Translations under genes and position numbers: made by a program
The notes under the pieces: model-generated
Told to the model about the DNA's origin: nothing
Seen by the model: only the letters and a program-made list of their open reading frames with translations
The model's database searches: none
Part shown: positions 1 to 64,000 of the stretch, one piece after another
Layout: each line of letters begins with the position of its first letter
How positions within the stretch are numbered: the first letter of the stretch is position 1
Origin: Methanolobus vulcani
GTDB lineage: Archaea > Halobacteriota > Methanosarcinia > Methanosarcinales > Methanosarcinaceae
Assembly (NCBI RefSeq): GCF_006546655.1
Contig: NZ_VIAQ01000020.1
Location: 62,001-126,000 of the forward strand
Length of the DNA stretch: 64,000 bases
Reading direction: 5' to 3'

Positions 1-666
1 ATTACAGTTGCATCTGCAATAGCAGGCGCAGATTCTATGATTGTGATATCTCATTGTAAAGGACATCCTGCATCAGGATTTGGTGCTGCTGTTAAGAACT
101 TAGGAATGGGATGTCTGGATAAAGCGGGAAAGACTGTGGTCCATGAGGTAGCAAGACCCTCTATTGACACAGATAAATGTGTAGGCTGCAAGAAATGTGT
201 AAAAGTATGTCCATGGGATGCACTTTCTGTAGTAGAAGGAAAAGCAATTGTTGATCATGACTTATGTCGTGGTGAATTAGCATGTTTTGCCAGTTGCAAT
301 TTTGGTGCAATCGTTCCTCCTGCAGATTCCCCGGTAAGAATGCAGGAAAGACTTGGTGAAGCAGCTTTTGGTCCTGTCAAAGTTCTTCCTGAAAAAATAG
401 GATATATTAACTGGATATTTGATCTCACTCCGGGATGTGATTGCTTTAATTTCTCATCTCCCGCATTTGCCGGTGATGTTGGAATTACTGCATCTAAAGA
501 TCCGGTAGCTCTTGATAAAGCCAGCCTTGATCTTGTTAATGAAAGGATGAAACATGATGGCAAAGGCTGTGTCAGCAATGTATGGGGAATTGACCCTATG
601 ATACATCTGGAATATGCTGACAAAATTGGTGCTGGAAGCATGAATTATGAATTGATACGTAAATGA
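1..666 (+). CDS. DUF362-type iron-sulfur protein, C-terminal part (5' end outside window)
   Basis: The reading frame is open from the first base, so the gene begins upstream; 221 residues plus the stop are visible. The N-terminal visible part (SHCKGHPASGFGAAVKNLG) is typical of the DUF362 domain. A dicluster-ferredoxin-like insert follows. The first motif, CVGCKKCVKVCP, is a canonical 4Fe-4S binding loop. The second, CRGELACFASCN, keeps only three of the four expected cysteines: Glu occupies the second position, and the proline after the last cysteine is Asn. The family is found in anaerobes as a putative electron-transfer or cluster-carrying protein; its substrate is unknown. About 100 bp without a gene follow before the NMD3 gene. 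Confidence 0.85.
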   Translation: MTVASAIAGADSMIVISHCKGHPASGFGAAVKNLGMGCLDKAGKTVVHEVARPSIDTDKCVGCKKCVKVCPWDALSVVEGKAIVDHDLCRGELACFASCNFGAIVPPADSPVRMQERLGEAAFGPVKVLPEKIGYINWIFDLTPGCDCFNFSSPAFAGDVGITASKDPVALDKASLDLVNERMKHDGKGCVSNVWGIDPMIHLEYADKIGAGSMNYELIRK

Positions 667-764
667 TTTGAACTCAGGATGCTGGGGCGGCTTCACTGAA
701 ATATGATAGAATATAATTATATTTGAGCGAAAACAATATCTAACTAAGCATGGTATCAGAGCCG

Positions 765-1814
765 ATGAATAATACCGTATGTCCTAAATGCGGAAAGCCA
801 ACGACAAAACTGTTTCAGGGTCGTTGTAAGGAGTGTTTTCTGGAGAATTTCACTCTTGCTGAAATAGCACCTGTGTTGCATGCAAAGATGTGTGCTACAT
901 GCGGTGCTCGTAATGTAAAAAACAAATGGGTTGACCATGGAAGCCTTGAAGAGATAGTGATCCACACAGCAGAAGATGCTCTTTTTGTGCATGAGATGGC
1001 CGAGGATATAGAGCTATATATTGAGCCCAGGGCCCAGACTCCATATTTGTATAAGGTACACATTGAAGTTGATGCTTTGTTACTTGATGAGATATTCCAT
1101 CAGGAACTTGAAACTGAAGTTCGTGTGGTCCGTGAGTCGTGTGATATGTGCAGTCGCATATCCGGCGGATATTTTGAGGCTATCATACAGATACGCGCTA
1201 CAAATCGTATTCCGGATGATGAAGAGAAACAGGAATGCATCAATATAGCTAATACTGTTCTTGAAAGGCTTGTAAATAAAGGCGATAGGCTTGCTTTTAT
1301 ATCCAGTTCTCTTGAGATCAAGGAAGGAACCGATCTTTATGTAGGTTCTTCCAATGCTGCAAGACATATCTGCAAGGAAATAAATTCCCGTTTAGGTGGC
1401 ACTTTCACCGAGTCTGCATCTTTACAGGGAAGAAAAGATGGAAAGGATGTATATCGTATAACTTTCTCCCTGAGGCTTCCTGAATTTATGCCACAGGATA
1501 TTATTGAATACAAGGGAAGGATCATCGAGATAAGAAAGTTCTCTAAAAATGTGACTGGTATGGATGTTGAAACCGGAGCTCGTTTTACAGCTACTCCCGA
1601 TGATGTACAGGGGGCAACACTAATTACAAAGAGAAAGGACCTTCCAAAAACAATGCTGGTTGCAATAGAAAATGAAGATTTGATGGTACTTGATCCTGAT
1701 ACTTATGAAACGGTAACAGTCAAGAAACCCGTAATGTTCTCTGCAGAGCCCGGTACCGAAATCCCAGTTGTCAAGACTGAAAAAGGTCTTCTTGCTATTG
1801 CCGACATTTCATGA
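765..1814 (+). CDS. NMD3-family 60S/50S ribosomal subunit export/assembly protein
   Basis: The product is about 350 residues with an N-terminal pair of treble-clef/zinc-ribbon motifs: CPKCG and CKEC near the start, then CATCG. A further CDMCSR motif lies near residue 128. This layout is characteristic of the NMD3 family. Eukaryotic NMD3 is the large-subunit export adaptor; the archaeal proteins are presumed to act in late large-subunit assembly. An in-frame ATG at 750 gives five extra residues; neither start has a clear ribosome binding site. A TATA-like stretch near 711-722 would place transcription initiation just before either start. The ATP-grasp gene follows after 16 bp. Confidence 0.85.
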   Translation: MNNTVCPKCGKPTTKLFQGRCKECFLENFTLAEIAPVLHAKMCATCGARNVKNKWVDHGSLEEIVIHTAEDALFVHEMAEDIELYIEPRAQTPYLYKVHIEVDALLLDEIFHQELETEVRVVRESCDMCSRISGGYFEAIIQIRATNRIPDDEEKQECINIANTVLERLVNKGDRLAFISSSLEIKEGTDLYVGSSNAARHICKEINSRLGGTFTESASLQGRKDGKDVYRITFSLRLPEFMPQDIIEYKGRIIEIRKFSKNVTGMDVETGARFTATPDDVQGATLITKRKDLPKTMLVAIENEDLMVLDPDTYETVTVKKPVMFSAEPGTEIPVVKTEKGLLAIADIS

Positions 1815-1830
1815 TCTGGTTTGTGGGATT

Positions 1831-3021
1831 ATGAAAAACATACTTGTGATTGGTTTTAGCACCCGTAATATCGTTTTTTCCGGCTCAAGGGCCGGATACA
1901 ACATGTATGCCATTGATGCTTTTTGCGATTATGACCTGCAACAATGTGCAAAAGCTTTTTCAAAACTGGATATTGGTGAAAGTTTTGATGCAAGCAAAAT
2001 AAGCCTGAATGAGGTCACAGAGCTGATTGAAGGATTTGGTGTGGATTTTGACGCTATTATCCCCGGTTCGGGTTTTGAGACAATAGGGCTTGAAAGACTT
2101 CCATATTGGATTCTCGGAAATGATCCTCGGATAATGTCAGAGGTATCCGACAAACACTTATTTTCGATCTTTCTGAAAAAAAGAAGGATAGCACATCCTG
2201 AAACCGTACTTCTTCATGATATTGGAATGCTGGAGTTTCCGGTAATGGTAAAACCTGCTTGTTCAGGTGGAGGGATATTCAACATGAAAGTTGAAAGCCC
2301 GGAAGATCTTTTGCAACTGGGAAATAAGTTGAAAGAAGCAGGAATGCCACCGGGTAAGAGTAAAATTATAGCACAGGAATTTGTTGAAGGAATTCCTGCA
2401 AGTGTTTCGGTTTTGTCTACAAAGGACAGGGCTGTTGCAATTGCTGTTAATGAGCAGCTTATTGGAACAACCTGGCTTACTGGAATGCCGTTTGCATATT
2501 GTGGTAACATAACTCCTTTTGAGAATCCGTACGCTTCTGAAATGAAGCTTATTGCCGAAAACCTGATACTTGAGCTGGGACTTGTCGGTTCAAATGGTAT
2601 TGATTTTATAATTACCGAAAGCGGACCTGTTGTTATCGAAGTGAATGCACGTTTTCAGGGAAGTCTTGATTCTGTTGAAATGGCAACTGATATCAATCTT
2701 CTGGATTCACATCTGAAGGCTTTTGAAGGAATTATTGACGTGCCTGCTGAAATTGAAAGTGAAAAAGAAAATGGCAGTGCAAATAAATATGCTGGGCGAT
2801 GTATTTTATATTCAGACAGGAAAATGGTAATGACTGAAGCTGTCCGGGATATGTTGCTTGAAATGAACGTATGTGATGTTCCGGTTACTGGTCAGGTTAT
2901 CGGGCCGTATGAACCTATTATATCTGTACTTTGTTCTGGAAATGATCGTGAAGAGGTCATCTGCGGGATGAAAGATAGCGTCATGTTTATACGTGAATCA
3001 TTGAATTTACTTGAATCCTGA
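1831..3021 (+). CDS. ATP-grasp domain protein (COG2232-like carboligase)
   Basis: A 396-residue protein with an N-terminal Rossmann-like pre-ATP-grasp segment (NILVIGFSTRNIVFSGSRAG) followed by an ATP-grasp fold. The visible hallmarks are the glycine-rich SGGGIFNMKV loop near residue 150 and the metal/ATP-binding EVNARFQGSLDS near residue 270. The family joins a carboxylate to an amine or thiol using ATP through an acylphosphate; the substrate here cannot be read from the sequence. I chose the ATG at 1831 because the upstream in-frame extension overlaps the end of the NMD3 gene and lacks family-like sequence. It probably shares a transcript with the NMD3 gene. Confidence 0.75.
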   Translation: MKNILVIGFSTRNIVFSGSRAGYNMYAIDAFCDYDLQQCAKAFSKLDIGESFDASKISLNEVTELIEGFGVDFDAIIPGSGFETIGLERLPYWILGNDPRIMSEVSDKHLFSIFLKKRRIAHPETVLLHDIGMLEFPVMVKPACSGGGIFNMKVESPEDLLQLGNKLKEAGMPPGKSKIIAQEFVEGIPASVSVLSTKDRAVAIAVNEQLIGTTWLTGMPFAYCGNITPFENPYASEMKLIAENLILELGLVGSNGIDFIITESGPVVIEVNARFQGSLDSVEMATDINLLDSHLKAFEGIIDVPAEIESEKENGSANKYAGRCILYSDRKMVMTEAVRDMLLEMNVCDVPVTGQVIGPYEPIISVLCSGNDREEVICGMKDSVMFIRESLNLLES

Positions 3022-3129
3022 GTAATAAGCTCAAACTGGTACTTGATGTTTATATCGGACAGAATTTGCAAGCAAAGGTTAATATTTAAGTAAATTGCAT
3101 TAAACATGCATATCATGAGGTGAAATTTT

Positions 3130-3627
3130 TTGATAGATTTGAATGATCTGGTTGTCAGAGGTTATCTCGTTCGGCTGGTAGGTGAAGACGGATTACAGAT
3201 GATAGAGAATATGCCTGAGGGAGAGGTTACCGATGAACAGATTGCGGAAGCCACTGGTATTCTTTTGAACATAGTCCGAAGAACTCTTTTTATCCTTAAT
3301 GAGCATAAGCTTGCAATATGCAGGCGTGAGCGTGATTCCAGTAGTGGGTGGCTTACTTACCTCTGGACACTTGATATGACCGACATAGGACCTCAGCTTC
3401 TTAAAGAGAAGAAAAGACTTGTAAAGAACCTCAGGACCAGGGTTAAGTTCGAAGAGGAAAATGTTTTCTATGCCTGTCCTGAAGGCTGTATTCGCATGAA
3501 CTTCAATGAAGCTACTGAATGTGAATTCCTCTGTCCTTACTGTGGTGAGGATATGATGTATGATGACAACGCAGGATTTATCGAAAAGATAGAAAAGCGT
3601 CTTGCATTCCTTGACAAAGAAAAATGA
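3130..3627 (+). CDS. tfe: Transcription initiation factor E, alpha subunit (TFE)
   Basis: A 165-residue protein with an N-terminal winged helix (about residues 1-80) and a C-terminal zinc ribbon with the pattern CPEGC...CPYCGEDM (about residues 115-145), the domain order of archaeal TFE-alpha. TFE helps open and stabilise the promoter complex with TBP, TFB and RNA polymerase. The start is TTG, 11 nt after a GAGGTGA ribosome binding site. The stop overlaps the ATG of the next gene (ATGA), so the HD-domain gene is translationally coupled to it. Confidence 0.92.
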   Translation: MIDLNDLVVRGYLVRLVGEDGLQMIENMPEGEVTDEQIAEATGILLNIVRRTLFILNEHKLAICRRERDSSSGWLTYLWTLDMTDIGPQLLKEKKRLVKNLRTRVKFEEENVFYACPEGCIRMNFNEATECEFLCPYCGEDMMYDDNAGFIEKIEKRLAFLDKEK

Positions 3628-4142
3628 TCTCCCGTGAGGCTGCTCTTAATATCCTGACCGAATCAGGTTGCAATAAAAAAGTTATAGCTCATTGCATTGC
3701 AGTTTCTGATCTTGCTAAGGAAATAGCAGCCGGGATAAAATCCCAGGGAAAAGATGTTGATATAGATCTTGTGGAAATAGGTGGTCTTCTTCACGATCTT
3801 GGCAGAGCTCAAAGCCATGGGATTGATCATGCAATTCTTGGTGTAGAGCTGGCAAAGTCTTATGGTCTTGAACCTGGAATTCAGGAACTAATTAAAAGAC
3901 ATATTGGTGCAGGAATAACGCGGGATGAAGCAAGAGAATTGCATCTTCCTGACAATGATTATATTCCTGTGACTCTGGAGCAGAAGATCGTGGCCCATGC
4001 TGATAACCTTTTAGTGGGTACTGAAAGAATATCAATTGAAAAGAGGATCCATAAAATGGAAAAGAAAGGCATCGGCAAGGGGAGCATCGACCGTGTGAAG
4101 GCACTTGCTGAGGAAATTGGATTTATACCTGGCAAGGGATAA
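3624..4142 (+). CDS. HD-domain hydrolase (TIGR00295-like)
   Basis: A 172-residue small HD-superfamily protein. The metal-binding signature is visible as an upstream His (AHCIAV), the GLLHDLGR motif near residue 55 and IDHA shortly after, followed by a late RHIGAG and a conserved HADNLL segment. These match the methanogen TIGR00295 group of predicted HD phosphohydrolases, whose substrate is not known to me. It overlaps the end of tfe by four bases, implying co-transcription. A TATA-rich gap precedes psmB. Confidence 0.8.
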   Translation: MISREAALNILTESGCNKKVIAHCIAVSDLAKEIAAGIKSQGKDVDIDLVEIGGLLHDLGRAQSHGIDHAILGVELAKSYGLEPGIQELIKRHIGAGITRDEARELHLPDNDYIPVTLEQKIVAHADNLLVGTERISIEKRIHKMEKKGIGKGSIDRVKALAEEIGFIPGKG

Positions 4143-4237
4143 ATATAAATATAAAAATTGCTAATGGGTAACTGATGCATTATCATGCATAGCGCATTTT
4201 TCAAATTTATTTTCTCATTTTTGTATGAGGTATATTA

Positions 4238-4867
4238 ATGGTTAATGATAAACATTACAAAGGTACAACCACTGTAGGGATAGTTTGCAAAGACGGTGTT
4301 GTTCTTGCAACCGAACAGCGTGCAACAATGGGGAATTTCATTGCAAGTAAAACTGCAAAGAAGGTATACCAGATTGATGAAAAGGTCGCAATGACCATTG
4401 CAGGCTCTGTGGGAGACGCACAGCAGATCGTCAGGGTCATGAGTGTTGAGTCTAAGTTGTACAAAATGAGACGTAAGGAGTCCATGACCATTAAAGGTCT
4501 CACAACACTCTTATCCAACATGCTTAGTGGACAGAGGTACTATCCTTTGATGGTACAGCTTCTTGTTGGAGGATATGACAAGACCGGACCTTCAATTTAT
4601 TCACTTGATGCCCTTGGTGGAAGTATAGAAGAAACAAAGGCTGTATCTACAGGTTCAGGTTCTCCTTTTGCATATGGTGTACTTGAGGACAGATACAGAG
4701 AGAATATGTCCACGGAAGAAGGTGTTGAACTGGCTGTAAGAGCACTTCACAATGCAATGAAGAGGGACTCTGCATCCGGTGAGAACATTGACGTTGTTGT
4801 AATTACAGAGGATAAATACACAAGACTTGATATGGAAGAAGTTAAGAAAATGAGGGAAGAATTCTAA
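4238..4867 (+). CDS. psmB: 20S proteasome beta subunit
   Basis: A 209-residue Ntn-hydrolase subunit. A nine-residue propeptide ending in Gly precedes the catalytic threonine (KG|TTTVGI, Thr10), which becomes the N-terminal nucleophile after autocleavage. Conserved features further along include the lysine/serine active-site surroundings ([18 protein letters not shown]) and [13 protein letters not shown] near residue 145. It forms the two inner rings of the archaeal 20S proteasome; the alpha subunit gene is not in this window. The promoter is likely the run of TATA-like sequence around 4142-4155. A perfect inverted repeat lies downstream, before fttA. Confidence 0.95.
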
Positions 4868-4913
4868 AATAGGTTCGACAATCATTTAATTTCTCATTTA
4901 ACTAATATTTTAA

Positions 4914-4934
4914 ATATAGTTTTTTTAACTATAT
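4914..4934 (+). promoter_or_regulatory. Perfect 8-bp inverted repeat between psmB and fttA
   Basis: ATATAGTT, a TTTTT loop and AACTATAT form a perfect stem, followed by a short T-rich stretch. It lies 47 bp after the psmB stop and 35 bp before the fttA start. It could end psmB transcripts or sit in the fttA leader; the all-A/T stem is weak. Confidence 0.45.
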
Positions 4935-4968
4935 CATTTTTCACTTTTTTATAAGGAAGGCTGTTTTA

Positions 4969-6879
4969 ATGGCGGTAGAAGAAGTACTATCTGATTTGAA
5001 GAAGAAAATAGAAGAAAAACTACCTAGCGGTACTACTATTTCTAGTGTTGAGTTTGAAGGCCCCCAGCTAGTTGTTTATACAGAAGAGCCTAAAAAGTTT
5101 GCAGATAACGGTAATATTGTCAGGAATCTGGCAAAAGCACTAAGGACACGTATTGTTGTACGTCCCGATCCAAAAGTGTTGATTCCTCCTGAGGAATCAA
5201 TTGATAAAATATTGCAGACCGTCCCGGATGAGTCAGGTGTTTCTAATTATCACTTTGATCCTGATGTCGGTGAGGTTATCATCGAAGCAGAGAAACCAGG
5301 TCTTGTAATAGGAAAACACGGCGAGACATTAAGGGAGATAACTAAAAAGATAGGCTGGACCCCAAAAGTTGTGAGGACACCACCTATTAAATCACGTACT
5401 GTTCAGAACATACGTGAGTTCATGCGTACTAATCATAAAGAAAGAAAGGACATCCTCAAATCAGTTGGAAGAAAGATCCACAGGGGATGCACTTCAAAAG
5501 ACGAGTGGGTAAGGGTAACTTCCCTTGGTGGCGCAAAGGAAGTAGGAAGAAGCTGTTTTATCATCTCAACTCCCGAATCACGCATAATGATCGATTGTGG
5601 TGTCAATGTAGGTTCTGATGACAACATGACTCCTTATCTCTATGTACCTGAAGCATTCCCTATCAACCAGATCGATGCTGTGGTACTGACACATGCTCAC
5701 CTTGACCACCAGGGTCTTGTGCCACTTCTTTACAAGTATGGATTTGAAGGACCAATTTATTGTACACCTCCAACAAGGGATCTTATGGCACTGTTGCAGC
5801 TTGACTACATTGATGTAGCTGCAAAGGAAGGCAAGAGGCCTCCTTACGCTTCAGCAGATGTCAGGGAAGGGCTGAAACACACAATTGTTCTTGATTATGA
5901 GGAAGTAACTGACATCGCTCCTGATATCAAACTTACATTCCACAATGCAGGACACATTCTTGGTTCCGCAGTATCACATTTCCATATTGGAGATGGTCTT
6001 CACAATGTTGTTGTCACAGGTGACTTCAAGTATGAGAAGACAAGACTCTTCGATGCTGCAGTTAACAAGTTCCCGCGTGTTGAAAGTGTTATCATGGAAT
6101 CCACATATGGAAATTCCAATGCAACACAGCCATCACTTCAGGAAGCTGAAAAGAACCTGCAGAACATTGTCACTTCAACTCTGAAGAATGATGGAATTGT
6201 TCTTATCCCTGCTTTTGCAGTAGGAAGGAGCCAGGAAGTAATGATTGTTCTTGAGGATGCAATACGTAAGGGAATCATACCAAATGTTCCTGTTTATCTG
6301 GATGGTATGATCTGGGAAGCAACTGCGATTCACGCAACCTACCCTGAGTATCTTAATAACGATCTGCGTAAGCTCATTTTCCAGAAAGGACAGAACCCTT
6401 TCCTTTCAGAATGCTTCAAGCCGGTTGATTCTAATGAACTTCGTCAGAAGATCATTGAAGAGCCACATCCATGTGTGATACTCTCCACATCCGGTATGAT
6501 GAATGCAGGTCCGGTTATCGAGTATTTCAAGGCGTTTGCTGAGAATGAGAACAACACACTTGTTTTCGTAGGTTACCAGGCTGACGGAACCCTTGGTAGA
6601 AGGATACAGAAAGGATGGAAGGAAATCCCACTCTCAACAAGAGATGGTACTCATGTTGTTAAAATGAACATGAATGTTGAGGTTGTTGATGGTTTCTCAG
6701 GTCACTCAGACAGGAGACAACTGATGTCTTACATCCAGAAGATGAAGCCACGTCCCGAAAGGGTATTCACCGAACATGGTGATGAGCGTTCATGCATAGA
6801 CCTTGCAAGTTCTATCCACAAGAAGAACAAGATGGAGACAAAAGCACTTACTAATCTTGAAACAGTACGGTTGGTCTAA
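4969..6879 (+). CDS. fttA: KH-domain/beta-CASP ribonuclease, transcription termination factor (aCPSF1/FttA)
   Basis: A 636-residue protein with two N-terminal KH domains (about residues 1-180, including the [10 protein letters not shown] loop) and a metallo-beta-lactamase core. The zinc signature THAHLDHQG is near residue 241, with further metal-site segments NAGHILGSA and VVTGDFK. The beta-CASP region contains [10 protein letters not shown], and a conserved terminal histidine motif FTEHGD follows. Archaeal aCPSF1/FttA cleaves nascent RNA and terminates transcription, the counterpart of eukaryotic CPSF73. Length and domain order are standard. A GGAAGG ribosome binding site precedes the ATG. 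The 3' end carries a strong hairpin that overlaps the stop codon. Confidence 0.95.
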
Positions 6880-6895
6880 CCGTACACTCTTTTTT
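6865..6895 (+). terminator. Intrinsic-terminator-like hairpin at the end of fttA
   Basis: GTACGGTT and AACCGTAC form a perfect 8-bp stem around a GGTCT loop. It spans the fttA stop codon and is followed by ACTC and a six-T run. The next gene is convergent. The structure is visible; its activity is inferred. Confidence 0.6.
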
Positions 6896-6941
6896 CAAAA
6901 TATGGGTATTGAATCTAATTAGACATGTTTTTTAACTTAAA

Positions 6942-7802
6942 TTAGGGGATAAATATCTGGCTTTTGACATCGTCATCATCATCTGACCATGTATACACAT
7001 ATGTGATGCTGATATCAAAATCTGATACATTGTACCAGTATTCTAATAAGGAGATTGATTCACACTGAACAAACCTTACAGGTACCTGATTGATACCTAT
7101 TTTTCTTGCTTCAGTGTCATAAATTTTGTAAATTTCATTCATCTCAGAAGATTCAGGTTCAATGTCACTTGCAATCTCTATGTACCCACTTTTAATATTG
7201 TATCCACTAAACATAGTGGTGGCATTTTCTATTACAGGTAAATTTTTATCGACTATCTCATGTAATTCACTTAAATTATTCCTGTAGACTCTTTGTTCTT
7301 CACTCAAAGGGTATGGAAGTTTTCCATAGCTTGCATAAACATCTTCTTTATTTTCTTCTATTTGATCAAGGACATATGCAGCATGGTACAGAATAAGTCC
7401 ATCATCGGCATAACTCAGATTTCCAAGAGGCATGAGCATGGTCTCGTTGCCAATCTCACCAAGAGCAAGTATTGATGACATCCTTACTGTTTTCTCTTCT
7501 TTTTCGTCCAGAGAAATGTTAAGCAAAAGTTCAGATGCATGGTCATTACCAATCGTTCCAAGGACTTTGATTGCATTTTTCCTTTTTTCGACTGTATTGC
7601 TATTATTATTGGTCACCTGCATCAGGGATGACACTGTATCATCATCACCAATTCCTGAAAGACTCTCCATTGCAGCATTCCTGATACTCTCATTTTCATG
7701 ATCCAGATCATTAATAAGGGAGTCCATGGAACTGTCTTCAATGCAGCCGGACAATATTACCAACAGAGTGCCCAGAATCAATATGGTAGGATAATATTTC
7801 AT
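6942..7802 (-). CDS. HEAT-repeat lipoprotein with a C-terminal surface-protein module
   Basis: The start at 7802 gives a clear lipoprotein signal peptide ending in the lipobox LSGC (Cys about residue 20). Residues 25-150 are degenerate HEAT/PBS-type repeats (SIRNAAMESLSGIGDDD, AIKVLGTIGN, ILALGEIGN), a scaffold for protein binding. The C-terminal part, about residues 204-245, reads GYIEIAS...EIYKIYDTEARKIGINQVPVRF. The same pattern appears twice in the cohesin protein at 31775-33268. An in-frame TTG/ATG extension upstream to 7850 adds a hydrophilic leader that would spoil the signal peptide. Its function is unknown; the location is probably the outer face of the membrane. Confidence 0.75.
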   Translation of the reverse strand: MKYYPTILILGTLLVILSGCIEDSSMDSLINDLDHENESIRNAAMESLSGIGDDDTVSSLMQVTNNNSNTVEKRKNAIKVLGTIGNDHASELLLNISLDEKEEKTVRMSSILALGEIGNETMLMPLGNLSYADDGLILYHAAYVLDQIEENKEDVYASYGKLPYPLSEEQRVYRNNLSELHEIVDKNLPVIENATTMFSGYNIKSGYIEIASDIEPESSEMNEIYKIYDTEARKIGINQVPVRFVQCESISLLEYWYNVSDFDISITYVYTWSDDDDDVKSQIFIP

Positions 7803-7863
7803 GTAGGAATATAAAACATGTAAACTATTTACATTTTTTGAGCAACACATTTTATTTTTTCAA

Positions 7864-8517
7864 TTAGGCAATATTGTCACTCAAATCTGTCAGGTAATCA
7901 ATAAGTTCAGCATGGTTCTTAACAACAATATCTGCTTCATGAAGCTTTTTTTCATCAAGATAAGTTGGAATTCCAACACAAAATACGCCTGCATTCTTAG
8001 CGGATTCAACTCCAAGAGGTGCATTCTCCACAACAAGACATTCTTCCTTTCGCAGACCTAACTTTTCAATAGCCTTTTCATATGGTTCAGGATCAGGTTT
8101 GCCATTTTCAACGTCTTCTCCTGAGATAATGATATCAAATATTCCGGGATAGAATTTATTCATAAGTGATGTAACAATTGTCCTGTCGGCACCTGATGCG
8201 ACAGCCAGTTTGAAATCATCTTTCAAGGAACTGAGACATTCATACATACCTTCAAAAGCTTCAGCACGGTTATTTTCAAGAAAGTGTGCTCTTTTCTTTT
8301 CCAGTATTTCAGTATATATTCCAGATTCCGGTGTCCTTCCAGCCCTGCCAAAAAAGATGTTGATGACTCCAACATGGTTTGAGCCTTCGATCTCATATAT
8401 TTCTTCTTCTGTAACTTCAATATCATATTCTGCAAAAACTTCCACCCATGCTTTTGCATGATATGGCATTGAGTTAACCAGAACTCCGTCAGAGTCAAAA
8501 ATGATTCCCTTGAACAT
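7864..8517 (-). CDS. HAD-superfamily hydrolase (beta-phosphoglucomutase-like)
   Basis: About 217 residues with HAD motif I at the N-terminus (IIFDSDGVLVNS, nucleophile and acid Asp pair), motif II (VASGADRTIV), the lysine-containing GKPDPEPYEKA motif and a C-terminal EN-APLGVESAKNAG motif. The helical cap and small size fit the phosphatase/beta-phosphoglucomutase-like branch that acts on small phosphorylated substrates; the actual substrate cannot be deduced. The start at 8517 begins right before motif I. Upstream ATGs at 8550 and 8565 are possible but add unconserved residues. It lies 61 bp upstream of the HEAT lipoprotein gene on the same strand. Confidence 0.8.
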   Translation of the reverse strand: MFKGIIFDSDGVLVNSMPYHAKAWVEVFAEYDIEVTEEEIYEIEGSNHVGVINIFFGRAGRTPESGIYTEILEKKRAHFLENNRAEAFEGMYECLSSLKDDFKLAVASGADRTIVTSLMNKFYPGIFDIIISGEDVENGKPDPEPYEKAIEKLGLRKEECLVVENAPLGVESAKNAGVFCVGIPTYLDEKKLHEADIVVKNHAELIDYLTDLSDNIA

Positions 8518-8664
8518 GGGTCTTTCTTTAAGGTGTTTTTTGATAAACATTGTGGATGTTTCCATTGTTTATATCGTTAATTTTGACGATTCAGATTCTC
8601 ATTATTTAACATATTATTGTTTTTTTGATTATTTTGAAACGAGTTATATATGCCATTCTGAATA

Positions 8665-8688
8665 AGAATTACATATAAAACTAATTCT
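8665..8688 (+). promoter_or_regulatory. Inverted repeat flanking a TATA-like box upstream of the first metal-uptake operon
   Basis: AGAATTA and TAATTCT (perfect 7-bp arms) flank CATATAAAAC, which looks like the TATA element. The repeat is about 80 bp upstream of the binding-protein gene. A dimeric repressor bound here would block TBP, as metal-dependent repressors do in archaea. This is inference from position only. Confidence 0.4.
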
Positions 8689-8768
8689 CTTACTACTGTT
8701 ATCATTTAGAAACACATATATAGCCTATAATTGTACTAAACCTATCTATTTTGAATAGGAGTACTAAC

Positions 8769-9986
8769 ATGAGTGAAAGTAAAAAAATTCTAGTACCATT
8801 ATTAATCGCATTAATCATAGTTTCAGCTTTTGTTTCAGGCTGTGTGGACGAATCATCAACATCACAGAGTATTCAGCCACAGGAAGAAGCAGTAACTGAA
8901 GCAGAAACCGTAACTGAAACAACAACTGAAGATGTAACTGAAAAAGAGACAATAACTGTAACAGATTCTCTTGGCAGGGTAGTGGAAGTACCAAAGAACC
9001 CCGAATCAGTCATATGTTCAGGTGCTGGCGGCACAAGATATCTTACATATTTACAAGCACAGGATAAAATCGTTGCACTTGACAGCACCGAGGACAAAGT
9101 ATCAGTTGGTAAAGCATATGCTATTGCAAATTCCTATTTTGAGGGATACCCAACATTCGGTCAATCCGGAAGTGAGAACCTGGAAGTGATAGTGTCCCTT
9201 GACCCACAGCCAGAAGTTATTTTCACAATGTATACCACCAATGGCTATGATCCGGATGAACTTCAGGACAAGACAGGCATTCCTGTCATAGCACTTAAAG
9301 AAGGAGATATGGTCCAAAACAGGGAAGACATGTACCAAATATTGCGCATCATGGGTGAAGTGATGGGGAAAGAGGACAGAGCAGAAGAAGTTATATCCTT
9401 CATGGATGCAACCATAGCCGATCTTAATGAACGTACTGAAGATGTATCTGATGCGCAAAAGATAACATGTTATGCTGGTGGCGTAGGATCAGCAGGCTCA
9501 TATGATCTAATGAGTACAGACTCCTACTATCCTCCATTATACTTCATTAACGCTAAGAATGTAGCCTACGACCCGGCTGCTCCCAAAGTTGCAAAGGTCT
9601 CAAAGGAAAGCATATTGATATGGGCCCCTGAGGTCATCTTCATTGAACTCAGACCAAGCCAGTTCGAGGGTGAGAACTACGCACCATATCAGCTTGAAAA
9701 TGATGTATCCTTAAACCAGCTTTCAGCAGTTCAGAATGAAAAAGTGTATGGAATGCTGCCTTACAAGTTCTATTCTCACAACCCTGACACAGCTCTTGTA
9801 GATTCATACTATACAGGAACAATCCTCTACCCTGATGAGTTTGAAGATATTGTGCTGGAAGATAAGGCAGCAGAGATATACGGATTCCTGGTCTGTGAAG
9901 GTGACGTGGAGAAAGGAATGTCAGTCTATGAGACCATGTTGACCATTTCCAGTACACCTGTATTCACAAGTTTAGAATTTGATTAA
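8769..9986 (+). CDS. Metal-chelate/corrinoid ABC transporter substrate-binding lipoprotein
   Basis: A 405-residue lipoprotein. The signal peptide ends in the lipobox VSGC (about residues 8-26), followed by a Thr/Glu-rich linker (VTEAETVTETTTEDV) and then a periplasmic-binding fold of the FecB/BtuF type. Typical features are the ITVTDSLGRVVEVP entry strand and VICSGAGGTRYL. The family delivers Fe-siderophore, heme or cobalamin to an FecCD permease. The start at 8769 follows an ideal AGGAG site; an upstream in-frame ATG at 8751 is less likely. A second homologue lies at 18032-19204. The permease gene follows after 25 bp. Confidence 0.85.
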   Translation: MSESKKILVPLLIALIIVSAFVSGCVDESSTSQSIQPQEEAVTEAETVTETTTEDVTEKETITVTDSLGRVVEVPKNPESVICSGAGGTRYLTYLQAQDKIVALDSTEDKVSVGKAYAIANSYFEGYPTFGQSGSENLEVIVSLDPQPEVIFTMYTTNGYDPDELQDKTGIPVIALKEGDMVQNREDMYQILRIMGEVMGKEDRAEEVISFMDATIADLNERTEDVSDAQKITCYAGGVGSAGSYDLMSTDSYYPPLYFINAKNVAYDPAAPKVAKVSKESILIWAPEVIFIELRPSQFEGENYAPYQLENDVSLNQLSAVQNEKVYGMLPYKFYSHNPDTALVDSYYTGTILYPDEFEDIVLEDKAAEIYGFLVCEGDVEKGMSVYETMLTISSTPVFTSLEFD

Positions 9987-10011
9987 ATAAAAAACAGTGA
10001 GAGGTGAACTT

Positions 10012-11067
10012 GTGCAAGGGGACATAGCCGATCAATACAAAGAACATACCGGCAGGAAAGCAACGTATATAACAGCAGGCCTGGCACTGGTCATAGGGAT
10101 TGCAGTGATTGCAATAGGAATAGGCACTGTGCCTATTCCAGTGACAGACGTAGTAAGTACACTTGCAGGGCATAGTGTTTCAACAACCTTTGACAGTATA
10201 GTCTGGAACATACGCCTCCCGCAAATACTTACAGCTATTGTAGCAGGCGCCGGATTGGCTATAACTGGAGTGGTGATGCAATCGATTCTTCGCAACCCAC
10301 TCGGTTCCCCTTTTACATTAGGAATTTCAAATGCTGCCGCCTTTGGAGCGGCAGTTGCGATTATACTCCTGAGTACTGGAAACACCACCAAAACAGGCAT
10401 AAACATAAATAATCCCTACATAACAACCATTGCTGCATTCTTATCCGCAATGCTTGTTACTTTTGTTATCCTGATGTTTGCCAGAATCAGAGGCAACACA
10501 TCAGAAACAATGATACTGGTGGGTGTAGCATTGGGTTCACTATTTTCAGCCGGGACAATGTTCCTGCAATACTTTGCAGATGAGACTCAACTTGCAGGCA
10601 TTGTTTTCTGGACATTTGGAGACACCGCCAGAGCTAGCTGGAGTGAACTTGGACTAGTCACTGCAGTTGTTATTGTTGCAAGCATATATTTTACATTGAA
10701 CCGCTGGAAATACAATGCCATAGATGCAGGCGATGATACTGCAAAAGGTCTTGGAGTGGATGTGGATAAAGTAAGACTCAGGGGAATGATGTGTGCATCC
10801 CTTGTGACAGCCACAACAGTTGCTTTTCTTGGAATTATTGGTTTTGTAGGACTCATCTGTCCTCACATGGCACGCCGCCTTATAGGAGATGACCATCGAT
10901 TTCTTTTGATAGGCAGTATCGTAGCAGGCTCTTTATTGCTGCTCACTGCTGACACAGTTGCCAGAGTAATAATACAACCTTACCAGCTTCCGGTTGCAGT
11001 GTTAACATCATTTTTGGGAGCACCTGCATTTATCTACCTTATATTGAATGGGAGGAGAATGAGATGA
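10012..11067 (+). CDS. FecCD-family ABC transporter permease
   Basis: A polytopic membrane protein of about 350 residues with the multi-helix pattern of FecCD/BtuC permeases. Conserved segments include IRLPQILTAIVAGAGLAITG, GNPLGSPFTLGISNAAAFGA-type sequence, and FVGLICPHMARRLIGDDHRF near residue 290, the loop that contacts the ATPase. The GTG at 10012 is preceded five bases earlier by GAGGTG and gives the N-terminus VQGDIADQYKEHTGRK. This parallels the second permease (IQGDIARRYKEHTGRK). The ORF also opens at 9997 (GTG) without a site. No ATPase gene follows; instead the stop overlaps the start of the activase gene by four bases. Confidence 0.88.
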   Translation: MQGDIADQYKEHTGRKATYITAGLALVIGIAVIAIGIGTVPIPVTDVVSTLAGHSVSTTFDSIVWNIRLPQILTAIVAGAGLAITGVVMQSILRNPLGSPFTLGISNAAAFGAAVAIILLSTGNTTKTGININNPYITTIAAFLSAMLVTFVILMFARIRGNTSETMILVGVALGSLFSAGTMFLQYFADETQLAGIVFWTFGDTARASWSELGLVTAVVIVASIYFTLNRWKYNAIDAGDDTAKGLGVDVDKVRLRGMMCASLVTATTVAFLGIIGFVGLICPHMARRLIGDDHRFLLIGSIVAGSLLLLTADTVARVIIQPYQLPVAVLTSFLGAPAFIYLILNGRRMR

Positions 11068-14000
11068 AAAAACCTGATTATAGTATTGGAATTGACATTG
11101 GTTATTCATCTATCAAAATTGCACTTATCGATGAATCTAATAACATTGTTCATACAGACTATCTAATTCACAAAGGGAAAACCAGAGAATGTTTGAAAAA
11201 AATGCTTTCAGAGCTTTTACAGAACTATGATGCTTCCAACATTACAATAGGTGCAGTAACAGGCAGTGAAGGCGGGATATTAAGCACAGAACATAAACAG
11301 AATCATGTAAACAATGCTGCATCCCTCATCGAAGGAAGCTTGGTATTGAATGAAAATGTCCGGTCCATAATAGAGATTGGCGGTGAAACTTCCAGATACA
11401 TAACTGGATTTGATAATAAGGACAAGTCATCAATCGAGATTTCAGCAAACTCTAATTGCTCAGCAGGTACTGGCTCTTTCCTTGAGGAACAGGTTTCAAG
11501 ACTAAATATGAGCATTGAAGACTATTCTGCCTGTGCTGCAAAAAGAAAAGAAATCCCCCGAATTGCAGGCCGATGCAGTGTTTTTGCTAAAACGGACATA
11601 ATTCATCATCAGCAGGAAGGTGTACCTGTTGAGAGTATTTTACAGGGACTTGCCTATGCACTTGTCAGAAACTACAAGGCATCAGTAATTAAGAAACTCC
11701 CGATCAAAAAACCCGTTCTCTTTGCAGGTGGAGTTGCTTACAACGAAGCTATTGTAGATGCAATGAGAAACATCCTTAAGCTAAGTGAAGATGAGTTAAT
11801 TATCCCTGAAAAGTGTGGTAATGTAGTTTCAATTGGTGCTGCTGTGCTGGCAAAGGAACAGGCTCTGAAAATAGATATTCAAAAATTACTGAATAAACTT
11901 GAATCATCAGATGAAAAACCTGCAGAAACAGTAAAGGGCATAAAGTTGTCTGCACTTTGTCCTTTTGGTAGGGGAGATACAGATGGAAAACATGTCTGTG
12001 AACCAATTACGAATATTAATGGACAAAAAACAAACTGCTATCTTGGAATCGATGTAGGGTCCACCAGTACCAATCTGGTATTAATCAACGAAAATAATGA
12101 CATTGTAGCTTACAGATATCTGAGAACACGAGGTGATCCTGCCAGAGCAGTAATGGATGGTCTTGCAGATCTGGGACACGAATTTGGAGACAGTGTACAA
12201 ATAGCAGGTGCTGGCACAACCGGCTCCGGCAGATACATGATCGCAAATATGGTTGGTGCAGATGTCATAAAAGATGAAATCACAGCCCAGGCAAAAGCCG
12301 CATCAACAATAGATGATTTTGTAGATACGGTCTTTGAAATCGGTGGACAGGATTCAAAATACATAAGCATAAACAACGGCATGGTCACTGATTTCCAGAT
12401 GAACAAAGTCTGTGCTGCAGGAACAGGATCATTTGTCGAAGAGCAGGCCAGCAAGTTTGATATTCCCATAGATTCTCTCGGGGATTTAGCCATGGAAGGT
12501 ACTGATCCAGCATATCTCGGAGAAAGGTGTACTGTTTTTATCGAAACAAGTATTGCAACACATCTGGCTAAAGGCGCGAAAATAGAGGACATCTCATCAG
12601 GACTTTGCTATTCCATAGTCAAAAACTACCTGAACAGGGTAGTTGGCCAGAAAAAAATAGGCGATAAGATCTTCCTGCAGGGTGGAATAGCATATAATCA
12701 GGGAATAATAAACGCATTCAGATCACTGACTGGAAAAGAAATAATAATACCTCCGTTTTTCAGTGTGACAGGAGCCTATGGTGCAGCCGTTCTATCTAAA
12801 GAAGGAATGAAGCAGGTTGATTCCTCATTTAAAGGATTCTATATTGATAAGTCAGATATTCAATTTACCAAACCTGAAAAGCCGGAGAGAAAAGCCGGAA
12901 AGGGATCAGAATTCAAGAAGAGGATGAACAAGTTCTCATTTGCAGGTCATGATGCAAGCATGGATGAGAACAAAAAGACCATTGGTGTCCCGAGAGCCCT
13001 TTTTAATTATGGAGGAATGTTCTCCCGCTATAATATTTTCTTCAAAGAACTTGGCTTTAATATAATGCTGTCCAGTCCTACAACTGAAGATACCATAAGA
13101 CTGGGACAGGATAATGCTATAGAAGAAACCTGCTATCCGGTGAAACTCATAAACGGACATGTTGCAGAGCTAGTCAACAAAAATGTTGATTATATCTTTT
13201 TCCCCAGCCTTTACACATCAGCTCATCCGAGGTCACCCAGTCGCAGGAGCTTTGGTTGTCCTTACATGCAGCTTGCTTCAAAGCTGGTTGATCAGGCAAT
13301 GGAACTTGATAGTAAAGGAATTAAATTGCTTTCTCCCACAGTAGCACAAAGTTTCGGGGATGAATTCATGGATGAGAGCTACATGTCACTTGGGCTTCAG
13401 CTTGGGAAGAGTCCCGAGGAAATAAAGATGGCAAGGCAGAAATCCTACAAGAAGTCAGAAAAGATGCGTGAGGAAAGGAAAAAGGAAAGACAGAATACTA
13501 TCAAAGAGCTCAGGGATGATGAAAAAGCTATTGTTCTTGTGTCAAAGATCTACGGTGTTGTGGACCCGATCCTGAACCTTGGAATTCCAGAAAGACTTGA
13601 AGAGATGGGATACAAAGTTCTTTCATTCAATAATCTTCCTGAGAATGACATCTCAGAAGAGCATCCCAACATGTTCTGGCCTTTTGGCCTGCATATCCTG
13701 GAATCAGCAAAAATTGTCCGGGAACATCCTAATATGCATGCAGTACTGCTCACTCACCATGGCTGCGGACCTGACACAGTTTTCTCACATTATTTCAGGG
13801 AATTAATGGGAGGAAAGCCATTCCTCAATATTGAAGTTGATGAACATTCATCTGATGTTGGTGTGATAACACGACTTGAAGCTTTCATTAACAGTATTGA
13901 TTCAAAAGCAACACTTGATGAAAGCAAAATAGCATCATTCATTCCACATGGAAAAATTGAGACCGAGATATCATGTGTACCGGAAGATGCAGATATCTAT

Positions 14001-15077
14001 ATTCAAAACATGTATCCTTACTCAGAGCTTTTCTGTGAATTAATGAGACGTTCTGGAAGAAGAAACATGAAAGTAATTCCGGAAACAAGTACAAAAACCA
14101 TAGACGAGGGAAGAAAACATACCGTTACCAACGAGTATTTCTCAATGGCTGCTCTGGCAGGAGATATACTGAGTATCCCTGGAATAAGAGAGACAAGCGC
14201 TGAGCAGAAGTTCTTGCTAATTCCACAAGCCGAAGGCGCTGAACTGGATGGACAATATAACCGTTTTGTCAGAACCATACTGGATGAAGAGGGACTTGCA
14301 AACATAGGAATTATTTCACCTTACGTGGAAGATCTTGTTTATCAGGAAAAGGAAGCCCAGGAATCTGTATTCCTTATACTGCTTGCAGGAGATATAATCA
14401 GGACAGCAGCTTCTGATAAAAGGGAAACTTACCTACAAGATATCAAAGAAATGATCAGAAATTATTCACTGAATATCGAAGCATTGAAGGCAATCTCAAA
14501 TGAGATATCATCTGAATTCAAGCCAGAATCGTTCAAAAAATCAATACTTGCTATCGGGGAATCAATGATCCTATTCAATGATGTTTTGAACAATAATGTT
14601 CTCAAGGATATTGAATCAAAGGGTTATTGTGTTATGTATGCTCCTTTCAGTGAATATATGTGGCTTTTATGGAGAGACCACATTGACCAGTGTGCAACAG
14701 ACAATAAGAACAGCATGCTCCTGAAACTTGAAATGTTCAGTGATTATATTTCAGAGATCAATAAGTGCTTATCAGATTGCAGTCCGTTTGATGAAAAAAT
14801 CAATGGACTAGTAGAAAGAGCTGATAACAGTCTGGGATATTATGCCGGAGCATTTGGAAGATACAGGAAAGCAAAGATACTTGGTGAACTCAATAGCATT
14901 GATGCAATAATTACAGTTGCATCCATGTATGAGAATACGGGAATTTTGCTGAATGCAGTTCAGAACCAAAAAGAGACGGATCACGATAAAAAAAGACCTA
15001 TTCTAAACTTAACGTTTGACGGTAATGCCAATGAGAACGATGATGTGAGGATTGAGACTTTCCTGCATTACCTTTGA
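11064..15077 (+). CDS. Giant BadF/BadG/BcrA/BcrD-type ATPase (2-hydroxyacyl-CoA dehydratase activator) fusion
   Basis: A 1337-residue fusion. Residues 1-270 and about 324-590 are two ASKHA ATPase domains of the CoA-dehydratase activase type. Each has a phosphate loop (IGIDIGYSSIKIAL; LGIDVGSTSTNLVL) and the two cysteines that ligate the bridging 4Fe-4S cluster (SAGTGSF/AGRCSVF; CAAGTGSF/GERCTVF). Residues about 637-860 match DUF2229 (GVPRALFNYGGMFSRYN). The remainder resembles an HgdB/FldB-like region (YGVVDPILNLGIPERL; HHGCGPDTVFSHY). Activases use ATP to deliver a low-potential electron to a partner iron-sulfur enzyme. The ATGA overlap with the permease ties it to metal-chelate uptake. The substrate is unknown. 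Confidence 0.85.
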   Translation: MKKPDYSIGIDIGYSSIKIALIDESNNIVHTDYLIHKGKTRECLKKMLSELLQNYDASNITIGAVTGSEGGILSTEHKQNHVNNAASLIEGSLVLNENVRSIIEIGGETSRYITGFDNKDKSSIEISANSNCSAGTGSFLEEQVSRLNMSIEDYSACAAKRKEIPRIAGRCSVFAKTDIIHHQQEGVPVESILQGLAYALVRNYKASVIKKLPIKKPVLFAGGVAYNEAIVDAMRNILKLSEDELIIPEKCGNVVSIGAAVLAKEQALKIDIQKLLNKLESSDEKPAETVKGIKLSALCPFGRGDTDGKHVCEPITNINGQKTNCYLGIDVGSTSTNLVLINENNDIVAYRYLRTRGDPARAVMDGLADLGHEFGDSVQIAGAGTTGSGRYMIANMVGADVIKDEITAQAKAASTIDDFVDTVFEIGGQDSKYISINNGMVTDFQMNKVCAAGTGSFVEEQASKFDIPIDSLGDLAMEGTDPAYLGERCTVFIETSIATHLAKGAKIEDISSGLCYSIVKNYLNRVVGQKKIGDKIFLQGGIAYNQGIINAFRSLTGKEIIIPPFFSVTGAYGAAVLSKEGMKQVDSSFKGFYIDKSDIQFTKPEKPERKAGKGSEFKKRMNKFSFAGHDASMDENKKTIGVPRALFNYGGMFSRYNIFFKELGFNIMLSSPTTEDTIRLGQDNAIEETCYPVKLINGHVAELVNKNVDYIFFPSLYTSAHPRSPSRRSFGCPYMQLASKLVDQAMELDSKGIKLLSPTVAQSFGDEFMDESYMSLGLQLGKSPEEIKMARQKSYKKSEKMREERKKERQNTIKELRDDEKAIVLVSKIYGVVDPILNLGIPERLEEMGYKVLSFNNLPENDISEEHPNMFWPFGLHILESAKIVREHPNMHAVLLTHHGCGPDTVFSHYFRELMGGKPFLNIEVDEHSSDVGVITRLEAFINSIDSKATLDESKIASFIPHGKIETEISCVPEDADIYIQNMYPYSELFCELMRRSGRRNMKVIPETSTKTIDEGRKHTVTNEYFSMAALAGDILSIPGIRETSAEQKFLLIPQAEGAELDGQYNRFVRTILDEEGLANIGIISPYVEDLVYQEKEAQESVFLILLAGDIIRTAASDKRETYLQDIKEMIRNYSLNIEALKAISNEISSEFKPESFKKSILAIGESMILFNDVLNNNVLKDIESKGYCVMYAPFSEYMWLLWRDHIDQCATDNKNSMLLKLEMFSDYISEINKCLSDCSPFDEKINGLVERADNSLGYYAGAFGRYRKAKILGELNSIDAIITVASMYENTGILLNAVQNQKETDHDKKRPILNLTFDGNANENDDVRIETFLHYL

Positions 15078-15208
15078 ATTGGTGAATAATAAGTAAGGGA
15101 AGAGGGAGAACATCAACTTCTTTCCAATATTCTGCTTTTTTGAAGGCTATTTTTCAAGAGAAAAAGAGATCTGTTCTTATTATCATAAATGTGAAAAATA
15201 AACTTTGA

Positions 15209-15586
15209 TTATTCCCTTTTTTCTGCTTCTTTTTTGAATGCCCATTCCATCAAAGGTATCATTGCATCCCGGACTTCAATCCCGTCTTTTGTTAGTGAAT
15301 ACTCTACTCTAGGAGGAATTTCTGCAAAAGCTTCTCTTTCGATCAGTCCAAATTTCTCCAGTTCCTTTAATCTATCTGCTAATGTTTTCGGACTTATGTC
15401 TCCTAAATTATCCATTATTTCATTGAATCTTATTTTTTTGTGGTTTCCAATGATGGAGATGATCATCAATGCCCATTTTTTGCTGATTACGTTGATAACA
15501 CCATCAAGAGGACACAAACAAATTTCTTCTCCTCCCTTATTTGCACAGTTAACATTTTTACAATGTCCATTACTTTCTTTCTTCAT
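15209..15586 (-). CDS. HxlR-family winged-helix transcriptional regulator with Cys-rich N-terminus
   Basis: About 125 residues. The body matches HxlR regulators: CPLDGVINVISKKWALMII, then a wing with LGDISPKTLADRLKELEKFGLI and VEYSLTKDG. The N-terminus has an unusual cluster of cysteines (GHCKNVNCANKGGEEICLCP), including the single Cys usually found before the HxlR core, so it may sense redox state or metal. The ATG at 15586 follows an AAGGA site; another ATG at 15604 is possible. It is transcribed divergently from the Cys/His-rich small protein, 104 bp away, which is a plausible target. Confidence 0.8.
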   Translation of the reverse strand: MKKESNGHCKNVNCANKGGEEICLCPLDGVINVISKKWALMIISIIGNHKKIRFNEIMDNLGDISPKTLADRLKELEKFGLIEREAFAEIPPRVEYSLTKDGIEVRDAMIPLMEWAFKKEAEKRE

Positions 15587-15689
15587 AGTTGATTCCTTTT
15601 CCATTACTGCCTATATTCATATAAACTTGACACGTTAAATACTTTTCAATTGATAGTTAGTATGTAACCTAAAGTAAATGGTGATAAGT

Positions 15690-15863
15690 ATGTGTTGTGA
15701 ACAAAATGAACATCATAAAAGTGAAATGCATCATGAACATTCTTCAACTTGCAACTGTAAATGTGGGCATTCAAAGCACGGGAATCTGGAAGAATATAAG
15801 ACCAAACTTGAAAATGAACTTGCCATTGTGAATGAGAAGCTAGCAGAAATTAAAGGTGAATAA
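15690..15863 (+). CDS. Small Cys/His-rich putative metal-binding protein
   Basis: A 57-residue protein. The first 30 residues are packed with ligands (MCCEQNEHH, MHHEH, CNCKCGHSKH). The rest is a charged helix predicted to form a short coiled coil (LEEYKTKLENELAIVNEKLAEIKGE). No family is recognised. The ATG at 15690 sits six bases after GGTGAT; an upstream ATG at 15678 is in frame. It is flanked by an HxlR regulator and two metal-chelate transporters. A role in metal buffering or chaperoning is inference from composition and context. Confidence 0.6.
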   Translation: MCCEQNEHHKSEMHHEHSSTCNCKCGHSKHGNLEEYKTKLENELAIVNEKLAEIKGE

Positions 15864-16183
15864 ATACAAAAGATACAGAGAATAGGGATTTTTGAATATT
15901 TCCCCATCTCTCTTTAAATTTACTTTTCTATTACATTTGGAAAAGGTAGGTATCGAAGCGCAAATTAATAATCGATTCAACCACCTTGTTTCATTTCATT
16001 CCCACGCTCCTTCTACAATCTGTATAATTGTTATTCTCACGAATATTCCTCCATATATGGGTGACAGTAATCGCTGTAGACTATACATGAGGAAAACGTA
16101 ATATCAGACCTGCCGGTTTGATAAGAGGATGGACCTGTCTGCCAATGAGAATGATGATATCAATATTCAGGATTTCCCATACT
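15864..16183. other. Gene-free stretch between the small Cys/His-rich gene and the ABC ATPase gene
   Basis: About 320 bp between convergent genes. A 69-codon frame at 15892-16101 lacks a ribosome binding site and protein-like composition. I see no convincing hairpin, repeat or RNA gene. Confidence 0.5.
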
Positions 16184-16936
16184 TTATACCGGAATTACAA
16201 CTGAGACATTCTGGTAATTCTGAATTGTCACAGGTACTCCGTATACTTCCCTGATTATATCGGGAGTTATATCATCCATGCTTCCTGCAGCAAAGATAGT
16301 TCCATTCTTTAAGAACAGGAACTTATCTGAGTACCTGAAAGCAAGGTTCAGGTCATGCATTGTCATAATTGCCGATACATTCTCTTTTTTGACAACTTCC
16401 CTTACTGTATCAAGAATCTCCAACTGGTTCTTCAGATCAAGACTGCTTGTTGGTTCATCCAGCAGAAGAAGCTTTGGGTTCTGTGCAATTGCTCTAGCAA
16501 TACCAACTTTCTGAAGTTCTCCACCGCTGAGTTCATCTATGTATCTTAATGCCATGTCATCAAGATTTAGTTTCTTGATGGTATCTTCAACTATCATTAC
16601 ATCCTCGGTTGATATGTTCCATTTGATGTGTGGCATTCTTCCAAGCAGGATAGCATCAAAGGCTGTAAGTCTTGCAGGCTCGCAGCGCTGTGGAACATAA
16701 CCTAGTCGTCTTGCAATCTCTATCTGCTCAAGTTTAAGAACGTCCTCATCTTCTATAAGTACAGTTCCTCTTTTTGGTTTTAGGATTGCATTCATGCATT
16801 TGAGCAGTGTGGTTTTTCCAACACCGTTTGGTCCGAGAATTGAGAGAATTTCGTTCCTTTTCAGCTCAAACTTGATCTCTTTCAATACTTCCTTACTCTT
16901 ATACTGGAATTCCACTCCGTCCACTTCAAGTATCAT
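16184..16936 (-). CDS. FecE/BtuD-type ABC transporter ATP-binding protein
   Basis: A 250-residue ABC ATPase. Walker A is GPNGVGKTT (residues 35-43), the Q-loop region is RRLGYVPQ, the signature is LSGGELQKVGIAR, Walker B is LLLLDEPTSSLD, and the H-loop is TMHDLN. It powers the FecCD-type permease encoded immediately upstream on the same transcript (4-base overlap). It is the only ATPase gene in the two-transporter region, so it may also serve the permease at 10012-11067, which is closely similar in the ATPase-contacting loop. Confidence 0.92.
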   Translation of the reverse strand: MILEVDGVEFQYKSKEVLKEIKFELKRNEILSILGPNGVGKTTLLKCMNAILKPKRGTVLIEDEDVLKLEQIEIARRLGYVPQRCEPARLTAFDAILLGRMPHIKWNISTEDVMIVEDTIKKLNLDDMALRYIDELSGGELQKVGIARAIAQNPKLLLLDEPTSSLDLKNQLEILDTVREVVKKENVSAIMTMHDLNLAFRYSDKFLFLKNGTIFAAGSMDDITPDIIREVYGVPVTIQNYQNVSVVIPV

Positions 16937-18003
16937 ATTCTTCTCGCTCCTAAAATAAGATAAATAAATGTAGGTGCACCCAAAAAAGAAGTCAGCACAG
17001 CAACTGGCAACTGATAAGGTTCTATCATCATCCTTGCAGCAGTATCAGCACTGAGCAGGAGTAATGAACCAATGACAACACTTCCTATTATTAGGAAACG
17101 ATGATCATCTCCTACTATCCTTCGAGCCATATGCGGACATATGAGTCCCACAAAACCTATGACACCAAGGAATGCAACTATTATAGCTGTTACAAGGGAA
17201 GCACACAACATTCCTCTCATTCGCACCTGTTCAACATTGACACCAAGTCCCTTTGCAGTTTCATCCCCGGCATCTATAGCATTATATTTCCACCGATTGA
17301 TTGTGAAATAAATTATAGATAAAACGACGATTGCAGTGATAAGAGCCAGCTCACTCCAGCTTGCTCTTGAAACATCCCCAAAGGTCCAGAATACTATTGA
17401 TGCAAGCTGTGTGTCATCGGCAAAATACTGTAACATCATAGTTCCTGCCGTAAAAAGAGAACCCATTGCCACGCCTACCAGAATCATAACTTCCGGTGAT
17501 ACTCCCCTGAATCTGGAAAATGCAAGTATTATCAAAGTCACTAAAAGGGAAAATGCAAATGCTACAACTGTAGTGATGTAAGGATTGCTAATGGTGACAG
17601 CACTACCAACATTGGTATGTGTTGCACCTGTTCCCAGCACCATTACCGAAAAAGCTGCCCCAAAGGCCGCAGCATTTGATATTCCTAATGTGAAAGGTGA
17701 TCCCAAAGGGTTCCTGAGGATAGACTGCATCACAACACCGGCTACAGATAGACCTGCACCGGCTACAATGGCAGTGAGTACCTGGGGAAGACGTATGTCC
17801 CAGATAATACTATTCCAGCGTATTGAAACAGTCTCCCCTGTAAGTGTTTGTAATACTTCCAGAGGAGGAATGTCTACCGGACCCAGTGAGATCGACATTA
17901 TAAGTACTAAAAATAAAAAAGCAACTCCTGACAGGATATAGGTAATTTTCCTGCCGGTGTGCTCTTTATACCTTCGTGCAATGTCACCCTGTATAGTGTC
18001 CAT
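16933..18003 (-). CDS. FecCD-family ABC transporter permease (second set)
   Basis: About 356 residues, closely similar throughout to the permease at 10012-11067 (shared RNPLGSPFTLGISNAAAFGA, CPHMARR.VGDDHRFL and YQLPVAVLTSFLGAP). This marks the two as paralogues within one subfamily. About ten membrane helices are expected. The ATG at 18003 follows GGTGAAAGG. It overlaps the ATPase gene by four bases, and the binding-protein gene precedes it by 28 bp, giving a standard B-C-E order on the minus strand. Confidence 0.9.
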   Translation of the reverse strand: MDTIQGDIARRYKEHTGRKITYILSGVAFLFLVLIMSISLGPVDIPPLEVLQTLTGETVSIRWNSIIWDIRLPQVLTAIVAGAGLSVAGVVMQSILRNPLGSPFTLGISNAAAFGAAFSVMVLGTGATHTNVGSAVTISNPYITTVVAFAFSLLVTLIILAFSRFRGVSPEVMILVGVAMGSLFTAGTMMLQYFADDTQLASIVFWTFGDVSRASWSELALITAIVVLSIIYFTINRWKYNAIDAGDETAKGLGVNVEQVRMRGMLCASLVTAIIVAFLGVIGFVGLICPHMARRIVGDDHRFLIIGSVVIGSLLLLSADTAARMMIEPYQLPVAVLTSFLGAPTFIYLILGARRI

Positions 18004-18031
18004 TCCTTTCACCAATTTCTTTTATTTCAGA

Positions 18032-19204
18032 TTATATGTCTAGCTTGGTGAATGCAGGGATTCCATAAGAATTGATCATGGATTCGTAGATCTCTTTGCC
18101 CTGTTCGTCATCACCCTGACATACAAGGAATGTGTATATTTCTATGGTCTTACTTTCAAGGTCAACATCCTCATATTTGTCAGGATAGAGTGTCTGGCCT
18201 ACGAAGTAAGAGTCTGCAAGCACTGAACCGAAATTGGTTGCGTATTTATTGAATGGTAGAACTCCATACACATTTCCATTCTCCACTGCTGAAAGCAGGG
18301 CATATGAATCATCATTCTGAAGCAGGCTAAGTCCACTTCTCTCTTCACCACATTCAATTGTATTCAGGTCAAGGAATAAATAGTCCGGATCCCACTCGAT
18401 GATTTTTTCCTTGGAAACATCTGCAACATTGATGTCTTTATCACCGTATGCAACATTTAGTGCGTTGGTGAAAAGGAATGGCGGATATGTTGGTTCAGTT
18501 GACTGGAATCCCTGTGGTCCCCCTGCACGTCCAATTCCTCCTACGTAACATGTTGGCTTATCTTCATCAGCAATATCTTCTGTGCGTGAGTTCAGATCAT
18601 TCAGTGCTTCATCAAAGAATGCAATTACTTCTTCAGCACGTTCTTCCTTGCCAACGACCTGTCCAATTATTCTGAAACTTGCGTCCAGATCCTCTCTGTT
18701 CTCAGCAAGATCTCCTGTATTGATTACAACAACAGGAATACCTGTCTTTTCCTGAAGTTCTACTGGGTCATAGCCCACTGCAGAATATGTCTTGATTATA
18801 ACATCCGGTAGTGGATTAAGTGAAAGTATCTTTTCAGGGTCATCCTGACCTCTGGTTTCACCAAATATTGCATAATTTGTGGCAAACTGTGGATTTGCAA
18901 GTGAATATGGCTTTGCATCGGAGGCTGTACTTGTTGTTTCTGCTCTTTCAATGCCTACTATCATGTCTTGAGCTTCAAGGTAAGTAAGAAGTCTGAGAGC
19001 ACCGGCTCCCGAGCAGATCACGTGCTCCGTGTTTTCAGGAATTTCCACTTCTCTTCCAAGAGCATCTGTAATTATAACTGTTGCAGCTTCTTCTTGTGTC
19101 TGTATGTTTTGCGATGTAGATGTGTCAGTGCAACCAGATATCAAAATTGAGATTGCTACTAACGCAAATAAAAAAATCATAAATTGATTCTTATTTCCTT
19201 TCAT
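18032..19204 (-). CDS. Metal-chelate/corrinoid ABC transporter substrate-binding lipoprotein (second set)
   Basis: A 390-residue lipoprotein with signal peptide and lipobox ISGC near residue 25, a short Ser/Thr linker and a FecB-type fold (VIITDALGREVEIP; HVICSGAGALRLLTYL). It shares the CSGAG segment and the C-terminal ending (PAFTKLDI against PVFTSLEFD) with the protein at 8769-9986. The two sets are therefore duplicates that may differ in chelate. GGAG lies seven bases before the ATG. It is the first gene of the minus-strand transporter operon. Confidence 0.88.
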   Translation of the reverse strand: MKGNKNQFMIFLFALVAISILISGCTDTSTSQNIQTQEEAATVIITDALGREVEIPENTEHVICSGAGALRLLTYLEAQDMIVGIERAETTSTASDAKPYSLANPQFATNYAIFGETRGQDDPEKILSLNPLPDVIIKTYSAVGYDPVELQEKTGIPVVVINTGDLAENREDLDASFRIIGQVVGKEERAEEVIAFFDEALNDLNSRTEDIADEDKPTCYVGGIGRAGGPQGFQSTEPTYPPFLFTNALNVAYGDKDINVADVSKEKIIEWDPDYLFLDLNTIECGEERSGLSLLQNDDSYALLSAVENGNVYGVLPFNKYATNFGSVLADSYFVGQTLYPDKYEDVDLESKTIEIYTFLVCQGDDEQGKEIYESMINSYGIPAFTKLDI

Positions 19205-19549
19205 TTTTGTTCTCCAAAATAATAAATGTTAAAAGTGCTATGTAAAGCATCTATATATGTTTTACTTTTCATGATACTACAGAACAAAAACAAAATGTTT
19301 TTATCCTTTAATGCTAACACATGTCATGGTTATTGTAACGTGAGAGATGTGGAAGGCAATTACCTGAGCAGATACAACAAATGTATTGGTGTTTCAGCAA
19401 ACACTCTCTCCTTTTAATAAAAACAAGAAAATCAGAGAACAGCTGGCTCAAGGAAATAAACCTAAAACCAGTTTAATTGGGTGTAATCTGCAATTAAATT
19501 CATATTTGGATAGGGTTCTGTCTTTGATTTTCTCATAGGAGAAATCACC
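19205..19549. other. Divergent intergenic region between the transporter operon and the S-layer gene
   Basis: About 345 bp with TATA-like sequence near 19250-19260 usable by the minus-strand operon. A perfect inverted repeat, TTTAATTG ... CAATTAAA (19472-19498, 11-nt spacer), lies about 50 bp before the S-layer start codon, probably in its promoter or leader. A frame at 19226-19417 has no support. Confidence 0.45.
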
Positions 19550-20860
19550 ATGGAAAAAATTATAAAAGTCATGCTAGTGTTGTCGGTTCTGACAGCTATG
19601 TTCGTAACACCGGTAAGTGCAGAAGCAACCTACAATATTCGAAGCACCGTATATGACAGCACAGATTCTTCAATAGATGTCGGAGATTACTACTGGGATG
19701 CAAATACTTTTTCAGGGTTTTTGTATATGATAAAGCCTGGACTTTCCAGTGAACTTCTTTATCTCCATAACAGTGCAAACTCTTCAAAGAGGATTCAACT
19801 TGATGATACTATTAAAGAAGGCGATCTTTACTACATAAGCAAACCTCAGATGAAAAAGACAAAGATAGCCGGTTCAGATGATGGTGGCACATTCATGGTC
19901 GATGATGTTGACCTTGAAAAATATTATCTTATGGGTTTCTTCGGTTCCAAGTATACTGCAATGCCAGAAGATCCTTCAGCACTTTCACAGGGCTGCAAGC
20001 CTGATAAGATCGCTAAGATCATGTTGGAAAGCGATGAAAAGAAAAACGTGGCATCTGGAGAGGAGTGGACACTTGCAGGTGGATGGACACTGGTTGTAGA
20101 TCAGGTAGATGTTGACGGGGAAAAAGTATGGGTACACCTGAACTATAAAGGTGAGGAAATTGACAGTGGAGTGATCAGTTCCTCTGCAAATCTGACTAAT
20201 ATGGAAAGAACCTATCTCTACAAGGACAGCGATGATTATCCGGTATTCTACTGTACTGTTGAATCTATTTTCAGAGGCACTGATACAAACTTTGCAGTTT
20301 TCAAATATGTATTTCTTCGTGGTGACATCATCACAATTGAAGAAGATTCAACATACGGCATTTTTGATGTTGAAGGATTTGAAGTACCAGCTCTTATGAA
20401 TAACATTAATTACGCAGGTAGTGCCGGAACTACTGTGCTTAAGACCGGCCAGGATGCTCTTGTGCTCACCAGCAATGAGGCAGTAACCTTGAGTGCTGAT
20501 AAACAAATTGATCTGTATGGCGGGCTTTACCTTAAAACAGAAGAAGTCACTAAGAATCCATGTCTTAAAATGACACTCTGGAAGACATGTACTGCAAAAA
20601 GTCCAGCTACAACTACAACTGCGGCTGCAGCACCAGCTGAAGAAGAAGTTGTTGTAGTTGATATGGGAGAGGCAGAGGTAACAGAAGAATCCGAGGAATC
20701 AGAATCACAAGCCAGTACCACCGATGAAGAAACTGTTGAAGTAGATATGGAAGAAGCCACTCCTGAAGTTGAAAGTTCTGTCAGTACACCAGGTTTTGAA
20801 ATAACTATTGGAATTCTGGGACTTGTTGGCGCTCTGCTTCTATTCAAACGCCAGCAATAA
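19550..20860 (+). CDS. S-layer-type surface protein (DUF1608) with PGF-CTERM anchor
   Basis: A 436-residue exported protein. The signal peptide runs to about residue 25 (VTPVSAEA). It is followed by one copy of the methanogen S-layer domain (AGSDDGGTFMVDDVDLEKYYLMGFFG, FAVFKYVFLRGDIITIEEDSTYGIFDVEGF). A Thr/Glu-rich stalk follows (about 345-410), then a C-terminal TPGFEITIGILGLVGALLL helix and a basic tail: the PGF-CTERM signal recognised by archaeosortase A. Classical Methanosarcina S-layer proteins carry two such domains; this one has a single domain and is about half as long, so it may be a minor envelope protein. A GGAG site precedes the ATG. Confidence 0.85.
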   Translation: MEKIIKVMLVLSVLTAMFVTPVSAEATYNIRSTVYDSTDSSIDVGDYYWDANTFSGFLYMIKPGLSSELLYLHNSANSSKRIQLDDTIKEGDLYYISKPQMKKTKIAGSDDGGTFMVDDVDLEKYYLMGFFGSKYTAMPEDPSALSQGCKPDKIAKIMLESDEKKNVASGEEWTLAGGWTLVVDQVDVDGEKVWVHLNYKGEEIDSGVISSSANLTNMERTYLYKDSDDYPVFYCTVESIFRGTDTNFAVFKYVFLRGDIITIEEDSTYGIFDVEGFEVPALMNNINYAGSAGTTVLKTGQDALVLTSNEAVTLSADKQIDLYGGLYLKTEEVTKNPCLKMTLWKTCTAKSPATTTTAAAAPAEEEVVVVDMGEAEVTEESEESESQASTTDEETVEVDMEEATPEVESSVSTPGFEITIGILGLVGALLLFKRQQ

Positions 20861-20867
20861 ACACATT

Positions 20868-20912
20868 ATAATAGGTAAGATCAACAGATCCACCTATTAT
20901 TCATTTTATTTT
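20868..20912 (+). terminator. Terminator-like hairpin after the S-layer gene
   Basis: ATAATAGGT and ACCTATTAT make a perfect 9-bp stem around a 15-nt loop, starting eight bases after the stop codon and followed by TCATTTTATTTT. Its function is inferred. Confidence 0.55.
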
Positions 20913-21014
20913 AAGGACATCCGTACATTTAGAAATAGGCTCTATATTAAGTTCGCTGGAGTCGGACTGACATGACCTTCTAAAATAGACTCGGTTAGAA
21001 AGGAAGCAATTAAA

Positions 21015-21518
21015 ATGAATATGGATACTTACAATGAGGATTTACTGGTAAAACCGGTTGGATATGTTGAATCAAAATATCAGCACTTTGATGAGGTACC
21101 TCATCCACATGGGGACAAAGGTTGGAATGAGGATATTTCTACAATAGTACTATCTCCTGAACATGCAAAGAAAATATCAGGGCTGAATGGTTATTCTCAT
21201 ATAATCGTACTTTTCTGGATTCATAAATCATCGGGGTGGAAGATGCCAAAGCATAGCCATAGGCCCAATCATGTCAAAGTATTTGCTACCAGGATGCCAG
21301 TCAGACCCAATCCTATCGGATTATCAGTAGTTAAACTTCAAGACATATCGATTGATAGTGGAAAGATTGTAGTAAGAGGACTGGATGCTCTGGACAAAAC
21401 TCCGATATTGGACATAAAACCCTATATTCCGGATTTTGACAGCTACCCTGAAGCAAGTCTGCCAGAATGGGTTGAGGGGCATTTGAGAGAGCACCATCAT
21501 CAACACCACACGCATTGA
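21015..21518 (+). CDS. trmO: TrmO-type tRNA (N6-threonylcarbamoyladenosine-37) methyltransferase
   Basis: A 167-residue protein of the TsaA/YaeB family. Visible signatures are GYVESKYQ near the start, HIIVLFWIHKS, and the hallmark ATRMPVRPNPIGLSVVKL near residue 95, followed by LDGxD-like LDALDKTPILDIKPYIPDFD. The enzyme uses S-adenosylmethionine to methylate t6A37 in tRNA. The C-terminus is unusual in ending with a histidine run (EHHHQHHTH). Another t6A-pathway gene, sua5, lies at 29772. An AAAGGAAG site precedes the ATG. Confidence 0.88.
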   Translation: MNMDTYNEDLLVKPVGYVESKYQHFDEVPHPHGDKGWNEDISTIVLSPEHAKKISGLNGYSHIIVLFWIHKSSGWKMPKHSHRPNHVKVFATRMPVRPNPIGLSVVKLQDISIDSGKIVVRGLDALDKTPILDIKPYIPDFDSYPEASLPEWVEGHLREHHHQHHTH

Positions 21519-21865
21519 TAAAGACATCAAAATCATTGTATGGAGTTCCGTTATAGATTCCGCTCCATTCTATATCATTGAAGTTGAAGAGTGTTTCCAG
21601 CCTTGTTTCTAGAAGGAACTATATTCATGAGCTTTGCATTCTCGATATCGGATGAATCTATTGCCCCTTCATTGATCCAATACTCAATCTCCTGTCCGTC
21701 TGGTTCTTCGTATATCACCAGCAAAGAAACTCCGTAAATACCTACTGTTTTATCGTCTGTATTATTATTGAGGACAGTTGTAAGGTAGGTTCCGCTTTCT
21801 ATGACACTGCCTGTGGCATTATATGCAAAATTCCGGTAAATTCTCTGATAAACATTGTGGGAGAA
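21519..21865 (-). pseudogene. Decayed DUF3344-like surface-protein gene
   Basis: On the minus strand, 96 codons are open from 21865 to a TGA at 21575-21577, with no start codon context. The encoded peptide includes YRNFAYNATGSV, then VGIYGVSLLVIYEEPDG and EIEYWINEGAIDSSDI, which resemble the DUF3344 domain of methanogen surface proteins. Near 21605-21612 a one-base shift restores a frame reading LFNFNDIEWSGIYNGTPYND, another DUF3344-like segment, ending against trmO. Both ends are missing and a frameshift is present, so this is a remnant. The domain name is from memory of the family, not a search. Confidence 0.6.
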
Positions 21866-21918
21866 CTATATGATACCTTTATCGACAATGATTTATTTCA
21901 GCATTCTGATTTTTAATT

Positions 21919-22125
21919 ATGGGTTTAGAAGATAGCTACTTTCGGGAATGTATAAACTGTGGGTATCAGCGTGGTTTCCATGTGTTTTTTAAGGAAATAA
22001 AAGACGGAAAAGCAAAACTTGGACTGATATGTCCAAGTTGCGGGCAGAGTTACGATATCGGATGGCTTACAGCCGATATTGCGGAGTTTGAGCCGAAAAA
22101 AGAGAAAGTATATGAGGACCATTAG
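21919..22125 (+). CDS. Small zinc-ribbon protein
   Basis: A 68-residue protein with two CxxC knuckles (CINCGYQRG near residue 11 and CPSCGQSYD near residue 36), giving a rubredoxin-like zinc ribbon. It has no signal peptide. Such one-domain zinc ribbons are common in methanogens and usually uncharacterised. The stop overlaps the stop of the convergent membrane-protein gene by four bases. No clear ribosome binding site is visible, suggesting leaderless translation. Confidence 0.6.
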   Translation: MGLEDSYFRECINCGYQRGFHVFFKEIKDGKAKLGLICPSCGQSYDIGWLTADIAEFEPKKEKVYEDH

Positions 22126-23141
22126 TCCTTTTTCAGCTTCTCCATTTCACTTTTAATCTTTGATGCACTTTCACTGTGCTTTTTCTTAAGTTTATCAAAC
22201 TCTTCCTGGCTGAGTTTATTATTTTTCCTGTCCTTTTTTATTCGGTCAATCACTATCATCTCTGCTTCATAGAGATCTTCCAGTTCATTGATGTCATTTG
22301 AATTTGCAGGTGTCCTTTTCTTCATATAATGATATCCGCCTGCTACTACAATTATAATAACAATCAGTATTGGAATTATCCGACTATTGCCGGATGTTGT
22401 GGTGTCTTGCACCAGTTCCTTTTCTTCACAGGTAATTGTAAATTCATTGAACTTCGGTGCGTTCCACATGTATGAACTATAATTTTCTTCCATTACAGTA
22501 TTATCTGCCGTAAGCAAATCCTCATTCTCAGAACTGATGCTAATACCTGCGTCCCCATTATGGTAAACTGTAACAATAAGTCTGGAAATTGGCTGTTCAA
22601 GTTCTTCTTCCTTGTAAATTACCTTTCTGAGTACTTCGTTTCCTGTATCGGGAAGTACATAACTTATACCATAAAGGAGCGGCATACCACTGGAACTTTC
22701 ATTTTCCAGGGAATAGAAATACAGGTAGTTTCCATCTCTTGTATAATTCACAGGAAGGGCAGAATTTGCACCTGCCATATCACTAGCCTGGAATTGCATG
22801 ATCTCAGCATTTTCGGATATCCAGAGCATTATTTGACTTTGGTTGGAATATTCATCTTCAGCAGAGTCTATAAGATACACGATGGATTCGCTGACAACGA
22901 CGTGTCCAGTATCCAGAAGACTTACTTCTATCAGGTGACTATATTCGGAAACATTTCCCTGTTCAGCAGTTACAGATTCTACAGACAAATTCCCATTGTC
23001 AGAAGAAAGAGCCATAGCTGGTATTTGCAATAGTATAATACAGAGCGCAAGTGAAAGACAAACAAGACCCACTGGTTTCACCGAGTTATATTTGCCTATA
23101 GGAATAATGTAAGATGAATAAGAATACGAGCTTTTTTTCAT
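22122..23141 (-). CDS. Exported membrane protein with C-terminal SHOCT-like coil, function unknown
   Basis: About 339 residues. An N-terminal signal/transmembrane helix (VGLVCLSLALCIILLQIPAM, about residues 22-45) is followed by a beta-rich ectodomain of about 210 residues. A second helix (IIPILIVIIIVVAGGYHYM) and a charged cytoplasmic tail follow. The tail is a short helical hairpin resembling SHOCT oligomerisation motifs (IDRIKKDRKNNKLSQEEFDKL). The ATG at 23141 begins a normal signal; the frame is open to a TTG at 23210 but that extension is hydrophilic. I do not recognise the ectodomain. The orientation is convergent with the zinc-ribbon gene. Confidence 0.65.
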   Translation of the reverse strand: MKKSSYSYSSYIIPIGKYNSVKPVGLVCLSLALCIILLQIPAMALSSDNGNLSVESVTAEQGNVSEYSHLIEVSLLDTGHVVVSESIVYLIDSAEDEYSNQSQIMLWISENAEIMQFQASDMAGANSALPVNYTRDGNYLYFYSLENESSSGMPLLYGISYVLPDTGNEVLRKVIYKEEELEQPISRLIVTVYHNGDAGISISSENEDLLTADNTVMEENYSSYMWNAPKFNEFTITCEEKELVQDTTTSGNSRIIPILIVIIIVVAGGYHYMKKRTPANSNDINELEDLYEAEMIVIDRIKKDRKNNKLSQEEFDKLKKKHSESASKIKSEMEKLKKD

Positions 23142-23368
23142 GGTATCACAGGAACAATTCAATGAGGAATAATGAAAACCATCATATTTCACTATTATTC
23201 TGTTTTTCAAGGATTTTGCAGAATTAATCTGCTATATAAGTATTATCTATCAATAAGGACATTATTTTTTATCATAATCATTGCGATCCTATTTATTATC
23301 AATAATTCATCATAAATAATCATTCACATTAAAAACCATTATATATGGGTAATTGAATGTAAGGTGTC

Positions 23369-25738
23369 ATGGATTCGTTTACAGCAATTACTATAGCGGT
23401 TTTTTTGCCATTTGTTTTGGCCGGTATATTGCCTGCCGTTGCAAAACTCCTAAAAGATAAAATAGGATGGTACGCTTCCGCCACTGCATTGCTGAGTTTA
23501 CTAATGGTTGCTCAGGTTGCACCGGAAATCATTCACGGGGAGACTATTCAGGGAACTATTGAATGGCTTCCTTCAATGGGAATTAACCTCTCGTTCTATG
23601 CCGATGGCCTGAGTATAATGTTCGGCTTCATCGTATCCGGTATTGGTGTTATTATCATGTCATACTCCAATGGATACATGTCAACGAAAGAGGATCTTCC
23701 AAGATATTACCAGCAGCTCCTTTTCTTCATGGGGTCAATGCTCGGTATGGTGTTTTCTGCTAACACCATTCAACTTTTCATATTCTGGGAACTTACCAGC
23801 ATAACTTCATTCATGCTTATCGGTTACTGGCGTAACAGACCAATGTCAGTTTACGGAGCAACCAAATCACTACTTATCACCGCTTCAGGTGGTCTATTCA
23901 TGCTTGCAGGATTTTTGGTGTTACACGCTATCACCGGAACATTTGACATTCCCACCATATTACATAACGAATCCATAAGGGAAGCCCTGCAAAATCATCA
24001 TCTTTTCATCTATGCACTTATTCTCATATTCATCGGTGCTGCTTCAAAGTCAGCACAGGGTCCATTTTACATATGGCTTCCAAACGCAATGGAAGCACCA
24101 ACTCCAGTCAGTGCATTCCTGCACTCAGCCACAATGGTAAAGGCCGGTATCTATCTCATAGCAAGGATACACCCAATGTTCTCAGGTACTGAAGCCTGGT
24201 TCATTCTGGTAAGTGGAGTCGGAATATTTACAATGCTCCTTGCAGGTTTCCTTGCATTCAGACAAACTGACATCAAAGGAATTCTGGCATATTCCACCAT
24301 CAGTCAGCTTGCATATCTTATGACCATGTACGGCTACACAACTCACGAGGAACCTGGAATTGGTGTGGCTGCTGCAACATTCCATCTTCTCAACCATGCA
24401 ACATTCAAAGCATGTCTCTTCCTTGTAGCAGGTATAGTAGCACATGAAACGGCTACAAGGGACATTACAAAAATGGGTGGTTTGCGTAAAGAAATGCCAA
24501 TAACGTTTATAGTGGCGACAATCGGAGCATTATCCATGGCGGGAATCCCACCGCTTAACGGTTTCCTTAGCAAGGAAATGTTCTACGAGGCATCCGTTGA
24601 AATGGGTCATCTCCTTGGCGGACCATACACAATACTCATCCCGGCACTTGCGGTGCTTGGTGGTGTGTTCACATTCGCTTATTCAATCAAACTCATAGAT
24701 GGCATATTCCTTGGTAAAAGACCAACAAAAGGATTGCCTGAACATATACACGATCCTTCAATGGTAATGCTTGCACCGGCAATTTTCCTTGCAGGTCTTA
24801 TAATATTGTTCGGACTTGTACCTTCAATTCCGGTACATAACTTCATTGAGCCTACTGTTTCAGGAATTATTCTTGAGGAAGCTCACCTGCACGTAAAGCT
24901 CTGGCATGGATTCACAACATCACTGATGATGACTATAGCCACATTCATTCTGGGTATCCTTATCTACACTCAGTATGACAGGATCGCAGAATGGCAGAAC
25001 AGGTTCAATGCAATGTTCCCGTGGATCAGTGTCAATTATTACTATGATGGTGCAGTGAATAATGCAAAGGATGTTACATTCAAATTCTCAAGCAGGATGC
25101 AGCCGGGTCCGGTAAAGAACTATGTGATTGCTGTTCTGCTCCTGACACTTGCAATGTTTGCAATTCCTGCAATGATGCTTGGTACAAACCTTATACCGCA
25201 GAATCTTAATTTCGATGTTCCGCTTTATGAGGCTCTGATATTCCTGTTCATGATAGTAGCAGCTCTTGGTGCAGCATTACTGCCAAGATATCTGCCTGCC
25301 ATCATAGCTCTTTCAGGTCTTGGATATCTGGTTGCTTTGCTATTCATATATCTGCAGGCACCAGATCTGGCACTAACACAGGTTCTTGTAGAAACCCTTT
25401 CAACTATAATCTTCCTGCTGGCACTTGTGAAGATCCCACAGAAATTCAAGGAACATATCCCAACAACAACACTTGCCAGGGATCTTATAATATCTGTGGC
25501 TGTATCGGTAATGATTTTCATATTGCTGATAAACGCAACACAGGGAATAGTTGCACCATTTGAGTCTCTTTCCTATTATTTCATAGAGAAGAGTCTTGCA
25601 CTTGCAGGCGGTCACAACATTGTGAACGTCATTATCGTGGATTTCAGAGGATATGATACTCTGGGAGAGATCTCTGTGCTTTGTCTGGCAGCACTTGGTG
25701 TTTATAATCTTATACACAGCAGGGGTGAGGACGAATGA
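23369..25738 (+). CDS. mrpA: Na+/H+ antiporter subunit MrpA
   Basis: A 789-residue polytopic protein with the proton-pumping NuoL-like core. Visible conserved parts are WELTSITSFMLIGYW near residue 145, SAQGPFYIWLPNAMEAPTPVSAFLHSATMVKAGIYL near 235 and the HATFKACLFL loop near 340. The C-terminal extension (about 600-789) corresponds to the MbhD/MbhE-like part (LSGLGYLVALLFIYLQAPDLALTQVLVET). It is the first gene of a seven-gene Mrp operon that exchanges Na+ for H+ across the membrane, important in marine methanogens for ion balance and energy coupling. The stop overlaps mrpB (ATGA). A TATA-like ATTATATATG is just upstream. Confidence 0.93.
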   Translation: MDSFTAITIAVFLPFVLAGILPAVAKLLKDKIGWYASATALLSLLMVAQVAPEIIHGETIQGTIEWLPSMGINLSFYADGLSIMFGFIVSGIGVIIMSYSNGYMSTKEDLPRYYQQLLFFMGSMLGMVFSANTIQLFIFWELTSITSFMLIGYWRNRPMSVYGATKSLLITASGGLFMLAGFLVLHAITGTFDIPTILHNESIREALQNHHLFIYALILIFIGAASKSAQGPFYIWLPNAMEAPTPVSAFLHSATMVKAGIYLIARIHPMFSGTEAWFILVSGVGIFTMLLAGFLAFRQTDIKGILAYSTISQLAYLMTMYGYTTHEEPGIGVAAATFHLLNHATFKACLFLVAGIVAHETATRDITKMGGLRKEMPITFIVATIGALSMAGIPPLNGFLSKEMFYEASVEMGHLLGGPYTILIPALAVLGGVFTFAYSIKLIDGIFLGKRPTKGLPEHIHDPSMVMLAPAIFLAGLIILFGLVPSIPVHNFIEPTVSGIILEEAHLHVKLWHGFTTSLMMTIATFILGILIYTQYDRIAEWQNRFNAMFPWISVNYYYDGAVNNAKDVTFKFSSRMQPGPVKNYVIAVLLLTLAMFAIPAMMLGTNLIPQNLNFDVPLYEALIFLFMIVAALGAALLPRYLPAIIALSGLGYLVALLFIYLQAPDLALTQVLVETLSTIIFLLALVKIPQKFKEHIPTTTLARDLIISVAVSVMIFILLINATQGIVAPFESLSYYFIEKSLALAGGHNIVNVIIVDFRGYDTLGEISVLCLAALGVYNLIHSRGEDE

Positions 25739-26151
25739 CAACCTTGATTACAAAAACAGTTACTAAAATATGTTTGCCTTTGGTCATCCTCTTCTCAATT
25801 TCCCTCTTACTTGCGGGACACAATAATCCCGGAGGAGGATTCATTGGCGGTGTCATGTTTGCTTCAGTGATAGCACTGACATACGTGGCATTCGGTCTTG
25901 ATTATATAAAATCATTCTTTAACCCCGACTGGGGTAACTGGTTTGGTTTTGGCTTATTGCTGGCTGCACTGACAGCTTTCTCAGCAATTGCCTTCTCACA
26001 CAACTTCTTCAGGAGTGCTGTGGAGTTTGTCCACCTGCCATTCTTCGGAGAAATAGAACTGGTATCAGCCGGTCTTTTTGATATAGGAGTTTATTTTGTG
26101 GTAATCGGAGGATTGCTTTCCATTTTCAAAAACGTAGGTGATGACGAATGA
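25735..26151 (+). CDS. mrpB: Na+/H+ antiporter subunit MrpB
   Basis: A 138-residue membrane protein with four predicted helices and the MrpB signature GHNNPGGGFIGGVMFASVIAL near residue 28. The start overlaps the mrpA stop and its stop overlaps the mrpC start, so the genes are translationally coupled. Confidence 0.92.
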   Translation: MTTLITKTVTKICLPLVILFSISLLLAGHNNPGGGFIGGVMFASVIALTYVAFGLDYIKSFFNPDWGNWFGFGLLLAALTAFSAIAFSHNFFRSAVEFVHLPFFGEIELVSAGLFDIGVYFVVIGGLLSIFKNVGDDE

Positions 26152-26576
26152 ACAATACATTGCTCTCTCTTACAATAGCAATTCTGTTCGGTATCGGTAC
26201 TTTCCTCATACTGCGCCGTGATATTGTCAGAGTTATTATCGGACTTGGTGTACTTTCACATGCAGTTAACCTTCTGATAGTTTCAACAGGAGTTTTTTCC
26301 GGAACAAAGGTACCTATCATAACTGATGATGGAGGACATGGTGCTGCAGAAGCAACAGGAAGTATCTTTACAGATTCTCTCTCCCAGGGAATACTTGCAC
26401 CTATTATAGAAGCAGGTCATCATGTGGATTATGTTGACCCTCTTGTGCAGGCTCTTGTACTGACAGCCATTGTTATCAGTCTGGCTACAACGGCGTTCAT
26501 CCTGATCCTTGCATACCGCATTCATGAGGAATATGGAACAACTGACATCAGGGAACTCAGGAGGCTCTGGGGATGA
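26148..26576 (+). CDS. mrpC: Na+/H+ antiporter subunit MrpC
   Basis: A 142-residue NuoK-like subunit (RVIIGLGVLSHAVNLLIVSTG; DPLVQALVLTAIVISLATTAFILIL). It is about 25-30 residues longer than typical MrpC because of an exposed loop between helices two and three (about residues 55-90, rich in Gly, Glu and His). The coupled ATGA overlaps on both sides are retained. Confidence 0.92.
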   Translation: MNNTLLSLTIAILFGIGTFLILRRDIVRVIIGLGVLSHAVNLLIVSTGVFSGTKVPIITDDGGHGAAEATGSIFTDSLSQGILAPIIEAGHHVDYVDPLVQALVLTAIVISLATTAFILILAYRIHEEYGTTDIRELRRLWG

Positions 26577-28114
26577 TCTCACTGTCTACTCACATTCCTA
26601 TAATACTGATAGCAACTCCAATACTTGTGGCTGCACTTATGATACTTCTCAGAAAGCAGCCTGGAATACAGAAAGTACTGAGCGTTGCTGTCTCATTTGT
26701 CATGCTTATCCTGAGTGTAATCCTGCTTTCACAAGTATGGTCTGGTGGAATCCAGGCTTACGAAGTAGGAGAATGGGGAAAATATGGAATCATACTGGTA
26801 GCTGACCTTCTAAGTTCAGGAATGGTTGTGCTCACATCATTTGTATCCTTCCTTTCACTGATTTACTCACTTGATTACATTGAGAGAAAATCATTGAGTG
26901 CATCTTACTATCCACTCTTCAGTTTGCTGGTAGCAGGACTTAATGGTTCATTCCTCACAGGCGATATCTTCAATCTTTTCGTCTTCTTTGAGCTACTTCT
27001 GCTCTCATCATGCGGACTTGTAATTGCAAATGAGCAGGGTGGTGTGACAAAGAGCTCCGACAAAATGGAAGCTACTTTCAAGTATCTGGTACTCAACATG
27101 TTAAGTTCCATTGTGATGCTCATTGCAGTATCTTCACTTTACGCTACAACAGGAACACTTAATATGGCAGATATCTCTGTCAAACTCAGTGCAATGAGTG
27201 CAGCAGGAACACTTCCATGGTATGTTTTCGCCATTGCTCTGATGTTTGTTGTGGTCTTTGGTAACAAGGCTGCAATCTTCCCACTCCACTACTGGCTTCC
27301 GGATGTACATCCCACAGCACCATCACCCATAAGCGCAATGCTTAGTGGTGTGCTTATCAAGGTAGGAGCATACGGAATGCTTAGAGTATTCTTCCTTATA
27401 TTCATTGATACTCTCGATATTTTCAAGCCTGTTATTATGTATCTTGCACTGGCAACCATTGTTGTCGGAGCAATTTCAGCAGTAGCACAGACGGATGTAA
27501 AACGTCTGCTTGCATATTCCAGTGTAAGCCAGATTGGTTATGTTTTCCTTGGTATCAGCTTTGGAAGCATCTATGGAATAACAGCGGCTCTTGTCTATCT
27601 TGCGAACCACGCAGTTGCAAAGTCAATGCTTTTCCTTACTTCAGGTGGAATCATTCACCACGCAGGAACCAGGGACATGAGAAAAATGGGAGGCATGGTT
27701 GATAGTGCACCACTTATGTCACTTCTGTTCCTTGTAGGTGCAATGTCAATTGCAGGGATGCCACCACTTGGAGGTTTTATTGCAAAGCTAAGTCTCTTTG
27801 ATGCAGGTATTGGTGAACAGTATTACTTTGCAATAGGAATCGCACTCTTCTTTGCAATATTCACTCTCTTCTACATGTTCAGGGCAATGTTGCTCATGTT
27901 CTGGGGAGAGAAAAGGGATGTTGAAAAATATGGAGAATACTCCCATCATGGTACATCTCTTTTGATGACACTGCCAATAGTTGTACTTGCACTGACGGTT
28001 GTTGCATTCGGAATTTATGCAGAACCATTGATAGCACTTGCAAATGCAACAGCTCATCAGATACTTGACCCGCAGCCGTATATTGATGCTGTACTTATGA
28101 GGGTGGTAAGATGA
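26573..28114 (+). CDS. mrpD: Na+/H+ antiporter subunit MrpD
   Basis: A 513-residue NuoM/N-like polytopic subunit. Features are the LTGDIFNLFVFFELLLLSSCGL helix with the conserved membrane Glu, GNKAAIFPLHYWLPDVHPTAPSPISAMLSGVLIKVGAYG near residue 225 and the AVAQTDVKRLLAYSSVSQIGY loop near 305. Together with MrpA it provides proton/sodium channels. The 4-base overlaps continue to mrpE. Confidence 0.93.
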   Translation: MISLSTHIPIILIATPILVAALMILLRKQPGIQKVLSVAVSFVMLILSVILLSQVWSGGIQAYEVGEWGKYGIILVADLLSSGMVVLTSFVSFLSLIYSLDYIERKSLSASYYPLFSLLVAGLNGSFLTGDIFNLFVFFELLLLSSCGLVIANEQGGVTKSSDKMEATFKYLVLNMLSSIVMLIAVSSLYATTGTLNMADISVKLSAMSAAGTLPWYVFAIALMFVVVFGNKAAIFPLHYWLPDVHPTAPSPISAMLSGVLIKVGAYGMLRVFFLIFIDTLDIFKPVIMYLALATIVVGAISAVAQTDVKRLLAYSSVSQIGYVFLGISFGSIYGITAALVYLANHAVAKSMLFLTSGGIIHHAGTRDMRKMGGMVDSAPLMSLLFLVGAMSIAGMPPLGGFIAKLSLFDAGIGEQYYFAIGIALFFAIFTLFYMFRAMLLMFWGEKRDVEKYGEYSHHGTSLLMTLPIVVLALTVVAFGIYAEPLIALANATAHQILDPQPYIDAVLMRVVR

Positions 28115-28605
28115 AGAGATATTTTGCCTACTCAGCGATACTGGCTCTGGTATGGTGTTTTGTCCATGGTACTGTAAGCATTAACAATTTTATAGTTGGA
28201 CTTATTATCGCACCGTTTGTGATAAGACCGTTCAAAACTCTATACCCATTTAACCTTGACTTCTCTTTCAGCAATGCGGTGAAAAAGATACCGGCACAAA
28301 TTAAGTATTTATATGTACTTGTGGTGGAGATCATAAAGGCAAACATAATGGTTGCAAAAATCGTTCTTCAGCCCAAGATCGATATCAAGCCGGGAATTAT
28401 TGCTGTACCAATTGATTCTAAAACAGACATTGGTATTACTGCCATTGCAAATACAATCACTCTTACGCCTGGAACATTGACTATTGATGTGTCCGAGGAT
28501 AGGCAAGTCCTCTATGTACATGCAATTGATGCTACGGACCCCGAAGGTGTGGCTCAGTCAATAAAGGATGATCTGGAAAAATACACAATGGAGGCATTCG
28601 AATGA
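28111..28605 (+). CDS. mrpE: Na+/H+ antiporter subunit MrpE
   Basis: A 164-residue subunit with two or three N-terminal helices and a cytoplasmic domain containing TDIGITAIANTITLTPGTLTIDV-like sequence, the conserved MrpE block. It is coupled to mrpD and mrpF by ATGA overlaps. Confidence 0.9.
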   Translation: MKRYFAYSAILALVWCFVHGTVSINNFIVGLIIAPFVIRPFKTLYPFNLDFSFSNAVKKIPAQIKYLYVLVVEIIKANIMVAKIVLQPKIDIKPGIIAVPIDSKTDIGITAIANTITLTPGTLTIDVSEDRQVLYVHAIDATDPEGVAQSIKDDLEKYTMEAFE

Positions 28606-28868
28606 GCTCTATGCTACTTGAATATTCATTGATCTTCATGGTAATTTCTTTTATACCATGTCTATACAGGGTCATTAAAGGCCCGACAATACCTGATAGG
28701 GTTGTGGCACTTGATGCCATGACAACTATAATAGTTGTAATGCTGGGTATCTACTCATATGATCAGGAATCAGTTTTCTTCATGGATGTAGCACTTGTGC
28801 TTGCTATTATATCATTTGTAGGAACAGTAACTATTTCCAAGTATCTTGATGAAGGGGTGGTATTTTGA
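28602..28868 (+). CDS. mrpF: Na+/H+ antiporter subunit MrpF
   Basis: An 88-residue, three-helix subunit with the conserved GPTIPDRVVALDAMTT loop near residue 28. It is coupled to mrpE and mrpG; the TGA stop overlaps the TTG start of mrpG. Confidence 0.9.
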   Translation: MSSMLLEYSLIFMVISFIPCLYRVIKGPTIPDRVVALDAMTTIIVVMLGIYSYDQESVFFMDVALVLAIISFVGTVTISKYLDEGVVF

Positions 28869-29248
28869 GCACAGTTTCAATGATTCTGGATATATTGAGC
28901 AACATAGTCCTGGTGATAGGTCTGTTCTTTGTTTTCCTGGCAATGCTAGGACTTGCAAGGCTTCCTGATGTTTATAACAGGTTGCATGCAACTACAAAGA
29001 TAGGAACGCTGGGTGCTTTTGGCGTCATGCTCAGCATACTGCTAAAAGTAGGTTTTTCAGCAATGGGTGTCAAGGCATTGACGGTAGCGCTTTTCATACT
29101 GGTCACATCTCCGGTTGCAGCTCATATGATAAGCCGTGCAGCTCACAGGCACGGTGTTGGCCTGTGCAAGGAATCAGTGATCGATGAGTATGGAAAGGCA
29201 TGTGATGCAGCCTGCCCAGTACCAAAAGAAGACACAATACAAGAATGA
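28865..29248 (+). CDS. mrpG: Na+/H+ antiporter subunit MrpG
   Basis: A 127-residue, three-helix subunit with the family signature LARLPDVYNRLHATTKIGTLG near residue 29 and SPVAAHMISRAAH near 82. The start is TTG overlapping the mrpF stop. A Cys-containing hydrophilic tail (CKESVIDEYGKACDAACP) extends the usual C-terminus. It is the last gene of the operon. Confidence 0.9.
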   Translation: MSTVSMILDILSNIVLVIGLFFVFLAMLGLARLPDVYNRLHATTKIGTLGAFGVMLSILLKVGFSAMGVKALTVALFILVTSPVAAHMISRAAHRHGVGLCKESVIDEYGKACDAACPVPKEDTIQE

Positions 29249-29256
29249 AAGAGCCG

Positions 29257-29282
29257 GTGCATAATTTTGCACAAGCTTTTTT
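29257..29282 (+). terminator. Terminator-like hairpin after mrpG
   Basis: GTGCA and TGCAC (5-bp stem, TAATTT loop), extended weakly, start nine bases after the stop and are followed by AAGC and a T-run. It is weaker than the other hairpins in the window. Confidence 0.4.
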
Positions 29283-29478
29283 CTTCATTTTTTGTTTCTA
29301 TTTTTCTGGATTATCTTATTTGTTTTTGTGGCAGCATTTTTGAAATGATCTATAAAAAATGCTTATTTTTGATTTCAGATCAGTGATTTCAAAACTTTAA
29401 CACTAAGGTTCAATTGTATATACTAAAATTATCACCACAACTAATACTTACCAGTGTAAATAAGCTCCCGTTTTATCT

Positions 29479-29538
29479 GTGAGCGGGTTGGGGAGTGGGG
29501 TTTAGTGTGGGAGTGGGGTTAAAAACAGACCCGCTCAC
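29479..29538. other. G-rich hairpin with a possible G-quadruplex in its loop
   Basis: Perfect 10-bp arms, GTGAGCGGGT (29479-29488) and ACCCGCTCAC (29529-29538), enclose a 40-nt loop. The loop holds four G-tracts: GGGG at 29490, GGGG at 29497, GGG at 29509 and GGGG at 29515. It lies in the 520-bp gene-free region between mrpG and sua5, in otherwise AT-rich DNA. It could be a structured RNA, a regulatory DNA structure or an IS-derived element; no gene is assigned. The rest of 29283-29771 shows nothing I can identify; an 84-codon frame across it is unsupported. Confidence 0.55.
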
Positions 29539-29771
29539 TGCCTGCCTAGAGGGAACAATCCTATATAAGTATTGCCTTTTGAATATATACAATATAAATT
29601 TATGCCTAAAAGGGATAATATTTACATGGCAATGGCATAAATGTCAGTTTAATTTTACAGTTCTTTTTACAGAGGAACAAAAACCTTATGAGCATTATTG
29701 TTTAATAAGTTTCATTCCTTTGCATACTAATATATGCTTCTTAAAATAACCCTGGTAGTGTTTATTAATAC

Positions 29772-30824
29772 ATGACAAAAGAAACAAAGATCTTCCACAT
29801 AAGTGAAAAACTTGAACCCGCATCTTTGGATGAAGCGGCAAAAATATTATCTAATGGTGGAACTGTTGCTTTTCCAACGGAAACTGTGTACGGGCTTGGA
29901 GCAAATGCGCTGGACGAAAAAGCTGTTATGCAGATATTTAAAGCTAAAGGCAGACCTGCTGATAATCCTCTTATCGTCCATGTTGCTTCCAGGGATGATT
30001 GTACATCACTTGTACGTGAAATTCCGGAAAAAGCATCTTTGTTGATGGATAAATTCTGGCCAGGTCCTCTTACTATTATAATGAATAGGAATGATATGGT
30101 TCCTGATGTAACCACAGGTGGGCTTGATACTGTTGCAATCCGGATGCCTGAAAACAAAATAGCCATTGAGCTGATCAAGAGGTCAGGCAAACCACTGGCA
30201 GCACCCAGCGCAAACCTTTCAGGAAAACCGAGTCCGACATCTGCAGAGCATGTGATTGCTGATCTTTTTGGAAGGATAGATGCTATTGTAGATGGAGGGG
30301 ATGTAGTTATAGGTCTTGAATCAACAGTTATTGACACAACTTCAGAGATACCTGTAATTCTCAGGCCGGGAAAAATCAGTAAAGAAGAACTTGAGGATTG
30401 TATAGGTGAAGTAAAAATAGGCTATGATGATAAAGTCCATCCTGAAAGTGAGACCGTTCGTTCACCAGGAATGAAATATACGCATTATTCCCCCAAAGCC
30501 GGAGTAATTCTGGTAGAGGGTGATAATGAAGCGGTTGTAAACAGAATAAAGGAACTTCTTGATGATCTCAGTATGAGAAACGCAAAGATTGGGCTGATGC
30601 TTACTGAAAACCCAGAGAAATATTTCTCTGGTGCAGAATCTTTCTCGATAGGTTGTAAAGACAAACCCGAACAGGCTGCAAAGTCTCTTTTTTATGGTCT
30701 TCGTTTCCTTGATCTAAAAAATGTAGATGTTATCATAGTAGATGGTTCATTTGATCCCAGAGGAATCGGTGCAGCAGTTTTTAATAGAGTTCGCAAGGCA
30801 GCAGATATGATTATCAGGGTATAG
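29772..30824 (+). CDS. sua5: Threonylcarbamoyl-AMP synthase (Sua5/YrdC family)
   Basis: A 350-residue two-domain Sua5 protein. The YrdC catalytic domain (about 1-210) has GGTVAFPTETVYGLGANA, FKAKGRPADNPLIVHV and SGKPLAAPSANLSGKPSPT. The linker SPGMKYTHYSPKA (about 237) leads to the C-terminal Sua5 domain (to 350). It makes threonylcarbamoyl-AMP from threonine, bicarbonate and ATP for t6A37 of tRNA. No strong ribosome binding site is visible, and the start is 12-20 bp downstream of A/T-rich promoter-like sequence. A small membrane-protein gene overlaps its stop. Confidence 0.93.
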   Translation: MTKETKIFHISEKLEPASLDEAAKILSNGGTVAFPTETVYGLGANALDEKAVMQIFKAKGRPADNPLIVHVASRDDCTSLVREIPEKASLLMDKFWPGPLTIIMNRNDMVPDVTTGGLDTVAIRMPENKIAIELIKRSGKPLAAPSANLSGKPSPTSAEHVIADLFGRIDAIVDGGDVVIGLESTVIDTTSEIPVILRPGKISKEELEDCIGEVKIGYDDKVHPESETVRSPGMKYTHYSPKAGVILVEGDNEAVVNRIKELLDDLSMRNAKIGLMLTENPEKYFSGAESFSIGCKDKPEQAAKSLFYGLRFLDLKNVDVIIVDGSFDPRGIGAAVFNRVRKAADMIIRV

Positions 30825-31060
30825 TGATTTTTGTGAATAATAATAAGAAACAGATAGTTCATGAAAGGAATAGGCAGATCGCTATCATTCGGCGTAACAG
30901 GTTACTTCTCAAGGCAAACATACCGATTCTTGGCATAGGTCTTGCGCTTTCATATTTTGGATATTCAAACATAGGTGAACCGTTGATCTGGCTCGGTATC
31001 ATTATATTCTTTTATGCCGCAGGTTCGAGCTTCATGGCTAAGAGAAATTTGAAAATGTAG
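30824..31060 (+). CDS. Small two-helix membrane protein, function unknown
   Basis: About 78 residues. A basic N-terminus (KKQIVHERNRQIAIIRRNR) is followed by two hydrophobic helices (NIPILGIGLALSYFGYS; LIWLGIIIFFYAAGSSF) and a short basic tail. The GTG at 30824 overlaps the sua5 stop; a second GTG at 30833 could be the true start. I do not recognise the family. Context suggests co-transcription with sua5. Confidence 0.55.
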   Translation: MIFVNNNKKQIVHERNRQIAIIRRNRLLLKANIPILGIGLALSYFGYSNIGEPLIWLGIIIFFYAAGSSFMAKRNLKM

Positions 31061-31774
31061 GTGCTGAGTTTATTGTCTTACTTAAATCAAGTACGTATCA
31101 ATCTTAAGCAAAAGTGTTTCTTCAGGTTTTATTTCACTTGAAAACATAATAAAATATGGGTGGGTCAAATTGTCTCCGACAGCCCCTGCTTGAAGGGACA
31201 GCTCATTTCGTACCACAACTACTAGATACCACCAGCAAGCAACAAAGAAAGTAAGGGGCAGGAAGTAAGGTCAAGTATGTGAGTTACTTATTACTTACTT
31301 ACCTGTCTCTTATTTTAACAGGTTATCCTGACTTCTTTTCTTGTTCATCATTTAAGGTATTATCTTACACAATTCAATATCCATTTTAAGCTTTATTTAA
31401 AACTATTATCAAATGACTAAAACAGTTAACTTCTGAATAATCATCCACAGTATAGTTTCGTTAGTATTTATTTCCTGTAAAGGCAATCTCTTATTGGTGG
31501 CATGACTTGTCTCCAAAGCTTGTTTAGAAGAATATATCCTTTTAGGAAATACCACCACGTACCACCCTAAAATACTTGGGGAATAAATGGCTCAGCTGTT
31601 TATTCCTCATAACTGTTCTATTTGCTTGCTGATTATCTTATGGTTTGTTCTTTGATCACTAATATCTGTTATATTTCAAAATAGGAAGCTATATAACTTC
31701 ACAGGTAAAAACAGAGAAGAGTTACTGATTAATTTTGGAGTTCATACCAATAATGCGGTAACCGGGGTTATATT
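31061..31774. other. Long gene-free region upstream of the cohesin gene
   Basis: About 710 bp without a plausible gene. Visible items are a direct repeat AAGTAAGG (31250 region) that can pair imperfectly with CTTACTTACCTG about 40 bp downstream, and TACCACC repeated twice around 31550 with one more copy near 31226. An A/T-rich promoter-like stretch near 31685-31700 probably serves the cohesin gene. No RNA gene is recognised. Confidence 0.4.
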
Positions 31775-33268
31775 ATGTGGAGTAATAACAAGTATTTAAA
31801 AATCCTAGTTCCTACACTCTTTATTTTAATGGTGGCAGTAGGGAACGTATCTGCAGCAGCATCTGTTATTATATCACCTGACTCGCAAAGTTTTTTGTCA
31901 GCTGGTGATACCTTCTCAGTAGATGTTATTGTGGATTCTGCTGGAACAGATCTAAGTGGTTTTGATATTCGTGTGGCATATGATACGTCTGTCCTTAGTG
32001 TAACAGGTGCTACTTACTCAGGTCTGATGTCCGGTATGCTTGTCGAGCAATATGAAGATGATGGTGAAATATTAGTTGCAGTGCTAGGTAACGAACCTTA
32101 TATTTCATATGAAGAAGAAACTATTCTTACTATTGACTTCAAGGTAATGGATGGTGCAGCAGATGGTACTTACAGTCTGGACTTTAAAGAAGTAAGGCTT
32201 CAAAACGAAAACGGTAAGGATCTAAGTGGTACAGCAACCGGAAGCATAGTTGGTGTGGGAATTGAAGTCGATGCTACCTCTACGCCTCCGGGGTCCATTG
32301 ACCTGGGCAGTCCGGTAAAAAGTACATCAGTTTCTAGTTCAACATCGGTCAACTCAGTTGAACAGGTCGGGTATTCATATATTTTCGGCTCCACTCCTGT
32401 TGATTATGAAGTATTGGGCAGATATGGCCAGCTACAGACCGGAGCAAACTGGTCTCAGGAAGTGCTGACACTTGAAGGTCGTGTTGAGGATGAGCTGAAA
32501 GAGTATTTTTTATGGCATGGAAAGGTCACATCTCTTGGAACGAATTCCGATGGATACCTGGTAGTTGTATTTTATGAACCTCTTATGGTCGAAAGGTCGG
32601 AGATAGAGGATATCTATGATATAATTGATGCAGCAGCAAAGGATATGGATATAGACAATGTGCCTGTGGAATTTGGAGAAGGCAATATTCCTGCAATCAG
32701 TGATGATCTTCAGGAATTGATGACCAGGACACAGGAAATAGAAAATGAGGGAATTGATAATTTCATGAATGCTCAAAGTTCTCTCTATGATCCGGCAGTT
32801 ATAGCCACATTTGGTGACATCCCCCGGATAAGAACTGAAAAAGAATGCTGGCAATGGTATTTCCAGGATTCATATGATATCTCCCTTGGCATCGGGGATG
32901 AATTCGATAGCGATTTACGCAGTGGAGTACTCCTAAGTACCAGATTATCTCCGGGTGGATATTTTGAGATAGATATCAATCAGGAGGCAGATGTGGACAG
33001 AAAGTCATTGACGGACGAGGTATATGCGATAATTAACAGGGAGGCATTGGATATTGGGGTAAGTGAAGTTCCGGTTGTTTTCAAACTCTCTGCTCCTGAT
33101 GAAAGCGAAACATTGACATCTACTTCGGAAGAAGAGACCGTGGAAACGGAAGATGTAGAAAACCAGGTACAGGAAACACCTGGGTTCAATATTGCTATCT
33201 CCCTTCTTTCCATTTCAATGGTATGCTATGTGATAATCAGATTTGGGAGGCGTGTTAATGAGGACTGA
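31775..33268 (+). CDS. Exported single-cohesin protein with PGF-CTERM-like anchor
   Basis: A 497-residue protein. The signal peptide runs to about residue 27. Residues 28-150 form a type I cohesin-like domain (DTFSVDVIVDSAGTDLSGFD, VTGATYSGLMSG, LTIDFKVMDGAADGTYSLDF). The middle holds two copies of a short module ending IYDIIDAAAKDMDIDNVPVEF (about 257-305) and VYAIINREALDIGVSEVPVVF (about 392-435), also present in the HEAT lipoprotein at 6942-7802. The C-terminus is TPGF, a hydrophobic helix and FGRR, a PGF-CTERM-like tail. Cohesins bind dockerins, and a dockerin protein is encoded 0.7 kb downstream. A role as an anchored scaffoldin is inferred. Confidence 0.78.
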   Translation: MWSNNKYLKILVPTLFILMVAVGNVSAAASVIISPDSQSFLSAGDTFSVDVIVDSAGTDLSGFDIRVAYDTSVLSVTGATYSGLMSGMLVEQYEDDGEILVAVLGNEPYISYEEETILTIDFKVMDGAADGTYSLDFKEVRLQNENGKDLSGTATGSIVGVGIEVDATSTPPGSIDLGSPVKSTSVSSSTSVNSVEQVGYSYIFGSTPVDYEVLGRYGQLQTGANWSQEVLTLEGRVEDELKEYFLWHGKVTSLGTNSDGYLVVVFYEPLMVERSEIEDIYDIIDAAAKDMDIDNVPVEFGEGNIPAISDDLQELMTRTQEIENEGIDNFMNAQSSLYDPAVIATFGDIPRIRTEKECWQWYFQDSYDISLGIGDEFDSDLRSGVLLSTRLSPGGYFEIDINQEADVDRKSLTDEVYAIINREALDIGVSEVPVVFKLSAPDESETLTSTSEEETVETEDVENQVQETPGFNIAISLLSISMVCYVIIRFGRRVNED

Positions 33269-33283
33269 TAAGAAGGAATGCTT

Positions 33284-33685
33284 ATGAAGAACCAGATAAG
33301 AATGATACCTTTTTTGAAAAGGTTTTTTCTTTATCTCACTATTTTTTTCATTTTATGGATTCCAATAGGCGGAAGGTACTTTGCAGCTTCTGTTGTTGTC
33401 GTTGATTTCCAGAATTTCTTCTTATTCTATCTCCCTTTGAATTTCATCCCTTTTGCTGCCCTTGTACTTGCAACATCTCTTGAAAGGAAAATGACTGTAA
33501 AGATCCTTATTATAGGTCTTATAATTACGATTATTTTCAATTTCACAATAGTTTATCTTCAACTGGCCTTTTTTTCTTACCAGGAACAATTGCTCTATAT
33601 TTATGCGATCGGAAGGATTGCTTTTCCATTTCTTCTATGGCTGGTCTTTACTTACGACAAGCTGCTTATTACTTTACAGGGTTAG
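33284..33685 (+). CDS. Four-helix membrane protein, function unknown
   Basis: About 133 residues with four predicted transmembrane helices (RFFLYLTIFFILWIPIGG; FFLFYLPLNFIPFAALVLA; ILIIGLIITIIFNFTIVYL; IGRIAFPFLLWLVFTY). The ATG at 33284 has AAGGA six bases upstream, so it is preferred over the ATG at 33278. It lies 15 bp after the cohesin gene, probably on the same transcript. No family is recognised; it could assist export or anchoring, but nothing in the sequence shows this. Confidence 0.55.
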   Translation: MKNQIRMIPFLKRFFLYLTIFFILWIPIGGRYFAASVVVVDFQNFFLFYLPLNFIPFAALVLATSLERKMTVKILIIGLIITIIFNFTIVYLQLAFFSYQEQLLYIYAIGRIAFPFLLWLVFTYDKLLITLQG

Positions 33686-33906
33686 TTCTTCTGAACGATC
33701 GTTTCCTTGTTTTTATTTTCAATATCCGAGTCAATTATTATTAAGAAATTTATTGCTTAATGAGTAATATTGTTCTGTAGCATTGTTTCTGAACATTATT
33801 TGCAAAAACAGTTCCTAATATCTATTTCTTATCGGTTTATAATATCTGACTTCATATGATTAAATGGGGTTGTCGGTGGGTCTAATCCAGGGCAACTTTT
33901 GCAGGT

Positions 33907-33944
33907 ATCATTGAACGAGTGGACACTAATCATTGACGAGTGGA
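33907..33944. repeat. Direct repeat 22 bp apart upstream of the dockerin-protein gene
   Basis: ATCATTGAACGAGTGGA (33907-33923) and ATCATTGACGAGTGGA (33929-33944) differ by one base deletion and start 22 bp apart, about two helical turns. They lie 58-95 bp before the large surface-protein start. The surrounding 315-bp gap (33686-34001) shows nothing else except a weak GTTGTC/GGCAAC pairing near 33870-33895. Confidence 0.5.
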
Positions 33945-34001
33945 GACGGAGTCATGTTTGATGGTACGGTATGTATGGTCTAAGAAAGGAGGATTTTAAT
34001 A

Positions 34002-37000
34002 ATGAAAATGAAAATCCAGCGCGGGCTATTATTAGTTGCTGTTGCTCTTGTTACTATTTGTATGATAGCAGCTACTGCCAGTGCTGAAGATGATGTAAAT
34101 TCATTGAGAATCTACGGTGAAGATGGACTCAGTGCAGCATTTCCATACACTGACCCTGAAGCTCCCTTCGATCCAATGAACAATGAATCGCCAGTGAAAG
34201 ATTTTGTAACATTCAATCCGGCTGTATTGGAAAACACTGATATTTTCGTAAACAATATCGATTCCAAGCAGAAGGTTTTTGCAACACAGTGGTTCGTACC
34301 CGAGTACACCGAACCTACTGGTATGGTATGGCTTGATAAATTTGATCGCTGTTTTGAGCGTACACTTGATGACGGAAGTGTAGAGGACGCATCAGAGCTG
34401 TTAACTGATGATGAGCTAAGAGAGATCTCTTTTGATGAGTTCCAGAAGCCCATACTGAAGGTTGAATGGATACCTGATCACAACGAGTATACATGGGAAG
34501 ATGTGGTCACAGAATTTACCTACATGTTCGTCGACAAGCACTACGAGCCAGTGAGTGCAACTTCAAAGAGTTCAACTGGCGCTTATTGGACATCATTCTT
34601 GTTCCCAGTTGCAGACAATGATGATGAACAGATCGGTCTTGATGATTACGACATGAACGGCGATGGCGTTGATGACATGGTCGTGCTCAAGAAGGTCGGT
34701 GACTTTAACCGTGACGGATATAAGGACGTCATGATCAGTTCTGATAGTATGGTTGTTAGCGTCGGTGATCAAGTACAGTTCCTTGATCATATTGTAGAAG
34801 TCGAAGGTATTTACTACACTGATGGTAAGATTGACAGAGTTGGTCTAAAGGTTTACTACAATGGTAACAACGAAAACACAACATATCTTGACCACCTTTC
34901 TGGTGAAGTTCTTGACACACCTGAACACGTCCTCGGTCCACAGCAGATCGGTGGAGTGCAGATGATCAATATCGAACAGGGTATATTGAGTGCAGGTCGT
35001 CACACAGTGACAAAGGACAGACCACAGTTCTATGAACCATGGTATGTTCAGGTTGAAGCCGCTGGTGCAGGCCTTGATAAAGTTGTTCTGACAGTAGGAA
35101 GGCAGCTCTATACAAGAGAGACTTTCTTCGTAGATGGTGCTGAATACGATGTTGCCATGATCTATGGTCCTGATGATAGCTGGTATAACGGCGATGTCAA
35201 GTACATCACACTCAGAAACCCAGTTCCAGAACATGCTGATGTCTTCCTTGAAGACCTGTCTGTTATCAAGAGATGTGTGTATGATGAAGAGATCATACCT
35301 CTGCTCCCACCATTCAACATGGAGCACACAATGATCGATGATATTAACATTCCTCACACAGAGTACTGCTGTGATGTCACGGGATATATAGGCCATGACA
35401 GTTCAACTTATGAGGATGAGTGCATAGATTCTTCATATGACACAGTAAAAGAGAGGAGGATCTTTAACGTTGAGCCACTAGAGATCTACTTCATCAATAA
35501 GGATGATGAGTCAAGGTTCCATACAGACCTGTATGAGATACTTGATGAGAGTGACATCTATGATGAAGGATGGAAGTGGCTGCACATAAGGACAATGCCA
35601 GAATTCTACAAGGAGTTCGTCTATCCAGAACTACCTGATATTGATGATGGTACAGGTGACTTCCTTGTGACCAGTTCCTTCACTGCACCAAACTCAGAAC
35701 TTTGTGACGACTGGGAGGCATATGTCTGCAACCCTGAAAACTATATCATCCCGCCACAGAGACTTATGTTTACCTATGACCAGGAGACCGGAGCAGATGA
35801 TATCTATGTCAACGAGATAGACGACGATACCAATGGACTCAGGGTTTATGGTGAAGGAGACATGGATGCTGAATTCCCATACTCAGCAGACAATCCAGAA
35901 GGACCATTTGATCCACTGAACCCAGAAGCACCTGAGAAGGACTTTGTGACAATCAATCCTGCCCTGATAAAGGCCGCAATTGTTGTAGACAATGAGGATT
36001 CATACGAAAAGGTATTCTTCAGGCAGTGGTTCGTACCTGAGTACACAGAACCAACAGGTATGGTATGGCTTGACGATGTCTTTGGAAAGTGGGTACCAAA
36101 TCATAATGAATATGTATGGGAAGATGTTGTGAACGAATTCAGTTACATGTTCATTGATAAGCACTGCCAGCCAATATCAGGCATTGCAACACCCGATGGC
36201 AACCCATCATGCTTCTGGGACTTGATGAATCTGGATGATCCACTATGGACATACTTCTGGTTCCCGGTTGCAGATGATGATACTCAGATCGGTCTTGACA
36301 GCATGGATATGAACGGTGACGGTATCGACGACCCAACATACCTGTTTGCTGCAACGGACTTCAACAATGACGGTAGAAAAGATGTAGCTCTTGGTTCTGA
36401 GGAATTCGTGGTAGGTGTAGGCGATACAGTACAGTTCCTTGATCACATTGTAGAAGTTGAAGGTATCTACTACGCTGATGGTAAGATCGACAGAGTTGCT
36501 GTAAAGGTTTACTACAACGGTAACGACGAAAACCCAACATATCTTGACCACCTTTCTGGTGAAGTTCTTGATACACCTGAACACGTTCTCGGTCCACAGC
36601 AGATCGGTGGAGTGCAGATGATCAATGTTGAACAGGGTATATTGAGCGCAGGTCGTCACACAGTGACAATGGATATACCTGACTTCTATAACCCATGGGC
36701 AATGCAGGTAACTGGTACCGGCGTAGCCAACGATAAGGTTGTTCTCCGTGTAGGACGTCTGCTCCACACTGGTGAGACCTTCTTCGTAGATGGTGCCGAA
36801 TACGATGTCTCCATGATCTATGGTCCAGGTGATTACGATGTCAAGTATATCACAATCAGGAACCCTGTACCTGAGCACAGAGATGTCTTCCTGGAAGATC
36901 TGTCCGTTATCAAGAGATGTGTATATGATGAAGAGATCATACCTGTACTACCACCATTCAATGGTCCTTACATGATGATCGATGACATTGATCTGGTTCA

Positions 37001-37637
37001 CAGCTCTTCAAACGAGGATAAGACTTGCTATTACTCTGATTTCACAGCTGCTTGTGACCGCACGCTTGATGCTCCTGCCCTTGAAATATACTTCACAGGC
37101 AAGGATGATGAGCCAAGGTTCCACACCAACCTGCTGGAGATTCTCAGAGAATGCTGCGGTATAGTTGGTGTATCAAGTGATACAGTCATTGATGATTGTG
37201 AGACATGGAAGTGGCTACACATCAGTACTATGCCGGAATTCTACAAGGAGTTCGTCTATCCGGATGTGCCTGACTATGATGGAAACAGTGGTGACTATCT
37301 CCTGACAAGCTCATTCACAGCACCTAATACTGATGCTTGTGATGACAGTCTCGAGCCGGTAAGGCTGATGTTCACCTATGATCCAACGGATGGCACAGGT
37401 CTGTACATGAACGGTGGTGTTCCAGCTATAGATGATCCAGATGAACCAGTCGTTGATCAGAGGAAAGGTGACGGTGACGGTGATGAAGACATCGATCTTG
37501 ATGACTTCAGAGCATTTGCCGACGCATATGGCACTGAAGAAGGCGATTCGTACTATGATGTCATCTTCGACATGGATGATGATGGAGATATTGATCTCGA
37601 TGACTTCAGAGCATTTGCAGATGTGTATAATACCTGA
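34002..37637 (+). CDS. Large duplicated surface protein ending in a dockerin domain
   Basis: A 1211-residue exported protein with a signal peptide to about residue 28 (ATASAED). Two homologous halves of about 550-600 residues follow. Each starts with NxLRIYGE/NGLRVYGEG and contains a QWFVPEYTEPTGMVWLD block, a calcium-loop segment (DMNGDGVDD, DFNRDGYKDV) and a nearly invariant block around QFLDHIVEVEGIYY. Residues about 1150-1208 hold two dockerin-type calcium loops (DGDGDEDIDLDDFRAFADAY and DMDDDGDIDLDDFRAFADVY). There is no C-terminal anchor helix, so attachment through a cohesin is likely. AGGAGG precedes the ATG. The function of the repeated halves is unknown. Confidence 0.82.
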   Translation: MKMKIQRGLLLVAVALVTICMIAATASAEDDVNSLRIYGEDGLSAAFPYTDPEAPFDPMNNESPVKDFVTFNPAVLENTDIFVNNIDSKQKVFATQWFVPEYTEPTGMVWLDKFDRCFERTLDDGSVEDASELLTDDELREISFDEFQKPILKVEWIPDHNEYTWEDVVTEFTYMFVDKHYEPVSATSKSSTGAYWTSFLFPVADNDDEQIGLDDYDMNGDGVDDMVVLKKVGDFNRDGYKDVMISSDSMVVSVGDQVQFLDHIVEVEGIYYTDGKIDRVGLKVYYNGNNENTTYLDHLSGEVLDTPEHVLGPQQIGGVQMINIEQGILSAGRHTVTKDRPQFYEPWYVQVEAAGAGLDKVVLTVGRQLYTRETFFVDGAEYDVAMIYGPDDSWYNGDVKYITLRNPVPEHADVFLEDLSVIKRCVYDEEIIPLLPPFNMEHTMIDDINIPHTEYCCDVTGYIGHDSSTYEDECIDSSYDTVKERRIFNVEPLEIYFINKDDESRFHTDLYEILDESDIYDEGWKWLHIRTMPEFYKEFVYPELPDIDDGTGDFLVTSSFTAPNSELCDDWEAYVCNPENYIIPPQRLMFTYDQETGADDIYVNEIDDDTNGLRVYGEGDMDAEFPYSADNPEGPFDPLNPEAPEKDFVTINPALIKAAIVVDNEDSYEKVFFRQWFVPEYTEPTGMVWLDDVFGKWVPNHNEYVWEDVVNEFSYMFIDKHCQPISGIATPDGNPSCFWDLMNLDDPLWTYFWFPVADDDTQIGLDSMDMNGDGIDDPTYLFAATDFNNDGRKDVALGSEEFVVGVGDTVQFLDHIVEVEGIYYADGKIDRVAVKVYYNGNDENPTYLDHLSGEVLDTPEHVLGPQQIGGVQMINVEQGILSAGRHTVTMDIPDFYNPWAMQVTGTGVANDKVVLRVGRLLHTGETFFVDGAEYDVSMIYGPGDYDVKYITIRNPVPEHRDVFLEDLSVIKRCVYDEEIIPVLPPFNGPYMMIDDIDLVHSSSNEDKTCYYSDFTAACDRTLDAPALEIYFTGKDDEPRFHTNLLEILRECCGIVGVSSDTVIDDCETWKWLHISTMPEFYKEFVYPDVPDYDGNSGDYLLTSSFTAPNTDACDDSLEPVRLMFTYDPTDGTGLYMNGGVPAIDDPDEPVVDQRKGDGDGDEDIDLDDFRAFADAYGTEEGDSYYDVIFDMDDDGDIDLDDFRAFADVYNT

Positions 37638-37650
37638 TTGAGGTGTGATC

Positions 37651-39120
37651 ATGACAGATAAAAAGATGAAGGGTCTGGTAGTTTCAGCTACCTCCCTTTT
37701 GATATTTTTCGCATGTTTCATCATGGTAGGTACAGGTCTTGCTGGTGCAGCATCATTGTCAGTTAATCCGGCACTAACAGAGGATCTTGCTCCAACAGAT
37801 ACTTTTTCAGTAGATGTTGTTGTGGATTCTGCTGGAACAGCTCTCAGTGGTATTGACTTTAGTCTGACATACGATACATCTGCTCTTGATGTAACAGGTG
37901 CTACTTACTCAGGTCTGCTGGACGGCATGTACTTCGTGAATTTGAACGATGGTGAGGTATTACTTGCAGCATTGGATAATTCACCTTATACTTCACATGC
38001 AGGAACTGTCCTTACCATTGACTTCGAGGTAAAGGCAGGTGCAGCAGATGGTATGTATGACCTTGAACTGGACGGTGTTACACTGCAAGATGGTAGTGAA
38101 GAGGATATTTCTCCAGTAACTATCAATGATGGTCAGGTAGAGGTTGAAGCAGAGAGCAGTGGTAGTGGAGACGAGGAGGTTCCAGTACTGGAGATCATAG
38201 CTGATACTGGTGTCTTCGGAGTGGGTGATACCTTCCAGGCAACCGTTGTTGTGGATTCTGCTGAAACAGCTCTCAGTGGTCTTGACTTTAGTATGGCATA
38301 TGATACATCTGCTCTTGATGTAACAAGTGCTACTTACTCAGGTCTGCTGGACGGCATGTACTTCGTGAATTTGAACGATGGTGAGGTATTACTTGCAGCA
38401 TTGGATACATCACCCTATGCTTCACAGGTAGGAACTGTCCTTACCATTGACTTCGAGGTAAAGGAAGGTGCACCAGATGGATTCTATACTCTGGATCTTA
38501 CTGATGTCACACTTGAGGACGGAGATGAAAATCCAATAGCAGATGTCGATGTCATAGATGACATTGTTGAGATCGAAACACCTGTAGAAGTGGTCATTGA
38601 AGGAATAGATCTCCTGCCAGGATGGAACCTGATATCAGTTCCGGAGACACTTGAGAATGCAGACGTAGACTTTGTGCTTCAGGATTTCGGCGATACTGAA
38701 GTAGATAGTGTGTTCTATTACAATGCATCTTCAGGCATGATGGAGATACCAGAAGACTTTGAGCCATTAAAGGCATACTGGGTACACAACGATATGGGCG
38801 AGACAGTTACCATCAATGAGACATACCTCGTACCAATGGTACCATCTGTACCACCGATGCTTACGCTCTATCCTGGATGGAATGCAATAGGTCACACTGC
38901 TATGGTAGAGCTGTCTGCAGAGGTTGCTCTTTCCACCATAGATGACTGCTATGTCAAGGTCACTGGACCATGGCTTCCTGCTACAAGTGAATTTGCCTAT
39001 GTGGGCTACAACGGACAGGAAGGTATCATCAATGGTAACCAGGTAGGTACCGATGTATTCGCTATGAATGTGTATGAAGGATATTTCGTATACGTGGATG
39101 AAGAATGTGTATTGGCCTGA
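37651..39120 (+). CDS. Exported double-cohesin protein (scaffoldin-like)
   Basis: About 489 residues. The signal peptide ends near residue 34 (GAASLS). Two cohesin-like domains (about 35-165 and 178-310) are near copies (FSVDVVVDSAGTALSGIDFS; VVVDSAETALSGLDFS; both with YSGLLDGMYFVNLNDGEVLL). The C-terminal 170 residues contain two GWN motifs (LLPGWNLISVP; LYPGWNAIG), a module common in methanogen envelope proteins. No anchor helix is present. The ATG at 37651 is preceded by GAGGTG and lies 13 bp after the dockerin gene, so the two are surely one operon. It can in principle bind two dockerins. Confidence 0.8.
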   Translation: MTDKKMKGLVVSATSLLIFFACFIMVGTGLAGAASLSVNPALTEDLAPTDTFSVDVVVDSAGTALSGIDFSLTYDTSALDVTGATYSGLLDGMYFVNLNDGEVLLAALDNSPYTSHAGTVLTIDFEVKAGAADGMYDLELDGVTLQDGSEEDISPVTINDGQVEVEAESSGSGDEEVPVLEIIADTGVFGVGDTFQATVVVDSAETALSGLDFSMAYDTSALDVTSATYSGLLDGMYFVNLNDGEVLLAALDTSPYASQVGTVLTIDFEVKEGAPDGFYTLDLTDVTLEDGDENPIADVDVIDDIVEIETPVEVVIEGIDLLPGWNLISVPETLENADVDFVLQDFGDTEVDSVFYYNASSGMMEIPEDFEPLKAYWVHNDMGETVTINETYLVPMVPSVPPMLTLYPGWNAIGHTAMVELSAEVALSTIDDCYVKVTGPWLPATSEFAYVGYNGQEGIINGNQVGTDVFAMNVYEGYFVYVDEECVLA

Positions 39121-39143
39121 GGTGAAAGGAAAATGAAAGATTT

Positions 39144-39169
39144 GCAGTGAGTTTTCTCACTGCTTTTTT
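39144..39169 (+). terminator. Terminator-like hairpin after the double-cohesin gene
   Basis: GCAGTGAG, a TTTT loop and CTCACTGC form a perfect 8-bp stem followed directly by six T. It is the best intrinsic-terminator look-alike in the window, placed 24 bp after the stop. Confidence 0.65.
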
Positions 39170-39189
39170 AATTTATCAGAGGTGGACGT

Positions 39190-39858
39190 ATGATTAGTGG
39201 TAAAATATATAGTGTTTCATTGAAGTTCTTAATAATCCTATTCTCACTCATAGTAATAGCTACGCCTGCTGTGGCCATTGGTCCTCCAATTGTATTAGGG
39301 GGAAACTTATTGGTGGATGGAAGTCCTGCATCAGTAGGGACGGAAGTGACAGTGGTTGCTGATGGACAGGTAGTTGCTGAAACAACTGTAACAACCGCAG
39401 GTCTTTTTGGTGATGAACGAAGTAACAGGCTGGGAGTGAGTTCTGATTATGGTATTGTCACACTTGAAGTAGATGGTGTGGAAGCGGCTACAATAGACCT
39501 GAGTAATTATCAGTCCGATGAGATGGTTTCACTCGATATTAGTGCAACTGCTCCTACTTCAACAACAGGAACAGGAGGAACTACCACTTCACATAGTAGT
39601 GGCGGTGGTGGAGGTTTTAGTAGTAGTAGTGCTACGACCTCGGAAACTGTTGTAGAGGAACCAGATGCTGATGTGGATACTGAATCTACTCTTGAAAGTA
39701 CAACCGAGAGTACAATAGCTGAAGAAACGGCTAGTGAAGTTACAGAAGATGTGACGGAAGGATTCTCTTCTGTAAGTGGGACCGGTGGAATTATAGCCAT
39801 ATTTGGTCTAATCCTCATGGGGATTGTCATTGTTGGTTATAGGTCCAAGAAGAAATAG
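39190..39858 (+). CDS. Exported surface protein with Thr/Ser stalk and C-terminal anchor helix
   Basis: A 222-residue protein with a signal peptide (to AVAIGPP, about residue 30) and one beta-sandwich-like domain (GGNLLVDGSPASVGTEVTVV ... VTLEVDGVEA), a pattern frequent in methanogen surface proteins. A Gly/Ser/Thr/Glu-rich stalk (about 120-190) follows, then a final helix (GGIIAIFGLILMGIVIVGY) and a basic tail. The tail resembles archaeosortase-processed signals, but the PGF motif is not exact (EGFSSVSGTGG). GAGGTGG precedes the ATG. The domain may be a small adhesive or stalk component of the cohesin/dockerin locus. Confidence 0.65.
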   Translation: MISGKIYSVSLKFLIILFSLIVIATPAVAIGPPIVLGGNLLVDGSPASVGTEVTVVADGQVVAETTVTTAGLFGDERSNRLGVSSDYGIVTLEVDGVEAATIDLSNYQSDEMVSLDISATAPTSTTGTGGTTTSHSSGGGGGFSSSSATTSETVVEEPDADVDTESTLESTTESTIAEETASEVTEDVTEGFSSVSGTGGIIAIFGLILMGIVIVGYRSKKK

Positions 39859-39944
39859 ACCGAATCTGCAAGTTGGAATTATTTTTTCTTCCAACTTATT
39901 ATTCTATCTGAGTGGGGAACAGCAGATGAAAGATACTGTGACTA

Positions 39945-40184
39945 ATGGGGAGTGGTTACATTAGGAGAAGCAGGACTGCCATTAGCGTGGAGATATTAAA
40001 AACTGCATTGGAGGGAGCTAAAAAAACACATATAGTTTACAGTGCAAACCTGAACTTTGATATGGTTAACAGGTATCTTGAGATGTTAGAGGAAAAAGGT
40101 CTGATTGAACGCAAAGGAAATCTGTATGTAACAACTTCGAAAGGCAAGGAATTCCAGGAGATTGCAAAGGAATTAGGACTTTAA
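39945..40184 (+). CDS. Small winged-helix regulator (COG3432-like)
   Basis: A 79-residue one-domain protein (AISVEILKTALEGAKKTHIVYSANLNFDMVNRYLEMLEEKGLIERKGNLYVTT in two parts). Its helix-turn-helix-wing order matches the archaeal COG3432 group of predicted transcriptional regulators. These often work as DNA-binding dimers. A GTG/ATG-rich start region makes the exact start uncertain. It could control the surrounding surface genes; the 285 bp downstream contain no other gene. Confidence 0.65.
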   Translation: MGSGYIRRSRTAISVEILKTALEGAKKTHIVYSANLNFDMVNRYLEMLEEKGLIERKGNLYVTTSKGKEFQEIAKELGL

Positions 40185-40469
40185 TTTTTTTTATGGGCAT
40201 GTTGTAATCATTCAATATGAGAGTTATTTCTATTCGTAATTAACTTGTACATAAAATATAGGAACTGTGTACATTATCTGTCTTAATTATTTATGAATAT
40301 GCACACACTATTTATTAATTGAGAGTGTCTATGTACATGAATAGTTCTATATAGGGTCATGATATTTATAGTCGTGAACAGACCAATGGTATATTATATC
40401 TCAAAAATGGATGCATGATTATCTCCGGATGATCAATAAAAACACATCCAATAACTTCACGGAGGAAAA

Positions 40470-41222
40470 ATGCTACTCAGAGAATTAATATATGGATTGC
40501 TGCCCTATTCAGTTCATCAAAAGATAGTCAGCTGGAAATGCAAATTCGAAAAACAGGATAATAATTTAATAGAGAATCATCTGGCATTATATCCCCCTTC
40601 TCTCGACATAAACAAAGTTGTAAGGGATGATCTGGATAAGTGTGTTGCCTTTTTACCATATTGTGCTAAGCCTTTAGGCGATCATGCTTGTCCTGTATCT
40701 GACAGGGAGCATAAACGTAAGAATCAGAAATGTATCAAGGTGTCCGGAGGTAAATGCACTGTTCCATGCTCTCTGGGAAATATGGTGGATATTCTTTTAA
40801 AACATGGTTTCACAAAGGACCAGATCTTCATAATTGACCGTGATTCCAATCTTTTCCCCTGGCTCAAACAAAAAAGAGCGGAAGGTTATGAGTATTTCAT
40901 GCCAGGTACAGGTTGCAAATATGGCGTGTCCTATGCACTCGATTATATTGGCGGGAAGCTTGGTTACAAGGGATGCATAGCTTTTGTGGATGACTTTTGT
41001 CCGGAAGACAAAGATAATGGTGTCTGTAAATGCATGAATGATTATCTGGCAATGGAAGGTATTGACAAAGGCAAAAGAACTAAAGTTCATGAAGGTACAG
41101 TTCTCCTGATGGACCGTATACTCTCAGGCAATTATCAGGGTACAAAAGCGGACTCTAACAGTTCCCTTCATAAAAACGAACTTCCTTCAGGTAATGATCA
41201 TTCAGCTTTCCATGGTTATTGA
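40470..41222 (+). CDS. Cysteine-rich DUF116-like protein (copy 1)
   Basis: A 250-residue soluble-looking protein. The central part matches the DUF116 layout: FLPYCAKP, ACPVSDRE, CIKVSGGKCTVPCSLG, an alternating strand-helix segment (IFIIDRDSNLFPWL), then GTGCKYGVSYALDY and a late CPEDKDNGVCKC. About ten cysteines are conserved with copy 2. DUF116 proteins are anaerobe proteins of unknown function thought to bind iron-sulfur clusters. A poorly conserved Ser/His tail of about 30 residues extends copy 1. GGAGG lies seven bases before the ATG. The upstream 285-bp gap (40185-40469) is AT-rich and shows no further feature. Confidence 0.65.
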   Translation: MLLRELIYGLLPYSVHQKIVSWKCKFEKQDNNLIENHLALYPPSLDINKVVRDDLDKCVAFLPYCAKPLGDHACPVSDREHKRKNQKCIKVSGGKCTVPCSLGNMVDILLKHGFTKDQIFIIDRDSNLFPWLKQKRAEGYEYFMPGTGCKYGVSYALDYIGGKLGYKGCIAFVDDFCPEDKDNGVCKCMNDYLAMEGIDKGKRTKVHEGTVLLMDRILSGNYQGTKADSNSSLHKNELPSGNDHSAFHGY

Positions 41223-41468
41223 TCATTATCTTTTTGCCTTATCGGTATATCTCTATTATCATTTTTTTTATTAATACCTGCTATGAATATTCCCTAATTT
41301 TACAAGTTGTTATGTATATTTTTTTATCATTGCAAAAAAACCTATTCCTTCCTTTATTTTATTGTAATGCTAAGGTTTTAGAATTAAATAAGTTATACTT
41401 TATTGTGGGGAAAATAGGCGTATCTTTAGTATTTGGTTTTTAAGGTGGGGGTATAAACGAAAATATCA

Positions 41469-42134
41469 GTGCTGGAAAAAGTATACTCATTTATTCCGTA
41501 TTCATTGAATAAGAGATTGACCGAAAAGAGGTTGAGTTTCAATCAGGTCAATACTCGTTTGCTAAATTACAATATGGCTCTTTCAACACCTTCTTTAGAT
41601 ATTCAGAAGATAGTTGATGATGAGCTGGATAGCTGCGTATCTTTTATTCCCTACTGTGCGAAACCTTCCATTGATTACGTTTGTCCTGCATCTGATATAA
41701 ATATGAGAAAAAACAGGAAATGTTTAAAGCTGGATGGGAAAAAATGCATTGTTCCCTGTTCCTTAGGGAGAATGGTAGATATATTAATGGAGAAAGGTTT
41801 CACAAAAGAAAGGATATTCGTAATTGATAGTGATTCCAATCTTTTCCCCTGGCTCAAAAAGAAAAAAAGTGAGGGTTACAACTATTTCCTTCCGGGTGTA
41901 GGATGCCACTATGGTGTAGGGTACGCGTTGAGATATGTCCAAAAAGAGATTGGTATGGAAGGTTGTATTGTATTCCTCCAGGATTATGATCCTCTGGACA
42001 AAGATCATGGTGTATGCAAAACGATCTTCGATTATAACAACATGGAAAAGATCGATAAGGGCAAAAGAACGAAGATAAGTGATGAATCACTTAGAATTAT
42101 CGAAGACCTCCTTTCCGGGGATCTTGAGATATGA
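41469..42134 (+). CDS. Cysteine-rich DUF116-like protein (copy 2)
   Basis: A 221-residue paralogue of the preceding gene, sharing SLDI.K(I/V)V.D(D/E)LD.CV.F(I/L)PYCAKP and nearly identical DSNLFPWLK and DKGKRTK segments. It lacks the C-terminal extension. The start is a GTG at 41469. Tandem duplication is clear from order and similarity. The 247-bp gap between the copies is extremely AT-rich with no supported gene. Confidence 0.65.
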   Translation: MLEKVYSFIPYSLNKRLTEKRLSFNQVNTRLLNYNMALSTPSLDIQKIVDDELDSCVSFIPYCAKPSIDYVCPASDINMRKNRKCLKLDGKKCIVPCSLGRMVDILMEKGFTKERIFVIDSDSNLFPWLKKKKSEGYNYFLPGVGCHYGVGYALRYVQKEIGMEGCIVFLQDYDPLDKDHGVCKTIFDYNNMEKIDKGKRTKISDESLRIIEDLLSGDLEI

Positions 42135-42438
42135 GTGATGTGAGTAGTGTTGTTGTGGCCAATTATAACTTTACTACGTTCCCTGGATCAAGTCTGATCT
42201 CAAAGAGCATCAGGAATGATGACATCCCTGGTTTGGGTGAGGTCTGGATATATGGGCTAAAGGGCAGTTTGAAGCGATATGTGCCGCATCTTAAAACGGA
42301 CAGTTACCAATGGTGAGTTTGGCACCGGGGTCACAGATGAGGATGTAAAGGTTATTATTGCCGATCAGTTATCAACTACTGATTCCTGCTGGAATGGCCA
42401 TGTTCATTGTATCTCATGGGATTGTGGTGTATTTCATT
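42131..42438 (+). pseudogene. Possible decayed gene fragment (frameshifted, ends in a membrane helix)
   Basis: Three consecutive frames carry protein-like sequence: 42131-42313 (IPGLGEVWIYGLKGSLKRYV), then a shifted frame (NGEFGTGVTDEDVKVIIADQL), then a third frame encoding a hydrophobic helix (LLIPAGMAMFIVSHGIVVYF). The succession in order suggests a broken membrane-protein gene, but no family is recognised and chance is possible. It overlaps the stop of the second DUF116-like gene. Confidence 0.3.
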
Positions 42439-42440
42439 TT

Positions 42441-42465
42441 AGGAGGATTAATTCCTCCTTTTTTT
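42441..42465 (+). terminator. Terminator-like hairpin
   Basis: AGGAGG, an ATTAATT loop and CCTCCT followed by seven T. It ends the DUF116-like transcript. The arms also contain an anti-SD-like CCTCCT. The 200 bp that follow before the next gene show only AT-rich promoter-like DNA. Confidence 0.6.
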
Positions 42466-42687
42466 CCTAAAAACATATACTGATTTGGTTTTGCTGCAAC
42501 GATTAAATTCATTTCATTTTATATTATAGAGTCGAACTGCCTTTTTATGCTGGTATTAAATAAAAACCGTTTTCCTGAACATTTGTACTAAGCAAATTTA
42601 CTGAACTTAGTTTGCTGCATCGATATATATTGTGATGACTAAACCATTATTGAGAAGTGTTTCTTTATGAAATGGGAGCGGAAAATA

Positions 42688-44295
42688 ATGAATAGATTAC
42701 ATGTAATGTTTGTAATGTTGATCATTTTATTCTCCGTGCCCAGTGCCATGGCAATAACCGTGGATGGGGTACGTGGAGTTGGTGAGTGGGACGAAAATTG
42801 GGCTTATGCGCAGTATAATGCTTCATCGTATAATCCCTATGCTTCATTTGGTGACCGAATGGTGGTCAGACAGGGTGTATATAATAATCCTGTCGATCTT
42901 GTAACAGATGAGTGGAATGATATTGACCCCAAAGATGATTCGGGCGGAGATTTTGATGAATCAATGGCAGTAAATGGTGTTGCTGCTACGGACTATTCAA
43001 GTGGCCTTGATGTCAGTAAGATATATGGACATTACGATCCGATAAATGATATTTTGTATGGTATGACTGAAGTTTATGGAATACCCGGAGATGGCGATGG
43101 GAATGGCGAAATATATTCAGAAGAACCAGCTGATGGCGATACAACCGCAGGTCCTGCAGGTTCTGGAATTGGACTGACCGAGTCTTGGGTCATCAGGATT
43201 ATTCAAGTATCTACGGGTGATTCTTCACTTATCCTGGTGAACGCTAATGCGTGGACAGTTTCTTCTAGTGTCGGTATGACGAATTCGGACGTATATGCCC
43301 ATTTGACATCTGATCACTTCAATGTGGCCAATCCTGATGATCTGCCAAAGTCCGTCTATGAAATCAGCATTTCAGATTTCAGTACTTTCTATGACGTGAG
43401 CCCAGGGGAAGTTCTGGCGGTAGAGGTATTATCTGGTTCATCCGGTGATAGTTCTGTTGGTGAAGATACAGCTGTTGTTTTCATCGAGATTCCAAATCCT
43501 GAGATTCACATAGAGAAGGCAACTAACGGCGTTGACGCAGATACTTATGAAGAGGCTCCTGAACTAAGTCTTGGACAGGATGTGACATGGACCTATGTTG
43601 TCACTAACACTGGAAATGTACCACTGGCAGATGTTGAAGTTACGGATGATCAGGGTGTAATTCCAGTCTTCCAAGGCGGTGATACTGACGGAGATGGTCT
43701 CCTTGATCTGACTGAGACCTGGACTTATGAGGCAGAAGGCACTGCTGAATGTGGTGACTACGAGAATGTTGCCGACGTCGTAGGTTATTATGGTGTCATT
43801 CCAGTAACAGATGATGACCCGAGTCACTATGTTGTAAGCTGCGAACCTGATATTGACATTGAGAAGTCAACTAACGGTTTTGATGCAGATTTCCCTTCAG
43901 GTCCTGCGATAGAAGTTGGTGAGACCATAACCTGGAAATACGTTGTAACCAACACCGGGGATGCAGCACTGACGAACATTGTCGTTGTGGATGATGTCAT
44001 TGGCACTATTGGTAATGATAAGATCACTGACAAGGCCGATGGCGATGATGTTCTTGAGATAGGAGAGGAATGGACCTATATTGTCACTGATACACTGGAG
44101 GAATGCACTCCTCTGTACAAGAACACTGGAAATGTGACCGGTGAAGCTGTAGATGATGGAACTGTTGTAACAGATGAAGATCCAAGTCACTACCACTGCA
44201 AATCTGTAGTTCCAACACTGACGCCTGTTGGTATACTGGCCATGATCGGTGCGCTTGGAATTCTTGGAATGGTCACGCTAAGAAGACGTGATTAA
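42688..44295 (+). CDS. Exported protein with DUF11-like repeats and VPXXXP-type C-terminal sorting signal
   Basis: About 535 residues. A signal peptide ends near residue 24 (PSAMAITVDG). A 240-residue N-terminal domain (DGVRGVGEWDENWAYAQYN) resembles choice-of-anchor exported domains. Two DUF11/CARDB-like beta repeats of about 115 residues follow (HIEKATNGVDAD ... WTYVVTNTGN; DIEKSTNGFDAD ... WKYVVTNTGD). The C-terminus reads VVPTLTPVGILAMIGALGILG and ends RRRD: motif VPxxxP, hydrophobic helix and basic tail, the signal described for archaeosortase B. The archaeosortase gene lies 50 bp downstream. The start at 42688 follows GGGAG. Confidence 0.8.
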   Translation: MNRLHVMFVMLIILFSVPSAMAITVDGVRGVGEWDENWAYAQYNASSYNPYASFGDRMVVRQGVYNNPVDLVTDEWNDIDPKDDSGGDFDESMAVNGVAATDYSSGLDVSKIYGHYDPINDILYGMTEVYGIPGDGDGNGEIYSEEPADGDTTAGPAGSGIGLTESWVIRIIQVSTGDSSLILVNANAWTVSSSVGMTNSDVYAHLTSDHFNVANPDDLPKSVYEISISDFSTFYDVSPGEVLAVEVLSGSSGDSSVGEDTAVVFIEIPNPEIHIEKATNGVDADTYEEAPELSLGQDVTWTYVVTNTGNVPLADVEVTDDQGVIPVFQGGDTDGDGLLDLTETWTYEAEGTAECGDYENVADVVGYYGVIPVTDDDPSHYVVSCEPDIDIEKSTNGFDADFPSGPAIEVGETITWKYVVTNTGDAALTNIVVVDDVIGTIGNDKITDKADGDDVLEIGEEWTYIVTDTLEECTPLYKNTGNVTGEAVDDGTVVTDEDPSHYHCKSVVPTLTPVGILAMIGALGILGMVTLRRRD

Positions 44296-44345
44296 TTCCA
44301 ATCCTCTCTTTTTTTTCTTTTTTGATATCTGCTGGAAGAGTTACA

Positions 44346-44954
44346 ATGAAAAAAGACAGGAAACTTAAGGGTAGCAGAAAACAAAAGGCTGCAGAAAAGG
44401 TATCTATTCCTTCAATCGGTCTTAAAGTCCATGTAGTGAGTTTTCTGGAAAAGAATAAGACAGTACTTAGATTTGTAGGTCCTTATCTGTTTTACATAGC
44501 ACTTTTTACAGGGATATATGTGATCTTCCAGGATAGGTTTGTCTTCCTGAGTACATTGACCGCAAATACACTTTCTGGTATAATGTCTCTTTTAGGGGTG
44601 GAAAGTTATTCCTACGGTCAGTCTGTTTATATGGGTGGTATCTCTGTATTGGTCATAGATGAATGTACGGGCATCTATGAACTGCTGGTCTATGCAGGAT
44701 GTGTGCTTGCTTATCCCACAACGTTGCGTAACAAATTCATGGGTCTGGCTCTGGGTGTACCTGCAATGTTGATCATAAATATGTTCAGGCTGATCTTCCT
44801 CTCTTTCATTGGGATTATGTATCCTTCACTTTTTAGCTATATGCATTACTATCTATGGCAAATAACCTTTATTTTCCTGATAGTTATGCTTATGTTACTA
44901 TGGATAGAGAAAATAGTAAAAGCGGGAGTATTTGAACAACATAAAGTGAATTAA
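44346..44954 (+). CDS. artB: Archaeosortase B-like membrane transpeptidase
   Basis: A 202-residue polytopic protein of the exosortase/archaeosortase family. The catalytic triad is visible: Cys107 in VIDECTGIYE, Arg148 in NMFRLIFLS and His167 in YMHYYLWQ. These enzymes cleave C-terminal tripartite signals and are thought to attach the protein to a membrane lipid. The neighbour encodes a protein with a VPTLTP signal, the type assigned to archaeosortase B, so substrate and enzyme form a dedicated pair. The ATG at 44346 is chosen over an upstream TTG (44322). The N-terminus is a basic cytoplasmic tail of about 40 residues. Confidence 0.85.
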   Translation: MKKDRKLKGSRKQKAAEKVSIPSIGLKVHVVSFLEKNKTVLRFVGPYLFYIALFTGIYVIFQDRFVFLSTLTANTLSGIMSLLGVESYSYGQSVYMGGISVLVIDECTGIYELLVYAGCVLAYPTTLRNKFMGLALGVPAMLIINMFRLIFLSFIGIMYPSLFSYMHYYLWQITFIFLIVMLMLLWIEKIVKAGVFEQHKVN

Positions 44955-45155
44955 AAAGGATTATTTATTCAAAGGTGAGTAAACAACAAACATCACCAAC
45001 TTCATTACAAAGTATGATGTATGGGGGTCAATTTGTCTGATAGTCCGGTTAACTCACTATATTTTTTATATCTCTGGCATGAAGTCGAATTAGTTTATTT
45101 AATTTAACATTTCAATAGGTTTTTAACCGATAACCCTTATAGTACAGCAGGATTC

Positions 45156-45176
45156 CCATGAAAGCTGCTTTCATGG
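45156..45176. promoter_or_regulatory. Perfect 9-bp inverted repeat upstream of sufC
   Basis: CCATGAAAG, a CTG spacer and CTTTCATGG, located 30 bp before the sufC start. It could be an operator near the transcription start or a leader hairpin. No regulator is visible in the window. Confidence 0.5.
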
Positions 45177-45206
45177 ATATATTGTCATAAAAAAGGAGGC
45201 CATATT

Positions 45207-45953
45207 ATGCTGGAGATCAATAATCTGACAGTTGAAATCGGCGGCCGAAGGATACTGAAAGGCGTTGACCTCGATGTCGAAGCCGGTTATACTAATGTTC
45301 TTTTCGGGCCAAACGGCGCAGGCAAATCTGCACTTCTGATGACCCTTATGGGTTTTAGTGGTTATAATGTTGTAGAGGGAGAAATAATTTTCAAAGGAGA
45401 GGATATAACCAATATGTCGGTCTATGAAAGAGCACAGATGGGCATGGGTATTATGACGCAGCGACCACCTAACATGAGTGGCGTCAAACTATACGATCTC
45501 CTGAATGTCATATCAAAAGATATGAAAGATACAGAAGCCCTTGCTGAAGCTATCGATATGGTCCGGTTCTATGAAAGAGATGTCAATGTAGGATTCTCCG
45601 GAGGAGAGATCAAGAGATCTGAGCTTCTCCAGCTTTCAGCGCAAAATCCTGATTTTATATTGCTTGATGAACCTGAATCAGGTGTTGACCTTGTAAGTAT
45701 TGAACAACTTGGTAAAACGATAAATAGTCTTCTTCAGAAAGACTGCAAGTGTCCTGGTGACAGGTGCTGTCATGGTAAATCTGCACTGGTAATCACGCAC
45801 ACTGGTCAGGTACTTGATTATATCGAGGCTGACAGGGGTTATATCCTGTGCAATGGGACCGTTATGTGCTCAGGAAACCCACGTGAAATGCTCACTGAAA
45901 TAAAGGAACAGGGATATGAGGAGTGTATCAAATGCAAGCTGATGAAGATATGA
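45207..45953 (+). CDS. sufC: Fe-S cluster assembly ATPase SufC
   Basis: A 248-residue ABC-type ATPase. Walker A is GPNGAGKS (34-41), the signature is FSGGEIKRSE (about 130-139), and Walker B/D-loop is ILLDEPESGVD (151-161), with Glu/Ser typical of SufC; the H-loop His is at 198. It energises the SufB scaffold. A cysteine-rich insertion (DCKCPGDRCC, about 179-188) lies between the D-loop and H-loop, and four more Cys are near the C-terminus (CIKCK). AAAGGAGG lies before the ATG. Only sufC and sufB are present, a minimal SUF system as in many methanogens. Confidence 0.93.
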   Translation: MLEINNLTVEIGGRRILKGVDLDVEAGYTNVLFGPNGAGKSALLMTLMGFSGYNVVEGEIIFKGEDITNMSVYERAQMGMGIMTQRPPNMSGVKLYDLLNVISKDMKDTEALAEAIDMVRFYERDVNVGFSGGEIKRSELLQLSAQNPDFILLDEPESGVDLVSIEQLGKTINSLLQKDCKCPGDRCCHGKSALVITHTGQVLDYIEADRGYILCNGTVMCSGNPREMLTEIKEQGYEECIKCKLMKI

Positions 45954-47155
45954 GGAAGAAGGCAGAAGCAGCCCTCAAAAAGAATGCAGCATACGGTGAG
46001 GACTTTGACCTTAATGAATATGGGCTTGCATCAGAAACGGAAGAAAGGGCCGATGACCTCGAAGAGCTAAGTGAAGAAGATCAGAGAACACTTCTCAATG
46101 TTGGATTCACACCTTCCGAGGATAACAGGTCAGGTAGTTTCCTGATGCTTAATAATGCTGTGACTCATTCATCCCTGCGTGACGATGATGTTGTAGAACT
46201 GATGTCCCTGCGTGATGCTATGAGGGTTCATGATTGGGTAAAAGACTATTCATGGAAGCTTGTAGAGCCGGATAAGGACAAGTACACTGCAATGAGCTAT
46301 CTTCAGGATGCAAACGGATACTTTATCAGAGCACCTGCAGGTAAGAAGTCCAAAATGCCTGTGCAGACATGTCTGCTTATCGGTTCCAAACAGGTATCCC
46401 AGACCGTTCACAATATTGTCATTGTGGAAGAGGGAGCAGAACTTGATGTTATTACAGGATGTTCTACAAAGCATGGTATTGACAAAGGTCTTCACCTTGG
46501 TATCTCAGAAATGTATGTGAAAAAGGGTGCAACTCTTAATTTCACTATGATCCACAACTGGGGTGAAGAGATTGGTGTAAGGCCAAGGACTGTTGTTCAT
46601 GTGGAAGAAGGCGGTACATACATCAGTAATTATGTAACCCTGAAACCTGTAAAGTCAGTTCAGGCATATCCTACAGTAATTCTTGAAGGTAAAGGTGCTT
46701 TTGCAAGACTTAATACAATTGCTGTTGCACATCCGGGATCCGAACTTGACCTTGGAAGCAAGGTTGTGTTCAATGCCGAGGACACAAAGGCTGAGCTGAT
46801 TTCCAGGACCATCACCACAGGCGGCAAGGCTATTGCCCGTGGTGAGATGATAGGTAATGCAAACAATGCAAAAGGTCACCTGGAATGTCACGGACTTGTT
46901 CTTGGTGGAGGAATGCAGAGAGCAATTCCTATACTTGAGGCAAATGTTGAGGATATCGAATTGTCACACGAGGCTGCTGTGGGAAGGATCGCACGGGAAC
47001 AGATTGAATATCTGATGGCAAGAGGCCTTACAGAAGAGGATGCAGTGGGTATGATCGTCAGAGGTTTCCTTGATGTTGGTATTCAGGGTATTCCAGACGA
47101 GCTTAAGGCGGATATTGATGCCACTATTGCAAAGATTGGAGAGAATGCGATCTGA
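45932..47155 (+). CDS. sufB: Fe-S cluster assembly scaffold SufB/SufD-family protein
   Basis: About 408 residues. The N-terminal helical region is followed by the right-handed beta-helix core (VEEGAELDVITGCS; HVEEGGTYISNYVTLKP) and the C-terminal domain with GRIAREQIEYLMARGLTEEDAVGMIVRGFLD split over residues 355-385. As SufD is absent, this protein likely forms a homodimer with two SufC. The ATG at 45932 follows GAGGAG and overlaps the end of sufC by 22 bases, indicating coupling. An in-frame GTG at 45923 is less likely. Confidence 0.9.
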   Translation: MQADEDMRKKAEAALKKNAAYGEDFDLNEYGLASETEERADDLEELSEEDQRTLLNVGFTPSEDNRSGSFLMLNNAVTHSSLRDDDVVELMSLRDAMRVHDWVKDYSWKLVEPDKDKYTAMSYLQDANGYFIRAPAGKKSKMPVQTCLLIGSKQVSQTVHNIVIVEEGAELDVITGCSTKHGIDKGLHLGISEMYVKKGATLNFTMIHNWGEEIGVRPRTVVHVEEGGTYISNYVTLKPVKSVQAYPTVILEGKGAFARLNTIAVAHPGSELDLGSKVVFNAEDTKAELISRTITTGGKAIARGEMIGNANNAKGHLECHGLVLGGGMQRAIPILEANVEDIELSHEAAVGRIAREQIEYLMARGLTEEDAVGMIVRGFLDVGIQGIPDELKADIDATIAKIGENAI

Positions 47156-47227
47156 TCTTTCCTATTTTTATTTATACTTTGAATAAGGTTTATTAACTCA
47201 TATTAATTAATTGTTTGAGGAGAATGA

Positions 47228-48082
47228 ATGAATCAAAAATACGGAGCAATTATTTTAGCCGCTATAATGGTCTTGTCAGTTTTTTCTTATTTTGTTGCAA
47301 GCTTTGTAGGAAATTCCAACGATGTTGAAGATACAAGTACAGATGTGCAGGATGCACCCGGATTTGAGGTTATCGGTGGTACTCATTTTAGCGCAGAAAT
47401 GAATTCTCTTTCTGATGGGCTTGCATTTACTCCAGAAGGCATGACTAATGCAATATATGTAGATTATTCCAGAACATATGGTACTCCGCTTCAGGATTAT
47501 AATGTTACCGATCTGTATATGTATTACAATACTATGATGATCACAAGATACTCAGCATATAATATTACAGGCAGTTATGGATTTGAAGCAGATAAGTTGA
47601 ATCCTGAGGTTGTAGGCTTTAATTATACTATCGCTGATTCTTATAATGGTTATTCGCTTCTGTTCAGAGGTAATGGTATTTATAACATAATTGGAACTCC
47701 AACTCTGTTGGGAGATGTTGGAACTCTTGAAAAAGTCATTGATGTGGCATCAGGTACAAGTCCTGCTTCAGATGAATTCAATGAAATTATGGGCTATGTA
47801 ACTCCTGGTGCGGAATATCAGGTTTTGATATCTACAGACACTCTGGCTGATCAGCATTATCTGGAATATAGAAATATGAATGATGGAAATTATTCCAAGA
47901 CTGAGATATTCCTTAATCCACTTGACAGCACTGTTGATACAGTCTCAAAACTTGAAGCAAATTGTACTGCAAGAAACCTTGTTTACAATACCAGTACTTA
48001 TGATGATGGAAATATTTTGAAAGTTGTTGTTACAGCTAATACAACAAATTTCATCAATCTCGTAACAGAACAATATTACTAA
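47228..48082 (+). CDS. Membrane-anchored exported protein, function unknown
   Basis: A 284-residue protein with an N-terminal hydrophobic helix (IILAAIMVLSVFSYFVASFVG, about 8-28) that may stay as an anchor, followed by an Asp/Thr linker and a 230-residue extracytoplasmic domain. The domain has several N-glycosylation sequons (NVTD, NITG, NYTI, NYSK, NTST). I recognise no family. It stands between sufB and the translation operon, with its own terminator-like hairpin five bases after the stop. GAGGAGAATG-like sequence precedes the ATG. Confidence 0.6.
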   Translation: MNQKYGAIILAAIMVLSVFSYFVASFVGNSNDVEDTSTDVQDAPGFEVIGGTHFSAEMNSLSDGLAFTPEGMTNAIYVDYSRTYGTPLQDYNVTDLYMYYNTMMITRYSAYNITGSYGFEADKLNPEVVGFNYTIADSYNGYSLLFRGNGIYNIIGTPTLLGDVGTLEKVIDVASGTSPASDEFNEIMGYVTPGAEYQVLISTDTLADQHYLEYRNMNDGNYSKTEIFLNPLDSTVDTVSKLEANCTARNLVYNTSTYDDGNILKVVVTANTTNFINLVTEQYY

Positions 48083-48086
48083 CTTT

Positions 48087-48120
48087 GATGAGATGAATTC
48101 TCATCTCTATTTCTCTTTTT
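48087..48120 (+). terminator. Terminator-like hairpin before the rpl7ae promoter region
   Basis: GATGAGA, a TGAAT loop and TCTCATC (perfect 7-bp stem) followed by T-rich sequence ending in six T. Confidence 0.55.
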
Positions 48121-48291
48121 TCGGCCACAAGCTTTATACCTGAACAGGTTATTTAAAGACTCCAATTGCGCATTCTGGAAAAGCTATAATTAATTTATAA
48201 GCAGGAATGCAGTAATTCACAGCCATTACTTTGGCATATGTGTCAGTTAACTTATTGATTAACATTGTTACAATCGTAATTGGCCAAATTA

Positions 48292-48347
48292 GCCGCAGTT
48301 GCGGCACACAATGAATAATGAAAAACCATGAGTATACAGCATGGTTT
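48292..48347 (+). promoter_or_regulatory. Leader palindromes of the rpl7ae operon
   Basis: Two inverted repeats precede rpl7ae: GCCGCA-GT-TGCGGC (48292-48305) and AAACCATG ... CATGGTTT (48323-48330 and 48340-48347, 9-nt loop). The second ends three bases before the AAGGAG ribosome binding site and contains an in-frame ATG. L7Ae is known to regulate its own mRNA through kink-turns in some archaea; I see no canonical kink-turn here, so autoregulation is only a suggestion. Confidence 0.45.
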
Positions 48348-48363
48348 CGAAGGAGAAAATAAT

Positions 48364-48720
48364 ATGGCAGCAAAATTTGATGTTCCGGAAGAACTCGCTA
48401 ACAAGGCACTCGAGAGTGTAGAGCTTGCAAGAGACACAGGCAAATTAAAGAAAGGAATCAATGAAGTGACAAAAGCTATTGAGAGAGGCATTACAAAGCT
48501 CGCAGTAATTGCAGAGGATGTCGATCCGGCAGAAGTCATTGCACACATTGCACCACTTTGTGAAGAGAAGAACACTGCATATATATATGTAAAAGAGCAG
48601 AAAGAGCTCGGTGCAGCCTGTGGAATCGGTGTCGCTTGCTCAGCAGTCGCTATTGTAGACGCTGGCAAGGGTGGCGAGATTGTAGAAGACGTTGCACAGA
48701 AAGTAAGTGCACTTAAATAA
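48364..48720 (+). CDS. rpl7ae: Ribosomal protein L7Ae (kink-turn-binding protein)
   Basis: A 118-residue protein matching L7Ae, with [28 protein letters not shown] and the C-terminal [18 protein letters not shown] loop, both in the RNA-binding face. It binds kink-turns in 23S rRNA, box C/D and H/ACA guide RNAs and RNase P. The ATG at 48364 follows AAGGAG nine bases earlier; the upstream ATG at 48328 lies inside a leader hairpin. It is the first gene of the conserved archaeal order L7Ae-S28e-L24e-Ndk-IF5B-S6e. Confidence 0.95.
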
Positions 48721-48742
48721 TCCTGATACGTGAGGTATCGTT

Positions 48743-48958
48743 ATGGCAGACGAAGATTCAGGCTATGCGGCTGAAGTCATTGATGTTATCGGTAACACCG
48801 GTATGCATGGTGAAGCCAGCCAGATTCAGTGCCGCGTACTCGAAGGACGCGACAAGGGTCGTATAATCACCCGTAATTGCGTTGGTCCTGTAAGGATCGG
48901 TGACATTTTCATGTTGATCGAGACTTCCAGAGAAGCCAAGAAACTGACTACCAGATGA
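48743..48958 (+). CDS. rps28e: Ribosomal protein S28e
   Basis: A 71-residue small-subunit protein with the family sequence [30 protein letters not shown] and the conserved end RTxxR-like [15 protein letters not shown] lies nine bases before the ATG, 22 bp after rpl7ae. Confidence 0.95.
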
Positions 48959-48968
48959 GGTGACTGAT

Positions 48969-49157
48969 ATGGAACAGAGAAAATGTTCATTTTGTGGTGA
49001 ACTTCTTGAACCAGGCACAGGTAAGCTCTTCGTAAAGAAGGATGGCTCAATATACTATTTCTGCTCATCCAAATGCGAAGGCAACTTTGAACTTGGAAGA
49101 TTACCAAGGCGTACCGTCTGGACCGAACAGGGCAGAATTTACTTGAAGAAAGCATAA
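48969..49157 (+). CDS. rpl24e: Ribosomal protein L24e
   Basis: A 62-residue zinc-ribbon ribosomal protein ([25 protein letters not shown]). The ATG at 48969 is five bases after GAGGTGA; the open frame also contains a GTG at 48960, which is part of that site. It is translationally close to rps28e (10 bp). Confidence 0.94.
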
Positions 49158-49170
49158 TCGGGTGTTCTAA

Positions 49171-49620
49171 ATGGAACAGACATACATTATGATCAAACCG
49201 GACGCTGTACAGCGTGGACTTATGGGTGAGATCATTTCAAGAATTGAGAAACGTGGTCTTAAGATCGCAGCCATGAGACTTGGTGTCATGAGTGAGGAAA
49301 GTGCAAAGGAGCACTATAAGGAACATGTTCAAAGACCTTTCTTCGCTTCACTTATAGAATATGTAACATCAGGACCATCTGTCTCAATGGTTGTTGAAGG
49401 TAAGAATGCTATTGCAATCATGCGTGCAGTAAATGGTGCAACAAATCCTGTTGAAGCACTTCCTGGTACAATCAGAGGTGACTTCGCAGTAGAGACCGGC
49501 AGAAATGTCGTCCATGCATCAGATTCAACAGAAGCTGCAAAGCGTGAAATGGCTATCCACTTCAAGGATTCAGAGATAGTTAATTATACCAAGATCGATG
49601 AGGTCTGTCTCTACGAGTAA
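49171..49620 (+). CDS. ndk: Nucleoside diphosphate kinase
   Basis: A 149-residue enzyme with MIKPDAVQRGLMGEII at the N-terminus and the active-site histidine in GRNVVHASDS (His about residue 115). It transfers the gamma-phosphate from ATP to other nucleoside diphosphates through phosphohistidine. It sits inside the translation operon as in other euryarchaea. Confidence 0.96.
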   Translation: MEQTYIMIKPDAVQRGLMGEIISRIEKRGLKIAAMRLGVMSEESAKEHYKEHVQRPFFASLIEYVTSGPSVSMVVEGKNAIAIMRAVNGATNPVEALPGTIRGDFAVETGRNVVHASDSTEAAKREMAIHFKDSEIVNYTKIDEVCLYE

Positions 49621-49717
49621 AAAGGTTAGAATCGGGTTTTTGCTTTTGCAAATATCCTGATAATTCTTTCCTTAATTCATTTCCAACTATCCGGATGATC
49701 TTTGAAGGTGTTTGCAC

Positions 49718-51493
49718 ATGGCTGTAAATGAAAATCTACGTACACCAATCGTTTCTGTAATGGGACATGTCGACCACGGCAAGACAACCTTACTTGACAG
49801 GATCAGGGGAAGCGCTGTTGCCGATGGTGAAGCAGGCGCTATTACCCAGCATATAGGTGCAACTGAGGTTCCCATAGAGAATATTGTAAATAAGTGCGGT
49901 GATCCTTCACTTAAAGACAAGTTCATAGTACCGGGTCTTCTTTTTATTGACACTCCCGGACACCATGCATTTACATCTCTTCGAAGCAGAGGCGGTGCAC
50001 TTGCCGATCTTGCTATTGTTATTGTTGATATCAATGAAGGATTCATGCCACAGACAATAGAGAGTCTCCATATACTTAAAAGATTCAAGACTCCTTTTGT
50101 GGTTGTGGCAAATAAGATTGACAGGATCCACGGCTGGGAAGCTAACAAAAACCTTCCTTTCCTTGCTACATATAATAAGCAGAGTGAACGTGTAAGGTCT
50201 GATCTTGATAACAAGCTCTATGAGGTTATCGGAGAGCTTTACAATATCGGTTTTAACTCTGAAAGGTATGACAGGGTGAATGATTTCCAGCGCAATATCG
50301 GTGTTATTCCAATAAGTGCAGCAACAGGCGAAGGTATTGCTGATGTGCTTATGATCCTTCTTGGACTTGCTCAGAGGTTCCTTGAGGGTAACCTGCATTA
50401 TGATGCAAAAGCCCCAGGAATAGGTACTGTCCTTGAAGTGAAGGAGGAAAAAGGCCTCGGAACTACTCTTGACATAATTCTTTATGATGGTATCATCAAA
50501 AAAGGTGATACTATTGTTGTAGGAAGCCTTGGAGATCCTATTCAGACAAAGATACGGGCTTTACTTAAACCACGTCCGCTTTCAGAGATCAAGGCTGAGG
50601 AAAAATTCCAGCGAGTTTCTGAGGTCACAGCAGCAGTCGGTGTCAAGATATCTGCACCAAACCTTGATGGTGCGCTAGCAGGTGCTCCTGTAAGAGTTGC
50701 AAGTCCGGATACCATTGATGCGATCACAGAAGAGATTAAGAGTGAGATAGAGGATGTCCAGATAGACACTGATACTATAGGTATTACTATCAAAGCAGAT
50801 ACTATAGGTTCACTTGAAGCACTTGTCAATGAACTGAAGAAAGAAGAGATTCCTATAAGAAAGGCAGATGTAGGCGATATCAGTAACAGGGATATCGTAG
50901 AAGTAACTGCAATTGAGGATCCGTTCTTCACGGTGATCGTAGGCTTTAATGTGAAGATCCTTCCTGATGCAAAAGACAAGCTTCAGTCAACAGAAGTAAC
51001 ACTTTTCCTGAACGATGTAATATATCGTTTAATAGATGATTACAAGGACTGGGTAAAGAAGCAGAAAGAACTTGCTGAGAAAGAGATATCCGATACTATC
51101 ACAAAACCCGGAAGATTCCAGATCATGCCAGACTGTACATTCCGCCAGAGCAAGCCTGCTGTTGTAGGTGTAAAGATCATTGGCGGCGTGGTAAGGACGG
51201 GTGTAGATATTACTAACACTGAAGGTGAGGTTGTTGGTAAGGTAAAAGGCCTTGAGATGCGCGGGGAAAAAGTCTCCGAAGCAAAAATCGGCATGGAAGT
51301 TGCAATGGCTATTGAAGGTCCGACAGTTGGAAGGCAGATCAAGGAAGAGGATACACTCTTTGTAAATGTCCCTGAAAGACATGCAAAGAGAATGGAACAT
51401 GAAATTTACGACTCAATGACGGCAGATGAATTAGAAACACTTGATGCATTCCTTGCAATAAAAAGAAGGGATAATCCTTTCTGGGCAAAGTAA
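49718..51493 (+). CDS. infB: Translation initiation factor aIF5B
   Basis: A 591-residue GTPase. Motifs are G1 GHVDHGKTT (about 15-23), G3 DTPGHHAF (about 80) with the Arg-containing LRSRGG switch region, and G4 NKID (about 133). Domains II-IV follow (KADTIGSLEALVNELKKEEIPI in domain III; PGRFQIMPDCTFRQSKPAVVGV in domain IV). It promotes subunit joining and initiator tRNA positioning. No intein is present. The ATG at 49718 follows GAAGGTG. Confidence 0.95.
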   Translation: MAVNENLRTPIVSVMGHVDHGKTTLLDRIRGSAVADGEAGAITQHIGATEVPIENIVNKCGDPSLKDKFIVPGLLFIDTPGHHAFTSLRSRGGALADLAIVIVDINEGFMPQTIESLHILKRFKTPFVVVANKIDRIHGWEANKNLPFLATYNKQSERVRSDLDNKLYEVIGELYNIGFNSERYDRVNDFQRNIGVIPISAATGEGIADVLMILLGLAQRFLEGNLHYDAKAPGIGTVLEVKEEKGLGTTLDIILYDGIIKKGDTIVVGSLGDPIQTKIRALLKPRPLSEIKAEEKFQRVSEVTAAVGVKISAPNLDGALAGAPVRVASPDTIDAITEEIKSEIEDVQIDTDTIGITIKADTIGSLEALVNELKKEEIPIRKADVGDISNRDIVEVTAIEDPFFTVIVGFNVKILPDAKDKLQSTEVTLFLNDVIYRLIDDYKDWVKKQKELAEKEISDTITKPGRFQIMPDCTFRQSKPAVVGVKIIGGVVRTGVDITNTEGEVVGKVKGLEMRGEKVSEAKIGMEVAMAIEGPTVGRQIKEEDTLFVNVPERHAKRMEHEIYDSMTADELETLDAFLAIKRRDNPFWAK

Positions 51494-51565
51494 AATGGAG
51501 ATGCACAATTCATTTAGAAAGATCATAACAAACACAGGAAAATAAAACCATAAGGAGGAAAAAAT

Positions 51566-51985
51566 ATGGCAGATTTTAAAGTAGTGGTTGCAGACCCTAA
51601 GACAAAGTCATACCAGTTTGATGTCACAGGTGCTGAAGCCAACAAATTCATTGGTAAATCAATTGGAGAAACAGTAGACGGAGCAACCGTCGGTCTTTCA
51701 GGATACTCACTGAAGATCACCGGCGGAAGCGACAAGAGTGGAATGGTCATGAGACCAGACCTCCCAGGACCAAGAAGACAGAGAGTCCTTGTTGCAAACG
51801 GAACAGGATACTCTCCTGTATCAAAGGGTGTACGCCGCAGAAAGATGATGCGTGGAAGAGAAGTTGCACCGGACATCGTCCAGATCAACACAGTTGTTGC
51901 AGAATATGGTGAGAAGACCATTGAGAAGATCCTTGGCGGCGACGAAGAGCCAGCAGAGGAAGTTGAAGCAGCAGCAGAAGAGTGA
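51566..51985 (+). CDS. rps6e: Ribosomal protein S6e
   Basis: A 139-residue archaeal S6e: [14 protein letters not shown] at the start, [27 protein letters not shown] split around residue 55, and [21 protein letters not shown]. An acidic tail ([13 protein letters not shown]) ends the protein. GGAGG lies eight bases before the ATG. It is the last gene of the operon. Confidence 0.95.
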
Positions 51986-52012
51986 GTTCCTCACTCTTTC
52001 TTACATTTTTTT
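51978..52012 (+). terminator. Terminator-like hairpin after rps6e
   Basis: AAGAGTGAG, a TTC loop and CTCACTCTT form a perfect 9-bp stem over the rps6e stop codon, followed by TTCTTACA and a run of eight T. It also serves as the border to the convergent ESCRT-like operon. Confidence 0.65.
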
Positions 52013-52033
52013 TATAATTTTTTATAAGATTTT

Positions 52034-53302
52034 TTATTCTTTTCTCAACCCGGTATATTGGGATTTTCCAAAGCCCACATCTACAATCTTATTCTCTGCA
52101 ACCATTACTGCAAGGAATTTTTTAGCGCCTTCAATACTTAATCCTGTCAGCTCAGCAACTTCAGTATCATCAAAAGGCTCTTCCCTATCGATAAGAGGCA
52201 GAATTTCAGATTCTATTGTTTTATAAGTATCGGGATTGTGCCAGAGCTTTATTCTGTCAGCATTGAATACGGATTCATTATAAATTATTTCATTTGAAGA
52301 TATGTCGTAAAGATAGAGGACAAGTCTTGGATGGATGTAATTTTCAGCCCAGTCTTTAATATCTGCATTCCAATCCGAGTTCACAATACACAGGCTTTTA
52401 TACTGTCCTGCAGGAACCGTAGTTGCTTTTTTCTGGACAAATTCCATAATAGTTCTAAGATTATCAAATGGTTTCCAGTAGGTTTCAAATAAGATAGCAT
52501 TAAGTACCATTTTCCGAAAAATGGTTCCGGAAATATACTTGTCTGAGATTTCTACTTTCCATTTTTTATCTCCTATATATTCACCATCAAATGATACCTC
52601 AGGCTGGTGATTGGAATATTTTTTTTCCAGAATATTCATGTAATTGTAAAGTTTTGAAAGTATTTCCGTATCAATCTCTTTTTTCACATTGTCTTTTTGT
52701 TGTTCTTCCAGGACTTCTTTATTTACAGATGAGCTTGAGATTGTAGGTTCAGGTTTAGTTGCATTTCCTGACCTGCCATAAGTTAGACTGATACTTTCAT
52801 GTTCTGTTTTCTTTATTTCTTTTTTCTCTGGAATTTTCTTATCACGGGACATCACACGTTCTGCACTTGAAGCTTCCATCTGTTTTAGCTTGAATTCATT
52901 AAGAATGTCCTTATCAACATTTATACGCTCATTAAATGCTTTTTTGAAACTCTCAACCATATCGTCCAGTGAAAAAATATCAATGCTATCGGACTTTATT
53001 GTTGATGCAAAAATATCATTCATTTTAGCAGATTCTGCTAAAAGCGTATCTTCAATTCTGTAGAACTCTTCCAGAGTTCCTTTCTTTCCTGAAAAACTGT
53101 CCAGATCCTTATTTTTGATATCTGCAAGTAGCTGGGAAACGGATGATCTGATATTCCGTAACTGAAAATTCAGGTCAGTCTCTTTGTTCTGATATGTTTT
53201 CTGAATCAGCTTTTCAATGGAGCTATAAACATCATTCAGGTTCCTGATGATTGCCTGCCTGTTCTGTTTCTCCAGTTCATTGGGATCTTTTAATCCATCC
53301 AT
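52034..53302 (-). CDS. Coiled-coil and winged-helix protein of the ESCRT-like operon
   Basis: A 422-residue protein, last gene of the minus-strand operon. Residues 1-150 are helical and charged (coiled coil, DPNELEKQNRQAIIRNLNDVYSSI). The middle is low-complexity and charged. A beta-rich globular part follows (about 240-370, CIVNSDWNADIKDWAENYI). The last 55 residues form a likely winged helix (DTEVAELTGLSIEGAKKFLAVMV). Winged helices are typical of ESCRT-II and of CdvB-type ESCRT-III tails, so an adaptor role is possible but unproven. It lies 39 bp downstream of the Vps4-like gene, and AAGGATT precedes the ATG. Confidence 0.6.
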   Translation of the reverse strand: MDGLKDPNELEKQNRQAIIRNLNDVYSSIEKLIQKTYQNKETDLNFQLRNIRSSVSQLLADIKNKDLDSFSGKKGTLEEFYRIEDTLLAESAKMNDIFASTIKSDSIDIFSLDDMVESFKKAFNERINVDKDILNEFKLKQMEASSAERVMSRDKKIPEKKEIKKTEHESISLTYGRSGNATKPEPTISSSSVNKEVLEEQQKDNVKKEIDTEILSKLYNYMNILEKKYSNHQPEVSFDGEYIGDKKWKVEISDKYISGTIFRKMVLNAILFETYWKPFDNLRTIMEFVQKKATTVPAGQYKSLCIVNSDWNADIKDWAENYIHPRLVLYLYDISSNEIIYNESVFNADRIKLWHNPDTYKTIESEILPLIDREEPFDDTEVAELTGLSIEGAKKFLAVMVAENKIVDVGFGKSQYTGLRKE

Positions 53303-53341
53303 CCAATCCTTCCAGCATCTATTGGTTTTGTTAATGTAATC

Positions 53342-54502
53342 TCATTTTTGAACAAGTTCAGAGAATACTTCTTCTTCTCCTGTTTTCTGGACAGCAGTCT
53401 TTGCTTCTATATACCAGCTTACAATAGATGGCTTGCGTTTTTGCAAAACCGTTTCAAAGTCCTGCATTTTTATTTTTCTTGGGTTTCCACCTCTCAGTGC
53501 TTCTCCAAGTGGAATATCAGCAGCTTCTTTGCAAATAGCTGCAAGATCAGCTCCTGAATACGAGTCAGTGATCTCTGAAAGATATGATATGTCCAGATCA
53601 TCATCAATCGGACGTTTTTTCAGGTGTATATGAAGTATGGCTTTTCTGGCTTCAAGGTCAGGTTCAGGAACAAATACAAGTTTACTGAAACGTCCGGGGC
53701 GCCGAAGGGCCGGGTCAATTGCCCATGGCTCATTGGTTGCTGCAAGTACCAGCAGGTCATCGGAAGCTGTATCCACACCATCCATCTGGGCCAGCAGTTC
53801 GTTGACAACCCTTTTTGCGTAATCTTCGCTCTCACTTCTTCTGGTAGCAATGGAATCTATCTCGTCAAAAAAGATGATAGACCTTTTTCCCTGACGTGCG
53901 ATATCAAATATCTGTTTGATATTCTTTTCAGATGCTCCCACCCATTTACTGACAATGGTACTGGTCTTCACACTGATGAATTCTGCACCGCACTCTTTTG
54001 CGGCTGCTTTTGCCATCATGGTCTTACCGCATCCGGGAGGTCCGTAAAGCAGAATTCCTTCTCCAGCCTTTTGACCGTACATCTGGTATAATTCCTTATG
54101 TGTAAAAGGATAGATGATGGCCTTTCGTATTTCCTCTTTAACATCCTCAAGGCCGCCAATATCTGGAAAACCAATGTCTGGAATCTCTTTAAGGAAAACA
54201 TCATCCTTTGTTATGGAAGATTCATCATTATTTCCAGAACTTCTGTTTCCTTCAAGAGTTCCCCCTGATGAGACTGCATTTGAACCTTTCAGTGCCTGGG
54301 CTCTGGCAAAAAGGTGTTCAGCAAGATCACGCTGGGTATTTTTATCCATGTCATCTTTGGACAACATGGATGCATCGTTATACAGCTTTGCAGCCTTCAG
54401 ATACAGTTCCCTGGCTCTTTCAGATTCCTTTCTATCTTCCAGTTCCCTTGCAGCTTTTGCATACCCTCGGGCCTGGGCAGCTAACGTAATGGCTGAGTTC
54501 AA
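53342..54502 (-). CDS. Vps4/CdvC-like AAA ATPase with MIT domain
   Basis: A 386-residue protein. Residues 1-75 form a three-helix MIT-like domain (AITLAAQARGYAKAARELED; RARELYLKAAKLYNDAS; LAEHLFARAQALKG). After a Ser/Gly linker comes one AAA+ module. It has IGGLEDVKEEIRKAI, Walker A GPPGCGKT (154-161), pore loop KWVGASE (about 186-192), Walker B IIFFDEID (209-216), sensor AATNEPWAIDPALRRPGRF and a C-terminal helix. Domain order and length match Vps4/CdvC, which disassembles ESCRT-III filaments. The start is TTG, five bases after GAGGTG. An Snf7-like gene lies 48 bp upstream. The Vps4 beta-domain insertion seems to be missing. Confidence 0.82.
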   Translation of the reverse strand: MNSAITLAAQARGYAKAARELEDRKESERARELYLKAAKLYNDASMLSKDDMDKNTQRDLAEHLFARAQALKGSNAVSSGGTLEGNRSSGNNDESSITKDDVFLKEIPDIGFPDIGGLEDVKEEIRKAIIYPFTHKELYQMYGQKAGEGILLYGPPGCGKTMMAKAAAKECGAEFISVKTSTIVSKWVGASEKNIKQIFDIARQGKRSIIFFDEIDSIATRRSESEDYAKRVVNELLAQMDGVDTASDDLLVLAATNEPWAIDPALRRPGRFSKLVFVPEPDLEARKAILHIHLKKRPIDDDLDISYLSEITDSYSGADLAAICKEAADIPLGEALRGGNPRKIKMQDFETVLQKRKPSIVSWYIEAKTAVQKTGEEEVFSELVQK

Positions 54503-54550
54503 ACAGGCACCTCAATTCAGAACCTGATATTTTCAGAAAAGAATACCGTA

Positions 54551-55120
54551 TTATTCGGTATTTGCCATCTCTGATTCAATCTTCTTTGAAAGTTCATCCT
54601 TTGCAGGCTGTTCACTTGAAAGCTCAGCAAGCAGTTCAGACCTGAGTGAATCCTGCATTTCACTGAGTTCAGTGCCGCCACTCATGGCTGCATCCATGGA
54701 AGCTGTCATCATGCTTGTTGCAGTGTTCACTTTTTCCATAGATGTTCTGATATTGGTCACAGCATCTTCAAGTTTAGAAGTATCAAATCCAAGTTGTTTT
54801 TGCCATTTGCCAAGATCATTACCAATCTCAACAACTTCCTTAAGGCCTGTCTGCATCTCGATGACATCGGTCATGGACTGTGCCATTTCCACCATACTGC
54901 TGATAGTGTTGACCTGACCTTCGACGAGTGAATATCTTCTCGAAGCAACCCTGAACTCTCTGTCATTACCTTTTGCCAGTGCTTCTTTTGCCTGATCTCT
55001 TGACTGGTTCTGCTTCTTGATAAGTTCTTTCTCGCGTGTTGACAACCTTTGTTCTGAAATGGACAGTTTTGTCTTAAGCTCTTCTGGTGATATTTTCTTA
55101 AATGGATTGGTCAATCCCAC
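54551..55120 (-). CDS. ESCRT-III (Snf7/CdvB)-like coiled-coil protein
   Basis: A 189-residue, almost fully helical protein. Its N-terminal half is basic (ELKTKLSISEQRLSTREKELIKK; ALAKGNDREFRVASRRYS) and the C-terminal half acidic, the charge split of ESCRT-III. The order is a long helical hairpin, a MVEMAQSMTDVIEMQTGLKEVV segment like the CHMP alpha3 region, then FDTSKLEDAVTNIRTSMEKV. The C-terminal helix (ELLAELSSEQPAKDELSKKI) could be the MIT-interacting tail. The identification rests on pattern and on the adjacent MIT-AAA gene. The GTG start follows GGAGGAGG and abuts the ribbon-helix-helix stop with no gap. Confidence 0.7.
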   Translation of the reverse strand: MGLTNPFKKISPEELKTKLSISEQRLSTREKELIKKQNQSRDQAKEALAKGNDREFRVASRRYSLVEGQVNTISSMVEMAQSMTDVIEMQTGLKEVVEIGNDLGKWQKQLGFDTSKLEDAVTNIRTSMEKVNTATSMMTASMDAAMSGGTELSEMQDSLRSELLAELSSEQPAKDELSKKIESEMANTE

Positions 55121-55276
55121 TTATAATTCCTCCTCCATTTTCTTCTGTTTCGCAAATCTGATACAAAGCTTCATGGCTTCGGATCTGTTGATTGCTATCC
55201 CCATTTCTACTAATGTATCCAGATATACTTTACTATCTTCTGATATTCTTGCGCTTACAGGATAAGAATTAGCCAT
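55121..55276 (-). CDS. Ribbon-helix-helix regulator (51 residues)
   Basis: A short gene of 51 codons with the RHH pattern: a beta strand (YPVSARISEDSKVYL), helix A (LDTLVEMGIAINR) and helix B (SEAMKLCIRFAKQKK). The proteins act as dimers on palindromes. It is the first gene of the ESCRT-like operon and stops exactly where the Snf7-like gene begins. A palindrome lies 19 bp upstream of the start, suggesting autoregulation and control of the divergent SPFH gene. Confidence 0.7.
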   Translation of the reverse strand: MANSYPVSARISEDSKVYLDTLVEMGIAINRSEAMKLCIRFAKQKKMEEEL

Positions 55277-55294
55277 AGTTTACCAACTTGATAT

Positions 55295-55360
55295 TTGTAT
55301 GCCTATGTATACAATGGAAAACAATATATATAATATTTATTCAATATCTTTATTAGATAT
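55295..55360. promoter_or_regulatory. Divergent promoter with two palindromes between the RHH and SPFH genes
   Basis: TTGTAT-N8-ATACAA (55295-55314) and ATATCT-N5-AGATAT (55344-55360) flank an A/T-rich core (ATATATATAATATTTATT) that can provide TATA boxes on both strands. The first palindrome is the best candidate RHH operator. Confidence 0.5.
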
Positions 55361-55409
55361 TATAATCGATACTTTATGAACATGCCTATTGAAATAGGGT
55401 GATAAGATC

Positions 55410-56702
55410 ATGGCATTTAAGTGGAAAAGAGAAACAGATGACATTGCCAGAGTGGTTCCAAAAAAGCAGGTTGGGGGATTTTTTAGTAAAGCAGTGATCC
55501 TCGCTCCTAATGAAAAGGCAGCCATGGTAAAGAATGGTGTAGTGGATGAGATAGTAGACAGCGGCAAATTGCAGGTAGGAGGTTTATTAAAACCCGGCAA
55601 CATCGGAAAGGATGTGGATGTTGCCCTGATGGATACCTCTCCAAAAGATCTCCAGTGGGCAGAGAATGATCTCTGGACAGGGGATAACCAGAAAGTATCA
55701 TGCAACGGTCTTCTCAGGTTCAGGATACAGGACCCTAAACGTTTTTTCCAGATGCTCTATGCCTATGCCACAACTGACAAAAAAGGAATAAGGGCACTTT
55801 CAATACAGGATATATACAAGCGCCTTGAAAGTGAAGTTATCACTCTTGTCCTTGAGCCAGAAGTGAGGCAGGAAGATATAGAGAAGCTCTATGGTAACAG
55901 GGACCTTCGCCTTAACATTGAGAATGAGCTTGAAATGCGCCTGCGCTCCACGCTATCAATGTGGGGTCTGGAAATGCTGAAGTACACTGTGCAGTGGGAT
56001 CTTGGTTCCTATGGTCAGGTCATGCAGGCAACAAATGATTTCCAGACACGTGAAGAACTTGCTGAACTTGATACTCTTGCAGTTGAAGGAGATTTTGAAC
56101 GCAGGGGCAGGGAGGAAGTTGCAGGTATCCGTGCAGACCAGGCAACAATTGCTACTGGAAATGAGTTCCAGAGAAACCAGAGACTGAAAGATGTCCATTC
56201 TGATCTTGACATTGACAGGTTGCAGCATGAAGCTGATATTCGGGAAGCTCAGGATGCCATCCGTCTTAAAGAGGAATTAAAAATCTCAAAAGCAAGGGGC
56301 ATGAGGGCAGAACTTGAAGTCGATCAGGACATGAAAGACCGTGAACACGGAAGGGACATGGAATACCTGAAACACATAACCGAAGCCGGTGGTTCTGATG
56401 TTGCAAAGACAGTGTCTGAGGGAAGAGAATATGGCCGTATGTCTCCGCAGCAGCTTGAAGCTCTGGCAAAGGTCAAACAAAGCGAAGCTCAGGCAAAAGA
56501 TGACAAGGTTAATTTCATGATGGAAGTAGAAGACAGGGAACGTGCAGATTCCTATCGCAGACAGGAACTTGATGCTTCTATGATGGGAGCTGCACAGGGT
56601 AAACGCTCACCCACCGTCCGAAAATGTCCGGGTTGTGGTTCTACCGTTCCGGCAGAATCAAGTTTCTGCAGTCAGTGTGGGAAAAAGTTAACTGATGTCT
56701 GA
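55410..56702 (+). CDS. SPFH/band 7-domain protein with C-terminal zinc ribbon
   Basis: A 430-residue protein. Residues 1-200 form an SPFH/band-7-like domain (KAVILAPNEKAAMVKNGVV; LLRFRIQDPKRFFQMLY). A long charged coiled-coil region follows (about 210-390, rich in ELAELDTLAVEGDFERRGREE-like heptads). It ends in a zinc ribbon (CPGCGSTVPAESSFCSQCG, 405-423). The layout resembles the YdjI/virion-core-like SPFH group. It has no transmembrane helix, so membrane association would be peripheral. It is transcribed divergently from the ESCRT-like operon over a 133-bp shared promoter. GGGTGATAAG lies before the ATG. Confidence 0.78.
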   Translation: MAFKWKRETDDIARVVPKKQVGGFFSKAVILAPNEKAAMVKNGVVDEIVDSGKLQVGGLLKPGNIGKDVDVALMDTSPKDLQWAENDLWTGDNQKVSCNGLLRFRIQDPKRFFQMLYAYATTDKKGIRALSIQDIYKRLESEVITLVLEPEVRQEDIEKLYGNRDLRLNIENELEMRLRSTLSMWGLEMLKYTVQWDLGSYGQVMQATNDFQTREELAELDTLAVEGDFERRGREEVAGIRADQATIATGNEFQRNQRLKDVHSDLDIDRLQHEADIREAQDAIRLKEELKISKARGMRAELEVDQDMKDREHGRDMEYLKHITEAGGSDVAKTVSEGREYGRMSPQQLEALAKVKQSEAQAKDDKVNFMMEVEDRERADSYRRQELDASMMGAAQGKRSPTVRKCPGCGSTVPAESSFCSQCGKKLTDV

Positions 56703-56804
56703 TGGAAAATGCAGACAAACTCCACACATCTTTTTTTATGTGAAATTTATATATCACTAAAGCAAAAAAAGTAGTAGCATTATAGGACAGGCAAGGGTGT
56801 AATA

Positions 56805-58640
56805 TTGGTACAGAAGCTTCTTCAGTTATTGTGTATAGTTCTCCTGACATGTGCAATGCTAGGGTCCGGTGTAGCTATTGCACCATCCAGTGACTATTAT
56901 GATATAACTCTCACAGAAGGTGAGATCGCAGAGATACAGGATGGTTACTATCTCAGCGTTATTGATGTCAATACCGATAGGGAAACGGCAAGGTTTATTG
57001 TTTCCTATTATGATACTTCAGTGCTTGACCAGTATTATGCAATTGGTGACTACCTCTATTACGAGGACAGTAACATCGTGGTGCAGTTCAAGGTAAGTGA
57101 TGTCTATTATGATTCTTACTATGGTTATGACTATGTGGTCATCTCCGATTTATACCTTTATCCGGATTATACTGTGACCTATGATGATAGTTCTACTGCA
57201 AGGACAGATGTGGACTATTCTGATTTTACTTTCGTGGAGGGTGATGTCGTAGAAATACAGGATGGTTACCATCTAACTGTTGAAGATGTAGATACCTATA
57301 GTGAAACGGTGAGATTCATTTTATCTTACTATGATACTTCGGTGTTGGACCAGTATTATGCAATTGGTGACTACCTCTATTATGAGGATCGTAATATCGT
57401 GGTGCAGTTCAAGGTAAGTGATGTCTATTATGATTCTTACTATGGTTATGACTATGTGGTCATCTCCGATCTATACCTCTATCCGGATTATACTGTGACC
57501 TATGTTTATTCTGACTATGATCGCCCCGATACATCAGATGAAGATGCATTGTATGAGATGATCAGTACTCTTATTTTTATTTTTATAGTGGCTCTTGTAC
57601 TTCGAAAAATATCAAAGAATAGAAAGAAGAATAAAGTAGACAAGAATTCCGGAGATGGAATAGAACCGAAATCCGGTTTTTCAGGCCAGTCACAGAATAA
57701 CCTGCCTGATTCAAAGGGAAATGTTGACGCAGTTAAGAACAGTGCTTCTGTTGCTTCTGTTTCAAAAGATCCAAAAAAGAAACCTGTAATTGTTAAATCG
57801 GCTATCCAGTACAAAGGTTCAAACATACTTTACAAGATAAAGGTAGAAAACCCATCAGACGAACCACTGGGCGATATAACTATCAGTCTCTTTGTTCCGG
57901 AAGTATTCCATGTAAAGGAAAGCCGCAAGAATATTTCAATGCTGCAGTCCGGTGAAGGAAAGACTGTTACATTCATCATCCGACCAACAGGCGAATGTGG
58001 TGATTGTATACTTTCCGGCAATATCAGGTATTATGATTACAGCATGAAGAAACATGTCCAGGTGGACCTGAGTAATAAGATGGTGAATATTGTCTGTCCT
58101 GTGCTGAAAGTAATGGAGATCGATGAGAACAACTGGCGACTTAATGTAAGTTCAATGATGATCGCAGAAGAGGATACCAAAGACCTGGAGATACCGGCTG
58201 AGAATCTCTTTGATATTACAACCCGTATACTGAAAGATCTGAATATGTATATGATAACTCCGGAAGTAACTTCAACACAGCAACTTTTTACCGGCGTTGC
58301 AAGGTTCTATGCGCAGGGGGTTGCCGGTATGAAATATGCAGCTTATATTGAAGTTGTAGGTAAACGTAAATCCCGGCTCATCGTTAAGGCCTGGGCTGAA
58401 AAGGAAGAAGCACTGACAGGTTTTTATCATAAGATCCTTGAGGAGATTGAAAAAAGAACTGATATCAAACTCTTTGTTGATGATTCTCTTACACAGTATA
58501 ATATAAACAGTACCACAATTCAGGATAGTGTAATCCAGCGTTCCAATATTGGAACCGGAAAAAGGAAATGTCCTCAATGTGGACGTGAGGCAGGAGATAA
58601 TGAAAGATTCTGCCTTAAGTGTGGTCAGAAACTTGATTGA
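56805..58640 (+). CDS. Membrane protein with duplicated ectodomain, CARDB-like part and zinc ribbon
   Basis: A 611-residue protein. A signal peptide (about 1-26) is followed by two 107-residue repeats (EGEIAEIQDGYYLSV... and EGDVVEIQDGYHLTV..., each ending VVISDLYLYPDYTVTY). A transmembrane helix (about 247-266, LIFIFIVALVL), a basic linker, a CARDB-like cytoplasmic domain (about 330-430) and a mixed alpha/beta domain (about 440-560) follow. The end is a zinc ribbon (CPQCGREAGDNERFCLKCG). The TTG start follows AGGGTG. It lies in line with the SPFH gene and could be its membrane partner. Confidence 0.7.
   Translation: MVQKLLQLLCIVLLTCAMLGSGVAIAPSSDYYDITLTEGEIAEIQDGYYLSVIDVNTDRETARFIVSYYDTSVLDQYYAIGDYLYYEDSNIVVQFKVSDVYYDSYYGYDYVVISDLYLYPDYTVTYDDSSTARTDVDYSDFTFVEGDVVEIQDGYHLTVEDVDTYSETVRFILSYYDTSVLDQYYAIGDYLYYEDRNIVVQFKVSDVYYDSYYGYDYVVISDLYLYPDYTVTYVYSDYDRPDTSDEDALYEMISTLIFIFIVALVLRKISKNRKKNKVDKNSGDGIEPKSGFSGQSQNNLPDSKGNVDAVKNSASVASVSKDPKKKPVIVKSAIQYKGSNILYKIKVENPSDEPLGDITISLFVPEVFHVKESRKNISMLQSGEGKTVTFIIRPTGECGDCILSGNIRYYDYSMKKHVQVDLSNKMVNIVCPVLKVMEIDENNWRLNVSSMMIAEEDTKDLEIPAENLFDITTRILKDLNMYMITPEVTSTQQLFTGVARFYAQGVAGMKYAAYIEVVGKRKSRLIVKAWAEKEEALTGFYHKILEEIEKRTDIKLFVDDSLTQYNINSTTIQDSVIQRSNIGTGKRKCPQCGREAGDNERFCLKCGQKLD
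57027..57505 (+). repeat. Near-identical 158-bp tandem repeat within the membrane-protein gene
   Basis: The segments 57027-57184 and 57348-57505 differ at about six positions, almost all silent; the period is 321 bp (107 codons). The first halves of the repeat units are more diverged. This points to recent duplication or gene conversion. Confidence 0.8.
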
Positions 58641-58653
58641 ATACAAGATTTTG

Positions 58654-59925
58654 TCACACCACTTTGTGTACACCAAGGTCAAAAGGTTCCTGCTGGCAGA
58701 TTATTTCATTGACCTCAAAGGAAAAGTTCAGGTTTCCAAAATCAATTTTTCCTGAGTTGATCGGTTTTACAACAACTGATGTAAAACCGGATGAATGTGG
58801 CTGGATATCTTTAATACATACATTTGGTTCATGGCATTCTATAAAGGATGAAAAACAACTATTGAAGCATACATTGTGTAGAATATCATCTGATCTATTA
58901 TCGATATATATACCAATGGAATTCCCTACTTCGTGATATAATGATTCCGGCATTTTAATCCTGATATTGACTTCAGGAGTCCGGACACAGTATTTTCCAA
59001 AAGGTTCAGGTCCGATTTTACAATTGTTTCCTCCGATTTTAAAAAATACTTCAAAGCTTCCAAGTTCAATGTCTCCTCCTTTGCAGGGTGTTATGAGATA
59101 TCTGGTATTGAAAACAGATTCTGGTTTTATATTCTTTGTTTCGGAAAAAGCAGTGTCATATTTCAGGTAATCAGGGAAAGAACATTTGACATGCAGTTCT
59201 TCAAGTTCAATGTTTGATTTATTTGTCAGCTTTAATGAGATTTTACTTTCATGTCCAAATTTTAGCTGGTTTTCTATGTCTGCATTTAATTGAAGGTAAG
59301 TATGATTGACCTTTATGTTCTCAAAAAAGAATGGTGGTTTCTGGTGTTTGTGTCTGTCAACCTCAAGATAGAGGTCATAATAACCCATGGAAAGACTACC
59401 TGCTATCATAGGCACAAATGAAATGTTTGCACAGATGGACGATCCCGGTTCGAGTGAACCAAGACTAAGAACTGGTTTGCTGCAAAGGACCGTTGCTGGA
59501 AAAACGACTCGCAACCATATGTTTTCAATTCGCTTATCAGTTGGATTGTTTACTCTTAGACAAAGTGGATTTTTAAATCCTAATTCTGCAGAATCTGCAA
59601 ATCGGTAGTCGACATTAATTGATTCGATTACCTGCATTTCCCTAACTCTTTTTCTTTCGATACCGATTTTCTTTTCATACATCCAGAATAAATATAGCGG
59701 TATGTATAGGAGAATTACATACATCGGAGCACTGGCGATGTAGGCCGGATCAGGTCTACTTGTAACTGAAAGTACGCGGGTCACAGTAAAGAATGAGGTA
59801 AGCATGACCCAGAGGAATACATAGAATTGAAAGAAGATTCCAATTCTTCCACCTGCTTCATTTTGAAGTGTGTAGGTGAGGGATCTTGTAATATCATTCA
59901 AAGGTCCCAGGTTCAGTTGAATCAC
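58654..59925 (-). CDS. Membrane protein with tandem CARDB-like domains
   Basis: A 423-residue protein. Two N-terminal transmembrane helices (FFQFYVFLWVMLTSFFTV; MYVILLYIPLYLFWMY, within residues 25-85) are followed by about three beta-sandwich repeats of CARDB/DUF11 type (CLRVNNPTDKRIENIWLRVVFP; ISLKLTNKSNIELEELHVKCSFP; IGIYIDNRSDDILHNVCFNSCF). It resembles the CARDB-like part of the convergent neighbour, only 13 bp away. The GTG start at 59925 lies inside an AAAAGGTGATT sequence, so a later start is possible. It probably belongs to the same membrane system, but this is inferred from position. Confidence 0.6.
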   Translation of the reverse strand: MIQLNLGPLNDITRSLTYTLQNEAGGRIGIFFQFYVFLWVMLTSFFTVTRVLSVTSRPDPAYIASAPMYVILLYIPLYLFWMYEKKIGIERKRVREMQVIESINVDYRFADSAELGFKNPLCLRVNNPTDKRIENIWLRVVFPATVLCSKPVLSLGSLEPGSSICANISFVPMIAGSLSMGYYDLYLEVDRHKHQKPPFFFENIKVNHTYLQLNADIENQLKFGHESKISLKLTNKSNIELEELHVKCSFPDYLKYDTAFSETKNIKPESVFNTRYLITPCKGGDIELGSFEVFFKIGGNNCKIGPEPFGKYCVRTPEVNIRIKMPESLYHEVGNSIGIYIDNRSDDILHNVCFNSCFSSFIECHEPNVCIKDIQPHSSGFTSVVVKPINSGKIDFGNLNFSFEVNEIICQQEPFDLGVHKVV

Positions 59926-60090
59926 CTTTTTACATTAGTGTTAAGTATCTTATAGGGTTTTATTTATAAATATATTAGTGAGTTTATAGCTCATATACAT
60001 TTTGCAGTCACTTTTTAAATTACAGCAAATAATAAATTCTACAGTTATGGCAAATTATAAGTAGTATTATTCGGAATACAACTTCCTTAG

Positions 60091-60110
60091 CAGTAAGCTT
60101 GGGTTTACTG
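60091..60110. promoter_or_regulatory. Inverted repeat upstream of a TATA-like box
   Basis: CAGTAA-N8-TTACTG sits immediately upstream of AGTTATATATTG, the probable TATA box of the HEPN-like gene. It may be an activator or repressor site. Confidence 0.35.
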
Positions 60111-60158
60111 ATAGTTATATATTGAATTAATTAGAAATGTCCTTAAAGGAGGTTATTG

Positions 60159-60602
60159 ATGAGACTTGAGCTTATAGATAAAAGATCAAGATTTGATGAT
60201 TTTGAAAAGGAGTATCGTGACTCCAAAGCATACCTTCGCAGGGCAAAATTGTTCCTAAAACAAGGACAGGATCATAGTGTTGTGTTTAATGTAGCTTCAC
60301 TGGCTCTTGAACGCTATCTTGTGGCACTTTGTTACCTTCATGATATGGAGCCTTTCAACCACAATTATACCTGTTTGATGGATACTGTTGAGATGTTCAT
60401 GGAACCACCGGAAGAGCTCAATAAGGAGATAAGGTCACTGGATGAGATCTTTGGCATCTGTAGCATTGATGATTACTTCCACGGAGAACCAGAGGTTTCT
60501 GACATGGAGCGTATTCTGGGAATGTGTGAAGAAGTGGAAGAACTTTTTGATCAGGATAAAATTAATTCATTCAGGGAATCTTTGTTAACCGACTCTGAAT
60601 AA
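60159..60602 (+). CDS. HEPN-like helical protein
   Basis: A 147-residue all-helical protein. The segment YLRRAKLFLKQGQDHSVVFNVASLALERYLVALCYLHD (split, about 25-65) is typical of HEPN folds, but the catalytic RxxxxH of HEPN RNases is not seen. No nucleotidyltransferase partner is adjacent, so a standard toxin-antitoxin pair is unlikely. The ATG at 60159 has AAAGGAGG six bases upstream, so it is preferred over the TTG at 60156. The substrate or partner is unknown. Confidence 0.55.
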   Translation: MRLELIDKRSRFDDFEKEYRDSKAYLRRAKLFLKQGQDHSVVFNVASLALERYLVALCYLHDMEPFNHNYTCLMDTVEMFMEPPEELNKEIRSLDEIFGICSIDDYFHGEPEVSDMERILGMCEEVEELFDQDKINSFRESLLTDSE

Positions 60603-60673
60603 TCCTGGTTAAAGGATTACTATCATCTCTTTTTTTAAAACGTATTGAATTTTATTTTCTTCTTTTTTAGCTA

Positions 60674-60691
60674 CCATAGTTGGAACTATGG
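60674..60691. promoter_or_regulatory. Palindrome upstream of the lipoprotein promoter
   Basis: CCATAGTT-GG-AACTATGG (perfect 8-bp arms) lies directly upstream of AATATTTATATC, the likely TATA box of the LolA-like lipoprotein gene. Confidence 0.4.
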
Positions 60692-60812
60692 GCCATAATA
60701 TTTATATCTAATTATTTTGCTTTAAAACATGTGATTTTTTAAATATCAACAAAAATTATTATTCTGTTGGTTGTTTGTAGAGTATCAATTATTAAAATAA
60801 ATGGGTGGATGA

Positions 60813-61889
60813 ATGAAAATGAAATCTAAAATCGTATTTGTATTATTTTTAATAAGCATAGCACTTTTAAATTCAGGCTGTATTGGCGAGGGGTTAACTG
60901 CTGATCAGATTGCTGAAAAAATGCAGGAAAAACAGGCAAATATAGAGGATATCTCAGCAACATTGCATATGACAGTTTCAACTGAAGCTGGAACTCAGGA
61001 GATGGAATATGAGACACTTCAGAAGAAGCCTGATAAGACTAAAAGTGTTGTTATCTCTCCAGAAGAGATGGCAGGTCAGGTAACAGTTTCCAATGGAGAG
61101 AAAATGTGGATTTATTATCCGGATGCTAACAAGGTTACAATTATGACAATGCCAGAAGTTTTTGATGACCTTGAGATGGATTACTCATTAATTATCGGAG
61201 ACATTTTAAACGAAACTGATGTTTCTCTTGAAGGTACTGAAGAGATTGACGGAAGAGATACTTTTGTATTGACGCTGATTCCAAAAGAAAATGAAAGCCT
61301 GTATGGTTCCGATATGAAAGTCTGGATCGATGAGGGGACATGGACTCCATTGAAGATTGAGATGGGGGTAGACGATACATATCATGTCATTGTGGAATAC
61401 AGGGATTTTGAAGTGAATACCGGTATATCTGATGATGAATTTGAATTTGAGATTCCCGAAGGTGCCGAGGTCACAGAGATTGATGATTTTGATGACTTAC
61501 TTCCTGTTTCGATGACACTTGACGAAGCACAGAATCTATCAGATAATGAAATTATCACTCCTTCCTATTTGCCTGAAGGTTATGAATTAAGTAGTGTAAT
61601 GTTCAGCAATACTTCCATTGTAGCAAACATTGATGAATCAGTTACCCTGATGTATTCTTATGATAACAATGGCATTGTAATAACTGAAAGTTTCTATAAT
61701 GGGGAAATAGATCAGAATTCAATAATGCTGGAAAGCGAAACAGTTTCTGTCAATGGTAATGAAGCTGACCTTTATTCTATGTATGGTGATTCCTTGATGC
61801 TTCAATGGGAAATCGAGAATGCTATGGTTACCCTCAGTGCACCTCTTGACAGAGATGAACTAATTCTGATAGCTGAATCGATGGAATAA
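60813..61889 (+). CDS. LolA-like/DUF4367 lipoprotein
   Basis: A 358-residue lipoprotein. The signal peptide ends in the lipobox NSGC (about residue 22). Residues 30-220 resemble the LolA/DUF2092 fold (ADQIAEKMQEKQANIEDISATLHMTV; SNGEKMWIYYPDANKVTIM). Residues 235-358 resemble DUF4367 (SMTLDEAQNLSDNEIITPSYLPEGYEL). In bacteria LolA-like folds carry lipid; archaeal versions are uncharacterised. GGTGG lies 8 bases before the ATG. A long AT-rich leader precedes it. Confidence 0.72.
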   Translation: MKMKSKIVFVLFLISIALLNSGCIGEGLTADQIAEKMQEKQANIEDISATLHMTVSTEAGTQEMEYETLQKKPDKTKSVVISPEEMAGQVTVSNGEKMWIYYPDANKVTIMTMPEVFDDLEMDYSLIIGDILNETDVSLEGTEEIDGRDTFVLTLIPKENESLYGSDMKVWIDEGTWTPLKIEMGVDDTYHVIVEYRDFEVNTGISDDEFEFEIPEGAEVTEIDDFDDLLPVSMTLDEAQNLSDNEIITPSYLPEGYELSSVMFSNTSIVANIDESVTLMYSYDNNGIVITESFYNGEIDQNSIMLESETVSVNGNEADLYSMYGDSLMLQWEIENAMVTLSAPLDRDELILIAESME

Positions 61890-61997
61890 TAAAAACTGTA
61901 ATTTTATCGAATGTATGTAGTTCTTTCGGACTGCATACATTTCTTGTTTTTTCTCTACTGGTTTTTCGTACTCTTTAGATCGACAATGTACTTAATA

Positions 61998-62255
61998 GGG
62001 CTTTGTAGAAATCTGACATTAATTATTTGAATTATCCCGAAGGGTCCGGCGAAGCCGACGTTTTCCAACAAGAAAAAACAAATTAGTCTGCATAATACGC
62101 TGGAATACTTTCGTCATGTGATTTCTGTATGACTGTGTAGGAATATGCCGCCTTTGGTGGATAATCACTTTGTTTTTAGATTGCCGGTTGTTTTTGTGAA
62201 AATGAAAGAGAGCAATGTCTGTATTACTCATATCAATAGGATTTCTACAGAGTCC
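61998..62255. mobile_element. MITE-like non-autonomous insertion element
   Basis: The 258-bp element has 16-bp terminal inverted repeats (61998-62013, GGGCTTTGTAGAAATC, against 62240-62255, complement GGACTCTGTAGAAATC; 14 of 16 match). It is flanked by a direct duplication CTTAATA (61991-61997 and 62256-62262, extendable to nine bases if the repeat ends are trimmed). A 70-codon minus-strand frame (62019-62231) may be a transposase remnant. The ends resemble IS5/IS903-type termini from memory. It sits just upstream of the modA TATA box. Confidence 0.7.
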
Positions 62256-62297
62256 CTTAATAGGAAGTTATTTATAGTAAACATGCCAAGGAAGTAT

Positions 62298-62371
62298 CGT
62301 TATGTTGCGTCAGACATAACACTCCGAACATTGCTACTTAGAATGATGTTGTGCTCGAAAGAGCATAACAT
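62298..62371 (+). promoter_or_regulatory. Two ModE-type operators in the modA promoter/leader
   Basis: Site 1 (62299-62320) is GTTATGT-N8-ACATAAC, very close to the bacterial ModE site CGTTATAT-N8-ACATAACG. Site 2 (62348-62369) is GTTGTGC-N8-GCATAAC, one mismatch from symmetric, with centre-to-centre distance 49 bp. A TATA-like TTATTTATA at 62269-62277 places site 1 over the transcription start. Site 2 could also fold as a hairpin capped by GAAA. Confidence 0.7.
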
Positions 62372-62403
62372 GCATTCAGGTAAAATTTCAAGGAGAGGAT
62401 CGG

Positions 62404-63258
62404 ATGGTTAATAAAAAACATGTTATAGTATTCTCATTATTGATTTCTTGTATTCTGGTTCTGGGTTGTATTGATTCTACTGGTGATTCAACAGCTGATC
62501 AGGATACAGCAATTACAGATTCAGGTAGTTTAGATGAACAAACCAGTGAAGAAGCACTTCTGGTATACTGCGGTGCCGGAATGCGCAGGCCAATGGACGA
62601 GATAGGAGTTATGTTTGAAGAGGAATATGGTGTTCCTGTACAGTATAATTATGCAGGTTCCAACACACTCCTGACACAGATAGAACTTACAGGTGAAGGA
62701 GATGTCTACATGCCAGGTGCAACTTACTACTTTGAAGTAGCTGCAGAAAAAGGATTTGTAGATAATTTCAGCAAGGTTGTGTATCATATTCCAGTGATTA
62801 TCACTCCACCGGATAATCCGGCAAATATCGATAGTCTTGATGACCTTGCAAATGATGATGTAAGCGTTGTACTTGGAGACTCGAAAGCAGCAGCAATCGG
62901 TGTTCTTTGTGAAAAGATGCTGACCAAGAAAGGTATATATAATGAAACCGAAGAGAACGTTGTCGCAAAAGGTGCAACAGTCAATGAACTTGTCACATAC
63001 GTTTCACTTGGTCAGGCAGATGCCTCCATAGTATGGGAAGACCTTGTAAGGAATAATGATGAAGTGAATATGATTGAGATTTCAGAGGACGATAATCTCA
63101 TAAAGATAGTGCCGATAGCAACTCTGACAACATCTGAAAACCCTGAAATAGCTGCTGAATTTGTAGACTTTGTAGTTTCAGATGAAGGTCGCAGTATCTT
63201 TGAGGAATATGGATTTACACTTTATCCGGACGAGGAGTATGCCTATTTAGAGGCATAA
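62404..63258 (+). CDS. modA: Molybdate/tungstate ABC transporter substrate-binding lipoprotein
   Basis: A 284-residue lipoprotein. The lipobox VLGC (about residue 22) is followed by an acidic linker and the ModA/WtpA fold: LLVYCGAGMRRPMDEIGVMFEEEYG with the anion-binding segment, YNYAGSNTLLTQIELTGEGDVYMPG, and the C-terminal SEDDNLIKIVPIATL. It captures molybdate or tungstate for Mo/W formylmethanofuran dehydrogenase and similar enzymes. AAGGAGAGG precedes the ATG. The permease gene follows after 51 bp. Whether it prefers W or Mo cannot be told. Confidence 0.88.
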   Translation: MVNKKHVIVFSLLISCILVLGCIDSTGDSTADQDTAITDSGSLDEQTSEEALLVYCGAGMRRPMDEIGVMFEEEYGVPVQYNYAGSNTLLTQIELTGEGDVYMPGATYYFEVAAEKGFVDNFSKVVYHIPVIITPPDNPANIDSLDDLANDDVSVVLGDSKAAAIGVLCEKMLTKKGIYNETEENVVAKGATVNELVTYVSLGQADASIVWEDLVRNNDEVNMIEISEDDNLIKIVPIATLTTSENPEIAAEFVDFVVSDEGRSIFEEYGFTLYPDEEYAYLEA

Positions 63259-63309
63259 CTAAGTCTACGGAACTTGTCAAAAACATAAAAAACGAAGCAG
63301 GGGTATTCA

Positions 63310-64000
63310 ATGCAAAGAAATGGATTTAAATATGCAAATCTTTTTCTGATGCTCCTGCTTACTCTTTTCATTTTCACCCTGATATATGAGATAATTACTC
63401 ACACAGATCCGGCCAGTCTTATCACAAATATAATCTCTTCCGAGATACAATTTGCAATACGCCTAAGCCTGCTGACATCTTTAATCTCTACTTTTATGTG
63501 CATACTGATAGCAATTCCTGTTTCATATTCACTTGCAAGATATGATTTTCATGGAAAAGCGTTGATAAATACACTTCTTGACCTGCCAATGGCATTACCG
63601 CCGATAGTTGCAGGACTTGGCTTGCTACTTATATTCGGTACAACCAGTGTTGGAAATTTTCTGGCTGATGCAGGTCTTAAATTCGTATTCACAGTACCTG
63701 GAATAATCATGGCGCAGTTTGCAGTGAACATCTCCCTGATGCTCAGGATCATGCGTTCAACTTTTGAAGGCATAAATCCAAGATACGAACATGTGGCACA
63801 AACGCTTGGTTGCACACCTTTTCAGGCTTTTATCAGAACAACACTTCCTCTTTCTAAGAATGGAATGATTGCAGGTTCTGTTATTACCTGGTCAAGAGGA
63901 ATGGGGGAGTTCGGTGCGGTTTTAATGCTTGCAGGGGCTACAAGGATGAAGACCGAAACGTTGCCGATAGCGCTTTACCTGAACATGTCTTCCGGTGAAC
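63310..64000 (+). CDS. modB: Molybdate/tungstate ABC transporter permease, partial (3' end outside window)
   Basis: The frame starts at ATG 63310 and runs off the window after 230 codons. Visible are several transmembrane helices (FKYANLFLMLLLTLFIFTLIYE after the N-terminus; LPMALPPIVAGLGLLLIFG). The ABC permease EAA-like loop is present (EHVAQTLGCTPFQAFIRTTLP), which contacts the ATPase, followed by a late SRGMGEFGAVLMLAG, typical of ModB/WtpB. The ATPase gene is expected just outside. AGGGGT lies upstream of the start. Confidence 0.9.
   Translation, partial: MQRNGFKYANLFLMLLLTLFIFTLIYEIITHTDPASLITNIISSEIQFAIRLSLLTSLISTFMCILIAIPVSYSLARYDFHGKALINTLLDLPMALPPIVAGLGLLLIFGTTSVGNFLADAGLKFVFTVPGIIMAQFAVNISLMLRIMRSTFEGINPRYEHVAQTLGCTPFQAFIRTTLPLSKNGMIAGSVITWSRGMGEFGAVLMLAGATRMKTETLPIALYLNMSSGE

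Follow-up and report, generated by a model that had tools for sequence, protein, structure and literature searches.

For years, cohesin and dockerin modules have been known that belong to no cellulosome and have no assigned function; in uncultured ANME archaea, a role in contact with partner bacteria has been suggested for them. A locus in the genus Methanolobus raises the question of what such modules build in an archaeon. The locus lies in a stretch of 64,000 nucleotides (the window, here meaning the whole stretch that was analysed) from a genome of 2.92 Mb on 20 contigs, and it comprises five co-oriented genes, A to E, that form one set (Table 1). The initial annotation described A as an anchored single-cohesin protein, D as an unanchored double-cohesin protein, and C as a 1211-residue protein ending in two dockerin calcium loops; it proposed a surface complex, not for cellulose breakdown, with A as anchor and C as client. 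We arrive at a probability of roughly 0.8 that the products of the locus form a cohesin-dockerin assembly of the cell surface that depends on calcium and is not a cellulosome, a reading built on comparison of sequences and predicted folds.

Table 1. Features of the A-to-E locus and its island (positions of the window).
Feature	Position	Strand	Basis or remark
Optional island	30825..45206	+	flanked by sua5 and sufC; the whole block is absent in G005
A: exported, 497 aa, one cohesin, C-terminal membrane segment TPGFNIAISLLSISMVCYVIIRF	31775..33268	+	PF00963 E 6.3e-9
Cohesin of A; nearest are the D cohesins of the same genome	31859..32266	+	cohesin comparison
B: small hydrophobic membrane protein, 135 aa	33278..33685	+	distant relative adjoins archaeosortase B in G039
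C: exported client, 1211 aa, two units of ~550 aa and a C-terminal dockerin	34002..37637	+	
C, first large repeat	34080..35825	+	67% identical to second repeat
C, second large repeat; beta-rich model, pLDDT 80	35826..37421	+	no fold match at E <= 0.001
Dockerin of C: two calcium loops of F-hand type; both repeats are of recognition type LD.FRA	37467..37634	+	
D: unanchored, scaffoldin-like, two cohesins and GWNLISVP-type C-terminal module	37645..39120	+	PF00963 E 5.2e-23, two stretches; model
D cohesin 1	37750..38154	+	PF00963 E 2.5e-14
D cohesin 2	38182..38583	+	cohesin comparison
D C-terminal module, conserved in D orthologs	38605..39117	+	
E: small exported protein, C-terminal membrane segment; third in the conserved C-D-E order	39190..39858	+	
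Exported protein, VPXXXP-CTERM-like sorting signal, same island	42667..44295	+	TIGR04143 29.2 bits, just under cut-off of 30
Archaeosortase B, same island	44322..44954	+	TIGR04144 E 5e-56

The described architectures of A and D were both borne out, with signal peptides and membrane segments of A to E read by eye. D has a signal peptide and two cohesin stretches, without a membrane segment or a dockerin of its own, and the region of A between its cohesin and its membrane segment is without a Pfam match. The placement of C and D in one operon was correct but incomplete, as the operon also holds B and E. The real start of D is probably the ATG at 37651, downstream of a GAGGTG that is kept in most orthologs and 13 bases beyond the stop of C. 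In E, the signal peptide is followed by a Ser/Gly-rich stretch and then the membrane segment. None of the sorting-signal models scored above its own cut-off against the C termini of A and E; a PGF-like motif is visible in A. B belongs to no family in Pfam or NCBIfam, and its relative in G039 (locus L044) is 32% identical (E = 3e-9). At positions 10144 to 12571 of that locus, from another family of the order, a VPXXXP-like protein, archaeosortase B, and the B relative adjoin a distant C-D-E set. Right after E, the islands with all five genes encode two related cysteine-rich proteins without a Pfam match (window 40470-41222 and 41469-42134). Outside the island, window positions 19550 to 20860 encode an S-layer (PF07752) protein with a PGF-CTERM signal.

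The identity of the A and D domains as cohesins is beyond doubt, for both proteins by sequence and for D also by fold. The PF00963 matches on A and D both exceed the curated Pfam cut-off. Used alone as a sequence query against solved structures, D found no match, and a profile was required: a profile of all cohesins recovered solved cohesins, including 1g1k (3.7e-13) and the archaeal 2xdh (1.4e-11). The AlphaFold2 model of D matched the ScaA cohesin dyad 3l8q at 3e-13; it also matched single cohesins, for which the target TM-score was about 0.8.

The two calcium loops reported at the end of C are present (residues 1156 to 1211; DGDGDEDIDLDD and DMDDDGDIDLDD, spaced 33 residues), but they make up a single dockerin module. 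As in type I dockerins, there are two calcium loops of 12 residues, each with Asp at its first and twelfth positions and a helix after it; these Asp residues, which are calcium ligands, are invariant in both loops across 32 dockerins, and both helices appear with high confidence in the predicted model of the window dockerin. The window dockerin alone gave no match to Pfam Dockerin_1 (PF00404). The dockerins of its orthologs in five genomes (G024, G007, G012, G009, and G001) exceed the Pfam cut-off, and the solved dockerin 2y3n (1.7e-8) was recovered with a profile built from the C repeat together with the dockerin.

In an alternative reading, C belongs to the S-layer lattice itself, and the cohesin proteins do no more than staple it. 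C is large, duplicated, secreted, and beta-rich, and the second-ranked fold match of its repeat is a Methanosarcina S-layer domain (3u2g), at a nonsignificant E of 0.015; moreover, ANME-2c proteins with both S-layer and dockerin domains are on record (Chadwick 2022, PMC9012536). We nevertheless regard a lattice role as unlikely. C has no match to the Pfam S-layer family (PF07752), comparing its profile with those of S-layer proteins encoded in its own genome returned a probability of 1%, and S-layer genes of the Methanosarcina type are present separately in that genome. In addition, C is present in 14 of the 27 Methanolobus genomes searched (its own included) and missing from the other 13. Within the preferred cohesin-dockerin assembly, C would most likely contribute to an outer protein coat or act as an adhesin.

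We also examined the conservation of the gene set. Nine genomes besides that of the window have A-B-C-D, and E was seen in all of these but one, where the contig ends within D. Four further genomes have C-D-E without A and B, which counts against the assembly as we propose it. The window, G024, and the four C-D-E genomes have a D with two cohesins; most others have three. In G005, a close relative, sua5 stands directly before sufC; the flanks are closely similar to those of the window (sua5, 90% identical; sufC and the next genes, 85 to 97%), and everything between 30825 and 45206 is missing, including archaeosortase B and the VPXXXP-like protein. Because the whole block is missing there, the A-to-E set constitutes an optional island. 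The C-D order is also found in other lineages and families of the order, down to about 25% identity in C, for example in Candidatus Methanoperedens and G039. In these distant pairs, D follows C wherever a single contig allowed both genes to be read; most of the C proteins retain the terminal dockerin, and cohesins are retained in D. At about 25% identity, C of G039 ends in a classical dockerin, and its D has three cohesin-like repeats that were recognized by eye and missed by our own profile. The full C profile matched 33 of 186 genomes, many of them through the dockerin alone. Two C-D pairs (L051 and L056) come from short contigs that had been assigned to a CSSED10-310 bacterium and to a Thermoplasmata archaeon; these contigs are probably misbinned Methanosarcinales.

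If the dockerin of C plugs into the cohesins of D, the two might be expected to change together, and they do. Across 13 loci, dockerin identity and D-cohesin identity were strongly correlated (r = 0.92), also when the C body and the D tail were taken into account (partial r = 0.89; 0/20000 permutations, a count that serves as a guide and not as an exact probability, because the species are related). Between the window and the other nine loci, the C body is 62 to 73% and the D tail 67 to 80% identical, but the dockerin only 50 to 57% and the cohesins 38 to 48%. The pattern is sharper between G007 and G001, where the C body (83%) and the D tail (84%) are well conserved but the dockerin (45%) and the cohesins (35%) are not. 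In the window, the cohesin of A is 46% identical to the D cohesins of its own genome versus 32 to 38% to other A and D cohesins; it has changed along with the D cohesins, which fits a common partner. In G024, dockerin and D cohesins have changed and the A cohesin has not, being 23% identical to D of its own genome and about 35% identical to the majority type. The proposal that A anchors C is thus supported in part, by the window but not by G024, and with its single dockerin C would not normally bridge A and D.

Joint change of this kind could also arise by linkage alone. The dockerin, at the 3' end of C, adjoins the cohesins in the 5' part of D, so that a single recombination tract could move both, and their exchange would then say nothing about binding. 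In G007, the replaced segment is indeed continuous from the end of C through the D cohesins, with unchanged flanks. Given this adjacency, only A and unlinked clients argue beyond linkage, and both do: the A cohesin of the window changed too, though most of the intervening C did not, and clients encoded on other contigs carry the same recognition type. We therefore consider linkage as the whole explanation quite improbable. The proposed surface complex with C as dockerin client gains support from the domains and from this joint change, which suggests that plug and sockets really are partners.

The unlinked clients were examined through 18 dockerins that the same genomes carry on proteins other than C. 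These match the C type of their own genome at positions 10, 11, and 13 to 15 of both repeats (excess identity 0.33, 0/5000; still 0/5000 with like types collapsed), and the ten positions of highest excess are exactly these. At the other dockerin positions, the excess was 0.018 (486/5000). Positions 13 to 15 were picked after the alignment had been viewed, but the canonical positions 10, 11, 17, and 18, which were fixed beforehand, gave the same verdict (0/5000; 35/5000 with types collapsed). With related species, these counts too are to be taken as guides and not as exact probabilities. The carriers are CAP proteins, NosD-like beta-helix proteins, cohesin-dockerin adaptors, and, by eye, one protease-like and one phospholipase-like protein; the CAP2 dockerins of G002 and G004 are exceptions that differ from the C type of their own genome. 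In 12 of 14 C proteins, both dockerin repeats have the same residues at positions 10, 11, and 13 to 15, though species differ, as expected for the dual binding known from clostridial dockerins (PMC4728124). It is possible, if doubtful, that each Methanolobus species has its own plug-and-socket type, common to all its secreted clients of that class. If so, secreted proteins would attach to cells of their own kind only, and a switch of type would need the sockets and several unlinked plugs to change together.

The conserved pairing of the genes, the joint change, and the shared recognition types make it very improbable that the cohesin-like and dockerin-like domains are structural modules with no relation to each other and no mutual binding, a reading that draws on the failure of Pfam to detect the window dockerin. 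A polysaccharide-degrading cellulosome is hardly credible, since the resemblance lies in the shared modules (cohesins, dockerins, and a multi-cohesin protein, D being a noncatalytic scaffoldin with several cohesins), whereas none of the three dockerin proteins of the genome has a glycosidase match, Pfam finds cohesins only and no carbohydrate-binding module on D, and Methanolobus is a genus of methylotrophic methanogens.

A role in cellulose breakdown had been denied from the outset, and the search for further dockerins agrees: our own dockerin profile, which includes the window sequence and whose score for C is not independent, found only three in the whole genome, on C, on a CAP-domain protein, and on a protein of contig C9 that has a cohesin of its own. 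The genome has eight to nine cohesins, of which the three at the A-to-D locus are by far the closest to the profile. The CAP-domain (SCP-like) protein is exported and has a C-terminal dockerin (G000 contig C15, about 157835 to 158776; L046:7836-8777) of type DFRAFA, the type of C.

The assembly can be sketched from features that are read directly, namely domains, export signals, gene order, conservation, the linked change of plug and socket, and the genome-specific recognition type; binding and its dependence on calcium are what we infer from them. C would be secreted, fold with calcium, and use its dockerin to plug into a cohesin. Through its two cohesins (most relatives have three), D would collect two or three clients, and A, with one cohesin and a membrane segment, could hold one client at the cell. 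The CAP-domain protein, encoded elsewhere, would be a second client for the same sockets. Having a single dockerin, C would normally occupy A or D and not both; a chain of the form A-C-D was rejected, as C carries one dockerin. Since D lacks both anchor and dockerin, it would have to be tethered through its C-terminal module or through the clients, and this is the weakest part of any model of the locus.

To our knowledge, the cohesin and dockerin of Archaeoglobus fulgidus are single modules, and we know of no multi-cohesin scaffoldin there. They resemble the Methanolobus set as archaeal non-cellulosomal cohesins of the same fold (PDB 2xdh; Bayer 1999, cited in PMC9012536). Non-cellulosomal archaeal cohesins and dockerins and scaffoldin-like proteins of ANME archaea have already been published (Chadwick 2022, PMC9012536; Timmers 2017, PMC5244752). 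The ANME proteins are alike in coming from Archaea of the same order or phylum, in including multi-cohesin scaffoldin-like proteins, in having dockerins on surface proteins, some with S-layer domains, and in not serving cellulose breakdown. They differ in that they are described as domain lists, the scaffoldin-like protein carries a dockerin, and ABC-transporter binding proteins are common clients. The Methanolobus set, in contrast, is a defined island: the client is giant and duplicated, the scaffoldin lacks a dockerin, and a single-cohesin protein is anchored. Comparison of the sequences of this set points to matched specificity, and its genus has cultivated species. With clostridial cellulosomes, such as the type II cohesin dyad of Acetivibrio cellulolyticus ScaA (3l8q), it shares tandem cohesins, a two-faced calcium-loop dockerin, and, in some Methanolobus genomes, adaptors with cohesin and dockerin; it differs in that no glycosidase clients or carbohydrate-binding module were found.

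Our literature search turned up no publication on Methanolobus proteins with cohesins or dockerins. The novelty lies in the defined island, the architecture conserved across families, the natural empty site, and the sequence-based case for type matching within genomes. The set is compact and occurs in a genus with cultivated species, with close relatives including M. vulcani, M. bombayensis, M. psychrotolerans, and M. profundi. Because nature supplies matched and mismatched plug types in this cultivated genus, the use that archaea make of these modules becomes directly testable, in relatives of the ANME archaea.

Two further kinds of cohesin protein were observed in the genus. Exported proteins of 231 to 251 aa with one cohesin and one dockerin, like the adaptor scaffoldins of cellulosomes, are encoded in G021, G019, and G012 (L066, L067, and L069). 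A second kind of cohesin cluster (L081 to L086, in G024, G019, G002, and G004) has a 180-aa single-cohesin protein beside proteins of 450 to 911 aa that end in a cohesin and, in part, in a dockerin-like stretch.

Follow-up and report, generated by a model that had tools for sequence, protein, structure and literature searches.

The described systems closest to the locus reported here are the Meth_adaptin ESCRT systems (Makarova et al. 2024, PMC10936438), which, according to the paragraph that deals with them, comprise a Vps4-like ATPase, an ESCRT-III protein and an SPFH protein with a coiled coil and a zinc ribbon, together with two adaptin-appendage-like proteins, one of which carries a zinc ribbon. 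The relevant passages of other papers add that a ribbon-helix-helix (RHH) factor, aCcr1, inhibits cdvA expression in Saccharolobus (PMC7617429), that an SPFH/band-7 association is known for PspA (PMC10936438, section 5; PMC11237479), and that Borgs carry ESCRT-III-like proteins (PMC12660748).

We note that a locus in the window, by which we mean the whole analyzed stretch of 64,000 nucleotides from Methanolobus vulcani, has a gene content that fits the Meth_adaptin type: a Vps4-like ATPase, an ESCRT-III-like protein (Esc), an SPFH protein with a zinc ribbon and an appendage-like zinc-ribbon protein (Table 1). Because of this fit the core idea must be regarded as already published, as far as the pertinent text of PMC10936438 goes, and the locus is less novel than the preliminary description had held, the system type having been described there.

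Table 1. Features of the locus, in positions of the window
Feature	Position	Strand	Remarks
L	52034-53302	-	422 aa; N-terminal coiled coil, globular middle, C-terminal winged-helix-like domain
MIT-AAA ATPase, Vps4/CdvC-like	53342-54502	-	386 aa; TTG start
Esc, ESCRT-III-like	54551-55120	-	189 aa; GTG start immediately after the RHH stop
Esc C-terminal helix, possible MIT-interacting motif	54557-54601	-	residues 174-188; putative MIM
RHH, first gene of the operon	55121-55276	-	51-aa ribbon-helix-helix-like protein, from translation
Operator-like 16-mer GTTTTCCATTGTATAC	55307-55322	-	conserved; left half of a near-palindrome
TATA-box-like TATTATATATATT	55323-55335	-	immediately upstream of the 16-mer; putative promoter element
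SPFH/Band-7 protein, C-terminal zinc ribbon	55410-56702	+	divergent from the operon
ZnR2	56805-58640	+	hydrophobic segments, Ig/adaptin-appendage-like region, C-terminal zinc ribbon
Ig	58654-59925	-	two hydrophobic segments, then Ig-like region; likely member
HEPN-domain protein	60156-60602	+	edge of the unit; membership uncertain

All four reading frames of the minus-strand operon first proposed at 52034-55276 are indeed open at those positions, including that of RHH, which at 51 residues falls below the length floor of the open reading frame list and was found by translation. As the boundary of the unit, that interval is too narrow; the conserved unit reaches at least to 58640 and takes in SPFH and ZnR2. 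In a neighborhood comparison of 41 loci (L001-L021 and L022-L041, two sets drawn partly from the same genomes), Esc is adjoined by RHH in 40, the divergent SPFH gene is present in 40, and the ATPase lies within the compared stretch in 34. Loci without a partner are short stretches, contig ends, or the case of L018/L041, in which the ATPase is located 12 kb off.

The relatives of Esc amount to 20 named loci, and Esc is present in 21 of 119 genomes of the order, that of M. vulcani counted, and in 10 of the 20 genomes that were sampled from the genus; plasmid records yielded no Esc. The loss of the module with remnants left behind is new as far as our searches reach. Esc (dN/dS 0.030), RHH (0.016-0.049) and the ATPase (0.036-0.045) are under purifying selection, as calculated from three pairs each, with dS above 1 in some. 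The system is carried by cultured methanogens, namely named Methanolobus strains.

The ATPase has the domain order of Vps4 that had been claimed for it, MIT followed by AAA (Pfam E 2e-44) and AAA_lid_3 (4.1e-11), in a single AAA module with a C-terminal helix (Pfam, AF2). Its N-terminus behaves as an MIT domain, again as foreseen: Pfam MIT matches residues 10-72 of the window ATPase (E 0.022; 15.3 bits, where the cut-off is 30) and, at E<=1, 15 of the 16 members of the family, with 1.3e-5 as the best value, all reported scores lying under the Pfam cut-off, and the AF2 model (pLDDT 80.7) begins with three helices, 4-23, 27-47 and 51-73. Vps4_C is matched at E 0.03 with 14.7 bits, short of its cut-off of 21.3, while NCBIfam CdvC aligns colinearly, residues 1-367 on 1-360, at 9.6e-71, a score under the family cut-off. 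The model superimposes on M. sedula Vps4 4d82 with Z 27.3 and rmsd 3.4 over 264 aligned residues at 39% identity, and on 4lcb with Z 26.1, p97 D2 scoring equally high; it is because of the MIT domain that we call the ATPase Vps4-like.

The identification of Esc as ESCRT-III is supported but not proven. The basic-to-acidic charge split noted at the outset is present, with a net charge of +6 over residues 1-70 and -9 over residues 110-189, and its signs are the same in all 20 Esc sequences (+6 to +8 N-terminal, -10 to -4 C-terminal). Structure prediction gave a helical hairpin of ESCRT-III layout rather than some non-hairpin fold, the AF2 model (pLDDT 74.6, pTM 0.51) having helices at 12-50, 53-109, 115-147, 149-168 and 174-186. 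Within the C-terminal helix L177, I181 and E184 are invariant (20/20) and position 185 is M or L, a pattern that departs from an exact MIM1 consensus. Pfam Snf7 matches 18 of the 20 Esc members at E<=1 (best 2.7e-4), and these matches span the whole core; the window Esc itself scores 16.1 bits, below the cut-off of 27.3, and its Snf7 match (0.0093) ranks behind Stathmin (8.6e-4), while Flagellin_C matches 19 of the 20 members. A Snf7 search of the M. vulcani genome misses Esc at E<=0.001, and a profile search of the PDB with the Esc family returned six weak unrelated matches and no ESCRT-III chain. Across 392 genomes of the phylum, Pfam Snf7 found matches in 26, none of them above the cut-off. 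Twelve of the stretches matched in that scan were inspected, several being PspA-like by eye; of these twelve, those from G286 and G327 encode a different ESCRT-III-like protein, which in G286 adjoins kinase genes and a Vps4_C ATPase.

Alternatively, Esc might be a BAR-like or other coiled-coil scaffold without homology to ESCRT-III, which the MIT-AAA ATPase disassembles by analogy. BAR domains outscore Snf7 and top the VIA-align list with Z up to 11.9, values that by the tool's own warning are common for helical bundles below about 13; the Snf7 core 8wb6, however, aligns with the Esc model over all 102 of its residues at an rmsd of 2.4 A, which is below that of the BAR rows, and its identity of 19% exceeds their 4-13%. 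Also in favor of such a scaffold, the Snf7 matches are sub-threshold, and comparison of the Esc profile with A7, a profile of two ESCRT-III-like sequences from another archaeal family, was negative, its E of 0.25 hardly beating the controls (L 0.37, SPFH 0.41) with profiles that are very shallow. Foldseek argues the other way in that its first eleven rows are chains of the ESCRT-III superfamily (CHMP1B, Vipp1, Asgard ESCRT-IIIB and CdvB, E 0.04-0.15), a fold match that is suggestive only, no match reaching E<=0.001. Further, no BAR family is among the listed 25 of the 28 Pfam families matched by the 20 members, and Esc has an MIT partner together with an acidic C-terminal helix. We regard a BAR-like Esc as unlikely; in the ESCRT-like reading of the preliminary description, the hairpin and the MIT domain are borne out, and the Snf7 score, the BAR ranking and the profile comparison are where it falls short.

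The partner proteins were assigned by similar means. The SPFH protein matches Pfam Band_7 (4.6e-7) and Zn_Ribbon_1 (2.1e-5). In the ZnR2 family Zn_Ribbon_1 is matched by 13 of 13 members and Alpha_adaptinC2 by 6 of 13 (best 1.5e-4), and the hydrophobic stretches of ZnR2 lie at residues 1-19 and 246-264. The domains of L were read by eye and from weak matches, which are of winged-helix type and include EAP30/Vps36 (E 0.0045) in one of 15 members. The Ig protein matches Transglut_C (8.1e-6, marginally under the cut-off) and has a homologue between the ATPase and L in L023, L025, L026 and L028, whereas the HEPN-domain protein (Pfam HEPN, 6.5e-7) takes the ZnR2-side position in L022-L025 and L028. 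PDB searches with L, ZnR2, Ig and SPFH returned nothing useful. At thresholds chosen after the lists were seen (99 bits for SPFH, 100 bits for L), SPFH co-occurs with Esc in 20 and L in 19 of the 21 Esc genomes among the same 119, L being kept in the locus.

RHH has no Pfam match, and NCBIfam AbmR matches it partially (1.7e-7, 31 bits), far under the cut-off. The near-palindrome containing the 16-mer spans 26 bp and is clearest in G015 (GTTTTCCATTGTATACAATAGAAAAC). The 16-mer was found in 21 of the 119 genomes of the order, 20 times at the Esc locus, against none for its read-backwards control over the same set; a site in G085 lies away from Esc, in keeping with the roughly 0.8 sites that chance alone predicts for the whole set. 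The 16-mer was not found in L029, L032 (Methanomethylovorans MAG) or G040. As an operator-like element at the Esc promoter it is new as far as our searches extend, and so is the dedicated RHH switch of the operon that it makes likely. A genome-wide regulon was also considered and rejected, the exact 16-mer occurring once in the M. vulcani genome and sites with at most two mismatches numbering 7 against 4 for the control.

In Methanoperedens the ATPase of the Esc system forms a single polypeptide with a diadenylate cyclase domain. Twenty-five cyclase loci were compared, and an N-terminal MIT domain is found on 19 of the 20 stand-alone Methanoperedens-family cyclases examined, which were picked from at least about 30 listed. 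Both the cyclase-ATPase fusion and the MIT-cyclase link are new within the reach of our searches and, if true, the MIT-cyclase fusions represent a first hint, within those searches, of second-messenger control of ESCRT. Since c-di-AMP is tied to osmoregulation in Haloferax (PMC6741144, in the part that concerns us), these fusions lead us to suggest a role in stress.

Viruses provide the strongest test of the core pair. Three IMG/VR contigs carry Esc-like and MIT-AAA genes, tailed-virus genes having been checked on two: in the 83 viral loci examined, MIT matches fell on three distinct contigs, and on all three an Esc-like gene lies directly or one gene upstream. The two larger contigs measure 30-35 kb. 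Because the EscV profile was built with two of the viral proteins, only its match in L208 is independent, and the two other assignments rest on the chromosomal profile A1, which matches those proteins at 3.3e-41 and 1.1e-6, the latter at 18.9 bits, where 2000 shuffles gave at most 11.2; one supporting scan covered the best 80 of 84. Phage records contained no viral Esc. Such pairs may be new, within the reach of our searches, and would, if true, mean that a tailed virus brings its own membrane-scission machine. We tentatively raise a broader possibility, which we would put at somewhat under even, that Esc/MIT-AAA is a portable membrane-scission unit: an egress or remodeling cassette beside small hydrophobic proteins in the virion block of tailed viruses that belong to methanogens or to relatives of these, wired to c-di-AMP in Methanoperedens and switched by RHH on chromosomes. 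ESCRT fission would then be a process shared by stress and viruses in methanogens and their kin. That the module is mainly anti-viral or exploited by viruses, host and virus sharing the core pair since virion or vesicle release depends on it, seems to us quite improbable; the viral pairs and the patchy presence with remnants speak for it, but profiles of the other chromosomal partners had no match in the scanned viral stretches.

Probably, then, the locus encodes an accessory ESCRT system of Meth_adaptin type, regulated by RHH, for membrane repair, patching or vesicle release and not for division. Esc monomers would open and assemble into a polymer that lines the cytoplasmic membrane from inside. 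The ATPase would dock through its MIT domain on the acidic helix at the C-terminus of Esc and, as a hexamer, extract Esc subunits, so that the polymer is remodeled or recycled and the membrane bent or cut. SPFH might serve as membrane organizer, with the appendage-like ZnR2, Ig and L as adaptors and nucleator. RHH would bind the near-palindrome beside the operon's TATA box and thereby silence the operon, itself included, until membrane remodeling is induced by some stimulus, for which envelope or osmotic stress is the likeliest candidate. The accessory, non-division role suggested earlier draws support from the genome's three FtsZ/tubulin-family genes and the presence of the system in only half of the sampled genus, and fits the one separate PspA; the membrane function is the part that we infer. 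That the system takes part in cell division together with FtsZ, in the manner of Cdv in TACK archaea, is highly implausible: Sulfolobus acidocaldarius does divide by means of ESCRT-III and Vps4 (PMC7613921, in the section concerned), but the system is absent from 10 of the 20 genomes of the genus, FtsZ/tubulin-family genes are present, and section 8 of PMC10936438 argues that complex ESCRTs in FtsZ archaea are not for division. An accessory system of this kind places a regulated ESCRT-type machinery in culturable methanogens, its role is testable because it is naturally present or absent among close species, and the operator-like element offers a handle to turn it on.

In comparison with the Meth_adaptin systems, the locus differs in several respects: RHH or ribbon-helix is absent from the main text of PMC10936438 as far as we can cite it, the paragraph on these systems names no winged-helix protein whereas the locus has L, no ProX or GOLD partner was recognized by eye near the window, and that text speaks of Methanobacteriales while the loci named here are from Methanosarcinales. 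The Cdv system of TACK archaea shares the core of an MIT-AAA ATPase and an ESCRT-III-like protein, a colinear CdvC match and, on the evidence of the aCcr1 passages in PMC7617429 (Saccharolobus), an RHH or RHH-like protein linked to each system, but the ATPase scores under the CdvC cut-off, no CdvA was recognized by eye in the locus, and the genome has FtsZ/tubulin-family genes. Bacterial PspA/Vipp1 with SPFH would belong to the same superfamily as Esc if Esc is ESCRT-III, yet M. vulcani has a separate PspA and its Esc is paired with MIT-AAA. The viral pairs, finally, resemble the Borgs, in which ESCRT-III-like genes lie on an extrachromosomal element of methane-oxidizing archaea (PMC12660748, in the portion cited), and differ from that description in that the two larger virus contigs, of 30-35 kb, carry tailed-virus genes and the ATPase as well.

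The minus-strand gene run named in the preliminary description is present in the window in the order RHH (51 residues, ribbon-helix-helix-like), Esc (189 residues, ESCRT-III-like), MIT-AAA (a Vps4/CdvC-like ATPase) and L (422 residues, coiled-coil/winged-helix-like), with the GTG start of Esc immediately 3' of the RHH stop codon. Across a 133-bp spacer, an SPFH (Band-7/zinc-ribbon) gene and ZnR2, an adaptin-appendage-like zinc-ribbon membrane protein gene, run in the opposite direction, followed by an Ig-like gene (minus) and a HEPN gene (plus). Alpha_adaptinC2 matched 6 of 13 ZnR2 family members (best 1.5e-4) and a zinc ribbon all 13, and L gave weak winged-helix matches, EAP30/Vps36 among them.

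We consider Esc to be probably a divergent ESCRT-III protein; its nearest named relatives are Methanolobus records at 91-96% identity. The ESCRT-III reading first proposed gains from the predicted helix layout (12-50, 53-109, 115-147, 149-168 and 174-186), from a charge split common to 20/20 Esc sequences, and from Foldseek, in which the first eleven rows for the Esc model were ESCRT-III superfamily chains (E 0.04-0.15), with nothing at E<=0.001. All 102 residues of the Snf7 core 8wb6 aligned to the model at 2.4 A (Z 9.6), but BAR domains reached a higher Z, up to 11.9, and values under about 13 are common among helical bundles. Also to its disadvantage, the Pfam Snf7 match (residues 18-168), although seen in 18/20 family members, stays under the bit cut-off. 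Stathmin is a better Pfam match to the window's Esc than Snf7 is, and 19/20 members match Flagellin_C. A Snf7 search of the own genome did not recover Esc, and matching the Esc profile against a separate archaeal ESCRT-III-like profile gave a negative result. The same genome also holds one PspA/IM30 gene (G000:C14:362582-363271; L042).

For the ATPase, the Vps4 domain order previously claimed was borne out by the sequence: MIT, AAA and lid, plus a weak Vps4_C match. NCBIfam CdvC aligned residues 1 to 367 of 386, at a score under the family cut-off, and MIT matched 15/16 family members. It is the MIT domain that carries the Vps4 assignment, because p97 D2 scores as high as the archaeal Vps4 structures among the best fold matches of the predicted model.

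Our locus survey comprised 41 loci in two sets, with some genomes in both. RHH adjoins Esc in 40/41 and SPFH is divergent in 40/41, while the ATPase lies inside the examined stretch in 34/41; several loci also carry Ig-like, zinc-ribbon and HEAT-repeat genes inside the operon. Two HEAT-repeat proteins (L038:1450-2259 and L031:12413-13282), one with a zinc ribbon, match Adaptin_N at 1e-11 and 4.2e-13, which may be generic HEAT similarity. IF2 and S6e genes, as read by eye, adjoin the locus in Methanolobus and Methanococcoides alike. Esc is present in 21/119 genomes of the order, 21/392 of the phylum (one a 53-residue fragment with a stop) and 10/20 sampled within the genus. Across the 119 genomes SPFH and Esc occur together in 20, with Esc without SPFH in G040 (a fragment) and SPFH without Esc in G038, and L accompanies Esc in 19 and occurs without it in 4. 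At the syntenic site, Esc-less G117 retains an L fragment, Ig and also zinc-ribbon pieces of the ZnR2 kind, and has transposase-like genes there; Esc-less G108, there without ATPase, RHH and SPFH as well, retains the 3' part of ZnR2 and an intact-looking L (433-aa ORF), whose single counted stop is also counted in Esc-positive G115. From this distribution and the remnants in G117 and G108, the system appears to go back to the ancestor of the family, with several losses since.

The RHH/SPFH spacer is little conserved except for a TATA-like stretch and then the operator-like GTTTTCYATTGTATACA. This exact 16-mer occurs in 21/119 genomes (read-backwards control, 0; about 0.8 expected by chance over the set, with the base frequencies of the window and genome size taken as 2.4 Mb). 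In 20 of these genomes it precedes RHH by no more than roughly 130 bp, and in G085 it lies elsewhere. Its co-occurrence with Esc gives a Fisher p of 1.8e-20, uncorrected for kinship, and G015 has the full near-palindrome GTTTTCCATTGTATACAATAGAAAAC. Among archaeal RHH factors, aCcr1 is described as repressing cdvA expression and CdrS as controlling division genes including ftsZ (PMC7617429). We infer that RHH autoregulates its own operon.

In G091, of a genus (g13) we take as Methanoperedens, a 560-aa MIT-AAA-family protein with a terminal DisA-type diadenylate cyclase (DAC) domain is encoded 12 kb from Esc on the same contig (ATPase profile A2 1.8e-185, DAC 3.6e-16, MIT 0.0032). Full-length fusions of an MIT-like region, Vps4 and DAC also occur in G022, G085 and G097 (DAC about 1e-16 each); Pfam MIT gave no match on these three at E<=0.1, and KATNA1_MIT gave E 0.08 in G022 and 0.048 in G085. 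In the latter two genomes a 203-aa helical protein adjoins the fusion gene and diverged SPFH and L homologues lie at other sites, apparently a second ESCRT-like system. With the MIT profile of the window ATPase family, stand-alone DAC proteins of genera g13 and g21 showed an N-terminal MIT in 19/20 tested loci, chosen among matches listed (18.9-43.4 bits; best of 2500 shuffles 9.4), and cyclases of the window's family (0/3) and of genus g17 (0/2) showed none; Pfam MIT concurs in 4/5 stand-alone cyclases, under cut-off. Nine aligned DAC proteins keep LDG and G[TG]RH and are predicted cyclases; DGA, the motif named for DacZ (PMC6741144), is retained in G091, with LDGV or LDGI in the others. Literature searches returned nothing on a link of c-di-AMP with ESCRT in archaea, judging by abstracts, and nothing related for diadenylate cyclase with Vps4 in archaea.

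Coordinates of viral, remnant and cyclase-associated features
Feature	Loci
IMG/VR contigs: Esc-like/MIT-AAA pair plus small hydrophobic proteins	L195:4249-6547; L202:3961-7089; L208:144-2491
Module remnants at the syntenic site, Esc-less genomes	L146; L147
Apparent second ESCRT-like set, diverged, with SPFH, L-like, appendage and helical proteins of its own	L142:7169-15001; L143:370-13957; L144:6108-16572; L150:238-846
Vps4-type ATPase with C-terminal DAC, Methanoperedens	L164:4217-5899; L150:932-2722; L165:4707-6506; L166:2915-4708
Stand-alone diadenylate cyclase loci tested for MIT, Methanoperedens family	L172; L173; L175-L192

An Esc-like/MIT-AAA gene pair also occurs on IMG/VR contigs. A scan with the Esc profile found one, IMGVR_UViG_3300035038_000021, in which an Esc-like gene (chromosomal Esc profile A1 3.3e-41, 42% identity) overlaps MIT-AAA (A2 8e-120, 48%) and is preceded by genes for two small proteins, both of which contain a hydrophobic stretch. 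Two more contigs came from scans that used the viral ATPase as query: IMGVR_UViG_3300035102_000171, with an Esc-like gene (A1 1.1e-6) separated by an 89-aa gene from MIT-AAA (6.9e-143) and a hydrophobic stretch, by our own criterion, in 1/2 small upstream proteins, and the 4,750-base fragment IMGVR_UViG_3300036943_000163. Among 83 viral loci (L202-L285 without L205) MIT matched exactly these three IMG/VR contigs, and in 3/3 an Esc-like gene lies upstream of MIT-AAA. Tailed-virus genes were checked in the two contigs other than the 4,750-base fragment. The terminase of IMGVR_UViG_3300035038_000021 matches phage THSA-485A (40.5% over 88%); the capsid-place proteins of this contig and IMGVR_UViG_3300035102_000171 match Caudoviricetes vir524, whose host is Methanomicrobiales, at 38% and 39.5%, and the portal-place protein of the latter at 35%, the vir524 counterparts being annotated hypothetical and the capsid and portal readings our own, putative ones. 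The module profiles found no match in a 24.8-kb stretch of vir524. ESCRT-III-like proteins of Borgs are already mentioned in print (PMC12660748).

Our literature search for Methanolobus with ESCRT found no paper. The example accessions of Makarova et al. 2024 are, we presume, from Methanosalsum, and G004 of our survey may be that genome. In another family, L125:238-8981 combines PEGA/PQQ kinases, an ATPase with Vps4_C and an ESCRT-III-like gene, a set resembling the published Main clade. Meth_adaptin loci, as outlined in the published classification, combine Vps4, ESCRT-III, an SPFH-coiled-coil-zinc-ribbon protein and two appendage proteins (Makarova et al. 2024, PMC10936438), and to that outline the gene content of the window locus fits closely.
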